Virus record (IMG/VR): IMGVR_UViG_3300025108_000056
Span: 1 to 57,294 of that record
From: a virus
Strand: one strand, 5' to 3'
DNA length: 57,294 nt
The position numbers and the translations under genes are program-made. The notes beneath the pieces were generated by a model. That model saw only the letters and a list, made by a program, of their open reading frames with translations. It made no database searches and was not told the origin of the DNA. Positions 1-57,294 of this stretch are shown one piece after another; position 1 is the first letter of the stretch, and the number at the start of each line of letters is the position of its first letter.

Positions 1-2
1 GA

Positions 3-2246
3 GGCGGCGGAGGGATGACAGGTGGGCTAATGCCATCTGCATTTAACACTCAAGGTGCTATGGGAGTATCTGCCATAGGCGGTACTGGTCTAGGTAGTGG
101 AGGTGGCTTTTCCAGCGGCTTTGGTGGTGGTTTCGGTGGAGGTCTAGGTGGTCACCCTACATCTTCTGGAGATTTGGGTAATCGTATATTACAACATTGG
201 AGTAAAAGATACATCGACTTGCCTGTAGGTTATTGGGTAGAGAAGGCCACTTTGTTAGATAATCCTGTCAAGACTGGTTTGCAGTTATGGTTGAAGCCCG
301 AAAACATAGTCGGTAATCCAAACACATCCGTAGAAACATGGAATGATGCTAGTGGTAACGGGAGACATGCTACTCAGTCTACTGCCGGGCTAAGACCGTT
401 CCATAGAATTGCATCTACTGGAGGGTTGGCCGAAGTAGTTTTCAATGGCTCTGATAGACTAGACATACCTTATAGTGCATTTTTAAACTCCGAAGAATTT
501 TGTATATTCGTTATCGCTAGGAACTTCTCGACAGGTGTAAAGCCTATTTTGAAATCCGCTACAGGCGGTTATTCGTTATCCTTCGACCAAGGTAACACAA
601 GAGTTGTGGCTGGCTGGGATGAATCTGGTGTCGCTGATTCTTTGAATTCTAATTCTGGAAGTAGCAATAGTTACAGCACTCAGTTGATATGTTACACGAT
701 GGATGACACAAACGCTAACTCAGAAGCAGACACTGTAAAGATATATTCTCGTGGCGAAGAAGTTGGCAGTAAAACATCAGGCGTTGATTACACACCTGCT
801 GGTAGCGGAGTTCTTTACTTAGGTCATGATACTAGCACTAGTTTAGATGGTGCTATACAAGAAGTGTTGATTTACAACCGAGCAGTTACTACCGACGAGC
901 GAAACCAAATAGAAGGCTATCTCGCTCGAAAATATGGCATGCACCTCAAGGAAGGTAAGTATGAGGGCTTGGCTCGATATTCTTACGACAACAAACACAT
1001 CAGAGTAGCGTTTGACAAAGAGTTAGTCGGCTCGGTCAAAGAACCACACGGTTTTCTCAATCAACGCAGGAAGACCAACATGACAATCGGCTCTATATCA
1101 GCGGGTGCGACTGTTTTACCGGTCACTGGGGGTGACCCAAGAGAGTGGTTTGAACTTACAGAAAACAATCGCCCTATGAGGATAGTGTTCAAGGAAAACG
1201 ATAGTGCTGCAAATTACCGTAAAACTAGCGGCGGTCAAGAATACTTTGGAGAAGTTACTGCTGTTACTTCTAATCAAATTACAATAAATCTATCACAAGG
1301 TAACGCTACTCACGCTACCGGAGACCAAGTGTGGATAGAGCCGTTTAGTTATGGAGATGCATCTGGCTTGAATGGTAACGATTTGTTCCCTGTAGTAATC
1401 ATACCAGTGAAGAATGCAGATACTTACGAAGCCAGCGCTTTGCCTGAAAAGGCTGTAGGGCCTGAGTTCCCTTCCCATCAAAATGGCGCTACTAGAGATA
1501 GTGGCGGAGGACTGACAAGAACCGACGAATACATTTCTTACCTGTTTTCTAAAGCAATAACTAGTGACTACATCACTTTAGGTAAAGCGGTCAATGCGGC
1601 TGGTAATCTTACTCTTGATAAAGCGTTTACTACATCAATCGGTCAATCATCTAGTGGTCACAATTCAAGAGTTACAGTTACTCAGAGTCATGAGACATCT
1701 TTGGGATTGTTAGCAGATACAATAAACACTAACTTAGGAGTAGGTCAAGCACCTGTAATCGAAGGCTTTTCTGGTGGCAAATCTGGTAAGAAAGTCAAAA
1801 GCGGCGGCGACAAAACGCAAGACATAATCGGTATATTGGCTAACAGTAATAACTTTTTGAATTTCCAACCCAGTAACAGAATTGCTAAGGTAATAGATGT
1901 AGCAAATGGCTTTGTTCAAGATACTATCTACAACACGCCGGAAGCACAAGGTGATTACATTAGAGGTATACAGATACCCTACAACTCGCTGGCTACAAAG
2001 GGTAAGTCTAATCTCGATTCGGAAGTAGCACAAAGAAATTTTTTCTTGACTACCGAAGGTAATACTAGTGACAAGTTGTCATCAATAAACAGTGTACATG
2101 CATCTCGCTTGTTTTCACATACAGCAGAAGGCCATTTCAAAAACGGCATAAGCGGCATAGTCACGGATTTCAATGTCCATCGAGAAGCGGAAATGAAAGC
2201 CTATGATTTTAGTTTGAAATTCATAGCGGCTGATATAATATTGTGA
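3..2246 (+). CDS. LamG-domain tail/fibre protein (5' end cut by window edge)
   Basis: Probable virion protein of the tail or fibre. The reading frame is open from position 3 and reads Gly-Gly-Gly-Gly before the first ATG at 15, so the true start is probably upstream of the window. Numbered from that ATG, residues 1-46 are a Gly/Ser-rich linker. Residues about 88-312 look like a LamG/concanavalin-like jelly roll (GLQLWLKP, SLDGAIQEVLIYNR, ERNQIEGYLARKYG). Residues about 355-443 hold a small beta-module (GEVTAVTSNQITI...GDQVWIEPF). The C-terminal part (GDKTQDIIG, about 598; RGIQIPYNSL, about 650; RNFFLTTEG) is shared with the next gene. No enzyme motif was seen. The LamG call is from pattern recognition only; carbohydrate or receptor binding is inferred from the fold. 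Confidence 0.6.
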   Translation, partial: GGGGMTGGLMPSAFNTQGAMGVSAIGGTGLGSGGGFSSGFGGGFGGGLGGHPTSSGDLGNRILQHWSKRYIDLPVGYWVEKATLLDNPVKTGLQLWLKPENIVGNPNTSVETWNDASGNGRHATQSTAGLRPFHRIASTGGLAEVVFNGSDRLDIPYSAFLNSEEFCIFVIARNFSTGVKPILKSATGGYSLSFDQGNTRVVAGWDESGVADSLNSNSGSSNSYSTQLICYTMDDTNANSEADTVKIYSRGEEVGSKTSGVDYTPAGSGVLYLGHDTSTSLDGAIQEVLIYNRAVTTDERNQIEGYLARKYGMHLKEGKYEGLARYSYDNKHIRVAFDKELVGSVKEPHGFLNQRRKTNMTIGSISAGATVLPVTGGDPREWFELTENNRPMRIVFKENDSAANYRKTSGGQEYFGEVTAVTSNQITINLSQGNATHATGDQVWIEPFSYGDASGLNGNDLFPVVIIPVKNADTYEASALPEKAVGPEFPSHQNGATRDSGGGLTRTDEYISYLFSKAITSDYITLGKAVNAAGNLTLDKAFTTSIGQSSSGHNSRVTVTQSHETSLGLLADTINTNLGVGQAPVIEGFSGGKSGKKVKSGGDKTQDIIGILANSNNFLNFQPSNRIAKVIDVANGFVQDTIYNTPEAQGDYIRGIQIPYNSLATKGKSNLDSEVAQRNFFLTTEGNTSDKLSSINSVHASRLFSHTAEGHFKNGISGIVTDFNVHREAEMKAYDFSLKFIAADIIL

Positions 2247-2255
2247 GGTGAGAAA

Positions 2256-4262
2256 ATGGCGATACCAATCAGACTATTACTTGCTAACGGTAAAGACCAG
2301 ATTGATTTGGTTGCTCAAAGCATAGACATGTCAGTCGATAGGAAAGCCAGCGCTTTTCCTACTCCCGATAACATGCTCAAGCGATTCGCAATAGACACTA
2401 ACACTCCTCAAATACAGATAGAAGTAAATGGTATATTCGTTGATGATGAAGGAGTAAACGCTAATTCTGATGGTATATTTGAGGCAGAGCCTATGAGAAG
2501 CGCAATTAATTTTGGTGCATTCTTTCCTACTAATTCATCTTCACCTTTATCCTCGTTGCAGCACTTTTGTGGAACAAACGGAGTAGATGCTATATCACTT
2601 AATGGTTTAAATTTAGATTCAGAGTTCAAAGTTATAAACAGATTAAGTAAAAACCAAAGTAATATTGTAACGGTACAGGCTTTACCGGGTTCAAATATGG
2701 AATTTGCTAGCGATAGCACTGCACAGATTGATGCTAACGCTTATCGAAATTTTAACTCTGCTTCTGTATTTTCTACTTCCTTCAACCAAATAACAGTGAA
2801 CTATTCGGGGTCTGGTACTTTCACTGCCGAAAATGAATTCAACATAGGCGACAGGTTAGTAAAGTCAAGCGGGTTGACAATAGGTGACATTCAATCTATA
2901 TCTGGTAATGTCATTACATTTACCGGTAACATAGCCAACGCTTTGTCAGCAGGTGAACAAATACATTTATCTTTACAAGTATTCGATTCTGCTGGTTTCA
3001 AAATAGGAAATATAGAACATATAACAGATGATAGCAGCATTCCAAACGGTACTAAAGCAATTTATAATATTAAATTGCATGAAACAAATACTGTACCTTT
3101 GTTAGAAAACGCTTCTATATTCATAGATAGGAGAGAAAGTATGGTTGAAAGATTCAACAATCAAGCAATTAAACTTATACCTAGTTTTTGGCTTTCTAAT
3201 CCTGACAAAGTTAACGCCCAGTCTATCGTTACTCACGACAGTTCAATGGATAGTAATCTTACTAGTTTTTCTACATCTACCATGTCTAGTTCAGTCCCAA
3301 GAATAGGAGTCAGAATACAATTTGATATAGGAAGCACTTATACAAATGCTCCGACTATAGCACTTAAAGCATTTCAGGGGAGAGCAGGTGACGCTTCTGA
3401 TGCAGCGAAATATGACGCTGTAATCAATTTACCAATCAGAGACATACATACAGTTGACAATCCTGCTTTAGAAATGGCTAACAGAGTGAAGGCAGCATTT
3501 GAGTTAAACGGCGATGCAATCGTAACTAGTTCGTATTATACTGGATTTTTGAAAAAACCTAATAACACTTTTGGCGGAGGTCGAAAGTTAAGTGATGCAT
3601 TTAGAGTAATCCAAAACGGAACTATATTGACTTTTGAACAACTACATTCACCCCCAGAGCCAATATTACATCCTTCTATAATAAGCGCTGATTTGAATTC
3701 TTTTTTTGGAGAAACTCAATTTCATAGCCAAAGTCACACACCTGTAGAGTCAAGAAAATCAGCAGGTGATAAGGCGCAAGATTTGATAGGTTTGGTTTCT
3801 AATTCAGACCGAACAGTAGACTTGTTGAGAGGTATACAGATACCTTACGACAGCCTGATACAAAGTTCTGGGGTAACTGGAGTAGCCCGTAATTTCTTTT
3901 TGACTTTTGGTGAAGTGCCCGTATTGGACAAAGGTTCAGCGAGCAACAATCGCCCCGCTTCTCAAAAAATGGACAATCTTTTGTTGAACATGACTGGGCT
4001 ACAAACAGATGACAGTCCAGACAGTTGGTTTGAAAGAAATTTGAAAGCAATTACTCCAAATGAGATAGAATCTCTATTTGGCTTTTTGGTCGGTATAGGC
4101 AAGGATGCAATATGGCTGACTCTGCAAACTAATCTTTCTAGTGTAAATGAAGGCGGTATTAGGATAATACCGGAGAAACTTCATGTGCGTTATGATGCTG
4201 GGAACAACTACTACGCTTACAGTTTGTTATTGTCAGCATCGGACTTCGTAATAGGTGTGTAA
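2256..4262 (+). CDS. tail/fibre protein paralogous to the C-terminal part of the preceding protein
   Basis: 668 residues. The start is decided by GAGGTGAG just upstream, which overlaps the previous stop. Residues about 185-243 carry the beta-module seen in the neighbours (IGDIQSISGNVITFTGN...AGEQIHLSLQ). From about 504 the protein has GDKAQDLIGLVSNS, then RGIQIPYDSL (about 525), ARNFFLTFGE and an aromatic beta-rich C-terminus (YYAYSLLLSASDFVIGV). This matches, in order, the end of the upstream protein, so the two probably arose by duplication and may assemble in the same tail structure. It lacks the LamG domain of the first protein. No signal peptide, membrane segment or catalytic motif is apparent. 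The structural role is inferred from context. Confidence 0.55.
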   Translation: MAIPIRLLLANGKDQIDLVAQSIDMSVDRKASAFPTPDNMLKRFAIDTNTPQIQIEVNGIFVDDEGVNANSDGIFEAEPMRSAINFGAFFPTNSSSPLSSLQHFCGTNGVDAISLNGLNLDSEFKVINRLSKNQSNIVTVQALPGSNMEFASDSTAQIDANAYRNFNSASVFSTSFNQITVNYSGSGTFTAENEFNIGDRLVKSSGLTIGDIQSISGNVITFTGNIANALSAGEQIHLSLQVFDSAGFKIGNIEHITDDSSIPNGTKAIYNIKLHETNTVPLLENASIFIDRRESMVERFNNQAIKLIPSFWLSNPDKVNAQSIVTHDSSMDSNLTSFSTSTMSSSVPRIGVRIQFDIGSTYTNAPTIALKAFQGRAGDASDAAKYDAVINLPIRDIHTVDNPALEMANRVKAAFELNGDAIVTSSYYTGFLKKPNNTFGGGRKLSDAFRVIQNGTILTFEQLHSPPEPILHPSIISADLNSFFGETQFHSQSHTPVESRKSAGDKAQDLIGLVSNSDRTVDLLRGIQIPYDSLIQSSGVTGVARNFFLTFGEVPVLDKGSASNNRPASQKMDNLLLNMTGLQTDDSPDSWFERNLKAITPNEIESLFGFLVGIGKDAIWLTLQTNLSSVNEGGIRIIPEKLHVRYDAGNNYYAYSLLLSASDFVIGV

Positions 4263-4263
4263 T

Positions 4264-7200
4264 ATGAGTTTACTAATAGATGCTGGATATGGATTGAAAT
4301 TCAACGGTATAAGCGATAGCGTTTTAGTTCCTACAAACAATACTAATTTGCATGGCGCACAGACCAAAGAAAGAAAGAGACTACCTACCTCTATGAGTTC
4401 TTTTACTTTGGAAACTTGGTTTATTCCTGATTCTGGCGGTACTATATTTGAACAAGACAATGTTATGAGGCTTACAGTAGGTTCTCCTAGTAGTTCAGCA
4501 CCTGCTTTCTTTGAGGTTAGATTGAGAAATAAAAATAATGGTAAAGACAATGTATTCACACTTAGCAGCGCAAAGGCTGTAAACAAGGCAAACGGGTTAC
4601 TTGCTTACTGGGATGGTATCCTTTTCCCAACTAACAATTCTACTATCAACTCTGCAAACTTAGGTTCAGATGTCGATACTAATGATGTTACTGCTTTTGC
4701 TGAGGGTTCCAGAGAGTTGCTGAATGTTACTGTTACATTCGACAGGAGAATACTCAGCATGCATGTCAACGGTGACTTACTCGTCGAGCAAGTGTTAGAA
4801 GAAGAACACGAACTTGTACCACAGCAAAGTCAAATGTTTTTGGGCGGTAGAGGTGGAGATTTTAGAGGGACATTAGAAACCATCCATTTGTCTGCTAGCG
4901 CTCTGCCTTCTGGTAGACAACAATTCGCACCAATTAAAGGTGATAACACACTTGGTCTATGGCGATTTGAAGAGCCAATTGACCCTATTGCTATGAGAGT
5001 AGAAACTCCCGCTTTGGTTGCATCTACGGCAAGTTATTCTACTTTTACTGTAAGTACAACTGTGGCTAATGATTTGATAAAAGAATTGACTGGTTCGACT
5101 AGTAGTTCTACAGTTTTGTTTACCAACTCTCCGTACAGTGCTGGTAAATACTCTTACAAAGTTTACACTGCTACTTCTAGCAATGACAGAGAACTAGAAA
5201 AAGTACCATTCAACTTAATTATTAATCCTTTAGGTTACGACAAAAAGACAGGTAAACCTACCAACAAAGCCCCTGAAAGAGTAAGGTTGCGCTCTATAAA
5301 TCCGAATAGTGGACAAATAACGGTTACATCAATTCACTTAGATTTCTCCGCAAATCCTACTACTGGACAAAGAGGACTACTAATGGCCCATGACGCAGGT
5401 GAGTTCGTAGTAGTGATAGGTGATTGTATAGTAGACGGTGGTAACGGCAATGTATTCCAACCACAAGGTAGCGGCACTCAGTTTTCTCAAAGACAAGGTC
5501 AGGTTATAATTGATGAAAGTGACTTTGAAAATCACGGCATTATGTTTTCTATGAGCATGGCAGTCGATTCTCACGAATACAATCAATTTTCTGCAAGTAC
5601 GACTAACATGGGTACTGATTTCTTAATTGGCCATACAGGTAGGCATATTCTAAATCATGTCAAAAGCCATCCGTTTATGGGTCTACTCCCACCGCCTGAA
5701 TCGCACAATGTCGAAAAGAAATTAGATGCAGGTAGTGATGTAGTCAATGCTACCTTTATGCCTCAGTTTGGTAACATAAAGGATATAGTACCAGTCAATA
5801 GCGTAATCTCTAGTTTTGATACTCATGGTAAAATTCCTGTAAACGATTTAGTTTATTCATCTGTTGTGTCCACCTTTATAGAAAATGGCATGTCTGATAT
5901 AGACGACACTAAAAGAGGATTATTAGCAATAGGTGGACCTCAGTTCAACACTGAACCTTTCCTATTGAAGTCTATATCTTCTACAGATGCTAAGAGCGAT
6001 ATTAAAGCGCTGATACCTTCCAACGAAGATAGAATAGCAACATTAGTTTTACCTGAGTTAGAAACTTACGACTATGCACCTTTTGTACAAATACACTATA
6101 ACGCAATAGACCGAACAGGTGAACATTTTGATGTTGGAGCCACATCCAGATTGACTGCGAACATTTCTACTGCCACGCTTACTTTACAAAGCGTAAAATC
6201 GTTTGGAGTAGACGGTACTGTAATACCAGCCAGTCGAATATCAATAAATGGGGAGACACCTTTTACTTCTTATACCAACCAAACGGCTACGATAACTTAT
6301 AGCGCTAAGACAATCGTATTTTCTGCTACTCCCAATAATAGTGCGTTCAATGCCGCTGCCGTTAACAATGCCATAGTAAAGTTATCAGATAACTTTCCTA
6401 AATTATTAATCAACAAAACTTTACCCGATGTCAGTACAATAGTTACGGGTACAACGAGTATACTTGATTTGATGAGGACATCTGCTAATACTAGCCCTCT
6501 AACTTTAGTTTCACCCGGCGGTGTTATGACATTCAAGACTCCCAATCTATTTCCGTTTGACGATGGTCAGTTAGAAGGAGACGATTCAGAAGGATTAGTT
6601 GGCGAAGGGCAACTAGATTTGAGTTTATGTCCGACTAATTATTTACCTAGCGTTGCTACAGATGCACCTCAGACTACACCTAAAGGGATAGGTTTGGCTC
6701 AATCAGAGTTATCTAACAGGTCTTCTGTATTTCATAGAGTACTTGTCCGTAATCATTTCGTCAAATCTTCTGATTACGATGAACTAGCCAATGTAAAATT
6801 AAGGAAAACGACTAACGGGGCTAGACAAAGACTAGGTTTGACTTTTAGTGCAGACTACGCTGCTTCTACTTCGACAGCAATGAATGTAACAGGTGGTACG
6901 GTAAATAACACAATAGCAGTCGATGATGTAATTTACAAAGCAAATGGTAAGCAGTTGGGTACAGTTACTGCTGTCACTAGTAGTAGTATTACTATAGGTG
7001 CAGGTACGAGTGACGCTGTAGTAAACAAAGACGAATTATTTTTAGAACCTCAAGCGGCAGGTAGAGGTAGTACAAATCAAAGCACAGTCGTGCATGAATA
7101 CTTTGACATCATAGAACATAAGTCAAGAAACAATGTTACTAGTTTAGTCATTCAGCCTACAGATAGGAGTCGTTTCGCCCAATTATCTAAAATGATAAAA

Positions 7201-10200
7201 GATACAGAAATGAGAAACCATATCAGTATTGAACACCTTATGTCGAGAGCAAGAGTGCTTTCTTTTGGAGATGACACCGATGGCAACACTGTACTTAGGG
7301 CACACGGCTTACTTAGTGATATAGCATCCTCGACTGTCAGTGTCAAAGGCTCAGCCAGTCCAGATTCTCACATTGTCAAAGAAATCATGCCGGGTGCCCC
7401 GGTAGTGACAATGACTCTTGGCGGTGGAGGTCAAGGAGCAGTCAACACAAAGGAGACTTGGGACCCAGCCCCACTCAGCAGATTGGCTTGGAACACTCGT
7501 AGAGACTGTCAAGCCAAAGTCAATGCTACTATCAGTATAGGTACAAAGAGACAGATATCAGTGCTACCTTTGAACAACAATGCTGACGATTTACAATCTT
7601 GGGGAACTTATTGTTTCCCTGCTACAGGAAGAGTTTATCTTGAATTATCAGGTAACCAAGGAGAACAAAAGCAGTTTGCCAGTGCTGAATATACCAGTAA
7701 GACAGGTACTTTATTTTCATTCAGTAACAGTACTGGACTTGTAGGTTCAGGTACATTTGTACTAGCGGATGGCTCAGAAGCGGATTCATTCAACGCTTGG
7801 GTTACTGCTACTGGAATAGATGAGACTAGCGTACTGCATGTCGATGATAAGTTTAGCGAAGAGTCAATGTGTAATGACGGGACAACAATCAACGACAGGT
7901 TGTTCCAGAGCCTAGACACGGTTCAGCACGATTACCAGTTAGGTAGTCAGTACGCAAGCACTCGTGCGCTTGTTGAAATACCTCTATTTGAGGAGTTCTT
8001 CTTTGACAATCCAGACAAGGGTATTTTCCCCGGCCCTGATAACAGTATGAAGTTGCACATAGACGCTACTCATACAGCGCATTCTTGGAACCCTAATCCA
8101 GTCGGTAGAAGAGCAGATGCTATTTCTCCTCAAGACCCTGAGATTTTTGGTCCGTTTTCTTACACTATCCAAAGAGGTACGCACCGTAGTGGTACCAAGG
8201 TAACCAGACCTTACGACTCAAGTAATTATCGTGTCTATGTCGAAGATGCTAATATCTTTCCTATACCAACAGCGCCTCCTACAGAAGTTGCTAATCTAGG
8301 TGGGCAGGCTAGATACCGAAGAGCATTTTTGCCTAACGGAGAATGGTTTACTTACAGCGCTAGAAACACCTCCGACCACTATCTTACTGTAGTCGATTCG
8401 GGAGACGACCACGCATTCAGTGCAAACTTCTTGCGAGACATCAGAGTTGGAGCACACATTACTCCTGCTCCGGGTTATCAGGATATGAATTACAACAGTA
8501 TTGCTGACAATCCAAGTTTGATTAGTGCTGGTTACGAAAGAAGAAGGTCGTTTTACTATGACCGTTCTAATGTTACAACACAAGGTGGTAACGCTGACTA
8601 CGGGATGAAGCAATATGTCAGTGCTATCGAGTTAAGGGCTGGCCCCTCTACCAATCCCCATTTACCAAAGATTATCAGTAAGCGACCTAGAGCAAAGGCG
8701 GTTTTGGTTGTTGGAAGTCCTGCGACTTCTATCAAATTAGATGATGCCAGCCTTTTCCCTATCAAAAGTCCTGACAACGATTATAATTTTAGAGTTGCTT
8801 GGGTAGATTCTAGTGGAAATGTGAAGAGAGGGTTTTACAATAATAGGTCAGGAAACACATTAACTATTACCAGCCCTGATACTGGTTTTACTCCTTCGGC
8901 AGGTGACGAAATATATGTTGAAGACTTGTACGCTACTTCTGCAAGCACTTGGCCAAAAGTCAAAGAGACATTCCTAAACAGGGCTTGGGCACATCCTTAC
9001 TGTCCGGGTGGAATTAGACAAGGTGATACAATATGGATGAACATGCACTACACCAATCCTCACGCAGTTGAAGGTCTGTTCTGTAAGAGTAGAGGAACGC
9101 TTAACGAAGCAGAGGTTTGGAAAGGCTTTAACGGCGGAGTAGGGGAAGTAGATGCTAACCCAAGGGATAGTATTCCATTAGAAAACTTCCTTATCGGAAA
9201 TAGTTGTATAGAAACGGCTCAGAACTTAGTACAGCACATTAACAAAACAATCGAATTGAACTACCTTGAGGTTGTAGGAACTTCAATAACTGCACCAGTT
9301 GTTGCTTACTTAGACCCTTACCAGTGTACGGACAATTTTGTTAGAATATTACTTTACGATGTGGGCCATGACCGTGAATTTATTGCATTCCAAGATTTAC
9401 ACATGCAGGTTCAGTCAAGCCCTGCCGCTGCTAGAATTAGCGAAGAGGATGCTAACAAAACAGGAGTTGTAAAGAATACTGTCACAGATTCAGGTACCCA
9501 ATTAGATGTTGCGGCTGGTTTCCCTAGCCAAAACAAGAGAATGAATACTACTACAAAATCTGATTTTATCGAGGCAAGTTACGCTCACGCATCTGATTGG
9601 AATGAAAGTTACTCTGGTGCAATATCGGAGCATAATGTTGGTGGGCTAACAAATATAGACAAAGACAGTTATAGCAGTAGAACTAATCCAGCAGTAGCCT
9701 CAGCAAACGAAGCATTAATCCAACATCAAGTGATTGATGACACAAGTAGAGAATCTTCTACTTTCTTTGATACCCCAGACGGTACTAGAGTTATACCTGC
9801 TTTCTTAGCCATGAAAGGTATTAGGAACTCAGTATTAGATTTAACTTCACATACTGAGGCGAGATTGCAGTATTTAGACCAATGGACTGATATGGATTTC
9901 GTCAGAAGATTAACCCTAGATTTAGGAGAAGTTGCGCTCAAAGACGGCGTGACCAATATAGAATCGGCTGCTAGAGAAGTGGTTAGGTTAATTAATCAAG
10001 CAGGTGCAAGGAATGGTAAAACACACGCTCGTAGACCAAATGACCAATTCTTAGGTGACAGTTCTAAGTTTGACTTATCTAGCCCCGGACCTAAGTCAAA
10101 TGCTTATAGTACGAATATTGACCCAGCGGCCACTCACCTTCATGCTGATTTCGCTGCTACTGCTTCAACACACGACCCTGCGCCTTTCTGGGACCCAAGC

Positions 10201-13200
10201 AAAGCGTTTTCAAGCCATGACCGTGGTACTCACATGGGATATGTTCGTGCCCATCTTGGAAGAGTCGTTCTTGACTCAGAAGATAATCCGGGCTTTTCTA
10301 TAGTAATACACTCTACTATTCCGGGTGCCGCTGGTCGTAATTTCTGTACTTGGTTAGACAGTAGTAAAGCACAGAGTCCTTACAGACCACAGTTTTTGAT
10401 AGGTCACGGTGGCCGTTTCAGAAACTATTGGTGCCAGCCCGATGAGATGACTGGAGAGAATATGCATCCTGCGCCTATGCCTATCAACAGATTCGGTAGA
10501 CCGTTTGCGCCTATCACGACATTGAAAGAGCATTTACCTCCAGAAAATCCTAGTGACCCGTTTTTGAACAACTTAAATTTCGGGCCAGACAGGACTGATA
10601 GTGCAGGTGCATTAGTGTCTGCTAATACAGAAGTTGTCAGCGGAAGGAATAGTAATACTTTACTCAATGAATCGTTTGAAACCAAGAGTCCTGCTTCTAC
10701 TTTAGTAGACGGACTCAGGATAGGTACAAGAGCCAAGGCTAGAATTAACTTTGGTGGCTTGACCCAAGCAGGAGTACCCGGTTGGGCACCTGATGTAAGT
10801 AAGTGGGGCTTTGATAATGATGGTACTCAAAATCATTTCCTATCTAAATACGGCAACCCATCAAATGTATCAGATGCTATGACAGTCACTACTGATGGTA
10901 GTAACGACGGTTATATTCCAAAAGCAGATATGAAGAAAGAAAACATAGGTAACAATCCACTTTACGGCTTTAGGTTCGTAGACCACCGAGGAGACAATCA
11001 TACAATTAGAATGGTTTACAGACAGTTTGGCCAAAGTTTTGCTAACGACAATACATACTTGCCTTCTACACTTGATGAAGAAGTTATCATCCATTTTGAT
11101 GACAGAGATGTAGGTCAGGGCGGCTTTACTATCGGTAGGCATATGGTCGGTACTGGCGAGGTGTGTGGAGAAAAGACAGGTGGTAGCACTCTAAGTAAAC
11201 TAAAAGGTAATCTTTGGAACAACTACCCTGCTCCAATTGTCGGAGTAAAGGTCGCTACAACTTACTCAAGTGGTACAATGACTGTGGTACTAGATGCTCC
11301 TTACGACACAAGCGCACCAGCGGTAATGCAAACTCACCCTGACATACTGGGTTATCTTGGATTTCCAGAAAGTGGTATGTTCCAACTTTCCACGCAAAGC
11401 GGTATCCAAGGTCTAAATTTCTACTATACTAGTAGAACGCACAACGATTACAGTGGTACTCACAAGTTCTTTGGAGTCATTGGTGGCTCTAGCAGTCATA
11501 CTAATGGCGATTGGTTTATGAGTCCTAGACTCAACTTTAGTTCTTTGCTGACCGACGAAGTGATTGCCGCAGCAGTCGAATATGCTATCAACATGCCTGA
11601 TTCAGGATTAGAAGGATTGGATGTTACGAGTTTCGATTGTACTAACATGTTCGCACCAGACGGACAAACTTTAGGCGAATGGGGAGTAAGTCCTACCGCT
11701 ATTAGAATTCATACCAGAGCAGACAGAAAGGTAGCCTTGAGTAAATTATTCGAGGCGACAAGAAGCAAAGACTGGGGATTGTTAGAAGGTGCTTCTACTG
11801 ATGCAGTTGTATCGAGTAAGCACACTGGTGGTCTGAGCGCAGGCGAAATAGATGCAGGTACAAGGTTGGATATCGGCTACATCCCTAGCACTGTGCTACA
11901 TATTACTACTAAATACCGAGGTTCTAATGCCAACACTGCTACTCCTATATTAGTTGACAGTCAAAACAACATGGTCGATATTACCACTTGGCAAAGAAAT
12001 CTCAGAGGGGAGAACTTCACCGATGTAGCAGGCGACCATATCATTCCAAGAGTAGATGCTCCTTGTCTCGAAATACACAATGTTACTTCTACTGAGGTCC
12101 ATGTTGCTAGTAATGAGTCTTGGGCTTTGTTTGGCAAGTTAGCATGTGACGATACTAACAGTTGGGGTCAACCATTTTTGATTTGGTATAGTACTACTGA
12201 TTGGGCCGAGGTTAGAAGTAAGCCGGGCACATCTAGTGTTACTCATGTAAACATAATTGCTAAGTCTGCAAACTTTTCTCCTAACAACCATGATGTTATA
12301 TTCAAGTCATATAGTAGCGACGGGTACAGTAAGGAAATAGATGGTGTCAGAAGGGCGGGTAGTAAGAAAGCCAGTCCTTTCCTTTACTTCCGTGGCGGTA
12401 GAGATAGTCCTGACCACTGGGTGCCACTGTACTTCGGCGGCGGATTCAGTGGCGCTGTTGTAGATATTAACGACGGAACTCAAAATGACTACAGTGAGTT
12501 TTACACACATCCGTATTCTTCTGGACCGACAGGCAGCGCAGGTATGCAGAATATAGGAGAAGTGGCTGGCTCTTACGCATTGTTAGATACCAATGCTATG
12601 TTGGCTATGTTCCCCGGAACTCCTTATCTCGACCAACATCGAGGACAGAATAATCCACCTTTCTTCAATCAAGATGCTTTGTTGACATTCGATATGACAA
12701 AGACTGCTAATAGCAAAGTCACAGGAATAGATTACACTGACGGGACAAATACCGTCAACGCAAATATTCCTAGCCCTATTGTCTTAAGATTTGCTCATCC
12801 TCACGCTAGATATAGCCCGTCAGGAGATGTCACAGACCATACTACCTACATGGTATTTGGCCCCGGTCAGGCTTTCCCGCACAACACAGCAGCGCATGAA
12901 CCACAAGGCTCTCGTATAGTTACACTAGGTAACGGCTACAGCGCAGTCCCTATTCATTTCAATAGCGATGCTACTAAAGATACATTCCTACCTAATCAAT
13001 TGGCTAACGGTGACTCGACTGAGCACAGTGGTTTCAACAGAGGTAGTGCTGAGGCTCACCTACCTATGACTACCTTCTTCCAGAAAAACAACGAGACTGG
13101 ATTTAACTATGTTATGAATTGGCAGCCTACCAAAGGATTCCCATCAGAAGATGCAAGTGCCACTAAAAACTACAACCAAGTTAACACTAAGGCTTTCTAT

Positions 13201-16200
13201 TACGATGGTAGCGTAGCCACCACTGCCAACTTACCTAAGCATTATCATCCGTTCAATCATGTTCCTGTAGCAATTGCTGGAGGCGCTGCTAACACTATAG
13301 GCGGCTCTAATTTCCTACAGACCAGAAAGTCTGCCGCTGTATGGCATATGGATGGTGGATATCATCCGGGCGGTCATTTCTTAGACAACTGTGTAAGCAA
13401 AAATCCGCTTCATCCAATAGGAACTAGATTGAGCACTGGTGGAGATGCTGCTCAAAATGTATCTGCATTCAGACCTTGTGGTTTGTTAGCACAGGCTTAC
13501 TTAGCCTTCTATGGCGAAAACCCTAGCAATCAGGCGGTTAATGAAAACATAGTGATTGTCGACGCAACTCGTGTGCAAAACGCAGAAGAATTGGCTACAA
13601 TTATTAGCGCTTCAATCAATACATTCCCCGGTAAAGACCCGCTCAAGGCTATGGGTGGTACATTTATGCCTTCTATGCAAAACGCTCACAAGCAAGATAG
13701 ATATGGTTGGGTTAAGACTACTATAGTAAGTTATACCGCAGAAAATAGTGGTACTGCTGCTAGTTTAGTAGTTAGTGGTAGCCTAACGACTTTACCAGAA
13801 TATGGGTGGGTAAGGGTCAGTGACGGTACTGATGCTCATTATGCACCATATGTATCTACATCTTATTCTGCACCAAATCTTACACTGACATTAGGTAAAA
13901 GTCCTGACGGCGGTTCTACTAACTTAATTAATCCTCATAACAGTAATCCGTTTAGTTTTAGCGGTAGTACTACTTACGAAGTTTATATTTGGACTAAAGC
14001 AGGTACTCATAGACACAACAACGATGCCCCTAATGCATCAAGAGACCATATGTGTCAAGTTCACTTTAGTGGATTTGTTGACGCTGTGGACCGAACTAGA
14101 CCAGTAGGTGCAGTAGGATGGCATGGTGAGAGATATTCTTATTTTAATTCATTAGATTTGGGTAGTAATACTTACGCTGCTGGATTAGGCGCTTGGCATC
14201 CTTTCTTAGGCTTTAATCCATACGGTGCAGCAGAGACTTGTTTGACTGGCTCTGCACCTGTAACTGTTACCGGAGAAACTGCTACTAATACATTTACATC
14301 TGACTATTGCGTTACTGGTTTAGCCAGTAGGCACTTGATTGTAATTAGTCACGAAAGTGAATTACCTTTGATTGCTAAGGCTGACCGTAACGGAACAAAC
14401 TGTACAGGTGATTTGCTGATTGCGAACAAAACAGATAGCAGTAACGGCGTTGGAACCATTGCTTGGGATACTACGAAGATTCACAACAAAGACCGATATG
14501 TTGGACCTGCCACTGCTGGGCCTCATGTAGAAGTACAGATACACAGTAGTCAGTTTGTCCCAGTAGTCGCTGGAGATTACCCTGCCGGAAACGCTTTACC
14601 TGCTGATAATAAGTGGCACAGGGCTTTCAAAAGCGGTGACATGGTAAGAGCCAACGCTTGTAGATACCCTACAGGTGATTTGTTTTGGGATGAAAGTTTG
14701 TTACCAAGTAATACATTGTCAGAATATGCAGGTACTTATGCTACCGAGTGCGTGGGTATAACTGGACAAGACCACTACTTAGATTCAGCCGCTAACCAAG
14801 GCCATACTGGTTTGTTCGGTTATTACAACAAGAGGAGTGCAGCAAGAAATTTCCTACCTGAACATGTCGTTTGGAAGCGTATGGATGGCGGTAGTATAAC
14901 CATGCCTGCTGTTAATGCTAGAGGTCTTGGTATGATTCCTTGGGTTAAAAGAAAAGATAGCAGTGCTACCGATTACAAACTAGTAGGAGAAAAAATACTT
15001 GGTAATGTAAGATTTAGTTTTGAGACTACAAATGCCGCTATGTTCCCAATCATCCAAGCACAGGAACTAGGACATCCTCAATTGGCAGAGCAACACCCTC
15101 TTGAAGTAAGGAATGCCTTACTTATACCAAACGAACACCTACAGTTCGACAGTGTACAGGTAGTTGATGACACAGGTCAGGAACATAGGATAGAAGGCGG
15201 CTCTCCTTTCGGTACCGTAATCATGGACTTTAGGCACATTAGTGACAGAGAAATAGAAGGCTTAGCACCTGCTCTAGCCGGTGCCGGTGTAAATCCAAAT
15301 CTCAAAATCAGATTACCGAACCCAGATGAAGTACCGGGTAACATTGTGATTAGGTCAGGTTTTGACAGAATACAAGCCTATCAGAATGAAACGATTGGTT
15401 CTGGCGGTCTACAACATCCTGCTCAGAACATAACTCAGATAAGGCAAATGTTCGACCATGAATATGCTGGACCAAGACTTTGGCCGACATGGGAAAACAA
15501 TGGTTGGGAACACCTCAGTCAGGATAGTGATGATATCTCGTTGGCTCAAGCCAATAGCAGACTAAAGTTCCCTGCTTCTAACAAAGAGGGCTGGCATGAC
15601 CATACTGATAACAACCCTCTCAAGTCTTCTTTTGAGCCTCACGACAGGTCATTATATTTCCATGTGACAAGAATGGGAGCAACTATGACACATCGGTACG
15701 ATTTAGATGAGTTGTCATTTACTGCCTACGATGAAACTAATAATGAGATTGATGTTGGCTCTACTCCCAAAGATACTACTTGGATAGACACAAGTGAACA
15801 AAGCGGCGGTAGATATTTCCTAAGAGTTTACGACCCTACTACTGACAAAGGTGTAATTGCATCTTATACAGGTAAGGGTACAAATAAATTCACAGGTGTC
15901 GTAGTATCGCCTGAATTTAAGTCATTTGTAACTGGTAAAACTGGATTGAAAGTTACCCCATCTTATTATGTCCCTGCTGGAACAACAAGAATGTTTGCTG
16001 CTCGTAGACTAAGAGACCACAGTGAGTATAGTGGTGCAAGTCCAGATATGCAAAAAATAAATTGGCATGCAATGTATAATGCTTTGCCTACCAATAGCAC
16101 AGAATTGTCAGGAAGTGCTGCTAAGATTCCACACTCTGCAATCAGCGCACCAAAAATGACACCTATGCCTATTCCAAGAATGGGTCACCACTATGTCACT

Positions 16201-19200
16201 CCGAGCATGGCATTGATGCCCGGACATTATGCTCACCCTGCCTATCAAAGATTGTATGATTTACATACTGCTTGTAAGAGTTCTAGTCATTCTTCTTTTG
16301 ACAGCGACTTGATTGGTACAATAGAAGCAAGTAGACTAGGGTTAGATTCAGAAGATGTAACCGCTAAAGGCTTTACTAGAGACCCGCTTCTGTGGTTTTC
16401 AGCAGCAAGTGCAGCGTATGGTCCAAGCGACATACACGGTGGTGCATTTACACTACTTACCGAGACCAAACTAAAGTATGAGGGATACGGTATAGCAGCC
16501 AGTGTAGGTACTAACGCAGGTGACATAAACGCAGCAGGAGGGCATACACTTGTTCTCGAAGCAGCGGCTACATACACTATGAACAATCACTTCCCAGACC
16601 CTCTGGAAGTAGGTTCTTACCAGATTATCATTCAGCCGAATGTGTTTAAGCAACAGTTACAAGGTTTCCATCAAAACCATAGTGACGCTGTAAAGGCACC
16701 TAGTGAGGCTGGTGCAAAAGTAACCGAATTAACAGGTCAGCAAGTTAACACAGTGATTGCCATAGAAAAGAATGTCAACACTAGAGGTGCTTATGCACTT
16801 ATCTTAGCCGAGGCTATGATGGCTGATGTAAGAGGATGTGAAGTAATACTTAACGAAGTCATATTGGATATCGACCCAGACCCCGGTAGTCAGTTTGCTT
16901 CTCTTCCGCCTTTGGCACTTTACAATCCACTTGGCGTACAAGAATCTACTAGCCCTTCCTTTACTAGAAGAAGCCTACCTTACAGGCCGGGTATGTTTGT
17001 AAGTTCTACTCCGGGTAGAACCTTGACCATACCATGGTGGAGCATACTGCACAAAGATGGTGCGACTGCTAGTGGTGCGAGCAAATTCAAACACCTTGAG
17101 TGGTACAAACCTGATAATTACTACGAGTTGTGTAGAGCAGGCTACGGTGCAGTCGGCGCTCAGATTACTTTGGCTGGATACCCTACAACTTTCCTTGACA
17201 TATACGAGCCACACAAGAGAGTCAGAAGTCTAAACCCTCACTGCTTAGTGATATATGCAGAAGTACGCTCTAGCGAAATATTGGTAGACAATGCTGACTT
17301 GTTCCCTGTTTATCCTTATTATGGAGAAGTATTAGAATATACAAGAGACGGTAAAAGATATACTGCTTCTTACACAGATGTTAGAGGTACACTTGCTACA
17401 GGAAGCCTAGGTGTAACAGCAGCATTCGATGGAGTTACAGAAATAACTACTGGTTTCTGGGCAAATATAAATACTAATGAAGAAATTATATTGAAGTTAA
17501 GTAGACCTTACGATAATGATGTTTCTGATGCACTTTACTTAGATTCAGAAACAAGCCTACTGACTAGAAACTTACCTCAATTGGCTAACGGCAGTAGAGA
17601 TACAAATTCCTTACACCCTGCTGATGCTTTCCTTTGCATGTGGCACCCTAATCTGGGTAGACCATTTACTTGGTACAGCGACGACTCTTCTAGGGCTATT
17701 TATACCAAAGCAGGTACCGCTGATACACCTGTAGACCAAAAGCCGTACAACCATGTACCAGAGCATTTTGAGACTATACATTATCACGATTTTAATTATG
17801 TCGCTAGTAAGGGTCCTTTTGCGCTCGGTATGAAGTGGCCAGCCCCGCCACACGACCATGATAACAATAGTAGTACCGTTTTAAGACACGACGGTACGGT
17901 TTACACTGCTTCTGAGATGGATGCACTCACTGATGGTTCTAGTACTCTGAACCATCAAGGGGGTACAGTCGGCTCCAACAAATACAATTTCTTCGGATTC
18001 TGGCCGGGTGGAAGCCATGGTGCAGGTGCCGTTAGTAGACTCGAATCATACGGCCACTCGCTAATGGGTTGGGGCAGTGATACTTTTGGCATGGACTGTG
18101 AGACATATCAAGACTCAACTGGAGTCGCCACGCTATCTTTGCCCAATGATAGAAACAGATGTTTCGGTTATAGAATGGCAGTTAGGCAATTGTACAACAG
18201 ACCAAGGTGGTCTCCTTACATTCGTGGTTGGTTAGAAGTAGCCAATTCAAACGCTATGCTTGGATACTACAACGGGCCACTAATCCAACAAGATTCTAAG
18301 ACGAATGGCTGGGATTATGTAGGTAGTGTCAGCGGTCAAACAGATGAAGATTTCAATGCACTGTATGTAGGTATACTTGAGAGGATAACACAAGTTTCAA
18401 GTTTACTCGGACAAGACCAACTTGGTCGTCAGGTCAGGTACAGTGATGGTAGAAGAATGACAGGGCCATTCGGTTGTCCTGTTAGAACTGCAAGAAATGC
18501 ATCTACTGTAACTCGTTTCTTCCCTAATGACGAAGAAGGGCAAAATATCGAGGAGTTGTCACAAGCCCACAGACATTACATGGTTGACTGGTGGGGCAAC
18601 ACTCGTGGTGAAGATGTCAGGCGTTTCCCTGTAAGAGGATTCGGGCTACGGCCTTCTTGGGACCCAGAAGATGCTTACAAAGATACGAATGTCACTCATA
18701 GACCTGCTGCAAACGGTTTGTTTGGCGGAGACGGTAACGACAGACAAAGCGGTAATGCGAACACAGTCAACAATGACGGAACCAATATGGGAACCGTTGA
18801 CTGGTTTAACCCAGCAAGTATGTTGAGAGTCGGTGACCGAGGAGATGGTAGAGGTTGTAGATGGCCTACAGTTTTCAACGAGAGTCTACTTATGGCTGTC
18901 AGTGAAAATCATGACGCTACTGGACTTGTACTGTCAAGTAACACAGCCGAACCTGTCTACGGACAAGGTTTGGTTAGACCAAGCAACGAGACATTACAGG
19001 CTGGCGAAATTGAAAGAGGAATCAGCGATAGAGTAGACCTAGATTCTGATGACGGTCTGCTCAAGCCTAGCGCACATGTCGGCGAGGCTATCGAAACTAT
19101 CAACGCAGATACTAGAGGTGCTGAACCTGTATCAAGAGATGATGTTAGATTGGGATTGGATGTAGACACTATCGCAGAACTAAACGACGGTGTAAGTAGA

Positions 19201-20748
19201 GAATACATCGTTATGTCAACAGAAGCCCACAGTCTGCACACAGACAGAGAAGTCGGACAAAGAACTAACATTAGAGGAGCATATAACTTCGGAAGTAGAA
19301 CTCTCAAAGATTTAGATATGACTGCCCTTGATTGGAGTTCTGCTCCTGTCACTGGTGTAGTTAAGCACTCCGATGCACACGCTATGTGGCCACTTGGTGG
19401 TACTTATGTGATGGACTGGAACAAACACGCTGGTAACCTAGATGTCAAAGGGTGGGGTCGTGCTTTCCCAAGAAATGGTATGGCTCTTTGGTTAAAGGCA
19501 GACACATTAGAATTAAATGACGGTGATGCCGTGACTAGTTGGAAAGATTCGGGGCCTCATGGATTTGAGTTTACACAAGCAACTGCTTCGGCTCAACCTT
19601 CTTACATAGCATCATCTAACTTGATTAACGATATGCCTGTAATAGATTGTGATGGTAATGATAAACTTACCCTTACCTTCGATGCAAGGCTCAACACCAA
19701 TGAAGTCACTTTGTTTGTAGTGGCTTGGGCAGATACTGATGATGGTAATCCTAATGGCGTATTGGAAACATTTGCAAATAGCCCTGTAACTCGTGCCGGT
19801 CACTCTCTATGGATTCGCATGGATTCTAGCAACAGATGGAGATGGCAAGGTGGTGCGAACACCACTTACACAGGTGTCTATTCTGCCAATAATAGTGCAA
19901 TTGCCGGATACCCTGAGATAGTTACTGCCCGTACATTCGGTGGAGATGGTGTAGGTGGTACCGCTACTTTCGATTTGTTCTTAAGAGGAATTAGTGTTGG
20001 CTCTACAACAGGTCCATTTTGGGTGGCAGATGAAGACCCTATGGGAATAGGCCATGTTGGTTCATTTGAATTAAACGGTAAGATTGCCGAAGTAATACAG
20101 TATAACAGGAAACTCACTGACCTTGAGCAAAGACAAGTGGAAAGTTATTTGTCTCAAAAATACGCCATTAGTACAGCGTCATTAGGTCAGACTTCTAACC
20201 CGTACCAAGATAATGACCACGACCCTATATCTCAGAACATCAACAACTCTGATAGCAACATACAATTCTTGTACAGACCAGCGTTTGGACTTGACTTCAA
20301 GCACAGTCAGATGTTCAGGTCTTATGTGGCGTTAAAAGGTAGCAGTCCTCAAGAAAACTCAAACTTCTACAGGGCTACTGCTGGCGGTAAGTATGGTATG
20401 TTCACTAGTGATGCACCGGGCGCTCGTACAGGTACTCCGAGTAATCCGCCTTACGCACCTGTTTATACCGTAGACCCAGCGACCAGTACAACTGTACCTG
20501 TCAGTCAAGGGCCGAACATACCCGGTGTCGATGTCACAGGTTATGATAAGTCAGATATTACCAGCCCAGTCGCTAGAATGGTCATGTCAGAAAATACTCT
20601 TGAGCACTTCCGAGCCGACGCAAGTCGTCGTTCTATAGATGATGATGAGGGTGATTACAGTGTTCAGCCAAGACACAGCCAGACGCTACATCCAAAGGGC
20701 AGCAAAGGGGATGCATCTTATAATACCGGAGACCATAGTGGGGAGTGA
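4264..20748 (+). CDS. giant 5494-residue modular tail fibre / adhesin-like protein
   Basis: One uninterrupted frame of 16.5 kb. I prefer ATG 4264 (AGGTG about 6 bases upstream) to an in-frame GTG at 4255 that overlaps the previous stop. Residues 1-230 look like a LamG-type jelly roll (GYGLKFNGISDSVLVP, FTLETWFIPDSGG, LGLWRFEEP). About 873-935 is the beta-module shared with neighbouring tail genes (GKQLGTVTAVTSSSITIG...KDELFLEP). Short modules containing LFPI or LFPV recur near 1332, 1490 and 4340. Residues about 5070-5310 are a second LamG-like domain (GMALWLKADTLELNDGDAVTSW...KIAEVIQYNRKLTDLEQRQVESYLSQKY) very like the one in the first gene. The protein is rich in Ser, Thr, Gly, Asn, Asp and His and has no long coiled coil, which argues against a classical tape measure. 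A host-recognition or adhesion role is inferred. Confidence 0.6.
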   Translation: MSLLIDAGYGLKFNGISDSVLVPTNNTNLHGAQTKERKRLPTSMSSFTLETWFIPDSGGTIFEQDNVMRLTVGSPSSSAPAFFEVRLRNKNNGKDNVFTLSSAKAVNKANGLLAYWDGILFPTNNSTINSANLGSDVDTNDVTAFAEGSRELLNVTVTFDRRILSMHVNGDLLVEQVLEEEHELVPQQSQMFLGGRGGDFRGTLETIHLSASALPSGRQQFAPIKGDNTLGLWRFEEPIDPIAMRVETPALVASTASYSTFTVSTTVANDLIKELTGSTSSSTVLFTNSPYSAGKYSYKVYTATSSNDRELEKVPFNLIINPLGYDKKTGKPTNKAPERVRLRSINPNSGQITVTSIHLDFSANPTTGQRGLLMAHDAGEFVVVIGDCIVDGGNGNVFQPQGSGTQFSQRQGQVIIDESDFENHGIMFSMSMAVDSHEYNQFSASTTNMGTDFLIGHTGRHILNHVKSHPFMGLLPPPESHNVEKKLDAGSDVVNATFMPQFGNIKDIVPVNSVISSFDTHGKIPVNDLVYSSVVSTFIENGMSDIDDTKRGLLAIGGPQFNTEPFLLKSISSTDAKSDIKALIPSNEDRIATLVLPELETYDYAPFVQIHYNAIDRTGEHFDVGATSRLTANISTATLTLQSVKSFGVDGTVIPASRISINGETPFTSYTNQTATITYSAKTIVFSATPNNSAFNAAAVNNAIVKLSDNFPKLLINKTLPDVSTIVTGTTSILDLMRTSANTSPLTLVSPGGVMTFKTPNLFPFDDGQLEGDDSEGLVGEGQLDLSLCPTNYLPSVATDAPQTTPKGIGLAQSELSNRSSVFHRVLVRNHFVKSSDYDELANVKLRKTTNGARQRLGLTFSADYAASTSTAMNVTGGTVNNTIAVDDVIYKANGKQLGTVTAVTSSSITIGAGTSDAVVNKDELFLEPQAAGRGSTNQSTVVHEYFDIIEHKSRNNVTSLVIQPTDRSRFAQLSKMIKDTEMRNHISIEHLMSRARVLSFGDDTDGNTVLRAHGLLSDIASSTVSVKGSASPDSHIVKEIMPGAPVVTMTLGGGGQGAVNTKETWDPAPLSRLAWNTRRDCQAKVNATISIGTKRQISVLPLNNNADDLQSWGTYCFPATGRVYLELSGNQGEQKQFASAEYTSKTGTLFSFSNSTGLVGSGTFVLADGSEADSFNAWVTATGIDETSVLHVDDKFSEESMCNDGTTINDRLFQSLDTVQHDYQLGSQYASTRALVEIPLFEEFFFDNPDKGIFPGPDNSMKLHIDATHTAHSWNPNPVGRRADAISPQDPEIFGPFSYTIQRGTHRSGTKVTRPYDSSNYRVYVEDANIFPIPTAPPTEVANLGGQARYRRAFLPNGEWFTYSARNTSDHYLTVVDSGDDHAFSANFLRDIRVGAHITPAPGYQDMNYNSIADNPSLISAGYERRRSFYYDRSNVTTQGGNADYGMKQYVSAIELRAGPSTNPHLPKIISKRPRAKAVLVVGSPATSIKLDDASLFPIKSPDNDYNFRVAWVDSSGNVKRGFYNNRSGNTLTITSPDTGFTPSAGDEIYVEDLYATSASTWPKVKETFLNRAWAHPYCPGGIRQGDTIWMNMHYTNPHAVEGLFCKSRGTLNEAEVWKGFNGGVGEVDANPRDSIPLENFLIGNSCIETAQNLVQHINKTIELNYLEVVGTSITAPVVAYLDPYQCTDNFVRILLYDVGHDREFIAFQDLHMQVQSSPAAARISEEDANKTGVVKNTVTDSGTQLDVAAGFPSQNKRMNTTTKSDFIEASYAHASDWNESYSGAISEHNVGGLTNIDKDSYSSRTNPAVASANEALIQHQVIDDTSRESSTFFDTPDGTRVIPAFLAMKGIRNSVLDLTSHTEARLQYLDQWTDMDFVRRLTLDLGEVALKDGVTNIESAAREVVRLINQAGARNGKTHARRPNDQFLGDSSKFDLSSPGPKSNAYSTNIDPAATHLHADFAATASTHDPAPFWDPSKAFSSHDRGTHMGYVRAHLGRVVLDSEDNPGFSIVIHSTIPGAAGRNFCTWLDSSKAQSPYRPQFLIGHGGRFRNYWCQPDEMTGENMHPAPMPINRFGRPFAPITTLKEHLPPENPSDPFLNNLNFGPDRTDSAGALVSANTEVVSGRNSNTLLNESFETKSPASTLVDGLRIGTRAKARINFGGLTQAGVPGWAPDVSKWGFDNDGTQNHFLSKYGNPSNVSDAMTVTTDGSNDGYIPKADMKKENIGNNPLYGFRFVDHRGDNHTIRMVYRQFGQSFANDNTYLPSTLDEEVIIHFDDRDVGQGGFTIGRHMVGTGEVCGEKTGGSTLSKLKGNLWNNYPAPIVGVKVATTYSSGTMTVVLDAPYDTSAPAVMQTHPDILGYLGFPESGMFQLSTQSGIQGLNFYYTSRTHNDYSGTHKFFGVIGGSSSHTNGDWFMSPRLNFSSLLTDEVIAAAVEYAINMPDSGLEGLDVTSFDCTNMFAPDGQTLGEWGVSPTAIRIHTRADRKVALSKLFEATRSKDWGLLEGASTDAVVSSKHTGGLSAGEIDAGTRLDIGYIPSTVLHITTKYRGSNANTATPILVDSQNNMVDITTWQRNLRGENFTDVAGDHIIPRVDAPCLEIHNVTSTEVHVASNESWALFGKLACDDTNSWGQPFLIWYSTTDWAEVRSKPGTSSVTHVNIIAKSANFSPNNHDVIFKSYSSDGYSKEIDGVRRAGSKKASPFLYFRGGRDSPDHWVPLYFGGGFSGAVVDINDGTQNDYSEFYTHPYSSGPTGSAGMQNIGEVAGSYALLDTNAMLAMFPGTPYLDQHRGQNNPPFFNQDALLTFDMTKTANSKVTGIDYTDGTNTVNANIPSPIVLRFAHPHARYSPSGDVTDHTTYMVFGPGQAFPHNTAAHEPQGSRIVTLGNGYSAVPIHFNSDATKDTFLPNQLANGDSTEHSGFNRGSAEAHLPMTTFFQKNNETGFNYVMNWQPTKGFPSEDASATKNYNQVNTKAFYYDGSVATTANLPKHYHPFNHVPVAIAGGAANTIGGSNFLQTRKSAAVWHMDGGYHPGGHFLDNCVSKNPLHPIGTRLSTGGDAAQNVSAFRPCGLLAQAYLAFYGENPSNQAVNENIVIVDATRVQNAEELATIISASINTFPGKDPLKAMGGTFMPSMQNAHKQDRYGWVKTTIVSYTAENSGTAASLVVSGSLTTLPEYGWVRVSDGTDAHYAPYVSTSYSAPNLTLTLGKSPDGGSTNLINPHNSNPFSFSGSTTYEVYIWTKAGTHRHNNDAPNASRDHMCQVHFSGFVDAVDRTRPVGAVGWHGERYSYFNSLDLGSNTYAAGLGAWHPFLGFNPYGAAETCLTGSAPVTVTGETATNTFTSDYCVTGLASRHLIVISHESELPLIAKADRNGTNCTGDLLIANKTDSSNGVGTIAWDTTKIHNKDRYVGPATAGPHVEVQIHSSQFVPVVAGDYPAGNALPADNKWHRAFKSGDMVRANACRYPTGDLFWDESLLPSNTLSEYAGTYATECVGITGQDHYLDSAANQGHTGLFGYYNKRSAARNFLPEHVVWKRMDGGSITMPAVNARGLGMIPWVKRKDSSATDYKLVGEKILGNVRFSFETTNAAMFPIIQAQELGHPQLAEQHPLEVRNALLIPNEHLQFDSVQVVDDTGQEHRIEGGSPFGTVIMDFRHISDREIEGLAPALAGAGVNPNLKIRLPNPDEVPGNIVIRSGFDRIQAYQNETIGSGGLQHPAQNITQIRQMFDHEYAGPRLWPTWENNGWEHLSQDSDDISLAQANSRLKFPASNKEGWHDHTDNNPLKSSFEPHDRSLYFHVTRMGATMTHRYDLDELSFTAYDETNNEIDVGSTPKDTTWIDTSEQSGGRYFLRVYDPTTDKGVIASYTGKGTNKFTGVVVSPEFKSFVTGKTGLKVTPSYYVPAGTTRMFAARRLRDHSEYSGASPDMQKINWHAMYNALPTNSTELSGSAAKIPHSAISAPKMTPMPIPRMGHHYVTPSMALMPGHYAHPAYQRLYDLHTACKSSSHSSFDSDLIGTIEASRLGLDSEDVTAKGFTRDPLLWFSAASAAYGPSDIHGGAFTLLTETKLKYEGYGIAASVGTNAGDINAAGGHTLVLEAAATYTMNNHFPDPLEVGSYQIIIQPNVFKQQLQGFHQNHSDAVKAPSEAGAKVTELTGQQVNTVIAIEKNVNTRGAYALILAEAMMADVRGCEVILNEVILDIDPDPGSQFASLPPLALYNPLGVQESTSPSFTRRSLPYRPGMFVSSTPGRTLTIPWWSILHKDGATASGASKFKHLEWYKPDNYYELCRAGYGAVGAQITLAGYPTTFLDIYEPHKRVRSLNPHCLVIYAEVRSSEILVDNADLFPVYPYYGEVLEYTRDGKRYTASYTDVRGTLATGSLGVTAAFDGVTEITTGFWANINTNEEIILKLSRPYDNDVSDALYLDSETSLLTRNLPQLANGSRDTNSLHPADAFLCMWHPNLGRPFTWYSDDSSRAIYTKAGTADTPVDQKPYNHVPEHFETIHYHDFNYVASKGPFALGMKWPAPPHDHDNNSSTVLRHDGTVYTASEMDALTDGSSTLNHQGGTVGSNKYNFFGFWPGGSHGAGAVSRLESYGHSLMGWGSDTFGMDCETYQDSTGVATLSLPNDRNRCFGYRMAVRQLYNRPRWSPYIRGWLEVANSNAMLGYYNGPLIQQDSKTNGWDYVGSVSGQTDEDFNALYVGILERITQVSSLLGQDQLGRQVRYSDGRRMTGPFGCPVRTARNASTVTRFFPNDEEGQNIEELSQAHRHYMVDWWGNTRGEDVRRFPVRGFGLRPSWDPEDAYKDTNVTHRPAANGLFGGDGNDRQSGNANTVNNDGTNMGTVDWFNPASMLRVGDRGDGRGCRWPTVFNESLLMAVSENHDATGLVLSSNTAEPVYGQGLVRPSNETLQAGEIERGISDRVDLDSDDGLLKPSAHVGEAIETINADTRGAEPVSRDDVRLGLDVDTIAELNDGVSREYIVMSTEAHSLHTDREVGQRTNIRGAYNFGSRTLKDLDMTALDWSSAPVTGVVKHSDAHAMWPLGGTYVMDWNKHAGNLDVKGWGRAFPRNGMALWLKADTLELNDGDAVTSWKDSGPHGFEFTQATASAQPSYIASSNLINDMPVIDCDGNDKLTLTFDARLNTNEVTLFVVAWADTDDGNPNGVLETFANSPVTRAGHSLWIRMDSSNRWRWQGGANTTYTGVYSANNSAIAGYPEIVTARTFGGDGVGGTATFDLFLRGISVGSTTGPFWVADEDPMGIGHVGSFELNGKIAEVIQYNRKLTDLEQRQVESYLSQKYAISTASLGQTSNPYQDNDHDPISQNINNSDSNIQFLYRPAFGLDFKHSQMFRSYVALKGSSPQENSNFYRATAGGKYGMFTSDAPGARTGTPSNPPYAPVYTVDPATSTTVPVSQGPNIPGVDVTGYDKSDITSPVARMVMSENTLEHFRADASRRSIDDDEGDYSVQPRHSQTLHPKGSKGDASYNTGDHSGE

Positions 20749-20753
20749 GGCGC

Positions 20754-21227
20754 ATGACACCAATGGATGAGGCTTGGATGATACTAAAGCGTCAGACTAC
20801 GCTTGGTGAACATCATCCTGATTTTCCTAGCCAATATGGAGACATTACTCATTATCATGGAACCACAGACGACAGAGGTAAAGGTATAGTGCAACAAGGA
20901 TTACTGGTGGGTGATAATGAAGCATTTGGTAGAGGAGTGTATGCTTCTCCTAACCCATCAACTGCTAAAAATTATGCAATGACAGGGGCTATGACTAATC
21001 AAAATTTACCTGCCGTATTTGCTATTAGAGGAAAAGGTTTAGAGCAAGAAAATGTAACTGATGATTATACTTTATATCCTGACAATATATCTCCCGAAAG
21101 ACTAGTTAGGATTAGAAATGTAGCGGAAATTCCAACATGGGTCGACTCTTGGAAAAATCTGCCTCTATCTCAGCAAGAATCGGCTCGTCAATCACTTGAA
21201 AATATATATTCAGATTATGGGGGATAG
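20754..21227 (+). CDS. putative PARP-like ADP-ribosyltransferase
   Basis: 157 residues from ATG 20754. GTG 20745 (overlapping the previous stop) and ATG 20763 are alternatives; GTGAGG at 20745-20750 is the likely ribosome-binding site. After a short helical leader (MDEAWMILK) comes THYHGTTD (His about 35), then GIVQQGLL, then FGRGVYASPNPSTAKNYA (Tyr about 63). This order, HGT then GL then G-x-GVYA followed by S-x-A-x-x-Y, is the NAD-binding signature of PARP-type and related ADP-ribosyltransferases. The third acidic residue of the triad cannot be assigned by eye. The gene sits between the giant fibre and the baseplate hub, so the product may be packaged in the tail and delivered to the host, where it could modify a host protein or nucleic acid. 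That role is inference. A KptA/Tpt1-like fold is the main alternative. Confidence 0.5.
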   Translation: MTPMDEAWMILKRQTTLGEHHPDFPSQYGDITHYHGTTDDRGKGIVQQGLLVGDNEAFGRGVYASPNPSTAKNYAMTGAMTNQNLPAVFAIRGKGLEQENVTDDYTLYPDNISPERLVRIRNVAEIPTWVDSWKNLPLSQQESARQSLENIYSDYGG

Positions 21228-21232
21228 TAAAC

Positions 21233-22885
21233 ATGGCACTAGGTAAGAATCTCTCAACAGGTCGAGCAGACGCTGCTCAGAACACTGTGATGAAGAAGAT
21301 TCGTAAGCCACGCTTTGTCGATAACGCTGTACGCCACGCCCAATACACCAAAGTAAAGGCTGGCTTTGCGGCTAATAAGCCTACTAAGACGGACTTCATA
21401 CCTACACCTGAGCGCAGATACAAACTCATCGAAGAAGAAGATACCATCCGTTTACTTCACAATCCGACAGACAGTATGACCTATGAAGGTTCATTGTTTT
21501 ATGACGGTGACAAAGTGACCACTACTAGCACTTTGCCTGCGCTGGCTGTTGGTAGTGAGAACCATACCCAAGCGCTGGTTATGTCCGAAATCAAGACATC
21601 AACTAAGGGTAACAGGTACGGAATAGAGAACTTGAAGGGCAGAAAGTTACATGATGTAGGCTTTACTGACAAAACTATCCGTTTTGCTCAGAAAGTAGGC
21701 GTGGGTTTGCGAACTTCTGACCTAGCAATTAAGTTAGGGAATACTTCACAGAGTTCAATCAACGGTTTAAGAGTGAAAAGACCAAGCGGTACATTCGTTG
21801 CTCAAGATTTCTATGGCATCGACTCACTCACCGCCATCAGATTCTTGGCCAAGCATGACTTTTACTCACCAAGAAGTGACAGATTCGGTAATCTGGTCTA
21901 CTCCCCTCAAACTCAGATAGAAAGAGAGCATCTTTTGACTGAAAACAGGGTCTCTGGAGGCACATCAGAGAACAATAATAGTGCTTTACCCAACAGAGTA
22001 GTAGTTAGAGGTAAATCTAGGGCTAACAATGATAAAAATGTTGTACAAGTAGACGATTTTGGCACACAAGGTGATTCTGTTAACGAAGTACCCGGTGGTA
22101 TTTACGCACCTACTGCCTTAACTAAAGCCAGTGCTAGAAGAATAGGCCAAAACATGCTTAGGATGTCAAAAAAGGCTAACGATTCTAAAATGTTAGTAGA
22201 TGTTTTGGAAGGCTCTCATATACAACCCGGAGATTTAGTCAGTTATCAATCAAGAACCGACAATAACAAACAAATTGTGTTGAGTGGTAATTATGATTTA
22301 ATAAATCGTAAATCTAACTTACATATCAACTCAGTAGACGGTACTTTAGAAGATGTGTTGCAGAAATTCCAAGAAGTCGACATTAGTAATACTGCTGATG
22401 ATGATTTTGACCGAAATAGGCAATTCAGCGTAGAAGAATTTAGTACTGCTTTCGGTTTCAAAGTCAAAATTAGTTGGGAGATAGCAGAAAGAGTCGATAA
22501 CAACAGAGGTGTAGGATTCAACCTTGGTCAGCCCAACAGAGACACTATACATGGGGGTCGTGTACTCCAAAGTACGGGTGTCTTGATTGACAACAGTGGT
22601 GGCCATGCTATAGGCACGACCTCGTTTACAGTAGACGGAGTAAGCGCCACTTCTGTATTTGCTACTGACAACCAACCAGTCTACACATCTAGCGGTAACA
22701 AATTAGGTCATATTCATCTAGCCGGAGTGGGGGCAAATACTGTTGTCATCAAATCAAGAAGTGTTCACTCGGTACTGGACAACGAAGAACTACTGATAAG
22801 GTCAGATACTGTTCCAGAATCAAAGAACGCTCATCTCAAGTTGGGCACAGTACAAAGTAGATACTTGAAAAACAGGAGAGGTTGA
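21233..22885 (+). CDS. baseplate hub-like tail protein (late control D-like)
   Basis: 550 residues with a basic N-terminus (KKIRKPRFVDNAVRHAQ). The middle (about residues 255-375) shows the layout of tail hub proteins of the gpD/gp27 type: NRVVVRGKS, then a long stretch with ASARRIGQNMLRM, then LEGSHIQPGDLVSYQ followed by a strand and INRKSNLHINSV. In known hubs this segment forms the ring that carries the tail spike. Residues about 460-523 hold the beta-module found in three other genes of this block (SGNKLGHIHLAGVGANTVVIKS...NEELLIRS). It is followed 1 base later by two further tail genes, as in a baseplate operon. The family assignment rests on pattern only; a structural search would be decisive. 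Confidence 0.5.
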   Translation: MALGKNLSTGRADAAQNTVMKKIRKPRFVDNAVRHAQYTKVKAGFAANKPTKTDFIPTPERRYKLIEEEDTIRLLHNPTDSMTYEGSLFYDGDKVTTTSTLPALAVGSENHTQALVMSEIKTSTKGNRYGIENLKGRKLHDVGFTDKTIRFAQKVGVGLRTSDLAIKLGNTSQSSINGLRVKRPSGTFVAQDFYGIDSLTAIRFLAKHDFYSPRSDRFGNLVYSPQTQIEREHLLTENRVSGGTSENNNSALPNRVVVRGKSRANNDKNVVQVDDFGTQGDSVNEVPGGIYAPTALTKASARRIGQNMLRMSKKANDSKMLVDVLEGSHIQPGDLVSYQSRTDNNKQIVLSGNYDLINRKSNLHINSVDGTLEDVLQKFQEVDISNTADDDFDRNRQFSVEEFSTAFGFKVKISWEIAERVDNNRGVGFNLGQPNRDTIHGGRVLQSTGVLIDNSGGHAIGTTSFTVDGVSATSVFATDNQPVYTSSGNKLGHIHLAGVGANTVVIKSRSVHSVLDNEELLIRSDTVPESKNAHLKLGTVQSRYLKNRRG

Positions 22886-22886
22886 T

Positions 22887-23243
22887 ATGCCATTATTAGA
22901 TGAAGGAACTAGATTTTTGATAGATACACTTAGAGCAAGAATTAACGAAGTGGTGTTCGGCTTTGACGGTACTGTTGCTACTCAGCAAGACGGCGGCATA
23001 GGTAGACCAGCAGTCGTCGTCAAACCAGATGTCAAAGTAATAGACGACAACACCTTGTCAGTCGAAGCAAAACTGTCATTAGATGTTAGTTTTACGCTAC
23101 CTTTGAGAGAGGTAGTTATCAGGTACAAGAATCCGAGCGATGATACGGATACTACTGACTTCTGTAGATACACTTACAACTCAATTGAAAAGACTAGTAA
23201 TAATGAAATAAAATTCACAGCAATTATCGAGGTGGGACAATGA
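22887..23243 (+). CDS. small putative baseplate/tail protein
   Basis: 118 residues. The previous gene ends in GAGGTTGA, which provides the ribosome-binding site. An amphipathic N-terminal helix (EGTRFLIDTLRARINEVVFGFDG) is followed by alternating short strands (AVVVKPDVKVIDDNTLSVEAKLSLDVSFTLPLREVVIRYK), consistent with a compact beta-rich structural protein. The stop overlaps the start of the next gene by 4 bases (ATGA). No family was recognised. A baseplate role is inferred only from its place between the hub-like protein and a tail protein. Confidence 0.45.
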   Translation: MPLLDEGTRFLIDTLRARINEVVFGFDGTVATQQDGGIGRPAVVVKPDVKVIDDNTLSVEAKLSLDVSFTLPLREVVIRYKNPSDDTDTTDFCRYTYNSIEKTSNNEIKFTAIIEVGQ

Positions 23244-24418
23244 CTAATCCAAAGGCAGGGCATACAAGCGCAACAGGTTACGGGGCTAATTCACAAGGAC
23301 TCAGAGACGGAGACGGGCTTACTAGTCCTAGTCTTACTAATTTATACGAAGGGCTACACGGCAATGGTATCTTGAGACTAAGCGATGGTGCTAAAGGTCA
23401 TTCGCTTAGAAACAGCGTGGTATCTGGTACTCCCGGTTACATCACAGCAGGTAACGCGGGCTTGATTACAGTCAACGGAGGTTACTGCAAAATAGATGGC
23501 ATCATGTATAAGTTTGCAGGAGGTCCATCGAGCACTGTCAGTTTTACTGTCAAAACAGACTCCAACTTTTCTGGCGATTTACCAAGCAATCCATCTTCTA
23601 ACTCAGAAGTATTCGTTGTAATATATTTGGTAGGTAACGGTTCACCCAAAGACAATGTCATGTACGAAATGGGTACACCAGTTGTAGCGTCAGAAGGCAC
23701 TCCCTTGATACCTAACCGATTCTTGTCTGACCCTAGTATAACAGCCAACACCGATTCTAATCACCAAAGTACAGTTTTAGCAGTGCTTAGGTATACGATA
23801 AGTACTAGTGGTGTCTTAGGTAATGACCCAATCATCTTTGACCGTAGAACATTTTTGGATAACACTGTTAACTTTTTAACACCTATGACAAAGGCAGAGA
23901 ATGGCAACATAGTTTATCCCGCTAATTCTATCAATTCCGCTGCTAACTTAGACGGTTTCTTCACCTCACCAGAAAACGGAGATTTTGCTGGTAGCACCTT
24001 TGGCGCTATATGGCAGAGTCACACTGCTGATGTAGCGGGTAATCGACATGGGCTGATATACGCAGCAAATCCAAGAAATCTACAAGCCACTCCTTCGACA
24101 GATACCCATGTATTAGGGCCAAATAGATTAGAAGTAGTGACGACCAGTGCGGATGTCACATTCAACTTTGACCAAGGTAATATATGGATAGTTACCACTG
24201 ACGCTGCTAGAAAAATAAACCCTACAGGTGATTTTCCAAGAGGTCATGTTGTCGAAGTGTATCATAAGGCTGGAAGCCATACTCTACATTTTGATTCTAC
24301 TAGCGGTGGGCACAGTAGCGGTACTAAAATAAATGTCAATGTAGCAATCAATCAGTATGCTAAGTTTGTCTATGACGGTGCTGATTGGCATAAACTAGAC
24401 TTGCATACGGTGAGTTGA
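23240..24418 (+). CDS. putative tail fibre / receptor-binding protein
   Basis: 392 residues, start overlapping the previous stop by 4 bases, with GAGGTGGGACA as ribosome-binding site. The N-terminal third resembles tail-fibre attachment regions (GNGILRLSDGAKGHSLRNSV, VNGGYCKIDGIMYKFAGG). The C-terminus (residues about 300-392) is a beta-rich segment ending in AKFVYDGADWHKLDLHTVS, a closing motif often seen in phage fibre tips and collar domains. Composition is rich in Ser, Gly, Asn and Thr, with few charges. No catalytic motif was seen. The location at the end of the tail operon agrees with a fibre or baseplate accessory protein. Confidence 0.5.
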   Translation: MTNPKAGHTSATGYGANSQGLRDGDGLTSPSLTNLYEGLHGNGILRLSDGAKGHSLRNSVVSGTPGYITAGNAGLITVNGGYCKIDGIMYKFAGGPSSTVSFTVKTDSNFSGDLPSNPSSNSEVFVVIYLVGNGSPKDNVMYEMGTPVVASEGTPLIPNRFLSDPSITANTDSNHQSTVLAVLRYTISTSGVLGNDPIIFDRRTFLDNTVNFLTPMTKAENGNIVYPANSINSAANLDGFFTSPENGDFAGSTFGAIWQSHTADVAGNRHGLIYAANPRNLQATPSTDTHVLGPNRLEVVTTSADVTFNFDQGNIWIVTTDAARKINPTGDFPRGHVVEVYHKAGSHTLHFDSTSGGHSSGTKINVNVAINQYAKFVYDGADWHKLDLHTVS

Positions 24419-24675
24419 TGGGTAGACTAATTGACATGCTCAAGCAAAGATGCGAAAACTGTAATCGCATCTCTCTACCGTTGTCGATATCAGGTTGTTA
24501 TGTATCAGGCGAGCCCGTAGTCTTACACCAGTGTTCTTTCTGCGACTACATACGCTTTCACGGACAACTTGGATTCAAGGGTGTCCGTAAGCGCAAGGCC
24601 GAGCCCGTATCAAGAAGGGCTGGCGGTAGACTTTCCCGTTATCTCAGACAAATGGCTGAGAAGTTAGGAAGGTAA
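24418..24675 (+). CDS. small basic zinc-ribbon protein
   Basis: 85 residues from ATG 24418, which overlaps the previous stop by one base (TGATG); a TTG at 24415 is the alternative. CENC near residue 12 and CSFC near residue 41 form a two-knuckle zinc ribbon. The C-terminal 30 residues are strongly basic (KGVRKRKAEPVSRRAGGR...RYLRQMAEKLGR), as in nucleic-acid-binding proteins. It is the last gene of the rightward tail block and ends 2 bases before the stop of the opposing gene. It may be a regulator or a small DNA-binding protein; no specific family is recognised. Confidence 0.6.
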   Translation: MGRLIDMLKQRCENCNRISLPLSISGCYVSGEPVVLHQCSFCDYIRFHGQLGFKGVRKRKAEPVSRRAGGRLSRYLRQMAEKLGR

Positions 24676-24677
24676 GT

Positions 24678-25154
24678 TTATTCCGACAAACTTCTCAGTA
24701 GTTCCATTCTTTCATGAGTTGTTTGGGAAATTATACCTCCGCCCACACCATTTCCAGAAAGCATGTATTGAGGGTGTTCTCTACATAAATTTAGCAAAGT
24801 AAGCATAGCACTTACTCCCGCTTCGGTGCAATCTTCTTGATGATTAGCGACAATAGAGTTTATCATATAATAAGTATTTTCACTAAAAAATGCACCTGCT
24901 GTTTCTATATAGTCATATAATAACTCTGGACTTTCAACCATCATATTTAGAGAAACATTACCTTCTCCATCTTCCTCAGTTTCATTTTCAAAAATAGATA
25001 ACTTATGCCTAAATAGATATTCTTGACACATTTCTATAAAGTCGTCTAATTGACGCATTTGTTGTGTTATCACAGGTTCGTTAAAACCAAATATTGGTTG
25101 TTCATAATCAGGATGTACTCCCTCGCTCTTTTCTGTTATGGGTTCTTTCGCCAT
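24678..25154 (-). CDS. hypothetical protein, last gene of the leftward block
   Basis: 158 residues, unrecognised. Acidic and mainly helical by appearance (QMRQLDDFIEMCQEYLFRHKLSIFENETEEDGEG, then SPELLYDYIETAGAFFSENTYYMINSIVANHQEDC), with a Gly-rich turn near the C-terminus (SGNGVGGGIIS). No ribosome-binding site precedes ATG 25154. An A/T-rich stretch (TTTAAGTATAGTATGG on the minus strand) lies about 20-35 bases upstream, so the gene may be transcribed from its own promoter with little or no leader. It ends 2 bases from the opposing tail operon. Confidence 0.6.
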   Translation of the reverse strand: MAKEPITEKSEGVHPDYEQPIFGFNEPVITQQMRQLDDFIEMCQEYLFRHKLSIFENETEEDGEGNVSLNMMVESPELLYDYIETAGAFFSENTYYMINSIVANHQEDCTEAGVSAMLTLLNLCREHPQYMLSGNGVGGGIISQTTHERMELLRSLSE

Positions 25155-25324
25155 AAGTTTTGGTATACCATACTATACTTAAACTAATTGAGGAATCCTC
25201 ATCAGAAAGCGAGTGCATTTGAGTGGTCACTCTTCCTCTTCTTTTCCACGGAGGCACGCTAAGCAGTATCTAAATCCTCGGTGGGCTAGATTGAAACAAC
25301 CTCTTTTTGAGCATAGTCTCATAT
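25155..25324. other. 170-base intergenic region with an imperfect hairpin and a near-palindrome
   Basis: The longest stretch without a gene. It holds a near-palindrome GAGTGGTCACTC (25221-25232), a short GAGG-AAT-CCTC inverted repeat near 25192, and 9-base arms CCACGGAGG (25246-25254) and CCTCGGTGG (25276-25284) that pair with one central mismatch around a 21-base loop. A T-rich run (CTCTTTTTGAG) follows on the plus strand near 25301. It separates the long replication unit from the last leftward gene, so it may contain a terminator, a promoter or a small structured RNA. No tRNA cloverleaf or C/D-box pattern was found. Confidence 0.4.
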
Positions 25325-25840
25325 TTATTCCTCTTCTATTTCTATAAGCCCAACGCCTAGCCACTCACCTATAGTTCGCTGTTCTTTATTTTTTATTGCA
25401 GCAGCGTGTCCTAAACTACCCGGTAGAAAGGACAAAAGATTTCCTAATTCAAAAAAACAACCTTTGGCGTAGCCCAAACTTTCACCAAGCCACTTACCAC
25501 TATCTATTTCATCATGTATTTTTTCCATTCTCCACTCTAAAATTGCGACCAAAGATTTTGGACAGTTTTTTATTTCTGTGGCACTAAAAAACGCATTGTG
25601 GGCTAATGCTTCTTTGTTCTTTTCATAGAACTTTTTTGACTTCTCAGCGGCTAACTGTTGCTTTAGTTTGTAATCCTTCCTTTCTTTCATTTCTTTTACT
25701 GCATTTTGAACATGCTCTTTAGAAATCAATGATTTCAGACTTTTGTTAAAAAATAAAAAGTCTTCTATTTCCTCCTTAGTCGCTGGAGGTATTTCGTGCT
25801 CGTCACTCAAGTCACTCACCACGCTTGCCGATGATATCAT
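25325..25840 (-). CDS. hypothetical lysine/glutamate-rich protein downstream of the thermosome
   Basis: 171 residues, unrecognised. The N-terminal half is highly charged and helical (EEIEDFLFFNKSLKSLI, HVQNAVKEMKERKDYKLKQQLAAEKSKKFYEKNKEALA), probably a coiled coil. The C-terminal half is more hydrophobic and Gly-rich (YAKGCFFELGNLLSFLPGSLGHAAA) and ends in an acidic tail (IEIEEE). The start at 25840 lies 29 bases inside the 3' end of the thermosome gene, suggesting translational coupling. A chaperonin cofactor or client is possible from position only; there is no motif support. Confidence 0.55.
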   Translation of the reverse strand: MISSASVVSDLSDEHEIPPATKEEIEDFLFFNKSLKSLISKEHVQNAVKEMKERKDYKLKQQLAAEKSKKFYEKNKEALAHNAFFSATEIKNCPKSLVAILEWRMEKIHDEIDSGKWLGESLGYAKGCFFELGNLLSFLPGSLGHAAAIKNKEQRTIGEWLGVGLIEIEEE

Positions 25841-27308
25841 CTATGCGTAGTATACTGATTGTAACTTCACTGGCCGATTGAATAGCCTGCTTGACTAAAT
25901 CAAGTGGCTCGAATACATCTTGTTCTTTCATCGAACAAGCACCGCCGTTTTCTATATCTGGACCGCTATCAGTGTTACCCGCCTTATGTTCATTTCTTAG
26001 TGTCAGTATAGTGTCAAGTGGGTCATGACCTGCATTCTCAGCAATGGTAGCCGGTATTGACTCCAATGCGTCAGCAAATGCGTCGATAGCCATCTGCTCT
26101 CTACCACCTGCTTCCGCAGCCCTTGAGCGTAAATGCAATGCTGCATTAAGGTAAGCAGAGCCGCCTCCATAGACAACCGAATCACTGTTGTAAGCCAAAC
26201 AGACTACGCCTAGAGCATCTTCAAAGCCACGCTCAGTCTCGTCGAGAGTTTGTTTGGTAGCGCCTCTTAGTATAAGCGTAGTGACTTCTCCTTCACCCTT
26301 AACTACGACATATTTCATATCACCAATGGTCTTACACTCTGCGTCGCATTTTACCGCCTCTTGTAGGTCTTCTGTGGTATGAGCAATAGTGGTGTTGAGT
26401 AACTTGGCTAATGCTGTCATGTCACTTTCAGGTATTCTGTGCACCATGGATATGTTATGCTTGGCTAATGTAGCCCCTACAACTTCATGGACAGTGTCTC
26501 TAACAAACACTACGCCTCCCTCTGGGAGAAGGTTAGTTATGGCATTGGCCTTGTCTACCCATTGCTCTCTACCCGATTGTCGCTTGTATTGCTGATATTC
26601 AGCAGCAGAGCCAAGATTCAATTGAACATTATCATCGCTTTTGATATCACTCAGACCAGTGTTGATTAGTAAAGCCTGACCATTTGGTAGGGTAGGCATA
26701 GCAGGTAACATGAACTCTTTGTGTAAAACTACACCGCTAAAGCAAGACGAGTCATCTAGGCTACCGCCCGGCTGACATAGAACTCTGATTCTTTCAAAGT
26801 CACCTGCTGCTTTCTTGACTGCTTCTACACATAATCCACTAACATGCTCTACGCTAGATTCTAACGCTTTGCCTGTAATAGAAGTCTTTGCTACATTACT
26901 GAGATGCTTAGACCCTTTGAAAGCCAGTGATTGTATGTGGTCAGTTGCCCACTTGGAGGCTTTCCTGTAACCACGACAAATGATATTGGCATGAAGCCCC
27001 TTGTTAAACAGAAGTTCACTGTTACCTAGTAGTTCTCCGGCCAATACTACCGTACTGGTTGTTCCGTCGTAACAGATGTTCTCTTGTGTATTAGCCGCTT
27101 CGACTACCATTTTAGCCGCAGGATGACTGATGTCTAACTCTTGTAGAATAGTGGCACCGTCGTTAGTAACTATTACATTACCACCGGCATCTACCATCAT
27201 CTTGTCCATACCCATCGGGCCAAGTGTTGTCTTGACCGTCATTACGGCTCTTTTTGCTGCTCTTATATTATGCACTACTGCGCTTGTGTTGCTCTCGTTT
27301 TCGTTCAT
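25812..27308 (-). CDS. group II chaperonin (thermosome) subunit
   Basis: 498 residues from ATG 27308; a TTG at 27323 gives a longer frame but lies on the GAGAGGG ribosome-binding site. Thermosomes form double rings that fold proteins in the archaeal cytoplasm with ATP. Signatures in order: TLGPMGMDKMMVD (about 25), VTNDGATIL (about 47), YDGTTSTVVLAGELL (about 78; the usual GDGTT has Tyr for the first Gly), an apical domain with helical protrusion, LILRGATKQTLDETERGFEDAL (catalytic Asp near 362), YGGGSAYLNAAL (about 379; the usual GGGAxE lacks Glu) and DALESIPATIAENAGHDPLDT. It is about 45 residues shorter than typical cellular subunits. It probably helps fold capsid or tail proteins of the virus, perhaps the giant fibre (inference). 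The nonstandard residues leave its ATPase rate open. Confidence 0.9.
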   Translation of the reverse strand: MNENESNTSAVVHNIRAAKRAVMTVKTTLGPMGMDKMMVDAGGNVIVTNDGATILQELDISHPAAKMVVEAANTQENICYDGTTSTVVLAGELLGNSELLFNKGLHANIICRGYRKASKWATDHIQSLAFKGSKHLSNVAKTSITGKALESSVEHVSGLCVEAVKKAAGDFERIRVLCQPGGSLDDSSCFSGVVLHKEFMLPAMPTLPNGQALLINTGLSDIKSDDNVQLNLGSAAEYQQYKRQSGREQWVDKANAITNLLPEGGVVFVRDTVHEVVGATLAKHNISMVHRIPESDMTALAKLLNTTIAHTTEDLQEAVKCDAECKTIGDMKYVVVKGEGEVTTLILRGATKQTLDETERGFEDALGVVCLAYNSDSVVYGGGSAYLNAALHLRSRAAEAGGREQMAIDAFADALESIPATIAENAGHDPLDTILTLRNEHKAGNTDSGPDIENGGACSMKEQDVFEPLDLVKQAIQSASEVTISILRIDDIIGKRGE

Positions 27309-27432
27309 TATTTTCCCTCTCAAAATATTCTTCCAATATGGAATCTATACAGGAAGTACATACTCTATGTTTAGAGCATCTAATCCCTGACCAATTATCT
27401 CTTTCGCATACTTCGCAGACTATCATTGACAT
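27268..27432 (-). CDS. small zinc-finger protein overlapping the thermosome start
   Basis: 54 residues. Start ATG 27432 overlaps the preceding stop (TAATG), with GAGGTGG about 7 bases upstream. It carries CEVC (residues 6-9), then C19 and CTSC (25-28), a four- or five-cysteine zinc knuckle, followed by a charged tail (EEYFERENNERKREQHKRSSA). The 3' end overlaps the thermosome gene by 41 bases in another frame. It fills an otherwise unexplained gap. Function unknown; nucleic-acid or protein binding is likely for such a fold. Confidence 0.6.
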   Translation of the reverse strand: MSMIVCEVCERDNWSGIRCSKHRVCTSCIDSILEEYFERENNERKREQHKRSSA

Positions 27433-28037
27433 TACCAGTCCACCTCGTATTCTTTGACATCCCCCGTTTTTCTACATCTCGCCTTTACGAAACCTTCTTC
27501 CATACCATGTTTCCAAAGTTCGTATACTAGTTCAGCGTCTTTCAAGCAATATTCAGCGACTTTGCTATAATTACCCTTGCGCCACTCTATCGGGGCATCG
27601 TGACTGTTCATAAGTTTACCTTTGTTCAAAGTGTGATAACAGGTATCTGATAAGGGCACTGCGTGACCCACTATACTTTTCAGCAAAACAGATGTATCAA
27701 AAACCTGCTCGGTGGATTTTTTCATTATCTCACCAACAGTGTAACAATCAAGTGCATCTCTGATAATAGGTAAGTCAAAGTTTTTCAAATTATGACCTAG
27801 TACCATACCGCCTTCGCTGACATGCTTGGCTAAGTCGTCTCCTATTATCTCAGGATGCATTTTTTTGACTACAGTACCTTCTGGTAAGTATTTAGAAACC
27901 GACTCGTTGGCATATACCACGCCTTGATTTCCATCCCATGTGGCTACTACAGTAGGCTCGAATAAATGCGTCTGACCAAAGCCACCTATATCGTGGCTAA
28001 AGTTAGCAGTTTCTATGTCGAGCGCTAGCATCTTCAT
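27432..28037 (-). CDS. DEDDy 3'-5' exonuclease (DnaQ/RNase H fold)
   Basis: 201 residues. The start ATG 28037 overlaps the previous stop (TGATG). Exo I is LALDIETAN (Asp7, Glu9), Exo II is GHNLKNFDLPII (Asp near 88), and Exo III is EYCLKDAELVYEL (Tyr and Asp spaced as YxxxD, near 167-171). The four acidic residues and Tyr define a DEDDy exonuclease that removes nucleotides from 3' ends with two metal ions. The protein is about the size of a free-standing proofreading or repair exonuclease. It sits with helicase, ERCC4 nuclease, primase and polymerase, so a role in viral replication or host DNA breakdown is likely. Confidence 0.75.
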   Translation of the reverse strand: MKMLALDIETANFSHDIGGFGQTHLFEPTVVATWDGNQGVVYANESVSKYLPEGTVVKKMHPEIIGDDLAKHVSEGGMVLGHNLKNFDLPIIRDALDCYTVGEIMKKSTEQVFDTSVLLKSIVGHAVPLSDTCYHTLNKGKLMNSHDAPIEWRKGNYSKVAEYCLKDAELVYELWKHGMEEGFVKARCRKTGDVKEYEVDW

Positions 28038-28177
28038 CAGTTATCCCCCGACATACAAGACAGGCACCAATCGCAGACAGCAATCCTCTTCTTACCCTTG
28101 TGACCCATGAAATAGCCTCCGATATTATCACCTAATACACTTTCGCAGCATATACATTCTATATCCCAGAAACTCAT
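28037..28177 (-). CDS. 46-residue cysteine-rich zinc-binding protein
   Basis: ATG 28177 overlaps the helicase stop in an ATGA junction, and the stop overlaps the exonuclease start by one base. Cysteines are CICC near residues 8-11 and CDWCLSC near 35-41, consistent with one or two zinc sites. Both tight overlaps and the conserved cysteine spacing support a real gene despite its length. No family is recognised. Confidence 0.65.
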   Translation of the reverse strand: MSFWDIECICCESVLGDNIGGYFMGHKGKKRIAVCDWCLSCMSGDN

Positions 28178-29607
28178 GAGTTACCACCTTTCGGTTGCTT
28201 GACATCTTTGTTTAGCCTAATAAATATCCTCGCCCCTTCACGAGTATCTTTGAATATTTCTTTGCCATATAATTTGAATTTGTCATTGATAGAAGCATGA
28301 CTACTGTAGTTTGCTATCTTACCAAAGTTGTCCATAACCTCTTTCTTCTTAGCCCATCCGTGACCTCTAGTGTCGTCAAAGTCAAACTTGTCTGCTTGAC
28401 CGAATGCACTAATCCAGTAACCTTCCATCTTCTTCTTTTCACTAGCACCGGCACCGATGTTTATTTCAGACTCTAGCCATTGAATCAAGTTACCGTACAA
28501 GTCTAAAAGTATTTCTTTAGCCATGTCAATGTGGTCGCCTCTGACTACCCATGTTCCTTCAATCATCGCCATATGATGTGCTAGTACATTGGTGTAGTTC
28601 TGTAGACCCATGATAAAGGAAGAACATATACCCTGTTTATCGGGACTCATTACTTCTACTGCGCTGTAATAATCATCAATGGCTGACATAAGTGCTGGTA
28701 CATAGGCTTCGTCTGGTTGGAACATTAAATGTTTCAAGTTACCCACTACTACATCTTGGTCTTCCTCTGACATCTCATCCCACTCTAGTGGTGCAATATC
28801 AGATAGTTCCAGTACTCTTCTTTTCAGTTTACGCTTCATGTCCTCAAAGAAAGTTACGACCTCTTCAAAAGATACAGTGTATGTCGGTATGTTGTAAACA
28901 GCCTCCGCTAGTAATTGATTAATGTCTTTCTTCATTTCAAGAGTCCAGTGTCTCCAGTATGTCAATACACGCTGAAAAATACCTTTGTCAAGTACATGCT
29001 CCTTGATACCTTTCGGAGGGTATGTAGTAATCCATAGAGATACCTCAGATTTGACACTGAATGTGTCTCTTGCCATGTGCTTAGTAAGTATGTTACGACC
29101 AGTACCTGCTGAATTTAGCGCCGATTGCAGGAATAGAGTGGTATTTTCATTGTGTTGACCGGACTTCAAGATTACGCTACCCTCGTCAAAGTTAAGTCCT
29201 TTTCTACCAGCCAATATACCCGGCCTTTCTACAAGCGGAGCATCTCTTACTGGACCGTCAAATTCAGGGTCAGGGATTAGTGTACCAACTAAAGCAGCAT
29301 CGTTACCAGAGTTGTAATCTTCGCTTTTCATCCCAGATTCTTTTAGCACTCTTTCTATGATTTGGTATGCTGCTGACTTACCTGTCCTAGTATCTTGAAT
29401 CCAGAATATACTAACTCTTGGGTCAAGGTTACTACCACCGACAGGTATTCTGACATAAGGTACTGCTGCTTGGCCCAGTATGAAAAAGAAAGATATTAAC
29501 CCCGGTATCTCATTATTCTTGCTCACTTGGTTAAAATGCTCAAGATACCCTTTCAGTATAGGGTATTGTTTCACGCAATCATATTTATCTGCTCTGTGTT
29601 CCATCAT
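28174..29607 (-). CDS. putative AAA+ replicative helicase (MCM/DUF3987-like)
   Basis: 477 residues; ATG 29607 is followed at once by a second ATG, and the start lies within the ERCC4 gene's 3' end. IFWIQDTRTGKSAAYQ (about 68-83) is a P-loop lacking the first Gly. KGLNFDEGSVI (about 137-147) fits Walker B with Asp-Glu. SLWITTYPP fits a sensor strand, and KGIFQRVLTYWRHW (Arg near 213) fits an arginine-finger segment. This order matches MCM-like and DUF3987-type phage helicases, which unwind DNA at the fork as hexamers. The position among primase, polymerase and clamp genes supports a replicative role. A DNA-repair ATPase is the alternative. Confidence 0.5.
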   Translation of the reverse strand: MMEHRADKYDCVKQYPILKGYLEHFNQVSKNNEIPGLISFFFILGQAAVPYVRIPVGGSNLDPRVSIFWIQDTRTGKSAAYQIIERVLKESGMKSEDYNSGNDAALVGTLIPDPEFDGPVRDAPLVERPGILAGRKGLNFDEGSVILKSGQHNENTTLFLQSALNSAGTGRNILTKHMARDTFSVKSEVSLWITTYPPKGIKEHVLDKGIFQRVLTYWRHWTLEMKKDINQLLAEAVYNIPTYTVSFEEVVTFFEDMKRKLKRRVLELSDIAPLEWDEMSEEDQDVVVGNLKHLMFQPDEAYVPALMSAIDDYYSAVEVMSPDKQGICSSFIMGLQNYTNVLAHHMAMIEGTWVVRGDHIDMAKEILLDLYGNLIQWLESEINIGAGASEKKKMEGYWISAFGQADKFDFDDTRGHGWAKKKEVMDNFGKIANYSSHASINDKFKLYGKEIFKDTREGARIFIRLNKDVKQPKGGNS

Positions 29608-30319
29608 TTCCTTTCCCTCTCTTGTTGTATGTTTTCTGAATCCTAATCGGTTCTTCGGATGTCAGTACATTTAGCAATCTTTGTCGCAGAGTTGTTCCTA
29701 ACCCTCTCACTTGTTTAAGTGATTCGGGAAACAACATCTCTTCAATAGACCCGCATTTTTCAAGTAATTTATCCACTAAATCTGGACCAAAGCCCGGTAT
29801 CGTAACAAGCATATCTGCTCGTACATCATTAGTGCTCACTCTCGTTATTGCTTTTGCACCATGCTTACTAGCAGGTTTGTTCATTTTAGCATGTAACTTG
29901 GCTATGAAAATACCTGCCTCGGTGTAATCCTTTGCTCGATAAATATGACAATCGAAATCTGCTGTAAGTCTGGCAAATATCCCTAGCATCATGTCTAAGA
30001 CTTTTGGATAACTGGTAGGTCTACCTTGGTTTTTACACATTGCTACATACTTAGCAATGTCACCGTGTACAAGTAGAACAACTCTGTCGCAGTTAGCGTC
30101 TAAGTTTTCTATTTGTCTCTGTAGATGACCCTTAAATGTAGATTGAATCAAATCGGATATACTTTTGCACTCTATATGAGCATTACCTGCTTTGTAATCA
30201 CCCATGCCCTGCAAATGCTCTTTCTTTACTGAGAAGCCTTCTCTTTCGGCGGCACGAATAACAGCATCATGAAGAGGTCCTCTTTCATTAGTGTCGATTA
30301 TTAGAGGAGATTTACTCAT
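29585..30319 (-). CDS. ERCC4 (XPF/Mus81-type) endonuclease with helix-hairpin-helix domain
   Basis: 244 residues from ATG 30319, chosen for GTAGGAGGA about 7 bases upstream; the longer frame from 30343 has no such site. The nuclease core starts with LIIDTNERGPL, then GDYKAGNAHIECKSISDLIQS (about 37-57), the counterpart of the GDY...ERKxxxD motif with Glu-Cys-Lys in place of Glu-Arg-Lys. Tandem helix-hairpin-helix motifs follow (LVTIPGFGPDLVDKLLEKCGSIEEM, then LKQVRGLGTTLRQRLLNVL). Such enzymes cut branched or flap DNA near junctions. The protein likely resolves replication or recombination intermediates. It overlaps its zinc-ribbon neighbour by 8 bases and the helicase by 23. Confidence 0.8.
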   Translation of the reverse strand: MSKSPLIIDTNERGPLHDAVIRAAEREGFSVKKEHLQGMGDYKAGNAHIECKSISDLIQSTFKGHLQRQIENLDANCDRVVLLVHGDIAKYVAMCKNQGRPTSYPKVLDMMLGIFARLTADFDCHIYRAKDYTEAGIFIAKLHAKMNKPASKHGAKAITRVSTNDVRADMLVTIPGFGPDLVDKLLEKCGSIEEMLFPESLKQVRGLGTTLRQRLLNVLTSEEPIRIQKTYNKRGKGNDGTQSR

Positions 30320-30551
30320 AGCCTTTCCTCCTACATAATGCACATTTGTCTATGTTCCTATCAAACCGAACACCATTACACAGCCGACCACTTTTGATAA
30401 TCCGTGTGCATAGCAGATTTCTTGGAACTAGTTTTTTGTACCTACAGACTTGGCAGATAATAACTGGGTCTTCGATAGATTCGTATCTATCTCTCATACT
30501 TTTGGTGGCTCTGACACGCTTTTCACAAATCTCACAATAGTGCAATGTCAT
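30312..30551 (-). CDS. multi-cysteine zinc-finger protein
   Basis: 79 residues from ATG 30551, overlapping the primase stop by one base; GAGGAGGA in the end of the primase gene is the ribosome-binding site. Cysteine pairs CEIC, CQVC, C...C (LLCTRIIKSGRLC) and CALC suggest two zinc sites. It is basic (KRVRATKSMRDR, CRYKKLVPR, CRRKGYE), as expected for DNA or RNA binding. It lies between primase and ERCC4 nuclease and could be an accessory factor of either. No precise family. Confidence 0.65.
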   Translation of the reverse strand: MTLHYCEICEKRVRATKSMRDRYESIEDPVIICQVCRYKKLVPRNLLCTRIIKSGRLCNGVRFDRNIDKCALCRRKGYE

Positions 30552-31654
30552 CACTCTTCCTCCTCAATAGCACCAGTTTTGTCCCAATATCTACATTTAC
30601 CTAAACACATACCCTTCTTGTAGAGCATAGAGCAGGTCTGAGGATATTCTGTCCCGACAATCGTACTAACTTGGTATCTGGTTGTCCTTTCGTCGAAGTC
30701 TGCCCATTCTAATGTCCTAATGTAATCTATGATAGTTTCTGTGTTTTTCTCGACTTTCTCTTTACTTACTCTTTCAACTGGTATGAAATTTCTCAGCCGT
30801 TTAGCCAGATACTTGACTAACTGTACCCTAGCATCATGGCTAGGGTTACTCCCTTGTCGACATGCTGCTGAGTTTAAGCATGGTAGTATTATGACACCAT
30901 CCATTGATACTGTTGGTAAATCAATTGGCTTCGATTTGGGGTTGAAAACATTGGCTCTTTTGTGCGATTCTTTGATAACTAAATCAAGCCCTTTTTCGCC
31001 ATAACTAATCACTCCGTTTTTAGGATTAAGTGCCTTGACCATAATGTGGTCTAGTCCTCTTTCTAAATCGTTAGTGGTTAATGGTATCGACCACGAACCT
31101 CTTTTGGAATTGTACGAGTTAGGTATCCTAATCATCCCGCTGGTATCGAAAGGAACAGCAGGGTCAGAGCAAAATAAGTTCATATCTTTTATCCAGTCAT
31201 TGACAACCTGCATACCTGCATCTTTGATAGCAGACAAGTGGTTACCGTTACTCGGCATGTAAGGCTTATCTAACCCCACCCATACATGAAATCCTCCCCC
31301 GCTATACCATACAGCGTGAGATATATTTTCTTTGAGTAAATAATAATGCAAAGTCTTAGTCTGTTCCATTGCTTTCTCTGGGTCAACATCAGGTCTACTC
31401 CTTTGTCGAAAGTCTTTAGGGTCGAAGTCCATAACGAAGTGCCTTACTATAGGGGTGAGTAAATCTACCCTGTTGTTATGAGGTTGCTTCGTGGCACGAT
31501 AACCGTAAACCGTCATATAAGCATTAGACACGCCGTTTTTTCCAGCCCAATATCTCTCTAGGTCGCCGCTACTTCTGACGATTTTGCGGAAGCCCCTACC
31601 ATTCTCATTTCCAAGTTCCATTACCTCTCTTGGAAAATCAAATGTTATTTTCAA
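30551..31654 (-). CDS. archaeo-eukaryotic primase with PriL-like Fe-S domain
   Basis: 367 residues. The catalytic AEP domain has VMDFDPKDF (about 73-81, the DxD metal site), YSGGGFHVWVG (about 114-124, the SxH nucleotide site) and VPFDTSGMIRIPNSYNSKRG (about 168-187, third acidic residue and basic loop). The C-terminal part has LPCLNSAACRQG (about 255-266) and TCSMLYKKGMCLGKCRYW (about 338-355), matching the four-cysteine Fe-S region of archaeal primase large subunits. Catalytic and PriL-like parts are therefore in one chain. It would make primers for PolB. The acidic end (IEEEE) carries the next gene's ribosome-binding site. Confidence 0.8.
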   Translation of the reverse strand: MKITFDFPREVMELGNENGRGFRKIVRSSGDLERYWAGKNGVSNAYMTVYGYRATKQPHNNRVDLLTPIVRHFVMDFDPKDFRQRSRPDVDPEKAMEQTKTLHYYLLKENISHAVWYSGGGFHVWVGLDKPYMPSNGNHLSAIKDAGMQVVNDWIKDMNLFCSDPAVPFDTSGMIRIPNSYNSKRGSWSIPLTTNDLERGLDHIMVKALNPKNGVISYGEKGLDLVIKESHKRANVFNPKSKPIDLPTVSMDGVIILPCLNSAACRQGSNPSHDARVQLVKYLAKRLRNFIPVERVSKEKVEKNTETIIDYIRTLEWADFDERTTRYQVSTIVGTEYPQTCSMLYKKGMCLGKCRYWDKTGAIEEEE

Positions 31655-31658
31655 GGCT

Positions 31659-31916
31659 TCACTTCCTGCTTTCTATGATTTTGTCTATGGTGCTAATTAG
31701 TTCGCCTGTATCTTGTAAAAGATAGTTGTTCAGAGTGATGTACATAGGTCCCTTCGGCCCTTGTACATTCTCGTCAAACTCGTATAGCGATGTTTGAATA
31801 GCGATACTATAGTCGTTACCTTTACCTAAATGAGAAAAGTTAACTTCTACATTTCTGTCTACAACCATAGTCATCATTTTTTCTATCAAACGGCTTACCA
31901 TCCTTTTATCCATCAT
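31659..31916 (-). CDS. hypothetical protein between Cas4-like nuclease and primase
   Basis: 85 residues, unrecognised. ATG 31916 overlaps the previous stop in an ATGA junction, preceded by GAGGAGGA. Basic, Met-rich N-terminal helix (MMDKRMVSRLIEKMMTMVV), then strands (VEVNFSHLGKGNDYSIAIQTSLYEF) and a C-terminal helix (LISTIDKIIESRK). A small alpha/beta protein without cysteines. Co-translation with replication genes suggests an accessory role, not otherwise supported. Confidence 0.55.
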   Translation of the reverse strand: MMDKRMVSRLIEKMMTMVVDRNVEVNFSHLGKGNDYSIAIQTSLYEFDENVQGPKGPMYITLNNYLLQDTGELISTIDKIIESRK

Positions 31917-32908
31917 TCTTCCTCCTGATAATTATCCAAATATTCTTGTGGATTGTCACTTCCTTCCCATGCCGGGCAGATTTCTTTAAAACTACACCAA
32001 GCACATTTACCCGCACTAGAACTAGTAGGGAAATCACCAGTCAGATAAGCCGTAATCAAACCTACTTTTAGTTTGTCAATTTGCTTAGTATATGTAGTAT
32101 CCATACTCTCGGTAATCCTTTCATAAAATATTTTGTTGATGCTTCTTTGCTCATAGCCGTATCTGTTGAGGGAATCTAGCCCTTCTACTGTACCCGATGG
32201 GTAAACCCAACCCCAGTGCGTCACATCTTGTAAAGGATGGTCTGCCAACTTTAGCAACTTCTTGTAAAAGGCCATTTCTCTTCTCATAGACTTTACTTTG
32301 AAATCTGAGTCTTTCCACTCATCGTTTCTTTTAGTTTGAACCCACTTGCCTGTTTTCAATTCCATGATGGCTACGCCGCCTTCTTCTTCGCTGAAACCAC
32401 GGTCAATGCTGCCCGCATAGTGAATCGGTATAGTGTGTACTTCGCCATTGAATTCAATCTCTTCTTCGATATAAGCGTGTATCTCAGATTCATTGATAAT
32501 AGGTAAATAGTCATCTACTCCTACATGCTTCAATCTCTGTAAGTCCCAGTGTATTCTGGTATCAATCGACGGTTGTTCACCCAATTGATATTCTTTGTCA
32601 GGTAAAATGGATTTAGCCAGTTCAAGTGCTTCTTTCATCTTGTCTCTTTGTACAAGAGTATGTAATTCACCTACTATTGGCATGACATTGTCATAATAAA
32701 ACTCTATAGCGTCGTGTACATTTGTACCCTTTGTCATAGCGTCTGTCGATGGCTCTGGTAAACGATGAATACGCTTGTATTCATACTGTTTAGGGCAGAA
32801 ATCGAAGTCACTGGTGAGACTAGTCTTCGTGATACGAAGCATCTTTTCATGGCCCGGCTCCCACTGATAGGTAGATTTAGCGTAGGCACTCCAGTCTCTA
32901 TCGCTCAT
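31913..32908 (-). CDS. Cas4-like PD-(D/E)XK nuclease with four-cysteine cluster
   Basis: 331 residues from ATG 32908, which follows GAGGAGGAAACGGA and overlaps the previous stop (ATGA). RecB/Cas4 motifs: Cys near 37 (DFCPKQYEYKRI), GTNVHDAIE (His near 66), HYAGSIDRG (Asp near 167), IMELKTGKW (Glu-x-Lys near 181), QxxxY-like helix (REMAFYKKLL) and a C-terminal trio CAWCSFKEICPAW (about 299-311). One N-terminal plus three C-terminal cysteines is the Fe-S arrangement of Cas4 and AddB-type nucleases, which trim 5' or 3' ends. No Cas1, Cas2 or CRISPR array is present, so a replication or recombination role is more likely than adaptation. Confidence 0.8.
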   Translation of the reverse strand: MSDRDWSAYAKSTYQWEPGHEKMLRITKTSLTSDFDFCPKQYEYKRIHRLPEPSTDAMTKGTNVHDAIEFYYDNVMPIVGELHTLVQRDKMKEALELAKSILPDKEYQLGEQPSIDTRIHWDLQRLKHVGVDDYLPIINESEIHAYIEEEIEFNGEVHTIPIHYAGSIDRGFSEEEGGVAIMELKTGKWVQTKRNDEWKDSDFKVKSMRREMAFYKKLLKLADHPLQDVTHWGWVYPSGTVEGLDSLNRYGYEQRSINKIFYERITESMDTTYTKQIDKLKVGLITAYLTGDFPTSSSAGKCAWCSFKEICPAWEGSDNPQEYLDNYQEEE

Positions 32909-33090
32909 TCCGTTTCCTCCTCGATTAATTTCTGTAGGTAGACAGCCAAATCCATCGCTTCCTCTTGGGCGTGGATAAGCCATTCTAGCCTAGACAAAGG
33001 TGCAGTTTCCATAGTAACTCCATACTTACTTTTACCTACTTCTGCTCTTTGCTGTATCTTTTTACATACTTCGTCTTCTATTCTACTCAT
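32905..33090 (-). CDS. small phage-type protein, possibly MazG-like
   Basis: 61 residues from ATG 33090, chosen for GGTGATAAAATG; the longer frame from 33126 lacks a site. The sequence KIQQRAEVGKSKYGV...LSRLEWLIHAQEEAMDLAVYLQKLI matches a short helical family common in tailed phages in which the EExxD and YL pattern resembles half of a MazG-type nucleotide pyrophosphohydrolase. The protein is too short to be a complete MazG domain unless it oligomerises. It lies between PolB and the Cas4-like gene. Function remains inferred. Confidence 0.5.
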   Translation of the reverse strand: MSRIEDEVCKKIQQRAEVGKSKYGVTMETAPLSRLEWLIHAQEEAMDLAVYLQKLIEEETE

Positions 33091-33094
33091 TTTA

Positions 33095-35446
33095 TCACCA
33101 ATATTGTTTAGGCATCGCTGCCCCACTTGCTCTTTCTAAGTCCCAATCAAGGGCTTTGAATATAGGCTTTATCTTATCTTTGACTATTTTATCAACCATG
33201 AGGTCGTAATCTATAACAAAGCCATCTAGTTCACTTATGTCTTCGTAGGCTACTACAGGGGTATAAGGTAATCCGTCTTTGGACTTGGATACATAAACCC
33301 AGTTTACACTGTCTCCGTGACCAAAATGATTTCTTTGAGCAATGTGTTCATTGTAGTAACGAGCCGCCTTGACAGCACCACCGGCAGTATCCTTATACTC
33401 TGGCAACCTCTTTTGTAATCGAGTTGTAGTGGATATGTCTTTGATGCTGACATCACCCTTCATTATTTTCTTAGCGATAGGTCTGACCATACCGATTACG
33501 GTTTCTTCGTTAGCCCCTGTACAGATGGCAGTGAGTATGTCGTTTTCTAAATCCTTAGAAACTGGTGCAAGCGTACTTATTTTACCCCACCTTGCTGATT
33601 TCTTCTTACCTTTATCTTCTGGAGGATAAGAGCATATTCCGTAATATAGATTCTTACCACCTACAATCCAGTAAGGCATATAGGCTTCAAACTCTACAAT
33701 CAAATGACTCGCTTCATGGTCACGCTGTATAGTTTCAGTGAGATGCTTAGCCAAAGCCTTGGCTTCATCAAACGGTACTTCTACAAACGCTGAATCGGTA
33801 TGGCCGTACAATGCTTTGTAACCGGCCTTTTCTGATTCTTCCATCAAAGCCTTGATTGCCCTTCGACCACAGGCTGTGATTGCGCTGGCTATGTCAAAGT
33901 CTGACCAGCCCCAATAAGCACTAGCAGTCATGCCGTAGAAAGAAGCCATTACACGCTTTACTGCTAGTTGTAATGTGTTCCATCCGTTTCGCTCATTTTC
34001 GGTGGCGGATTCTCGCATTTTCTTTTTGTATTCATCACGGAGTTCAAACATCTCCGTTACAATTTTAGGAAGCAAAGCAGGTATATCCTGCCTCCAACAT
34101 GTACCATCTGGTAATTGTCTTACATGGTTTTCTTCTGCCATGTGCTTTGGAACTTGGGTCTCCCAAGATAGATTATGGCTCAGTATAATACTAGGATACA
34201 GACCCTTGTAATCTACACAAGCCACACCCTCATATCTACCGGGCTTGGGAGGTGGAATGAAAGCACCTTCGTACTCTTGCTTCTCTTGCATAGAGCGACT
34301 CGGTGCCTTCCAGTGTGTTCGTCTGTTCAACAGACCTTTGGCGAACCGTGTGACATTATGACACGATTCAAAAGAAACGCCACATAATCTTTGTAGCGAT
34401 AAAAAGAAATTTAGTACATGGTTACCTTCGTCTATCTTTTTGAGCAATAAGGTATCTTGCATACAGTAATCTACATAGTCGTCAAACCTTTCAGTCCAGC
34501 CGGTCATGACATCCATGTCAAATTTACCGCCTAGATTACAAGCCTTTGCTATAGTGTCTAGTTTCAGATTTTTAAGTTGCGGCTGACCACTGTCTTTCCA
34601 GACACGCTCAAAGCCGCTACCACTTCTTACTGGTGCAGCAGTATCAAAGCATAACCTACCTACAATAGGCTGGGCTACATAGTCATAAGCACCGCTTTTC
34701 ATAGGCTTCATGACTCTACCCAAAGGACTCAGTTTTCTGAAACGCTTTAGTCTGTCAATCAAGTGAGGTAGGTCAGCCCACATGATAGCGTGGGCGACGA
34801 ATACATCTGGATTGCATTCATCTAAGTAGTAAAGAAAGGCATCATGCATTTCTTGTTCTGAACCGTAGAGGTATCTCTCGTAGGTAAATTCTTGAACTTC
34901 GCCGTTAACTTCGTACTCTACGATTTTATTCTCTAATTGATAATCGTTATCATGTAAGCCGTTAGGATTGTACTTCTTCCAACAAAAAGCCACATGACGA
35001 TTGTTGTAGTTGTCTATAACCGCCATCACTGTGGTTTCTTTGGTCTTGACATCCCACTCTAAATCAAAGTGCCATACTCTTGGTTTCCATTCGGGCATTT
35101 CTTTGACATTGTCTATCAGATATCTGTCTTGTAGACTGTGGTCTGCTTCCCATGTCTTTCTGAACATGGCGGCCATACTCTTGACATCTGATTGCCTGTA
35201 TGCATATACCTTGACTAAGGGTTCATCGTCTCTAAGACCAACCGCTTTGTCTTCCCAGTCTATACGAGAGCCGGGGAACTGGTCGATGACCGAGTTAGCG
35301 ATTTGCTTAGAAGTATTGGCTGAAATCCAAAAGTAAGGCTCGAAGTCGGTAACAGTTTCTTCAATCAAATTACCCTCAGCGTCACGCCATCTCTTGTAGA
35401 TATGGTCGGGACCTGTGGGGTCTGGCTTGAAGATGTCAATTATCAT
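33095..35446 (-). CDS. family B DNA polymerase
   Basis: 783 residues from ATG 35446, after GAGGAATAGAT; the longer frame to 35494 runs into the upstream gene. The proofreading domain has HFDLEWD (Exo I, about 125), VFVAHAIMWADLPHLI (Exo II, nonstandard) and YCMQDTLLL (Exo III). Polymerase motif A is CVDYKGLYPSII (about 406-417), motif B is LAVKRVMASFYGMTAS (about 490-505) and motif C is LYGHTDSAFVEV (about 543-554). Motif C has His where most have Asp (YGDTDS); the second Asp, which binds metal, is kept. It is the viral replicase, and lies in one unit with clamp, clamp loader and primase. Confidence 0.9.
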   Translation of the reverse strand: MIIDIFKPDPTGPDHIYKRWRDAEGNLIEETVTDFEPYFWISANTSKQIANSVIDQFPGSRIDWEDKAVGLRDDEPLVKVYAYRQSDVKSMAAMFRKTWEADHSLQDRYLIDNVKEMPEWKPRVWHFDLEWDVKTKETTVMAVIDNYNNRHVAFCWKKYNPNGLHDNDYQLENKIVEYEVNGEVQEFTYERYLYGSEQEMHDAFLYYLDECNPDVFVAHAIMWADLPHLIDRLKRFRKLSPLGRVMKPMKSGAYDYVAQPIVGRLCFDTAAPVRSGSGFERVWKDSGQPQLKNLKLDTIAKACNLGGKFDMDVMTGWTERFDDYVDYCMQDTLLLKKIDEGNHVLNFFLSLQRLCGVSFESCHNVTRFAKGLLNRRTHWKAPSRSMQEKQEYEGAFIPPPKPGRYEGVACVDYKGLYPSIILSHNLSWETQVPKHMAEENHVRQLPDGTCWRQDIPALLPKIVTEMFELRDEYKKKMRESATENERNGWNTLQLAVKRVMASFYGMTASAYWGWSDFDIASAITACGRRAIKALMEESEKAGYKALYGHTDSAFVEVPFDEAKALAKHLTETIQRDHEASHLIVEFEAYMPYWIVGGKNLYYGICSYPPEDKGKKKSARWGKISTLAPVSKDLENDILTAICTGANEETVIGMVRPIAKKIMKGDVSIKDISTTTRLQKRLPEYKDTAGGAVKAARYYNEHIAQRNHFGHGDSVNWVYVSKSKDGLPYTPVVAYEDISELDGFVIDYDLMVDKIVKDKIKPIFKALDWDLERASGAAMPKQYW

Positions 35447-35448
35447 AT

Positions 35449-35637
35449 CTATTCCTCTTCGTGTATCTGTACATAAGTTACATCGGCACCGCAAGATGAA
35501 CAGTGTAGTGTAGCCACTATACCGTCACCCTCGTAGCCGTAGTCTTCTGGGTCAAAGTCTGCGCCCCAAATGAGTCTGCCGCCGCATAGCCAACAGACAT
35601 CTCGCCTTTGGTTGTTGACATGTATGTAGTTAGTCAT
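35449..35637 (-). CDS. zinc-ribbon protein upstream of PolB
   Basis: 62 residues with CWLCGGRLIW near residue 15 and LHCSSCGADVTYVQI near 45, a classical treble-clef or ribbon with two CxxC knuckles. The last codons (HEEE) encode GAGGAA, the ribosome-binding site of PolB, whose ATG begins 2 bases after the stop. It begins 2 bases after the clamp gene. A polymerase accessory role is suggested only by this coupling. Confidence 0.65.
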   Translation of the reverse strand: MTNYIHVNNQRRDVCWLCGGRLIWGADFDPEDYGYEGDGIVATLHCSSCGADVTYVQIHEEE

Positions 35638-35639
35638 AT

Positions 35640-36410
35640 TCAGTCCTCCTCGTATTCTTGGTCGATGACTATCATGATGAAATCTGTGCTGGGTTGCACT
35701 ACAATTAGTACGCTTTCGTTGGCAGTGTGAATCTCTACATCACCGTTAGGTATGTTAGATAACAAGTCGGGTAGCCACTTATCAAAAGCCGACCTTGCTG
35801 ATGTAGCAGGTGCTTCGAGTTGCGTTAAGGTCGCTCTAACGAACATCTTACCCGTTGCTGATTTACCACCTCTTACGATAAACTCTGAGCCGTCTGAATC
35901 GAACTCGGTTTTACAAGAATACTTGTCACCTAAGACTTTCTTGAAGCCAGTTGCCGGTTTCAATTCAAGTGAGTTGAGCGTAGCATGATGCGTCAACGGA
36001 CTGTTAAACCACATACGCCACATACTCTGCTTGGATTGCTCGATAGCCTTCTGCATAATGCCAACTCTCTTCTGCGACTCTATATGTGAAGAGGTCGGTA
36101 ATTGTAAACTACTTTTACCGCACCTTACATGAAGCGTACCTGTCTTGCCTTCTTGGTTGATTTCTAAGTCCTTTGACTTTACATTACTAAGAAAAGATTT
36201 CAACTTAGGGATATCAGTGATGTATACTTTACCACCCTTTTCCACTCCGCAGTCTATCTTTCTATAGATATAATGTGTAGATTTTCCCACCGCCGCAGAG
36301 ATACTTCCGACATTAGCGTCAATAGCAATGTCTGCCAAATCTTTACCGAAACTCCCGATAAAGTGGTTGAAGTTATCTTTGTCGATTGTGAAACTAACCA
36401 AGTCAATCAC
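35640..36410 (-). CDS. PCNA-like sliding clamp
   Basis: 256 residues, close to the usual 245-260 of PCNA. Two similar halves are visible: an N-terminal half (FTIDKDNFNHFIGSFGKDLADIAIDANVGSISAAVGKSTHYIYRKI) and a C-terminal half rich in strands (GSEFIVRGGKSATGKMFVRATL...NGDVEIHTANESVLIVVQPSTDFIMIVIDQEYEED). The ends of clamps commonly read like the last segment. The protein would encircle DNA as a trimer and tether PolB. It is divergent, with no textbook interdomain loop recognisable by eye. The call leans on size, strand pattern and location between RecA-like ATPase, RFC and polymerase. Confidence 0.55.
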   Translation of the reverse strand: MIDLVSFTIDKDNFNHFIGSFGKDLADIAIDANVGSISAAVGKSTHYIYRKIDCGVEKGGKVYITDIPKLKSFLSNVKSKDLEINQEGKTGTLHVRCGKSSLQLPTSSHIESQKRVGIMQKAIEQSKQSMWRMWFNSPLTHHATLNSLELKPATGFKKVLGDKYSCKTEFDSDGSEFIVRGGKSATGKMFVRATLTQLEAPATSARSAFDKWLPDLLSNIPNGDVEIHTANESVLIVVQPSTDFIMIVIDQEYEED

Positions 36411-36411
36411 C

Positions 36412-37446
36412 TCAGATTACACCGTCTCGTAGTTCAGGTAAACCGTACCACTGTGCGTCTTCACCCTTCTTAGTTACGAAGTAAAGTCGTTCTTGGTTCA
36501 ACAAGTTTGGGTTAGTCTTCTGCTTGAAGAACTCAGCAGTGTATCTAACTTCGCCAGTCAAAGAGCCATCATTGTTTCTCATATACTTGTTTTTACACCA
36601 TAGTATCTGGAACAGGTCTTTGTTACCACTGGCATGCCAAGCAAACTTCCATCCGTCAAATCCTACTTTGCCATCTTTGTCTTCTTTAAGATGAGTCTCC
36701 CAATAGACATCAACACCTAGTCTGTTCAGTTTTTGACACTGAGCAGTTAGTTGCTTGAATCTTGTAGCACGAATATTCCAGTTCCAACCAATCTCGGCAT
36801 TGAGTTTGGAGTGACTGGCTTCGACAGCGTTAGTAGCAGTCATGTCCAAGTCGTAAATCTTCATACAGGTAATACACATCTCATCAAACTGGTCAACGCC
36901 AGTGACGATGAATGATTTGAGCATCGGTCCTTCAAAGTCCGGCTTGTACTGATTCTCTGCGTATTCTACAGCAAACTTAGCAAGTTCCATGACTCGGTTG
37001 TAACTGAGTAAGTAGTTGTAGGCAGTCTTGTCTTCCTGTTGCATAACCCAAGGCGAGAATATACGGAAGGCAGGGTCGTTGTTGTAGTGAGCCTGCTTAC
37101 AAGATAGGCCACCGTTATCGTGGTCAATTACAATACAAAGAGAGTCGCCATGCTTATGCTTATGAGCATCCATAGCCAGACCAGTCTTACCAGTACCTTC
37201 GTGACCAACTACGCCCATGAAAGTAGCACTAGGTTGTATAGCAGGCGCTTTCGCTTGCTCTTTCATTTCCTGTGCAATAGCAGGGAACCTACTGATAAAT
37301 TCAGTAGAGGTCTCAGGAGTTAACTTCTCCTTGATATTCTGCTCTATGTTTTCTTGAACCACAGGCTCAGCGGCTGCTGGTGCAACCGGCTGAGTTGTAG
37401 TTACTGGCTGTGCTTCGTCTCCTAGTAATGCATCCCATCCACTCAT
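36412..37446 (-). CDS. RecA-superfamily ATPase
   Basis: 344 residues; ATG 37446 overlaps the previous stop by 4 bases. The first 70 residues are a Pro/Ala/Glu/Thr-rich linker (PVTTTQPVAPAAAEP). MGVVGHEGTGKTGLAMDA (about 77-94) is the P-loop; SLCIVIDHDNGG and KSFIVTGVDQFDEM fit the core strands and Walker B. VDVYWETHLKEDKDG resembles a sensor strand. Phage ATPases of the RecA/RadB or AAA_24 type that act in recombination have this layout. It probably loads on ssDNA together with the upstream OB-fold candidate. Confidence 0.6.
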   Translation of the reverse strand: MSGWDALLGDEAQPVTTTQPVAPAAAEPVVQENIEQNIKEKLTPETSTEFISRFPAIAQEMKEQAKAPAIQPSATFMGVVGHEGTGKTGLAMDAHKHKHGDSLCIVIDHDNGGLSCKQAHYNNDPAFRIFSPWVMQQEDKTAYNYLLSYNRVMELAKFAVEYAENQYKPDFEGPMLKSFIVTGVDQFDEMCITCMKIYDLDMTATNAVEASHSKLNAEIGWNWNIRATRFKQLTAQCQKLNRLGVDVYWETHLKEDKDGKVGFDGWKFAWHASGNKDLFQILWCKNKYMRNNDGSLTGEVRYTAEFFKQKTNPNLLNQERLYFVTKKGEDAQWYGLPELRDGVI

Positions 37447-38693
37447 TGTTCATCTCCTCCAAATTGATTTAGGCTTGTGTTCCCACTTCCACCCGCAGGG
37501 CGAGCAGTTCTGTGTGGAATGTAAATACCAAGCGCTGATAGGCTTGGTTGCATTTCATTGTTGAATGGTCGTAGTCTCAATCTACCGACTACGATAACAT
37601 TGGTCTTTTCATTGTAGTGACCCCATTCACCCTTTGCGTTTTTGTATTCAAACACTCTGTCTTCATCGTGCATTCTACCAGATACCCAGACTGTCACCGG
37701 GTCTACATTCTGGCGATAGATGCTGAGACGATACGAGCGACCAGTCGGGTCATACTCGCTTTCCATCGGCTCTCTGTTCAGATAAGTAATTGAACCATAT
37801 GTGATTACGACAGGGTTGATTGTCATACCATTGGCCGTAGTGATTTTCTTTGCTGCGTGAGCATCAAGTAAGTTACCTAACTCTACATACTCACCATGCA
37901 TGTCACCGTTGATTAGAAGTCTCTCTGCGCTAAAGGCTACTCTAAGATGCTCAGGTAGCCAAGAGTCAGTGTATTCAACTGTTTCGTGGAAGTTGCGATT
38001 GGTATACAAAATGTCTTGGTCTTTGTTCTTGGGCTCTACTACCTTTATTCGACTCGCTACCCACTTCTCGTAACCAGCGTTCATAGACTTTCCTTGAAGG
38101 CTGATTGACCATTTCTTTATGTCACCACCACTTTCCGGTGAGCCCAAGAAGTAAGCAGTTCTACTGATACTAGTGGGTGCAATGGGTTTTCTTTCGTTGT
38201 TTCTTTCAGCCATTAGGCACAGAATCATGTCGTCAAACTCAAAGCCGTACCAAGGTAGGTCACTACCTTGAACCCTGTCGTTTGTCTCTTTACCATTGAG
38301 GTGCCACTTACCAGATTTAGCAGTTAGAATACCAATGTGACCTTCGTCAATTGCTCTATCTCTGTTAGTTTTGAACATGTTAATTGCTCTGTCATACATA
38401 CCCTTTCGGTTGTCTCTTTCAGTGTCTTCAATTCCAATAAACATACCGACATAAGTGACAGTGTCTTGCTGACGACCTGCACTTTCGTTTCTATTCTCTA
38501 TCACGAATTGTTCACTCCACTGACTTAGATAAAATGGGTCTTCATCGAATGGGTTTTCTACTGCAAACTCATCTTTCAACCACTTGTTGAATTTGTTGGC
38601 GGCTTCCCCCAACTTGATGCCGGTTCGCTCAGCATACCCATTCAGTCTTTCAATCACATCTTCTGGCCATTTGGTTCCATTATTTTCTTCCAT
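37443..38693 (-). CDS. putative replication protein A-like ssDNA-binding protein
   Basis: 416 residues from ATG 38693 (GGAGGA six bases upstream); ATG 38699 directly abuts that site and is less likely. Acidic helical N-terminus, then strand-rich segments (DTVTYVGMFIGIED, PVVITYGSITYLNREPME, YRLSIYRQNVDPVTVWVSGRM, TNVIVVGRLRLRPFNNEMQPSLSALGIYI) consistent with one or more OB folds, and a Gly/Asn-rich acidic tail (GGSGNTSLNQFGGDEQ) like that of SSB proteins. Position between clamp loader and RecA-like ATPase supports ssDNA binding. The family could not be proven by eye. Confidence 0.4.
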   Translation of the reverse strand: MEENNGTKWPEDVIERLNGYAERTGIKLGEAANKFNKWLKDEFAVENPFDEDPFYLSQWSEQFVIENRNESAGRQQDTVTYVGMFIGIEDTERDNRKGMYDRAINMFKTNRDRAIDEGHIGILTAKSGKWHLNGKETNDRVQGSDLPWYGFEFDDMILCLMAERNNERKPIAPTSISRTAYFLGSPESGGDIKKWSISLQGKSMNAGYEKWVASRIKVVEPKNKDQDILYTNRNFHETVEYTDSWLPEHLRVAFSAERLLINGDMHGEYVELGNLLDAHAAKKITTANGMTINPVVITYGSITYLNREPMESEYDPTGRSYRLSIYRQNVDPVTVWVSGRMHDEDRVFEYKNAKGEWGHYNEKTNVIVVGRLRLRPFNNEMQPSLSALGIYIPHRTARPAGGSGNTSLNQFGGDEQ

Positions 38694-38695
38694 AA

Positions 38696-39622
38696 TCATT
38701 CCTCCATATTTTTCTTTAGTTTTGCTACAAAGTATTCCACAAACGACAAGTCATCATCAGGCCATTGCTGAGCCATCATAACAAACTCTCCGTAGGTGAA
38801 CATGAAATTGTACCAATCGTCTTCGCTTTCCATAAGCGACTTGGCACGAAAGCGCAAACCTTTCAGTATGTAGAATCGACCTTGTCCCGATTCTATGGCT
38901 TGCTTAAGATAAGCGGTTAACTTGGTATAATCCGAACTCATCAGATTAAGTGCTGCTTTATTTAGAAACTCTCCATCCTTTCGTATCCTATCTGAAAGAG
39001 CAGATTCTTCTTTAGGTAGGCTATCAAGTATGTCTATCGACTGTCTTAGACTACCGTTAGCGAATTTGATTAAATTAGGTAAATGCACTTTCCATTGTTT
39101 AGGCATACCTTCCTTTTCTATTATCATCTCTAACCTATCAGTGTTGTAAGGGTCGATAGGGCTGAATACAAATGTGAGACATCGGTCTCTAATCGCATTG
39201 TGGATAGGACCAATGTCGTTGGCTGTCAGAATGAAGATGGTGTTCTTGTGACTTTCTTCCATTACTTGACGAAGTGCTTTTTGAGCAGGCGCAGTGAAAC
39301 TTTCAAACTCATCTAGGAACTCAATGCGTCTACTGGCACCAAGTGCTTTGCTCTTACTAATCTGCTTTAGTTCCCTTACAGCGTCAATGCCTCTTTCATC
39401 ACTTGCATTAGTAACTCTAAAGTTGACCGAGTTAAAGAACTCTCCAAGTAAATCCTTGGCCAGAGCAATAGCAGCACTGGTCTTGCCGACACCGGGAGGG
39501 CCAACAAGTAGAATGTTAGCAGGGCATGATTCTAGTGTCCATGTCTCAGCAGAAGTAATAAACTCAGAGCATCCTGCTAGGTCTGCTAAGGTCTGCGGTC
39601 TGTACTTCTCTCGTAGGTTCAT
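38696..39622 (-). CDS. rfcS: replication factor C small subunit-like clamp loader
   Basis: 308 residues from ATG 39622, with GGGAGATGAT as the ribosome-binding site; ATG 39631 lies within that site. Typical RFC boxes: NLREKYRPQTLADLAG (box II), NILLVGPPGVGKTSAAIALA (P-loop, about 37-55), RRIEFLDEFESFT (Walker B, with Phe-Glu after Asp-Glu), IFILTAND (sensor 1), IRDRCLTFVF (SRC box, here DRC) and GSLRQSIDILDSL (sensor 2). Length fits the small subunit. It loads the PCNA-like clamp in an ATP-dependent way. No large subunit was seen, so this subunit may act alone or with a host subunit. It is the first gene of the replication unit, right after a strong promoter element. Confidence 0.88.
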   Translation of the reverse strand: MNLREKYRPQTLADLAGCSEFITSAETWTLESCPANILLVGPPGVGKTSAAIALAKDLLGEFFNSVNFRVTNASDERGIDAVRELKQISKSKALGASRRIEFLDEFESFTAPAQKALRQVMEESHKNTIFILTANDIGPIHNAIRDRCLTFVFSPIDPYNTDRLEMIIEKEGMPKQWKVHLPNLIKFANGSLRQSIDILDSLPKEESALSDRIRKDGEFLNKAALNLMSSDYTKLTAYLKQAIESGQGRFYILKGLRFRAKSLMESEDDWYNFMFTYGEFVMMAQQWPDDDLSFVEYFVAKLKKNMEE

Positions 39623-39638
39623 TCTAATCATCTCCCAT

Positions 39639-39665
39639 CCTTTGTTAGTTCTTTATATAGTCAAT
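39639..39665 (-). promoter_or_regulatory. repeated TATA promoter element, copy 1 (replication unit)
   Basis: Minus strand: attgac, then TATATAAAGAACTAACAAAG, then GG. One of seven near-identical copies in the window. The TATA box lies about 31-37 bases before the clamp loader ATG, leaving room for a transcription start about 25 bases downstream and a very short leader with the ribosome-binding site. It starts a unit of about 17 co-oriented genes. Conservation extends beyond the TATA box, so a regulator may also bind here. Confidence 0.7.
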
Positions 39666-39668
39666 ATT

Positions 39669-41120
39669 TCAGTCACTCATTTCTATCAAGTCTGTTAGTT
39701 GAGAGACATCGGAAAATCCTAAGTCATCATCAAGGTATTTTATCTCACCATCAGTAACAGAAAGGTCTTGTAAAGAAAATTCTTTCATCTCCATAACTAC
39801 CACCATTCCATATTCGTCGACTGGTAACCAGTCTTGTCCAGCAAGCACTCCCTGCTGTGCTAACCTTTGACGGAGATGTTGTGCAACCGAGACGGTTAAT
39901 TTAACTTGCCCGACTTCATAACTCTCATAACCGTCTAATGCAGATAGTCTTACGAAGGTATCATATTCTTCGTCACGCTTTACTGCGTTAACGAGTAACT
40001 GTATGTGGAATGCGTCTTTCATTACTAACCATCCACCTTGCCCTCCAGCAACTATGCCGTCAGTGTTAGTAAGCCTCAGTCTTTCAGTGGGCTCTATTGT
40101 TTCTAACATATTAGTGAAGTCGGTAGCGTTGGATACGAACTTACCAGATTTAATAGGCTTACTCAAATTCAATTGTTCCAACATATTCACCCTGTCTCTA
40201 TAATCTGATTTGTGAATATCCCAATCCTTGTCTAGTGATAATATATCAGTGACGAACTTTATGTCTAGTCCATCTACTTCTACTTCCAAGATAGCCTCTT
40301 GTTCAATAGGTAGGCTGAGAGGCTTACCCATAAGTTGTCGATGCCTATCATAAAGAACACCTTTGAAGTTACCTTTTGGAAACTCGGTGATGTGTAAGTA
40401 TCTTCTTGGATTTGATATCACTTCTACAAACACATCTGTAGGAGTGGTGAATTTGTCCCATGCTTTGTAAACAGGGCCGACAAAAGGTTGACCCGGTTGC
40501 ATGGTTCTTACTTCGATTGGTTTTTGAGTACCAATCATTCTCTGTGCTATCTCTGCCGGTAGCATCGTTTGGAGTAGGATATTGATTGATTGTAATGTTT
40601 GAGGGTTCTCGCCAACTACATAGGATATTATTTGTAAAAAGCGATTGATAGGGATGGGTGGTCTTTCACCTGTGGCTCTTGCCCAGAATACTAATGCTTC
40701 TTTCTCATTTATTTTGCTGGCAATTTCGAGGAAGCCTAGGTCTTTTATTCGAGACATTAGATTGAGTCCTTGCTTGACGGTCAATCCGTCGCCTCCGTAC
40801 TCTGGGGATTCAAGTGCTAACAGTGGCACCATCGGTTTACCTGCCAGTGCTTCATCCCAAACCAAAGGAGAGATTGACAACTTCTTGCATACATCGTCTC
40901 TCAGGTCTCGAAAAGAAACATACTGTCTTGGATATTTAGAATAAGAAGGATAGAACATATCTATTAGTTGGTTCAAATCATCTATAGAATCACGCACTGC
41001 GAGGCTAACTGTATCTATCAACTTGTTAAAGTATTGAGAACGGTTCTCACTATCTCGCATGTAGTTGCGATAATAATTACGCAGTTCTTCGGATATCTGA
41101 GATGCCTCAGCCAGTAACAT
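39669..41120 (-). CDS. unknown protein with weak ATP-dependent DNA ligase-like features
   Basis: 483 residues from ATG 41120, overlapping the previous stop (TGATG); GGAGGA lies 7 bases upstream. The N-terminal half is helical (about 1-190) and reads like a ligase DNA-binding region (SINEKEALVFWARA-like helices, NRFLQIISYVVGENPQTLQSINILLQ). The C-terminal half has LEVEVDGLDIKFVTDILSLD followed by YRDRVNMLEQL, and later NTDGIVAGGQGGWLVMK, which loosely recall ligase motifs IV and V. I could not find the motif I lysine (KxDG), so activity is doubtful. A structural tail or packaging role cannot be excluded. It ends just before promoter copy 1. Confidence 0.35.
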   Translation of the reverse strand: MLLAEASQISEELRNYYRNYMRDSENRSQYFNKLIDTVSLAVRDSIDDLNQLIDMFYPSYSKYPRQYVSFRDLRDDVCKKLSISPLVWDEALAGKPMVPLLALESPEYGGDGLTVKQGLNLMSRIKDLGFLEIASKINEKEALVFWARATGERPPIPINRFLQIISYVVGENPQTLQSINILLQTMLPAEIAQRMIGTQKPIEVRTMQPGQPFVGPVYKAWDKFTTPTDVFVEVISNPRRYLHITEFPKGNFKGVLYDRHRQLMGKPLSLPIEQEAILEVEVDGLDIKFVTDILSLDKDWDIHKSDYRDRVNMLEQLNLSKPIKSGKFVSNATDFTNMLETIEPTERLRLTNTDGIVAGGQGGWLVMKDAFHIQLLVNAVKRDEEYDTFVRLSALDGYESYEVGQVKLTVSVAQHLRQRLAQQGVLAGQDWLPVDEYGMVVVMEMKEFSLQDLSVTDGEIKYLDDDLGFSDVSQLTDLIEMSD

Positions 41121-41539
41121 CAATCGTTTCCTCCAAAATTATATTGCTTTTTTAAAGCATCCTCACGGTTGTTAAATTGATATACATTAGGAGTAGATAG
41201 TGTGATGCGTTTTTTGCGACCACAGTATCGACAAGTAGGCATTATTTCTTTATTGTCAGAAAATTTATTTTTAGTTGAAAAGATACTCCATTTACCGCAT
41301 CCAGTCTGTATAGGTATACCTCTTGGTTTCATCGTTCTATTATAATCATTTAATTCACATCTCCATAAAAGATAATTTCTCTTAGGTTTATCGCTGTGTT
41401 TGGTCACTACATCTAATTTATTTTTAGAAATTACTTCTGCGCTATGCTTAGATAAGAGTTCACCTAAGTCACTAATCAATTCGTCATACTTAGAAGCCTT
41501 CACTTCTAATTGCTTTATCATATCACTTATTGATGTCAT
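41120..41539 (-). CDS. coiled-coil zinc-ribbon protein
   Basis: 139 residues. The first 50 form a helical, probably coiled-coil segment (ISDMIKQLEVKASKYDELISDLGELLSKH). Then LLWRCELNDYN, a second Cys in TGCGKW, and CRYCGRKKRITL complete a four-cysteine zinc site. Basic residues around it suggest nucleic-acid binding. Start overlaps the end of the PC4-like gene by 17 bases. Family unknown. Confidence 0.6.
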   Translation of the reverse strand: MTSISDMIKQLEVKASKYDELISDLGELLSKHSAEVISKNKLDVVTKHSDKPKRNYLLWRCELNDYNRTMKPRGIPIQTGCGKWSIFSTKNKFSDNKEIMPTCRYCGRKKRITLSTPNVYQFNNREDALKKQYNFGGND

Positions 41540-41795
41540 CTGTTTCCCTCAGTTCTTCGAGGGTATGTGTTAATGCTTTGATTAGAGTGCTTGTATCTTC
41601 AAGTGACAACCTTACGCCCTCTCTCGTAAAGCCTTCACCCTTCGGATGCTCTATTGTTCTTCGAGTTCTAATATCAATGGCAGGTTTACCTCGACCTTTA
41701 GGAGTAGCAACGCTCATGACTATCTCAGCCTTTCCTTTCCACTTAGCAGTGGTTGAAGGAACACGCCACTTAATCTCTTGGTCGAATGCACTCAA
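41523..41795 (-). CDS. PC4-like ssDNA-binding / transcription coactivator protein
   Basis: 90 residues if translation begins at TTG 41795, which overlaps the previous stop as TTGA; no ATG is available upstream of the domain, and a GTG at 41810 is the alternative. KAEIVMSVATPKGRGKPAIDIRTRR, then GEGFTREGVRLSLEDTSTLIKALTHTLEEL, matches the PC4 core: beta-sheet with the IDIR strand, the K/R-G-x-x-L turn and a dimerising helix. PC4 proteins bind single-stranded or melted DNA and influence transcription or replication. In a virus it could regulate early or late transcription through the repeated promoters (inference). Confidence 0.6.
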   Translation of the reverse strand: MSAFDQEIKWRVPSTTAKWKGKAEIVMSVATPKGRGKPAIDIRTRRTIEHPKGEGFTREGVRLSLEDTSTLIKALTHTLEELRETDDINK

Positions 41796-42298
41796 GCAAC
41801 CACTTCCCACCAAGTAGGAACATCGGCTCGGATATATCTTACACCGCCTTTACTGTATTCCTTAGACTTGTAGTAAGACCTGTAGGCTTTGACTACATCA
41901 TCGTCTTTGTATTCGTCGGGCATGGCCTGTGCGAATGGTGTGAGTCCAGTGTTAGGAATTATTTTTTGCAAACCTATCATGTGGTAGATAGGGTCAGTAC
42001 AAGCATGCATTTTATTGAATCGTTTGTAGTATTCTTCACACAATTGCATAGCGTGATGAGCAAGCCACATCCAATTCTCTTGACTGTCGCCAGCCCATAT
42101 TGTGCATGGGTGGTGTTTGTAGCCACCAATGTAAGGCGTTCCTTTCTTAGTCAGAGGCATCTCTTCATCAGTAGCACCATGCCTACGCAGGGCTGATGCC
42201 ATCATTTGTGCGCTTTCTACACACATCTTAGGTAGTCTGACATCATCTAGGTATCTAGCGGCTTGCGCTGGGTCTTCGTCTAATACAAATATATTCAT
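41792..42298 (-). CDS. phage-type DenV-superfamily-like protein (putative pyrimidine-dimer glycosylase)
   Basis: 168 residues. MNIFVLDEDPAQAARYLDDVRLPKMCVESAQMMASALRRHG, then YKHHPCTIWAGDSQENWMWLAHHAMQLCEEYYKRFNKMHAC and TPFAQAMPDEYK, is a layout I recall from marine phages, sometimes annotated as pyrimidine-dimer DNA glycosylase. In this protein the usual DKH is DDVRL. If the annotation holds, it would start repair of UV damage in surface waters. Enzyme activity is unproven; the family resemblance is from memory. Confidence 0.5.
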   Translation of the reverse strand: MNIFVLDEDPAQAARYLDDVRLPKMCVESAQMMASALRRHGATDEEMPLTKKGTPYIGGYKHHPCTIWAGDSQENWMWLAHHAMQLCEEYYKRFNKMHACTDPIYHMIGLQKIIPNTGLTPFAQAMPDEYKDDDVVKAYRSYYKSKEYSKGGVRYIRADVPTWWEVVA

Positions 42299-42300
42299 AT

Positions 42301-42579
42301 CTATTCCTCTCTGTCTCTAGTAATTACTGCAACAGCCATACCTTTGGTCATCTGTTCCATGCACCACAGACCCATTTTCATTTCCGACCAACCCTTCCTA
42401 TAGTATTCATCGTTACAATTCAAACACCAATCAGTGTCTTCTTTGGCTAACAATTCATGGTCATAACAGGGCTTACCGCAATTTTCACAAGGTTTACTGA
42501 CATCATCTTTGGTCACTACTAACGCTCTGATAAACGGTAAGTAATCACCGTCTATTGATTGTAACATTTCTACTCTCAT
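42301..42579 (-). CDS. zinc-binding hypothetical protein
   Basis: 92 residues; ATG 42579 overlaps the previous stop (ATGA) with GGAGCGAAGAAGA upstream. CENCGKPC near residue 31 and CLNC near 52 form a zinc ribbon; the rest is a helix (WSEMKMGLWCMEQMTKGM) and a strand (AVAVITRD). The C-terminal RDREE encodes the next gene's ribosome-binding site. Function unknown. Confidence 0.6.
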   Translation of the reverse strand: MRVEMLQSIDGDYLPFIRALVVTKDDVSKPCENCGKPCYDHELLAKEDTDWCLNCNDEYYRKGWSEMKMGLWCMEQMTKGMAVAVITRDREE

Positions 42580-43283
42580 TCTTCTTCGCTCCTTTCTATT
42601 TCTTTGAATGTAACAACTGCACCTCTTACATGAGGAGGCAGTAGGTCACCGTTGAACGGACAGAATGTACCTAGTATCAATAAAGAATCACCTTCTTGAA
42701 AATCTATCATGTTAATAATCGCAGGTCGGTCAATCGCAGTGTAAACTATTTTGTTGGTTTTGTAAGTTAGCATTGCTTCGTCGTCGCCAGCGAGCAAGCC
42801 GTAGTCGTAAGGTTCGGTTGGTATCTCTGCATCACAAGTAGGGCAAGTTATCAAGACATGCCATTGTTCAACCATCTCGGTCTCACCATTAGGTAATATC
42901 ATCTCTTGTTGACCTTCGTGCTTCCATACACCTTCTTCAAGTGGGAAGGCTGACAATGGAGTACCGCAAGAGCATTTCCAACTCTGTGCTAATTCTTGTC
43001 GCATCTGCATTTCTTTGACATGCTTCTGCTCTGGAGTCAAATGTTCTACTTCAACAAGTTGACAAGTAGTTTCGTCTACAGTCCATCCGACATCCTCAAG
43101 TAGCAACCTCATTCTTATCCTTGCTTGAGCACTCATAGGAGTATTTTCTTGCGCTGTCAGTGTGACTTTGTTATTACCTTCTTTGACATAGGATAATCCC
43201 AAGCCTTGTGGTTGCCAAAGCCCTCCTTCTCTCAGTCGTTCTAGTATTAGTTTCACTGCTTCTTCTGGTGTTTCTTCGTTCAT
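42576..43283 (-). CDS. hypothetical protein with zinc-ribbon middle
   Basis: 235 residues, unrecognised. N-terminal helices (EEAVKLILERLREGGLW, SAQARIRMRLLLEDVGW), a ribbon formed by WKCSCGTPL (about 109-117) and ITCPTCDAEI (about 149-158), then a strand-rich C-terminus (KIVYTAIDRPAIINMIDFQEGDSLLILGTF...RGAVVTFKEIERSEEE). The ribosome-binding site GGAGGA sits in the end of the 43-residue gene upstream. Confidence 0.6.
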   Translation of the reverse strand: MNEETPEEAVKLILERLREGGLWQPQGLGLSYVKEGNNKVTLTAQENTPMSAQARIRMRLLLEDVGWTVDETTCQLVEVEHLTPEQKHVKEMQMRQELAQSWKCSCGTPLSAFPLEEGVWKHEGQQEMILPNGETEMVEQWHVLITCPTCDAEIPTEPYDYGLLAGDDEAMLTYKTNKIVYTAIDRPAIINMIDFQEGDSLLILGTFCPFNGDLLPPHVRGAVVTFKEIERSEEE

Positions 43284-43285
43284 GT

Positions 43286-43417
43286 TTAATCCTCCAATTC
43301 TTTTTGCATGTCATTTAGTATGTCAACCAACAAGTCATGTGCCTTGTATAAGTTTCTATCAAACAACAATATATTTCTGGCCTTTTTCACTCTATCAAAT
43401 ACTTCTTGCATGTCCAT
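43286..43417 (-). CDS. 43-residue helical protein between the DUF932-like gene and the 235-residue gene
   Basis: ATG 43417 follows GAGGTGA by 7 bases; the frame ends in TAA 2 bases before the next ATG. The protein (MDMQEVFDRVKKARNILLFD, then RNLYKAHDLLVDILNDMQKELED) is amphipathic and probably a helical hairpin or coiled coil. Good start signal and exact filling of the gap support it as a gene. No function can be assigned. Confidence 0.6.
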   Translation of the reverse strand: MDMQEVFDRVKKARNILLFDRNLYKAHDLLVDILNDMQKELED

Positions 43418-43429
43418 ATTCAATTCACC

Positions 43430-44944
43430 TCAGTATAAAATTTGACTGAACATTGGTATGTTCTCAAGTTGCTTCTCAATAGATACTCCGTCAATACTCT
43501 TCCTTGTAATATCGCCAAGCACTTTGTGAACTGTCTGTAGTCTGTCAGTCATGGTGTTGTAGTTGAGCGTAGAACCTTTCAGATTAGTTCCCTTACCGTC
43601 TGTCCACTCTGGCTTGTGTGTGATAGCACCTGTTAGTATGTTCATGACTTGGTATAGAGTTCCTTGGTCTTTGGGACTGACTGCTACCCAAGGCTCGCTT
43701 GGATTAGTCCAACCTTGTCCCATAAGTCTCCACATGTAGCCCCTGCTCAATCCAGTAACATTACCTGCGTCGTCTCTCTTGACAACTGGCTTAGTGATTA
43801 GTTTCTTTCTTTGACAGATAGTCATTAGTTTCTCAAAGACATCTCTGTTGATTTGTATATCTTTCATTGACTCGGCTACAATGATTTCTTGAGCCGCTAC
43901 TTCTAATACTTCCATTATCTTCTCAGCCAAGCCTTCAAAGTCATAGTTACCTAGTGCATTGGTTGTGTGCTTGAGGTTGACAATGGTAGCACTGTCGCCC
44001 AACACCTGTCCGTTTGAACACTGTAGTCTTTCAGCAACTGCTTGGACTTTGAACGCTGATGAGCCATCGAGACTGTTGTAGATAGCGAAACCAATACGAT
44101 AGTCGCCTTGGTTACGGAAGCCTCTTCTTGTCCACTTGTCTCCTAAGTGAGAGGTAGCCTTTTCCCAATCTACATTGCTGGTAGCGTCTACAAACATAGC
44201 AGACGCTTTACCTTCGTTCCATGCAAGGACTTGCGCTGGCCAACCTTTCTCAGCAGCCATATCCAATATTGGGCCATATCCTTTTCGATAAGGCATAGGA
44301 TAGTATGTCGGACTGAATGTTCCCAAGTAAGCACCAGCAGGTCGCTTGTTACTTTGGTAGAGTGGATTGAAGATGTGGTAAGCGATTGGCTCACCTGCTT
44401 CGTTATTTACTCTAGCAACAGTAGCGCCTTCTTGACCCTCTTCATGAACTACGAAAGCAGGTTTTCTTACAGGCTCAAAGTCCCAGTTGATTGTGTCTTT
44501 CTTCTTTCTTCCGCCACTAAACAGCATTTCATCGAATGGGCCATCTGGCATGACCACCGTTTCAGTGCCACTGTCCTCGTCTACTAATGTAATAGTCGGT
44601 GCTTCTTGTGGCGAAGACCATACAGGTACATCATCCGATTCCTCTGCTTGTGTAGTCGTTGGGATGTCTTCGTGGTTTTCCATAGCAGTCACTATGTCAA
44701 TTTGTTCTTGGGTTACATGAAGTGGTGCCCAGTCGCCTTGAACTATCTTAGCAATATGTGCGCCTCTTACTGTTCCGTCATCCGGTCTTACCAACAATGC
44801 AACTCTGCCACCTTCGATGCGCTCGAATCGTGCTATCATTGTCCTCGTCAATCTGAGAGTGTGAACGCCCGTTACTGTTGGGTATTCGACCTCTACCAAA
44901 TTCTGTGTGCTCTGTGTTATCTTGCCTATCAATACTACTTCTGT
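43430..44944 (-). CDS. DUF932-like phage/plasmid protein
   Basis: 504 residues from ATG 44944, after AAGGAGGAACAAAAT; the in-frame ATG 44986 has no ribosome-binding site. N-terminal strands (EVVLIGKITQSTQNLVEVEYPTV), an acidic linker, then the DUF932 core: YGPILDMAAEKGWPAQVLAWNEGKASAMFVDA, IGFAIYNSLDGSSAFKVQAVAERLQCSNGQVLG and LKHTTNAL, where the CSNG...H pattern matches the family signature. DUF932 proteins are frequent in phages and plasmids; their role is unclear, and some are linked to DNA metabolism or antirestriction. It is the first gene of its unit, with a leader of about 70 bases after promoter copy 2. Confidence 0.65.
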   Translation of the reverse strand, partial: TEVVLIGKITQSTQNLVEVEYPTVTGVHTLRLTRTMIARFERIEGGRVALLVRPDDGTVRGAHIAKIVQGDWAPLHVTQEQIDIVTAMENHEDIPTTTQAEESDDVPVWSSPQEAPTITLVDEDSGTETVVMPDGPFDEMLFSGGRKKKDTINWDFEPVRKPAFVVHEEGQEGATVARVNNEAGEPIAYHIFNPLYQSNKRPAGAYLGTFSPTYYPMPYRKGYGPILDMAAEKGWPAQVLAWNEGKASAMFVDATSNVDWEKATSHLGDKWTRRGFRNQGDYRIGFAIYNSLDGSSAFKVQAVAERLQCSNGQVLGDSATIVNLKHTTNALGNYDFEGLAEKIMEVLEVAAQEIIVAESMKDIQINRDVFEKLMTICQRKKLITKPVVKRDDAGNVTGLSRGYMWRLMGQGWTNPSEPWVAVSPKDQGTLYQVMNILTGAITHKPEWTDGKGTNLKGSTLNYNTMTDRLQTVHKVLGDITRKSIDGVSIEKQLENIPMFSQILY

Positions 44945-45016
44945 CATATTTTGTTCCTCCTTGTTTCTGTTTATATTTCTTACCATTCGTTTTGCTGGTT
45001 TTTGTTCGCTACCGTT

Positions 45017-45043
45017 CCTTTGTTAGTTCTTTATATAGTGAAT
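45017..45043 (-). promoter_or_regulatory. repeated TATA promoter element, copy 2 (DUF932 unit)
   Basis: Minus strand: attcac, then TATATAAAGAACTAACAAAG, then GG. TATA at 45031-45037. Unlike the other copies it lies about 90 bases before the first ATG (44944), so the leader is longer, about 60-70 bases, A-rich and without an own gene. Its upstream edge abuts the stop of the previous gene (45050). Confidence 0.65.
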
Positions 45044-45049
45044 CTGCGT

Positions 45050-45289
45050 TCAATCGAACAGAAAAACGCATGGAATCGGTGTACTCCGCTTGATTTTATA
45101 CTCTTCACGGTCAAGTAGAATACCTCTTTGGATAACCGAAGAACTATCATGGTTCATTTTTCCTAGCCCTTCGTCTAAAACTTCCAACATATCTTGAATG
45201 GTTTTACCTTCATGTGGAAATAACTGAACGCACTTAGTGCCCTCGATGTCGTGTAATACTATTGTACCAACTTCACTAAAGTCTATCAT
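45050..45289 (-). CDS. small hypothetical alpha/beta protein
   Basis: 79 residues from ATG 45289, which overlaps the previous stop in an ATGA junction with GAGGTTGAT upstream; the longer frame from 45310 is less likely. Strands and helices alternate (EVGTIVLHDIEGTKCVQLFPHEGKTIQDMLEVLDEGLGKM, IQRGILLDREEYKIKRSTPIPCVFLFD). It is the last gene of the HARP/SNF2 unit. No family recognised. Confidence 0.6.
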   Translation of the reverse strand: MIDFSEVGTIVLHDIEGTKCVQLFPHEGKTIQDMLEVLDEGLGKMNHDSSSVIQRGILLDREEYKIKRSTPIPCVFLFD

Positions 45290-45606
45290 GATATCAACCT
45301 CTTGATACATCTAACTGCTTTGACATGATTTCCCTCTAAGTGTTTAACCATCAGTTGCCTACTGCAAGATTTCCATCCATGGTCGTTAAGAAAATTCTCA
45401 CTGATACAATGAAGTATTCTTTCTACAGGAATGTGATTATTGTAATGCATTTTGTGACCAGTCTTTGCGTAGTACTTTTCGTAAACTACTGCGTAATAAT
45501 CTCTTTTGACTACATGCTCTTGGTCATCGGATATCTCGTCAAGTGCTTCTACAGCCGCTTCTCTGACGGACTTCCAATCCAAACTTTTCTGAGAGCCTCT
45601 TCCCAT
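45286..45606 (-). CDS. hypothetical basic protein following the HARP/SNF2 helicase
   Basis: 106 residues from ATG 45606, overlapping the helicase stop (TGATG). Mixed helices, His-rich and basic (VKRDYYAVVYEKYYAKTGHKMHYNNHIPVERILHCISENFLNDHGWKSCSRQLMVKHLEGNHVKAVRCIKRLIS), possibly a winged-helix type fold that binds DNA. Tight coupling to the helicase suggests a functional pair. Confidence 0.5.
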   Translation of the reverse strand: MGRGSQKSLDWKSVREAAVEALDEISDDQEHVVKRDYYAVVYEKYYAKTGHKMHYNNHIPVERILHCISENFLNDHGWKSCSRQLMVKHLEGNHVKAVRCIKRLIS

Positions 45607-47711
45607 CACTTGAACCTCCAGCCTCGCTCTTTCTTCAATCGCTTAACTAGTTCACTGACAAGACCCTTTCGCTGTTGAACATTACCACCGTCGAGAACAG
45701 CCTTGACAACTTGTCGCTTCTGCTCTACAACCCTGTCAAAGTGTTCGTCAATTGTTCCAACACATGACAGGTAGACAGCGTGTACATGCTGGCTCTCTTG
45801 TCCAATACGATATACACGGTCTTCGGCTTGCTCTTCGTCAGTCGGTGTCCATTCTCTTTCGATGAACAAGACTGTGTCAGCCTTAGTAAGAGTGATACCT
45901 TCCTTCGCTGCAATAGTATTACAGACTAAGACACCAATCTTACCTGCTTGAAAATCGTCAACAAGTTCTTGCCTTGTCTTTGAATCAGTCGCACCGGATA
46001 TTATCTTACCGTTCACTTTCTTAGCCAGCCTTTCGACTACCTCACGGTGATGTGCGAATACCACTATCGGTTTACCTGTTTGTTCTCTGTACTGTTCAAT
46101 CCAGTCAGCCGCATAGTTGACCTTGATGTGACCACATATCTGTCGCAGGTCGTTAATCATAGTGAGCATGATACCTTTCGGCAAAGGTTGGCCATTTAGA
46201 TAGTAAGAATCAATCTGCCTGTCCCATTCTTCTTGAGCGAAATCGTATGGGCTTCTTACCGCTTTATCTAATTCGATAGGGAAGAAAGTCCGTGTCTTCG
46301 GTGGTAGTTCGGGTAGCACCTCACTCTTGAGTCTACGGATACACAAGTCTCTTGTGCGTTCATTGAGTTCTTTGATGTTAGATGCACCGTTGAAGTTCCA
46401 ACCAAACCCGTCATTATATGGGTCGCAGTATCTTTGTGCAAAGTCCCAAAATGAATTGAACTGACTCGGCCTCATGAGATTGAGAGTATTGAAGAACTCT
46501 TTTGGTCTACTAGATATGGCAGTACCAGACAAAGCAATCACTTTAGGACTGGCGTGTGCTATTGTTAGAGTAGCCGTAGTTCTTTGAACAGGATTCTTTT
46601 TGCTCCCGACATTTTTGATGTAATGACTCTCGTCAAGGATTACTAACTTGAGCATCTTTGAGTAAAGTGACTTGTTATATTTCATCATCATATCGTAGTT
46701 GATGATTATGAAATCGACATCTGGTATGTATTTGTCAGCAAAGATACCTCTGCTCTCCAAAAACTTTTCAGCCGTTTTCCTCGTTTTCAAGTCGGATTCT
46801 TTTGCACCTTTTTCTTTGGCAATGTTCTTGACATCAGCCGCTTTGATATCGGAAGAAGGAGTTACCACATGAACAGTCTCATTAGGTAACCACTTGTTCA
46901 GTTCCTTCTTCCAGTTGAATTTGACATTGGATGGACAGACAACCAAAGCAGGTCGGGCTTTAGAATTGATAGCCGCATAACCTATGGCACTGATTGTCTT
47001 ACCAATACCCATTTCATCTCCGATAAGGCACCTACCTTTACTGGCCTCAGCAAAAGCAACTGCTACTTTTTGGAATGGGTATAGGTCAAGACCTTCGGGA
47101 AACTTACCCGCTAGTCTTTCGTTAATACTTTCAAGGCTGACAACATCAAGTTCAGCCGCACCGCTAAGTTCTACTCTCTCGATGCTACTCTCAATCTCAG
47201 CCTTGACCGAGTCATCTGTTCGGATGGCTTCGGCTAGAGGCTCGTAGAAATCTGCAAGCATACTGTATAGAGTAGAAGCCTGTGCGATTGGAATACTCCA
47301 ACACTTATCGTCAGCGTGGAACTTCCAACCTGCCACACTTCTTACAGTCAAACGAACCTTGTTTCTTAGGTCTTCGTCTCGAATAAAAGGCCAGTGAAGA
47401 TAGAGCCGTGTACGCTTTTTCTTCACCCAGCAGTTAGATTTGTTTCGCCCGTTTTTGGAAAAAGATTTGGTGTATGTTTTTACGACGCTGACATCATAGC
47501 CAAGTTTGTCTAACAGTTCACAAGCGTCGTTTACTGTTTCGGGACTTGCGTCAATACTCCACAGTTTCTTTTCGACATCGAACATATATCTAGGGAAAGG
47601 GATGTTATCTTTCAAGTAATGAAAGGTATCTAAGTTATACCGCATCTTCAATCCAACTCGCTCACCAAACTGAGCGTGTTTGTAAAGTTCAACGGTTACT
47701 AATTCTTGCAT
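45606..47711 (-). CDS. SNF2-family helicase with HARP-like N-terminus (SMARCAL1-like)
   Basis: 701 residues. N-terminal repeats KHAQFGERVGLKMRYNLDTFHYLKDNIPFPRYMFDVEKKLWSID and later KVRLTVRSVAGWKFHADDKCWSIPI resemble the HARP domain, which directs annealing helicases to forked DNA. The motor has LIGDEMGIGKTISAIGYA (motif I, about 225-242), LVILDESHYIKN (DESH, about 354), IALSGTAISSRPKEFF (motif III), PIVVFAHHREVVERLAKK and CNTIAAKEGITLTKADTVLFIEREWTPTDEEQAEDRVYRIGQ (motifs V-VI, about 629). It probably remodels viral replication forks, for example by reannealing ssDNA coated with the putative RPA-like protein. Confidence 0.8.
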   Translation of the reverse strand: MQELVTVELYKHAQFGERVGLKMRYNLDTFHYLKDNIPFPRYMFDVEKKLWSIDASPETVNDACELLDKLGYDVSVVKTYTKSFSKNGRNKSNCWVKKKRTRLYLHWPFIRDEDLRNKVRLTVRSVAGWKFHADDKCWSIPIAQASTLYSMLADFYEPLAEAIRTDDSVKAEIESSIERVELSGAAELDVVSLESINERLAGKFPEGLDLYPFQKVAVAFAEASKGRCLIGDEMGIGKTISAIGYAAINSKARPALVVCPSNVKFNWKKELNKWLPNETVHVVTPSSDIKAADVKNIAKEKGAKESDLKTRKTAEKFLESRGIFADKYIPDVDFIIINYDMMMKYNKSLYSKMLKLVILDESHYIKNVGSKKNPVQRTTATLTIAHASPKVIALSGTAISSRPKEFFNTLNLMRPSQFNSFWDFAQRYCDPYNDGFGWNFNGASNIKELNERTRDLCIRRLKSEVLPELPPKTRTFFPIELDKAVRSPYDFAQEEWDRQIDSYYLNGQPLPKGIMLTMINDLRQICGHIKVNYAADWIEQYREQTGKPIVVFAHHREVVERLAKKVNGKIISGATDSKTRQELVDDFQAGKIGVLVCNTIAAKEGITLTKADTVLFIEREWTPTDEEQAEDRVYRIGQESQHVHAVYLSCVGTIDEHFDRVVEQKRQVVKAVLDGGNVQQRKGLVSELVKRLKKERGWRFK

Positions 47712-47715
47712 CTTA

Positions 47716-47958
47716 TCACAGCCTTCCGTTTGCTATCCAATATCTGTCAGCGATAACGCCATCTACTTCTACCTTACAGTCAGAGCAAAGGTTGTCGTAT
47801 TCTTCTTCTTCACCGATACATGCTTTGCATGGTATCTCGAAGCCGTTGTAGTGTAAGCACCTGTCACAACAGACTTCGCCATCTGGGTGACATTCTTTAC
47901 AGAAAACTTCGTATTCTGTTTCTCCATCTGCTGATTCAACTATGTGTATTTTTCTCAT
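47716..47958 (-). CDS. multi-zinc-knuckle acidic protein
   Basis: 80 residues from ATG 47958, preceded by GAGAGTGACGGC; a longer frame to 48054 lies over the upstream 46-residue gene. CKEC, CCDRC, CKAC and CSDC form four cysteine pairs within 45 residues, plus His residues, suggesting two zinc sites. Acidic, with EEEEYDN between pairs. It ends just before the helicase start. Function unknown. Confidence 0.6.
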   Translation of the reverse strand: MRKIHIVESADGETEYEVFCKECHPDGEVCCDRCLHYNGFEIPCKACIGEEEEYDNLCSDCKVEVDGVIADRYWIANGRL

Positions 47959-47962
47959 GCCG

Positions 47963-48103
47963 TCACTCTCCGTTGTATGTAGCGCCGTTGGCCAACTGAA
48001 CCAGTTGGTCAATTGCATACTCTCTGTCCTTTTGACTAGTGCTGTCTTTAGCAATCAGTTCTAGGAATCTAATGTAACCTGCTTTCTTAGGTGTCATGTT
48101 CAT
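47963..48103 (-). CDS. 46-residue hypothetical protein
   Basis: ATG 48103 (a second ATG two codons later) begins 2 bases after the previous stop. Sequence MNMTPKKAGYIRFLELIAKD, then STSQKDREYAIDQLVQLANGATYNGE, suggests a short helical hairpin. It fills the gap between two neighbours and ends 4 bases before the next ATG. No function assigned. Confidence 0.5.
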   Translation of the reverse strand: MNMTPKKAGYIRFLELIAKDSTSQKDREYAIDQLVQLANGATYNGE

Positions 48104-48105
48104 AT

Positions 48106-48171
48106 TCAAGCCCCCGTGTATTCTTCGTAGATGTATTCTTCTGTTTCGATTCTAAGTTTTAGTTCACTCAT
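48106..48171 (-). CDS. 21-residue micro-protein (tentative)
   Basis: ATG 48171 overlaps the previous stop (ATGA); the upstream gene ends in GAGGCGAAGA, a plausible ribosome-binding site. Sequence MSELKLRIETEEYIYEEYTG ends with Ala. Supported only by the junction and by exact filling of the gap; it may also be a translated leader. Confidence 0.35.
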   Translation of the reverse strand: MSELKLRIETEEYIYEEYTGA

Positions 48172-48422
48172 TCTTCTTCGCCTCTGTATCTAATTTTATT
48201 TATGAAGTCAAAGGCATCCAATTGATTTTTTCCTTCACCCTCCTGTAAAAAGGAGATGTAGTTTTTCACTAGTGCTTTTAGGTTTTCATTTTCAGTCGCC
48301 TGTGCCCATCTAAGTATCATTGCAGATTGGTGAAAATCAAAATCATCTTCGTTCAATTCCCAGACAGGAACATGTAATTTCCGTGTGGTTGAATAATATT
48401 CCTTTGGTAGCGAGTTACTCAT
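48168..48422 (-). CDS. hypothetical helical protein
   Basis: 84 residues. ATG 48422 overlaps the previous stop (ATGA). Aromatic N-terminal half (KEYYSTTRKLHVPVWELNEDDFDFHQSAMILRWAQA), then helical (NENLKALVKNYISFLQEGEGKNQLDAFDFINKIRYRGEEE). The GEEE end encodes a GAGG ribosome-binding site. Unrecognised. Confidence 0.55.
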   Translation of the reverse strand: MSNSLPKEYYSTTRKLHVPVWELNEDDFDFHQSAMILRWAQATENENLKALVKNYISFLQEGEGKNQLDAFDFINKIRYRGEEE

Positions 48423-48598
48423 TCTTCTTCACCTCTGTCAAACTGATTTACTTCTACTGGGTCAAGAGTGACTTCAATCTTACCGACTACACTTGCGATG
48501 TTCGGCTGAGGGTCAATCCCTTTCTCAATCAAATAGTTCATTCTCCAAACTTCAATTGCATGCTTTAGTTCATTCATTATTCCATCATTGTATGTCAT
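48419..48598 (-). CDS. 59-residue hypothetical protein, first gene after promoter copy 3
   Basis: ATG 48598 was chosen because AAGTGAG lies just upstream; GTG 48607 would place the start inside that site. Sequence MTYNDGIMNELKHAIEVWRM, then a short hydrophilic segment and VVGKIEVTLDPVEVNQFDRGEEE. Starts the unit that ends with the HARP/SNF2 helicase. No family. Confidence 0.55.
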   Translation of the reverse strand: MTYNDGIMNELKHAIEVWRMNYLIEKGIDPQPNIASVVGKIEVTLDPVEVNQFDRGEEE

Positions 48599-48614
48599 TT
48601 TTCTCACTTCTCTT

Positions 48615-48641
48615 CCTTTATTAGTTCTTTATATACTGAAT
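48615..48641 (-). promoter_or_regulatory. repeated TATA promoter element, copy 3 (helicase unit)
   Basis: Minus strand: attcag, then TATATAAAGAACTAATAAAG, then GG. The only copy with T at the variable position (AATAAAG in place of AACAAAG). It directly follows the stop codon of the upstream gene (48641), and the ATG is at 48598. Confidence 0.7.
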
Positions 48642-48877
48642 CACTCCAGTGGATGGTCTATGTTCATATCTCCTAGTGTCCATCGAAGGGCTTTGACCAC
48701 ACCCTCCAACGCTTTGTAATTCCTCATGTGATACATACGGTCTTTTCTTTTACATCTCTGCATAGCAGTGTAATGTTGATTCTGTTTTTTCTCTGCTCTA
48801 TCAAGCATGTTGTGTATGTCTTCCCATGTTCTGTTGTATGCGAAGTGGTCACTATCTTGATGGTCGCTCATTGTCAT
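48641..48877 (-). CDS. hypothetical protein rich in His and charged residues
   Basis: 78 residues from ATG 48877 (a second ATG is two codons in), after GAGGAATAAAC. The middle is a charged helix (EDIHNMLDRAEKKQNQHYTAMQRCKRKDRMYHMRNYKALEGVVKALRWTL), likely DNA-binding or coiled. It is the last gene of its unit. Unrecognised. Confidence 0.5.
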   Translation of the reverse strand: MTMSDHQDSDHFAYNRTWEDIHNMLDRAEKKQNQHYTAMQRCKRKDRMYHMRNYKALEGVVKALRWTLGDMNIDHPLE

Positions 48878-48879
48878 GT

Positions 48880-49347
48880 TTATTCCTCTTCATCGAATAA
48901 TATCTGTGCGAACCTCGAAGGTTCAAGGGTCTGCCATCCGTCTGATGATTCAATTATAAACTCAAATTTGTCGGGTTTGTATTCGTTTAAATCGACATTC
49001 ACTTTTAGTAATTTGAGCCAAACATCATCATAGTCTAATGAATCTATGATAGTCTTTGAGTATCGAGCGTAGTCGATTATCAATCCAATCCTTCTTGTGT
49101 TTAATGAGTCTAAGTAAAACTGTAAATCTAATGCTTGTTCAGTTTCCTTGTGCTGTTCCTCCATGACATCTAAGAATATGTCAGCCTTGCTTCCATCGAC
49201 TGTTTCTAACCAACCAACTCCATAGTCATCCTTCACGGCTTGCCATTCGTCTCTATCGTATTTATTACGGAGTTCTTGTTCGACGCTGATTCGATTACAT
49301 TTTTCCATCAGCGTAGAGTTATCTCCAAACGGAAAACTTCGCCTCAT
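48880..49347 (-). CDS. hypothetical acidic protein
   Basis: 155 residues, unrecognised. After GAGAGGAATAA. Mixed helices and strands (VEQELRNKYDRDEWQAVKDDYGVGWLET, HKETEQALDLQFYLDSLNTRRIGLIIDYARYSKTII, KFEFIIESSDGWQTLEPSRFAQILFDEEE). The acidic end carries the ribosome-binding site of the next gene. No catalytic motif found. Confidence 0.55.
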   Translation of the reverse strand: MRRSFPFGDNSTLMEKCNRISVEQELRNKYDRDEWQAVKDDYGVGWLETVDGSKADIFLDVMEEQHKETEQALDLQFYLDSLNTRRIGLIIDYARYSKTIIDSLDYDDVWLKLLKVNVDLNEYKPDKFEFIIESSDGWQTLEPSRFAQILFDEEE

Positions 49348-49779
49348 TTATTCCTCTCCTTTCATGTTCTTTACTATGTTAGAGACATCGACTTTGTAAG
49401 TGCCGCTTTCAGTGGCTTCGGTCTCCAGTGGAAGTGTAGGTTTCTCATCTGTTTCTGTGGTTTCTTGAGAAGGTTGGTCGACATCTATCTCAATGTCTTT
49501 GAGTTTCTTACCTGCTAAATCTCCAAACAATCTTGGGTCGTTTGGTATCTCCATCAGCATAGGTGTCTTGGGTTCGATGAGATAGTTAGCACCAGATACG
49601 GTACAGATAACCTCTATCAAATCTATCTTACCGAACTCACTGCTATGAACATGGGTTTCAAACTCATGTCCAAATTGCATAGCGTTCTGTAAGTAATTGT
49701 ATGTCTGTATAGTCTTTTCAAGTTTAATCGCTTGCTCGTTTAATTCTTGTACTTGCTTTTCGTAATCTTCTTTTTTCAT
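49348..49779 (-). CDS. coiled-coil hypothetical protein
   Basis: 143 residues. ATG 49779 overlaps the previous stop (ATGA). Residues 1-35 are a strongly predicted coiled coil (YEKQVQELNEQAIKLEKTIQTYNYLQNAMQ), followed by a compact strand-rich part (IDLIEVICTVSGANYLIEPKTPMLMEI) and an acidic Thr/Pro/Glu-rich linker (SQETTETDEKPTLPLETEATES). Unrecognised. Confidence 0.5.
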   Translation of the reverse strand: MKKEDYEKQVQELNEQAIKLEKTIQTYNYLQNAMQFGHEFETHVHSSEFGKIDLIEVICTVSGANYLIEPKTPMLMEIPNDPRLFGDLAGKKLKDIEIDVDQPSQETTETDEKPTLPLETEATESGTYKVDVSNIVKNMKGEE

Positions 49780-49985
49780 TCTTCATCCCTACCTAGCATA
49801 TCTTCTATAGAGTAATCTTTGATACCTGCTTCTAACAATCTATCATATAGAGTATTTAGAAAGTGAGTCAGGTCTTTTATTCTGTCATTGATTGGTTTCG
49901 CTGTTTGTTTCAAAAAGTAAAGTTCCTCAAAGACTCGCCTCGCTACTATCCTAGTATTGTTAATCTGTAATTTATCATTGTTCAT
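49776..49985 (-). CDS. 69-residue helical protein
   Basis: Start ATG 49985, preceded by AGAGGTGATTAAT; the frame extends to 50039 but that part overlaps a zinc-ribbon gene. Sequence NNDKLQINNTRIVARRVFEELYFLKQTAK, then INDRIKDLTHFLNTLYDRLLEAGIKDYSIEDMLGRDEE, is helical. No family. Confidence 0.55.
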   Translation of the reverse strand: MNNDKLQINNTRIVARRVFEELYFLKQTAKPINDRIKDLTHFLNTLYDRLLEAGIKDYSIEDMLGRDEE

Positions 49986-49986
49986 A

Positions 49987-50109
49987 TTAATCACCTCTGC
50001 TAAATGGGTTCTTTGTGGTAGACCTCCAGCACTCATCACATACCTTGTAGACAGGATGAATGTTGACGCTGGTTCTTCTTTTACATCGCTTGCATTCTAA
50101 GTCTTTCAT
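49987..50109 (-). CDS. 40-residue zinc-ribbon protein
   Basis: ATG 50109 overlaps the previous stop in an ATGA junction. CKRC near residue 6 and CDEC near 24 form a CxxC...CxxC ribbon in MKDLECKRCKRRTSVNIHP and VYKVCDECWRSTTKNPFSRG. The last codons contain the AGAGGTGATTAA site used by the next gene. Function unknown. Confidence 0.6.
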   Translation of the reverse strand: MKDLECKRCKRRTSVNIHPVYKVCDECWRSTTKNPFSRGD

Positions 50110-50231
50110 TCTTCTTCCTCTTCAAGTTCTTCACGCAACCGCTTGACTTCGGCAACTAAATCCCAAAATATTCTTACCTTGTAATCATTAGTCCATTGTT
50201 TCATATTCTCTATTTCTTCTATGTCAATCAT
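50106..50231 (-). CDS. 41-residue protein, remote fifth member of the MIDTDKY family
   Basis: ATG 50231 overlaps the previous stop (ATGA). Sequence MIDIEEIENMKQWTNDYKVR, then IFWDLVAEVKRLREELEEEEE. The AEVKRLRE block and its 20-base coding stretch, on the plus strand near 50131, are identical to those of the tandem family at 52567-53634. It lacks the GHTP part and may be a shortened copy. Function unknown. Confidence 0.55.
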   Translation of the reverse strand: MIDIEEIENMKQWTNDYKVRIFWDLVAEVKRLREELEEEEE

Positions 50232-50335
50232 TCGTTAATCAACTCCAATATTACCTCTAGTGTTCCGTTTCTGTGTTCTATCAAATAGAGAGGCATTGCC
50301 TCTCCATGTCTTGTCTGTATAATCTGTTCATTCAT
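50228..50335 (-). CDS. 35-residue hypothetical protein
   Basis: ATG 50335 overlaps the 32-residue gene upstream by 8 bases; the stop overlaps the next gene (ATGA). Sequence MNEQIIQTRHGEAMPLYLIE, then HRNGTLEVILELINE. AAGGAGTGATAACA precedes the start. Mixed strand-helix character. Unrecognised. Confidence 0.5.
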   Translation of the reverse strand: MNEQIIQTRHGEAMPLYLIEHRNGTLEVILELINE

Positions 50336-50426
50336 TGTTATCACTCCTTAGTTGCTCATTCTCTTGTTCTAATTGTTTTATTCTCTTTCTTGCTTTCGCT
50401 AATTGTATTGCTAATCCTTTACTCAT
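50328..50426 (-). CDS. 32-residue basic coiled-coil protein
   Basis: ATG 50426 overlaps the previous stop (ATGA). Sequence MSKGLAIQLAKARKRIKQLE, then QENEQLRSDNNE has leucine or isoleucine at heptad spacing and a basic start, like a tiny leucine zipper. Gap-filling and overlaps support a real gene. Confidence 0.5.
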   Translation of the reverse strand: MSKGLAIQLAKARKRIKQLEQENEQLRSDNNE

Positions 50427-50620
50427 TTCTTATACCCCCTTCTTTTAGTGTAAGGCATACACTTGTCATGCCTAATCGTGAGTTCTTTCTTGACCAGTAG
50501 CATCCTTGAACATGATTGACATACGGGTTCTCCGCATTTGTCACATCGAGTAACCGAATCTTTACTTCCGCACTCAGCACATTTGTCCAGTGCTACATAA
50601 GTTCCAATCATGTAAGTCAT
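50423..50620 (-). CDS. zinc-finger protein (CxxC, CxxC, CxxC)
   Basis: 65 residues; ATG 50620 overlaps the previous stop (ATGA), with GAGGTGA upstream. CAECGSKDSVTRCDKCGEPVCQSC is a treble of cysteine pairs like a B-box or cross-brace zinc finger. The C-terminal part is basic (KKELTIRHDKCMPYTKRRGYKK). Likely protein or nucleic-acid binding; no specific family. Confidence 0.6.
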   Translation of the reverse strand: MTYMIGTYVALDKCAECGSKDSVTRCDKCGEPVCQSCSRMLLVKKELTIRHDKCMPYTKRRGYKK

Positions 50621-50793
50621 TCATTCACCTCAATTTCATATTCGTTTCTTTCTAATGCATGTTCGATTGCATCCTTCCAACACTTGAGGAAGTAGTCTAG
50701 GTCATCTTTGACACAGCAATTCAGTAGGTCATGTTGGATATCTTCTAAGACTGATTGGTAGATTAGTTCTTTGTTAATGTAATACTTTGTCAT
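50617..50793 (-). CDS. 58-residue hypothetical protein
   Basis: ATG 50793 is preceded by GGTGATGAACA; the stop overlaps the next gene in an ATGA junction. Helical, Asp/Glu- and aromatic-rich with three cysteines (VLEDIQHDLLNCCVKDDLDY, FLKCWKDAIEHALERNEYEI). It fills an otherwise empty 180 bases. Unrecognised. Confidence 0.55.
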   Translation of the reverse strand: MTKYYINKELIYQSVLEDIQHDLLNCCVKDDLDYFLKCWKDAIEHALERNEYEIEVNE

Positions 50794-50799
50794 TGTTCA

Positions 50800-51072
50800 T
50801 CACCATATCCTGTAACTGTTGAATAGTTCTTTTGTTTCACGACTCATCGGTTGTTTAAATTCAACTGCGGCAAGTGCCTCCATACCATAAACCCAATATG
50901 TATTACTTTTGCTGAACTTACCATCATCCAAGCAAGCATCCTCATCAATACAATGTTGTATCAATTTTTCATCCGACCATTCGGCTTGCTCTTTTGTTAG
51001 GATAGTATCGTAAGTGTGTTCTCTTTCTCCATCTCTTATCCAAAATGTCACCAATACAAATTCGTCTGTCAT
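50800..51072 (-). CDS. hypothetical protein
   Basis: 90 residues after GAGGAGGAATAAAT. N-terminal strands (EFVLVTFWIRDGEREHTYDTI), a helix (EEAEWSDEKLIQHC-like) and an acidic loop (IDEDACLDDGKF), ending FKQPMSRETKELFNSYRIW. No motif identified. Confidence 0.55.
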   Translation of the reverse strand: MTDEFVLVTFWIRDGEREHTYDTILTKEQAEWSDEKLIQHCIDEDACLDDGKFSKSNTYWVYGMEALAAVEFKQPMSRETKELFNSYRIW

Positions 51073-51074
51073 AT

Positions 51075-51191
51075 TTATTCCTCCTCTTGAGTCACTTGCG
51101 CTTCTTTCAATCTCTTATTCTTCAACAATCGCTTGATGAATTTCGCTCGGTATCTGCTGTTACTTGCTTTCTTTTGGTTCTTCGTTGGCAT
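51075..51191 (-). CDS. 38-residue very basic peptide, first gene after promoter copy 4
   Basis: ATG 51191 follows GGGAAGTGAGAAAA; the frame ends with GAGGAGGAATAA, the ribosome-binding site of the next gene. Sequence MPTKNQKKASNSRYRAKFIK, then RLLKNKRLKEAQVTQEEE: about one third Lys or Arg, followed by an acidic tail. It may bind nucleic acid. Its place as the leader gene of a unit is notable. Confidence 0.6.
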   Translation of the reverse strand: MPTKNQKKASNSRYRAKFIKRLLKNKRLKEAQVTQEEE

Positions 51192-51208
51192 TTTTCTCAC
51201 TTCCCTTT

Positions 51209-51235
51209 CCTTTGTTAGTTCTTTATATACTGAAA
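51209..51235 (-). promoter_or_regulatory. repeated TATA promoter element, copy 4
   Basis: Minus strand: ttcag, then TATATAAAGAACTAACAAAG, then GG. TATA ends about 30 bases before ATG 51191. It begins immediately after the stop of the 412-residue gene (51237). Confidence 0.7.
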
Positions 51236-51236
51236 A

Positions 51237-52475
51237 TTATTCTTCCTCTTCTCTAACATAAATATTGCTTACAACAGGGTCTGGGCAAAACTGCATGTAT
51301 TGCTCAACTGTTTTGACATTAGTATTCTGAGTTTCGTTAAATGTATTGAACTGCTCAGCAATCAAAGCCTCGCCACCAATCGGTGCATGTTCGATGATGT
51401 AGGATTGCATTCCTAGCATTTCCATACTAAGTTGTAAAATTTCTTGTCGCTTTTTTTCAAACTTCACGGAAGGGCAGGCTTGCTCTAACTCATAACTGTA
51501 TTCTCTTATCTTATTAGCGATAGAGTAGTCTTCAATCAAATTAGTTCGCCTGTAACGGTCATTTCGCCAATCTGTAACCAAATCGTTAAGAGAATGTTCA
51601 ACACCGTAGAAGTTTATCATTGCTTGCGCTACTGATGCACCCTTCTCGATTTTCTTTCGGTGTTCGGCTACTTTGTCATGAAGTCCATGGTGGTCATTAT
51701 AGTATTCAGTGGCCGCTTCGTAGTGTTGGGCTATTCTATTACCAAGTTGTTCGGCTTTGTTTTTCACAATTTTTCTAGTCTGTTCTGCTTGAGATTTCTT
51801 AAGGCATCGTGTAATGAAGCCGATGTTCTCAGCATACCAATCGTCGAATGCCCTCATAGTGTCAGCCGTTATGAGCATCTTATCATTATGATTAGGTAAT
51901 CTGTAGTTGGTCTGTGAATATGCAAGATAATTTCTCTTACGCTTGACTTCCTCTCCGTTAGGTAACTTACCAACGGAATGACTTACGCCTTTTTCCTTGA
52001 TTACTGCTTGCATCTCTAATGGTATATCGAATATACGGATGTCTTTGTTTTTGTTAGGGTTGTTAAGGGCTGATGTAAATACTACCATCCCTTTGTCTTT
52101 GATGTCCCATGATAGTTCCTTCAATACTTTGAGTCGGTTGAATAATGTATGTAAGTAGCCTAAGTATGGCATTTCTCCTTTGGATTCAGTGCGAAGGTAA
52201 GGTCTTGAGTCTACACCTTTGTTAGCACAACCTTCGCTGTCCCAGTAATAGTTGCTGTGCCATGTCTTGAGTAAAGGATATTGCTCGTCAGCCTGTTGCA
52301 TTCGATAGACCATCTTCTGTAGTCTGTTCATCCATTGAGTACCATCCCAGTTACCATCGGCATCTGCGACATACACAAATTCTCCTCTATTGAGTTGAGT
52401 GAGTGCATCCCACTGAGTGAGTGTTCCTTCGTTTCTTCTTGCTTTCAATTTTATCCTTTCTGTTTTCGTCATCAT
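51237..52475 (-). CDS. 412-residue hypothetical protein
   Basis: Unrecognised. ATG 52475 is followed at once by another ATG; GGAGGAATAAAT precedes. N-terminus basic (KTERIKLKARRNEGTLTQWDAL). A middle strand region (GMVVFTSALNNPNKNKDIRIFDIPLEMQ, then a segment around 185-200 rich in Lys and Arg) is followed by helical charged segments (EQTRKIVKNKAEQLGNRIAQHYEAATEYYNDHHGLHDKVAEHRKKIEKG). A coiled-coil structural or DNA-binding role is possible. Its EEEE end contains a GAGGAA stretch but no gene starts within 10 bases; the next ATG is beyond promoter copy 4. Confidence 0.55.
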   Translation of the reverse strand: MMTKTERIKLKARRNEGTLTQWDALTQLNRGEFVYVADADGNWDGTQWMNRLQKMVYRMQQADEQYPLLKTWHSNYYWDSEGCANKGVDSRPYLRTESKGEMPYLGYLHTLFNRLKVLKELSWDIKDKGMVVFTSALNNPNKNKDIRIFDIPLEMQAVIKEKGVSHSVGKLPNGEEVKRKRNYLAYSQTNYRLPNHNDKMLITADTMRAFDDWYAENIGFITRCLKKSQAEQTRKIVKNKAEQLGNRIAQHYEAATEYYNDHHGLHDKVAEHRKKIEKGASVAQAMINFYGVEHSLNDLVTDWRNDRYRRTNLIEDYSIANKIREYSYELEQACPSVKFEKKRQEILQLSMEMLGMQSYIIEHAPIGGEALIAEQFNTFNETQNTNVKTVEQYMQFCPDPVVSNIYVREEEE

Positions 52476-52477
52476 AT

Positions 52478-52567
52478 TTATTCCTCCTTGTTTTGTTTCT
52501 TTTTATTTGGGTCTTGGTAATCTTCTATACCGAGAATGTGTGCTATCAATTCATTGAGTGTCTTCAT
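52478..52567 (-). CDS. 29-residue small protein
   Basis: ATG 52567 overlaps the stop of the preceding tandem gene (TGATG). Sequence MKTLNELIAHILGIEDYQDP, then NKKKQNKEE; the last codons, GAGGAATAA, are the ribosome-binding site of the 412-residue gene. Supported by both junctions. Function unknown. Confidence 0.5.
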   Translation of the reverse strand: MKTLNELIAHILGIEDYQDPNKKKQNKEE

Positions 52568-52839
52568 CAATATCCCTCCGCTATCAAATGTTCTTGCCCG
52601 TAGTCTAACATCATCTGTTTCAATTCCTCTTGTGTATTAGGAAACTCATCATAGTCCGGTAAGTCAATTGCACCGAGAATAGAAACTATGTCTTTACGCA
52701 ACCTCTTGACTTCTTCAAGGAGAAGTGGTGCGTCATAGATTAAGTTCTCATCAGCCTTGTTAAATGGCATCTGTCCGAAATTGTATTTCCTTCTCCAATG
52801 CTTAGGTGTATGTCCTTCGTATTTGTCTGTGTCAATCAT
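52567..52839 (-). CDS. MIDTDKY-family small protein, copy 1
   Basis: 90 residues. MIDTDKYEGHTPKHW, then LIYDAPLLLEEVKRLRKD and a variable helical C-terminus ending HLIAEGY. It shares the start, the GHTP segment and the DAPLLLxEVKRLR helix with the next three genes. Such GHTP-x-W plus DAPxLLAEVKRLRE proteins are common in tailed phages and of unknown role. Start overlaps the previous stop (ATGA), with GGTGATTGA upstream. Confidence 0.6.
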   Translation of the reverse strand: MIDTDKYEGHTPKHWRRKYNFGQMPFNKADENLIYDAPLLLEEVKRLRKDIVSILGAIDLPDYDEFPNTQEELKQMMLDYGQEHLIAEGY

Positions 52840-53159
52840 TCAATCACCTCTAATATATATTCCCATTCTTGCTTTTCTAATATGTCATCATGCTGTGCAT
52901 TGATACTAGCACAGTCTTTGATTTTCTTTATCACTTCACGCAACCGCTTGACTTCTGCGAGTAGTAGTGGTGCGTCTGCAATCAAGTTTGCATCAGCATT
53001 GGAAAATTCAATGACCTTATCTCCATCTTCATTAGGTTGAACATAAGCAATGAATCTGTCGTTAGGACATTTACCATTTGACACGAAATTGTTGTTTATT
53101 CTCCAACCAACTTCATTATCACCTTTAGTATGTCCTTTGTATTTGTCTGTGTCAATCAT
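52836..53159 (-). CDS. MIDTDKY-family small protein, copy 2
   Basis: 107 residues, the longest member. MIDTDKYKGHTK, a variable middle rich in strands (VGWRINNNFVSNG, RFIAYVQPNEDGDKVIEFSNADANL), then IADAPLLLAEVKRLREVIKKI and a divergent helical end (QHDDILEKQEWEYILEVIE). ATG 53159 overlaps the previous stop by 4 bases. The variable middle between fixed ends is the noteworthy feature. Confidence 0.6.
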   Translation of the reverse strand: MIDTDKYKGHTKGDNEVGWRINNNFVSNGKCPNDRFIAYVQPNEDGDKVIEFSNADANLIADAPLLLAEVKRLREVIKKIKDCASINAQHDDILEKQEWEYILEVIE

Positions 53160-53431
53160 TCAATCACCTTCTTCAATTCTTTCCAACCTTCTTCTTGCCC
53201 ATGTCTTAACCGAATGTGAAGTGCATGTTCAATACCTTCACGCAACCGCTTGACTTCTGCTAAGAGAAGTGGTGCGTCTACGGCAAGTAGTCGGTCAGCC
53301 ATCGGAACTTGAATCCAATTTTCTGTTTCGTCTAAGCCATCAACAGTCCACACCTTGATGGCCTGAACATCATATCCACCTGTCTTCCAAGGCGCAGGTG
53401 TATGTCCTTTGTATTTGTCTGTGTCAATCAT
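53156..53431 (-). CDS. MIDTDKY-family small protein, copy 3
   Basis: 91 residues. MIDTDKYKGHTPAPWKTGGY, variable middle (VQAIKVWTVDGLDETENWIQVPMADRLL), then VDAPLLLAEVKRLREGIEHAL and a basic end (HIRLRHGQEEGWKELKKVIE). The coding stretch of AEVKRLRE is identical at the DNA level to copies 2 and 4. Start overlaps by 4 bases. Confidence 0.6.
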   Translation of the reverse strand: MIDTDKYKGHTPAPWKTGGYDVQAIKVWTVDGLDETENWIQVPMADRLLAVDAPLLLAEVKRLREGIEHALHIRLRHGQEEGWKELKKVIE

Positions 53432-53634
53432 TCAATCACCTCTTTAGGATTGAACCCCTCAAAATACAAGAAGGATTCATACTTCTTATTCTCTTCACGC
53501 AACCGCTTGACTTCGGCTAGAAGTTTTGGTGCGTCTGCTATGAGTTGTTTGTCAATGCTACCAACTGGGCAGTATTCACTCAACTTATCCCACGGTGCAG
53601 GTGTATGTCCTTCGTATTTGTCTGTGTCAATCAT
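53428..53634 (-). CDS. MIDTDKY-family small protein, copy 4
   Basis: 68 residues, the shortest of the four. MIDTDKYEGHTPAPWDKLSE, then CPVGSIDKQLIADAPKLLAE, VKRLREENKKYESFLYFEGF and NPKEVIE. First gene of the tandem set in transcription order. Start overlaps the upstream gene (ATGA). Function unknown. Confidence 0.6.
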   Translation of the reverse strand: MIDTDKYEGHTPAPWDKLSEYCPVGSIDKQLIADAPKLLAEVKRLREENKKYESFLYFEGFNPKEVIE

Positions 53635-53870
53635 TCTTCATCCCTCGGATTGATTACCATAATTGGTTTGTTTATATTATAAGCGTCTATTGATGCTTTA
53701 CAGTCATGCGCTTTGCCAGTGACGAGGTTGAATCTACCAAGCATAAACAACAGCCCGTTAGTAGTATATCCTTCTTCGATATAACAGATTATCTTTTTAC
53801 GCATGGTTTCTTCTGCTTCGTTCTTGATTGTGTTAGCATAATCGTCTAGTTCTTGTAATGTTATTTCCAT
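53631..53870 (-). CDS. 79-residue hypothetical protein, first gene after promoter copy 5
   Basis: ATG 53870 is preferred over GTG 53879, because the GTG lies in the AAGTGAG ribosome-binding site. Helical N-terminus (ITLQELDDYANTIKNEAEETMRKKIICYIEEGY), then TTNGLLFMLGRFNLVTGKAHDC and KPIMVINPRDEE. It precedes the tandem MIDTDKY genes in one unit. Unrecognised. Confidence 0.55.
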   Translation of the reverse strand: MEITLQELDDYANTIKNEAEETMRKKIICYIEEGYTTNGLLFMLGRFNLVTGKAHDCKASIDAYNINKPIMVINPRDEE

Positions 53871-53886
53871 TTTTCTCACTTCCTTT

Positions 53887-53913
53887 CCTTTGTTAGTTCT
53901 TTATATAGTCAAT
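53887..53913 (-). promoter_or_regulatory. repeated TATA promoter element, copy 5
   Basis: Minus strand: attgac, then TATATAAAGAACTAACAAAG, then GG. The stop codon TGA of the upstream gene (53909) lies inside the element. ATG 53870 follows, about 30 bases past the TATA box. It drives the unit holding the tandem family and the 412-residue gene. Confidence 0.7.
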
Positions 53914-54202
53914 CTTGGCTGTAGAGGTCAAAATGCTTCTCAATGAATTGAAAAGCCTCCATGATTTTATCCTCAGCATATTGTATTGTTTTGTTTAAGG
54001 CTTTTTCATTGTCGTATCTCAAGTTATCTTCGCCTCCGAACTCGACATACTTCTGATAGAAATTACATTGTTCGTGTAGTGGTGTGCTGTTCCAAGGTTC
54101 AGAAATCCAATGCCAGCATTTTTCACTGAACAATTCCATACCTTCCTCACCCAAGAAAATTGCACTTAACATCCATCCTTTATCTTCATCTGTCAATTTC
54201 AT
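53909..54202 (-). CDS. hypothetical acidic protein
   Basis: 97 residues after GAGGAATAAAT. Sequence includes LTDEDKGWMLSAIFLGEEGMELFSEKCWHWISEPWNSTPLHEQCNFYQKYVEFGG and a helical end (ALNKTIQYAEDKIMEAFQFIEKHFD). The stop lies within promoter copy 5. Unrecognised. Confidence 0.55.
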   Translation of the reverse strand: MKLTDEDKGWMLSAIFLGEEGMELFSEKCWHWISEPWNSTPLHEQCNFYQKYVEFGGEDNLRYDNEKALNKTIQYAEDKIMEAFQFIEKHFDLYSQD

Positions 54203-54204
54203 AT

Positions 54205-54432
54205 TTATTCCTCTTGTTCAATATCCCTGTAGTCTTGTAGTTTAGCGTATCTTATGACTTCGATTACATGACCGCATTCTTCCCAATCCTCTTCTTCTAT
54301 TTCGTTGTCACAATAATGTGTGAATCTAAAGGATAGATGGCCGTCAGCCACATCCTCTAAGTCCCCTTGCCACATATCTTCATCATCTACATCTGTTATT
54401 TTACAGCACTTTGCACATCTTATTTCTGTCAT
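54205..54432 (-). CDS. zinc-ribbon-like acidic protein
   Basis: 75 residues, first gene after promoter copy 6, ATG after AAGGAGATGAATAAAT. CAKCC near residue 6 is one cysteine pair; later single cysteines (YCDNEIEEEDWEECGHVIEV) may complete the site, as in ribbon folds of phage proteins. Very acidic. The end, IEQEE, supplies the next ribosome-binding site. Function unknown. Confidence 0.55.
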   Translation of the reverse strand: MTEIRCAKCCKITDVDDEDMWQGDLEDVADGHLSFRFTHYCDNEIEEEDWEECGHVIEVIRYAKLQDYRDIEQEE

Positions 54433-54450
54433 ATTTATTCATCTCCTTAT

Positions 54451-54475
54451 CTTTGTTAGTTCTTTATATAGTCAA
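54451..54475 (-). promoter_or_regulatory. repeated TATA promoter element, copy 6
   Basis: Minus strand: attgac, then TATATAAAGAACTAACAAAG. Starts the short unit of two genes (54432, 54202). The 3' end of an 18-codon frame overlaps this element, so its DYIKN codons are also the promoter. Confidence 0.65.
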
Positions 54476-54512
54476 TCGCTTCTTTCTCGTATTGTGTTAT
54501 CTCTTCATTCAT
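54456..54512 (-). CDS. 18-residue micro-ORF overlapping promoter copy 6 (tentative)
   Basis: ATG 54512 overlaps the preceding stop in an ATGA junction, after AGGTGAACTA. Sequence MNEEITQYEKEAIDYIKN; the last codons (GAC TAT ATA AAG AAC TAA) coincide with the promoter element. It has a good start signal but may be a chance frame. Function unknown. Confidence 0.35.
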   Translation of the reverse strand: MNEEITQYEKEAIDYIKN

Positions 54513-54793
54513 ATTAGTTCACCTTCCTCATTGTATTCCCATAGTCCAAAGTCTCCATCTTCCCATGCCCAAAAGACATTGTCTGGTCTTTCAGTTTCCA
54601 CATTGAGGTATTCAATTGCTTCATCTACAAAGCAAATCAGAACATCAAGGTCTGTCATTTCTTCTGCGTTAAGGTCAGTAGCATCCCAACCATGTTGATA
54701 TGTGAACTCAATTATCCTTCTCGTGTTGTATTCAAATCCGAATGCCGCATCGAAGTAGCATCCTATGTCTTCTCTTGTGTATTTATCTTTCAT
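54509..54793 (-). CDS. hypothetical acidic protein
   Basis: 94 residues from ATG 54793; ATG 54802 lies within AGGAGATGA and is probably not used. Sequence KDKYTREDIGCYFDAAFGFEYNTRRIIEFTYQHGWDATDLNAEEMTDLDVLICFVDEAIEYLNVETE ends in a Trp/acidic tail (WAWEDGDFGLWEYNEEGELI). Strongly negative, which could suggest DNA mimicry, but there is no direct support. Unrecognised. Confidence 0.5.
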   Translation of the reverse strand: MKDKYTREDIGCYFDAAFGFEYNTRRIIEFTYQHGWDATDLNAEEMTDLDVLICFVDEAIEYLNVETERPDNVFWAWEDGDFGLWEYNEEGELI

Positions 54794-54798
54794 GTTCT

Positions 54799-54981
54799 TC
54801 ATCTCCTTACTATTTCATATTCTACCTTAGCCGTTATCATGATATTCATTAGTCGCCAAAGAGCCGTATCGCTATACTTTGCCAATTCAGCAAAATCCTC
54901 AATGTCTTTTATGATGCTGTTAAATTTGTTCTCTTCTAGTTCTTTGTGTCTACCATTTGTAAAAATCTCATTCTGTTGCAT
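54799..54981 (-). CDS. 60-residue hypothetical protein
   Basis: ATG 54981 after AGGAGATGAATAAAT, which also ends the upstream gene. Helical throughout (HKELEENKFNSIIKDIEDFAELAKYSDTALWRLMNIMITAKVEYEIVRR). Its stop is inside the next gene's ribosome-binding site. Unrecognised. Confidence 0.5.
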   Translation of the reverse strand: MQQNEIFTNGRHKELEENKFNSIIKDIEDFAELAKYSDTALWRLMNIMITAKVEYEIVRR

Positions 54982-54983
54982 AT

Positions 54984-55934
54984 TTATTCATCTCCTTTTT
55001 TGATTGATTCAATCATGTAGTCAGCCGCTTTTTGGGCTTCGTGGAATGCTAGACCTAGAGCCTCATCTTTGTCTTCACAGGACTTCAACCATGACTGTAA
55101 GTAAGCCGCATTGTTAGCGTTCTCTTCTTGCACTGAATCCGGTACGAATTCACCACCGAGCCGCATGACTACAAGCATGGATGATAGTTCTGCTATCAGT
55201 TCTTCAAAGGCGTATGCTTTGGTGCCGAAACCGTTGCCTAGTGGCCGCTTCAATCTACTTGAGTGACCTGTCGAATGACCTGCTTCGTGGAATGCTGTCA
55301 TGACCTCACCGATTGGAGTGATGAAAGAGTCATGGGTAGGTAGTTGGATAAGGTCAGCACTGCTTCGATAGAAAGCCCTGTTGCCGCCAGTCTTGAAGGT
55401 GATACCTTCGTTCTTGATGTAGTCGTTAAAGTGCTTCATCATATCATGAGTCGGCTTGACTTCTGCTGTCGGGTCAGGCTTTGGTGCTTCGTAGTCCTCG
55501 CACTGCTCAATGTTGAATACCTCATACCACTTTCTAATCCATCGGTATTTGATTTCGATAGTGCCGTCGTCTTGTTCTTCTTCGTATGGCTTTCGCTCAG
55601 CATACTTGACGATGCAACCGCTACCATTCTTGAGTCCCTTGATAGAAAGTCCTGCGTTGATTAGTTGCTTTCTTGTAGCGAATCTTAGGTCAGTCCAACC
55701 TCTAAACATTCCTTCAATCATAAGCCTCATGGTATTGCCACCTCGATACTCTTTCTTACTTGCTAGGTTCATCGGTATGCCGTCAAATCCAGTGCCGTTA
55801 GGCTTCCATGGCTTTTGCCACGGAAGGTGGTTTGTTTGAATTGCCTCAGCAAATGTGTCGAACCATGCTTGCTCGCATTTCTCATTCCATTCTTTTGATT
55901 TCTTTGGGTTGTATTTTCTCTTGCTCTTTGCCAT
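54984..55934 (-). CDS. ArdC-like antirestriction protein with zincin metallopeptidase domain
   Basis: 316 residues from ATG 55934; ATG 55943 is part of GGAGATGAAAATT. The N-terminal half (about 15-110) is like ArdC: EAIQTNHLPWQKPWKP, GIPMNLASKKEYRGGNTMRLM, then a ssDNA-binding region. The C-terminal half has YRSSADLIQLP, FHEAGHSTGHSSRL (HEAGH near 214-218, zinc-binding) and YAFEELIAELSSML, the glutamate partner. ArdC proteins protect incoming DNA from restriction; the metalloprotease part may act on a target protein. It likely works early in infection, and is the first gene after promoter copy 7. Confidence 0.8.
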   Translation of the reverse strand: MAKSKRKYNPKKSKEWNEKCEQAWFDTFAEAIQTNHLPWQKPWKPNGTGFDGIPMNLASKKEYRGGNTMRLMIEGMFRGWTDLRFATRKQLINAGLSIKGLKNGSGCIVKYAERKPYEEEQDDGTIEIKYRWIRKWYEVFNIEQCEDYEAPKPDPTAEVKPTHDMMKHFNDYIKNEGITFKTGGNRAFYRSSADLIQLPTHDSFITPIGEVMTAFHEAGHSTGHSSRLKRPLGNGFGTKAYAFEELIAELSSMLVVMRLGGEFVPDSVQEENANNAAYLQSWLKSCEDKDEALGLAFHEAQKAADYMIESIKKGDE

Positions 55935-55951
55935 AATTTTCATCTCCTTTT

Positions 55952-55976
55952 CTTTGTTAGTTCTTTATATAGTCAA
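55952..55976 (-). promoter_or_regulatory. repeated TATA promoter element, copy 7 (ArdC unit)
   Basis: Minus strand: aattgac, then TATATAAAGAACTAACAAAG. TATA about 30 bases before the ArdC ATG (55934), AGGAGATG in between. The stop of the upstream gene (55973) touches the element. Confidence 0.7.
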
Positions 55977-56410
55977 TTTTCTTTTAGCCCTTCACTGTAC
56001 TGATTGTTCAACCATGCGTTCTCGGCTGATGTCGTGAATCTGTAGCCGTTTTTCATAGCGTGACAGCATTCGTAACAGAAGTCCTCGTTTGCTTCTTTTT
56101 CACCTTTACACTTTCCATTATAGTGCCAGTTGAAGTGTTTATCTTTTCTTCGTGGGTTCCCATCATCATCAAATGTAACTTCGCTGAGTGGTATTTCCGA
56201 CCATGCTCTACCGTTGTTAGGGCAATCGGTATATTCGGTAATTGAAGTGACTTTAGGTTTGTAGTCGTGAAGGCCATAAGCGTCGTTGTAATGAGCCTCG
56301 TGGTTTTCTACCATTCTCAATGCTTCTGCTTTCGATGTCGCTTCGACTGCAAAGCAGTACGCTGTTTTTTCAATTCTTTCAATGTTATAAACTCTCTTTG
56401 TTATTTTCAT
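55973..56410 (-). CDS. hypothetical protein with C-terminal cysteine cluster
   Basis: 145 residues from ATG 56410, after GAGGTGAATAAA; GTG 56419 is in that site. Sequence begins as a basic strand (KITKRVYNIERIEKTAYCFAVEATSKAEALRMVENHEAHY), has a Cys/Pro/Trp-containing middle, and ends with CKGEKEANEDFCYECCHAMKNGY, a probable zinc-binding segment. The start resembles repeated beta-strand domains with the pattern Y-x-V-E-A-x-S-x-x-E-A found in phage proteins. Function unknown. Confidence 0.6.
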   Translation of the reverse strand: MKITKRVYNIERIEKTAYCFAVEATSKAEALRMVENHEAHYNDAYGLHDYKPKVTSITEYTDCPNNGRAWSEIPLSEVTFDDDGNPRRKDKHFNWHYNGKCKGEKEANEDFCYECCHAMKNGYRFTTSAENAWLNNQYSEGLKEN

Positions 56411-56423
56411 TTTATTCACCTCT

Positions 56424-56469
56424 ACATTTTCATTTGTATCTCGACAACATTTTCATTTGTATCTCGACA
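56424..56469. repeat. perfect tandem duplication of 23 bases
   Basis: Two adjacent copies (56424-56446 and 56447-56469) beginning acattttcatttgtatctcg on the plus strand. They lie at the 3' end of the 77-residue gene; the extra 23 bases change its reading frame and replace the C-terminus. It is likely a recent slippage event. Confidence 0.85.
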
Positions 56470-56663
56470 ATAGTGCCGTAATAGTGTGTTAATTTAGACC
56501 TCCAAACCCATTGAGGGTATTGAGTTCTCAAATACTTGAGTAGTCCTCTAACAGTGGGGAAGTGGCGACTAGTATGAGAATGACTGCCACCTATAAGTTT
56601 GTAGTCGTTAGTTAATGTTAATCCTGCTTTTTTATCGTAGCAGTATTGTGTTCTCCATGTCAT
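56430..56663 (-). CDS. 77-residue hypothetical basic protein
   Basis: ATG 56663, after GGTGAATAAAT. Basic and aromatic (TWRTQYCYDKKAGLTLTNDYKLIGGSHSHTSRHFPTVRGLLKYLRTQYPQWVWRSKLTHYYGTI), ending VEIQMKMLSRYK. Without the 23-base duplication at its 3' end it would stop after VEIQMKM. A DNA- or RNA-binding fold is plausible; no family. Confidence 0.55.
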   Translation of the reverse strand: MTWRTQYCYDKKAGLTLTNDYKLIGGSHSHTSRHFPTVRGLLKYLRTQYPQWVWRSKLTHYYGTIVEIQMKMLSRYK

Positions 56664-56665
56664 AT

Positions 56666-56812
56666 TTATTCACCTATTATTTCTGCTAATTCTTCAAATT
56701 CGTCAAGTACTTGGTTGATTGATTCCATCATTTCGATAGCGTGGTCGTGTAGTGGCGTGTTCAACAATGATAGTACTTTGTCTAGTATTGTGTCTTTGGT
56801 TGTTTGAAACAT
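56666..56812 (-). CDS. 48-residue helical protein
   Basis: ATG 56812 follows GAGGAGTGAATCAA; the stop is 2 bases before the next ATG. Sequence includes MFQTTKDTILDKVLSLLNTP and SINQVLDEFEELAEIIGE, helical and acidic. It fills the gap of about 150 bases. Unrecognised. Confidence 0.55.
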   Translation of the reverse strand: MFQTTKDTILDKVLSLLNTPLHDHAIEMMESINQVLDEFEELAEIIGE

Positions 56813-56817
56813 TTGAT

Positions 56818-57279
56818 TCACTCCTCTTCCTCGTCGAATACTGATTCTCTAAATTCGCTTACCTTATCCCATTTAGGTTGATTGATATGTTGGCCAGTTG
56901 TTTCAACTTTGACTTTGAATTGAATGTTGTATTCATCAACCTCAATGGTAAATTCATTTTCTGCGGTATTGTAACCGTTTTCTAAATTCCTTTCGATGTC
57001 ATTTAATCCGCTTTTCCAGTAGCCTTCAAGTAGTTGTCTTGCTTGTTGAATGCCGACTTCTATACTTGCTCTTGTGAAGATGCCGCAGTAGACATTGAAT
57101 TTGGTTGGTAGTGGTTCATCGTTATAGAGACTCTTTGAGTGACCTCTTTCAGTCCAGTATTTTTGATATTGAATTGCATCCTTGAGCATTTGTTTTGCTT
57201 CTTTCAAATCCCTAGTCTTCCATTCTTGTTCTTCGTATTCTGTTTGCTGTGCAATTATGTGCATTAATCTGTTACTCAT
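56818..57279 (-). CDS. hypothetical protein near the right edge
   Basis: 153 residues. ATG 57279 is preceded by AGGAGATGAAGAAAA, which reaches the window edge. N-terminal helix (MSNRLMHIIAQQTEYEEQEWKTRDLKEAKQMLKDAIQYQKYW), middle with YCGIFTRASIEVGIQQARQLL, and a strand-rich C-terminus (NEFTIEVDEYNIQFKVKVET) with an acidic end. No family; possibly a phage accessory protein. Confidence 0.6.
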   Translation of the reverse strand: MSNRLMHIIAQQTEYEEQEWKTRDLKEAKQMLKDAIQYQKYWTERGHSKSLYNDEPLPTKFNVYCGIFTRASIEVGIQQARQLLEGYWKSGLNDIERNLENGYNTAENEFTIEVDEYNIQFKVKVETTGQHINQPKWDKVSEFRESVFDEEEE

Positions 57280-57294
57280 TTTTCTTCATCTCCT

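Follow-up and report, generated by a model that had tools for sequence, protein, structure and literature searches.

Small tandem genes of a magrovirus-like archaeal virus contig appear to be assembled from half-gene cassettes exchanged at two short conserved DNA seams

The window analysed in this study, i.e. the complete 57,294-nt stretch of the IMG/VR virus record IMGVR_UViG_3300025108_000056, contains a tandem array of small genes, each of which has a half that matches another virus with a different partner half. It is probable that these halves are cassettes exchanged by homologous recombination at short conserved DNA sequences, here referred to as seams, although the mechanism is deduced from sequence data. 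Both seam stretches recur in about 150 related IMG/VR loci, and everything located between them is exchanged. Each gene would consist of a start seam, a variable front half, a helix seam and a variable back half, which is followed by the start seam of the next gene, and the array would be what one virus has drawn from a large stock of small two-part genes, common to a group of uncultured, magrovirus-like archaeal viruses of the ocean. Since the halves are swappable at two seams, nearly every virus carries a new combination.

The earlier note on this DNA, made from the sequence alone, reported four tandem MIDTDKY genes at 52567-53634, and our analysis confirmed them: four ORFs are placed head to tail on the minus strand, each joined to the next by an ATGA stop/start overlap (Table 1). 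The copies have in common the MIDTDKY start, encoded by an identical 21 nt in all four (4 matches vs. 0.02 expected), and a DAPxLLxEVKRLR helix. A 23-nt helix word, GCAGAAGTCAAGCGGTTGCGTGA, coding for (A/E)EVKRLR, is also present in 4/4 copies with 0-3 mismatches (0 expected). The ends of the genes had been described as fixed, with identical DNA in the helix; this applies to the 21 nt of the start, but the helix departs from DAPLLLAEVKRLRE in copy 1 (DAPLLLEEVKRLRK) and copy 4 (DAPKLLAEVKRLRE). The middles differ in length and sequence, as had been noticed, but the tails do so equally, the part following the helix being as variable as the middle, and copy 2 lacks the P of the GHTP motif that follows MIDTDKY. 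Nor do the four copies form the complete set, as a divergent fifth member (with the helix VAEVKRLRE) had been overlooked; it contains the helix word at 50131-50153 with 1 mismatch. An imperfect inverted repeat seen by eye in the helix seam (ACTTC...GAAGT) was rejected, since the leucine codons of the window copies vary without matching changes.

Table 1. Features of the array, its surroundings and candidate recombination genes in the window
Feature	Position	Strand	Remarks
Copy 4 (first gene of the operon), 68 aa	53428..53634	-	Front half matches L075, whose back half differs
Copy 3, 91 aa	53156..53431	-	Front half like L039 (72%), back half like L036 (82%); AF2 model
Copy 2, 107 aa	52836..53159	-	Front half like L006 (65%), back half different; AF2 model
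Copy 1, 90 aa	52567..52839	-	Back half like near relative L061 (81%), same slot, other front half
Start seam, copy 4	53608..53646	-	Ribosome-binding region, ATGATTGACACAGACAAATACGAAGG, upstream stop overlapping ATGA
Start seam, copy 3	53405..53443	-	
Start seam, copy 2	53133..53171	-	
Start seam, copy 1	52813..52851	-	
Helix seam, copy 4	53497..53535	-	
Helix seam, copy 3	53240..53278	-	
Helix seam, copy 2	52938..52976	-	
Helix seam, copy 1	52696..52734	-	Most diverged of the four
Fifth family member, divergent, outside the array	50106..50231	-	MIDIEEIENM...VAEVKRLREELEEEEE
Gene immediately upstream of the array	53631..53870	-	Stop overlaps the copy 4 start
29-aa MKTLNELIAHILGIE gene	52478..52567	-	Downstream edge of the slot in relatives
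TATA-box-like promoter repeat (putative)	53888..53914	-	One of six in the window
Weakly Sak4-like ATPase, candidate annealing recombinase	36412..37446	-	phrog_124, E 6.6e-6; homologue in 25/25 related records
PD-(D/E)XK nuclease, phage exonuclease-like, candidate recombination exonuclease	31913..32983	-	

A 27-nt TATA-box-like repeat (GATTGACTATATAAAGAACTAACAAAG; 0-3 mismatches) occurs on the minus strand at 39640-39666, 45018-45044, 48616-48642, 53888-53914, 54451-54477 and 55952-55978. It is probably a virus-specific promoter and, given this presumed function, the array is probably part of an operon driven from the repeat nearest to its upstream gene (Table 1).

HMM searches of the window identified a family B DNA polymerase (PF00136; PolB) and an archaeal-type chaperonin (Cpn60_TCP1), accompanied by an ERCC4 nuclease, PD-(D/E)XK nucleases and a SNF2 helicase, while clamp- and clamp-loader (RFC)-like ORFs were recognised by reading only. 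The combination characteristic of the Magrovirales, the viruses of Marine Group II archaea (family B polymerase, clamp, clamp loader and chaperonin), is therefore present, and this replisome and chaperonin gene set fits the magroviruses as described for the Aoguangviridae (PMC10768690). We infer that the window is a magrovirus-like archaeal virus contig, with a putative place in a named family and with Poseidoniales as the presumptive host. No named magroviruses were found in the phage collection, in which the nearest PolB sequences are those of haloviruses (~24% identity). The window also contains a single ORF of 5497 aa (4255-20748, plus strand), which probably encodes a very large structural protein. 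In seven of the records (G005, G007, G014, G015, G027, G029 and G032), one or two in-frame stops were observed within or adjoining the PolB match; these could reflect split polymerase genes or an upstream extension of the match.

All loci of the family are contigs from metagenome assemblies. A degenerate DNA pattern for MIDTDKY matched at least 119 stretches in IMG/VR. The joints formed by the start seams number from 1 to 8 per record and are always located on one strand (34 records; 0 for the reversed control pattern). In 25/25 records with a polymerase match they lie 9 to 22 kb upstream of PolB, in the same orientation. Among 192 unique complete MIDTDKY proteins, 81 contain the GHTxxxW, DAPLLL and helix elements, and 34 contain none of them, as judged by pattern. 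Outside viruses, a single match was obtained in 84,980 genomes, namely a contig (L158; accession no. NZMJ01000078.1) of a MAG labelled Maricaulis, which carries six joints together with family genes and is probably a misplaced virus contig. Since this was the sole match in the genome collection, host genomes yielded no further members.

In order to compare the two parts of the genes, 196 unique family proteins were split at the helix and the shared seam residues were removed; full-length duplicates were collapsed before pairs were counted, and the control consisted of ORFs in these loci that had a comparable length and were divided mid-way. Where the front halves were at least 70% identical, the back half was shared in 4/66 pairs, compared with 310/355 in the control, and at 90% identity or more the figures were 4/28 and 99/104, respectively (Fisher p 1e-39 and 1e-17, values that are only nominal because the pairs are not independent). 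As an internal control, pieces of the halves were followed at a threshold of 80%, and co-inheritance was found in 37/44 cases within the front body and in 22/23 within the back body, but in only 2/62 and 2/23 across the helix. In the uncollapsed set, comparison between different metagenomes at a front-half identity of 90% or more gave 18 pairs with the same back half and 16 with different ones. Altogether, 125 front and 136 back types were distinguished in 187 proteins, where they are joined in 183 different combinations, and the estimated pool (Chao1) comprises 285 front and 375 back types. Each window copy has one half matching that of another virus, in which the partner half differs. Sequence comparison thus indicates that the front and back halves recombine almost freely.

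The pooled dN/dS values of matched halves from different viruses are 0.34 (front) and 0.23 (back), which points to functional proteins under purifying selection. The middles of the window copies cannot be aligned with one another, and neutral evolution does not describe the matched halves. The proposal of the earlier note that the array may be a cassette for rapid variation is well supported as far as the variation itself is concerned, and may be extended to two exchangeable halves and two DNA-conserved seams across a whole virus group.

The position of the breaks was apparent from profiles of DNA identity. Pairs sharing the front half retain ~0.85 identity to ~20 nt past the helix leucine and then fall to ~0.30, whereas pairs sharing the back half rise from ~0.27 to 0.84 at 15 nt before that point. 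In pairs with neither half in common, identity stays near background save for the start seam, where the first 24 nt reach 0.9-1.0, and the helix seam, with about 0.7-0.86 over ~36 nt. Judging from these alignments, the breaks fall inside seams of ~40 nt. Homology breakpoints at a conserved linker, as expected in linker shuffling, are thus seen in both the identity profiles and the co-inheritance data.

The main technical rival to this interpretation is that the mosaics are artefacts, the assembler having joined unrelated halves at short repeats shared by many viruses. Such chimeras would be in keeping with the metagenomic origin of all the loci and with seams that are repeated words of about 24-40 nt. 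However, 13 exact front-back combinations recur in at least two metagenome data sets (some of which may be re-assemblies of one sample), in some cases as runs of neighbouring genes, and copy 1 of the window was found again in a second contig (L144) that is 99.9% identical. Moreover, the shared halves are usually diverged, as their dN/dS values illustrate, which is unexpected for chimeras arising within a sample, and it is implausible that 183 combinations among 187 proteins are all artefactual. We therefore regard assembly chimeras as a very unlikely source of the mosaics.

The number of genes varies as well. When relatives were compared for copy number, as the earlier note had proposed, the slot preceding the MKTLNEL gene was found to hold four copies in the window, one in L061 (a near relative; PolB 95%), three in L075 and none in L018. 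Small genes that are 85-96% identical are arranged in a different order in the window (48413-50115) and in L061 (9041-10547), which indicates that whole small genes are also shuffled.

Both seams are conserved as DNA and not only as protein. Over 192 joints, the start seam uses ATT for Ile and ACA for Thr in 190 cases each (0.34 and 0.33, respectively, in the genes of the window), and in the helix seam the frequencies of CGG for Arg and GTC for Val are 0.75 and 0.95, against backgrounds of 0.02 and 0.23. The same residue is encoded by the same codon at 0.96 of positions in the start seam and 0.75 in the helix seam, compared with 0.39-0.52 in PolB, and the codon agreement of the seams remains flat from PolB identities of >70% to those of <50%. 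Seam identity within loci (0.79) is nearly equal to that between loci (0.77), which places the seams in a common pool rather than in any single genome.

These data also bear on ordinary tandem duplication, in which the copies would have arisen and then diverged within each virus lineage, with the ends kept only because the protein needs them. Tandem copies with stop/start overlaps would be its natural product, and the conserved end residues fit a structural need. Nevertheless, this origin is highly improbable: the halves match different viruses and not each other, the seams are conserved at the codon level (including the rare CGG), their identity within a locus hardly exceeds that between loci, and MIDTDKY also heads the 34 small proteins without domain or helix by pattern.

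The start seam has additional properties that may be related to translation. The stop codon of the upstream gene lies inside it in 164/192 joints (ATGA in 139 and ATTGA in 25), directly preceded by a purine-rich, ribosome-binding-like stretch, and ATGATTGA holds a stop in both other frames. Since the start seam usually carries the preceding stop, any half that runs into it is terminated in two of the three frames, and the next gene then starts anew. This role as a stop/start adapter explains the uniform C-termini, which are E or D in 158 of 192 cases (133 and 25, respectively). All three features, i.e. the ribosome-binding-like composition, the stop within the seam and the acidic C-termini, agree with the view that the start seam is chiefly a cassette for initiating translation (ribosome-binding sequence, stop/start overlap and favourable first codons), retained for the sake of expression, and that exchange is a by-product. 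We consider this view unlikely, as it leaves unexplained both the DNA conservation and breakpoints of the internal helix seam and the retention of MIDTDKY, as protein and as DNA, on unrelated bodies. Part of the conservation seen in the start seam could be owed to translation. The seams may be maintained for the sake of recombination, or else by the needs of translation and protein function, in which case recombination would merely follow from them.

The 25 records were also inspected for genes that could promote the exchange. No match to a reverse transcriptase (RVT_1) was detected in them (the control matched in 3 genomes), nor to a tyrosine integrase (Phage_integrase, PF00589) or serine recombinase (Resolvase, PF00239), although some of the records may be fragments. 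A diversity-generating retroelement and an integron-like or other site-specific cassette system were rejected on these grounds. The presence of variable segments between fixed flanks, with seams that are conserved DNA words, might suggest a dedicated diversity machine (a retroelement, or a site-specific recombinase acting on the seams) as the producer of the variants. Besides the lack of these matches, however, whole segments of unlike length are exchanged in place of point changes and the halves are under purifying selection, so that we judge such a machine very improbable.

The window does encode a Sak4-like ATPase and a phage exonuclease-like nuclease (Table 1). The Sak4 assignment is weak; at a threshold of 0.001 the phrog_124 profile matched only 8/25 records, and the model also matches in ordinary genomes. 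The Sak4 protein of phage HK620 anneals single strands, even those diverged by up to 20% (PMC5928155). With a Sak4-like protein and an exonuclease present and no reverse transcriptase, integrase or resolvase detected, homologous recombination at the seams would be the simplest explanation. In the proposed scheme, co-infection would allow recombination at the short seams to swap half genes and whole genes and to alter copy number; the conserved Sak4-like protein and the exonuclease perhaps carry out this reaction, and the requirement for matching seams would hold the seam DNA uniform.

The full-form members of the family match phrog_1273, a phage family without an assigned role (51/58 members; best E 7.4e-11). 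In the window, copy 2 matched this profile with E 8.5e-5, and copies 1, 3 and 4 alone did not reach 0.01. For the full form, the match to a phage family without known role agrees with the earlier note, but the MIDTDKY/AEVKRLRE form had no DNA match in 50,697 phage records; a protein search of the phage collection gave six weak matches. No Pfam family is common to the 58 full-form members, and the window copies had no match in Pfam or NCBIfam. An identity as Ead/Ea22-like proteins was discarded, since the 58 members contain no such Pfam match and the literature searched offered little. Structure prediction, another proposal of the earlier note, yielded AlphaFold models of copies 2 and 3 (mean pLDDT 72 and 76). 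In both, the N-terminus forms a short helix, the front part contains beta structure and is modelled with modest confidence, and there are two further helices, one long and one terminal; the copy 2 model had no significant fold match in viral or PDB libraries, and its sequence had none in PDB. In its full form, the product would combine a small domain with beta structure at the front and a helical part at the back.

Several traits, namely small size, variety, a copy number that changes and a conserved location upstream of the genes for replication, suggest that the products are accessory proteins made early and directed at a varied host target, their role perhaps being host interaction or counter-defence. 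The variety of products would let a virus population track such a target, e.g. defence proteins. An ArdC-like anti-restriction gene occurs in 4/27 records, always within ~5 kb of the joints. In the window it is located at 54984-55943 (minus strand), a short distance upstream of the array, and encodes ArdC N-terminal and zincin metallopeptidase domains. This neighbour is a suggestive hint, and only that, of an anti-defence role.

A more far-reaching proposal is that of a dedicated combinatorial diversification system. The internal coding seam and the stop/start adapter seam would persist because recombination itself is selected for, or would be recognition sites of a viral nuclease or annealing protein, and would reassort shared halves into new accessory proteins directed against host defences. 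We hold this proposal to be rather doubtful; if true, combinatorial gene assembly would have a viral counterpart that is aimed at the defences of the host. The reassortment of half genes offers a simple and testable example of how evolution may proceed through the modular assembly of proteins. It also leads to a clear prediction for viral annealing recombinases and their role, and supplies many candidate proteins for a possible action on archaeal hosts. The magrovirus literature searched, in which subscription journals are thinly covered, contains no mention of half-gene exchange.

Comparison with known systems places the array close to several of them. In the domain movement (DOMO) of HsdS proteins, recombination takes place at conserved repeats within genes (Furuta et al. 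2011, PMC3077401). As in that case, variable domains between conserved repeats appear to be exchanged, with changes in copy number, by recombination at the repeats. In contrast to HsdS genes, which are bacterial restriction specificity genes with two target-recognition domains, those described here are tiny viral genes of an unrelated family without a Pfam match; their seams are common to a whole virus group, with hundreds of front and back types estimated. Methylase specificity domains of the HsdS type were not matched by the window copies in Pfam or NCBIfam, nor by the 58 full-form members in Pfam.

Modules are also shuffled at linkers or repeats in Campylobacter group II phages (PMC4546147, where lambdoid linkers are cited). 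Here, too, short conserved sequences would supply the homology for module swaps and for changes in unit number. The early-promoter cassettes of T4 are a further example of phage module shuffling at repeats. Unlike phage linkers, which lie between genes or large modules, one of the present seams is inside the reading frame, so that half genes are exchanged, and the other joins a ribosome-binding region, a stop and a start. Gene mosaics of viruses are usually put down to random or occasional linker recombination, whereas here the reassortment of half genes at two fixed DNA words is near-complete. The phrog_1273 profile covers the front domain and the first helix, to which the present genes add the free exchange of back halves as well as the MIDTDKY seam and the DNA seam of AEVKRLRE. 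The fixed flanks and variable segments recall diversity-generating retroelements acting on viral proteins, from which the present genes differ in the absence of a detected reverse transcriptase and in the replacement of whole segments of unlike length in place of point changes. By analogy, the array would work like HsdS domain movement and phage linker shuffling, and yet be a member of neither, because it has an internal seam and a stop/start adapter seam, both common as DNA to a whole virus group.
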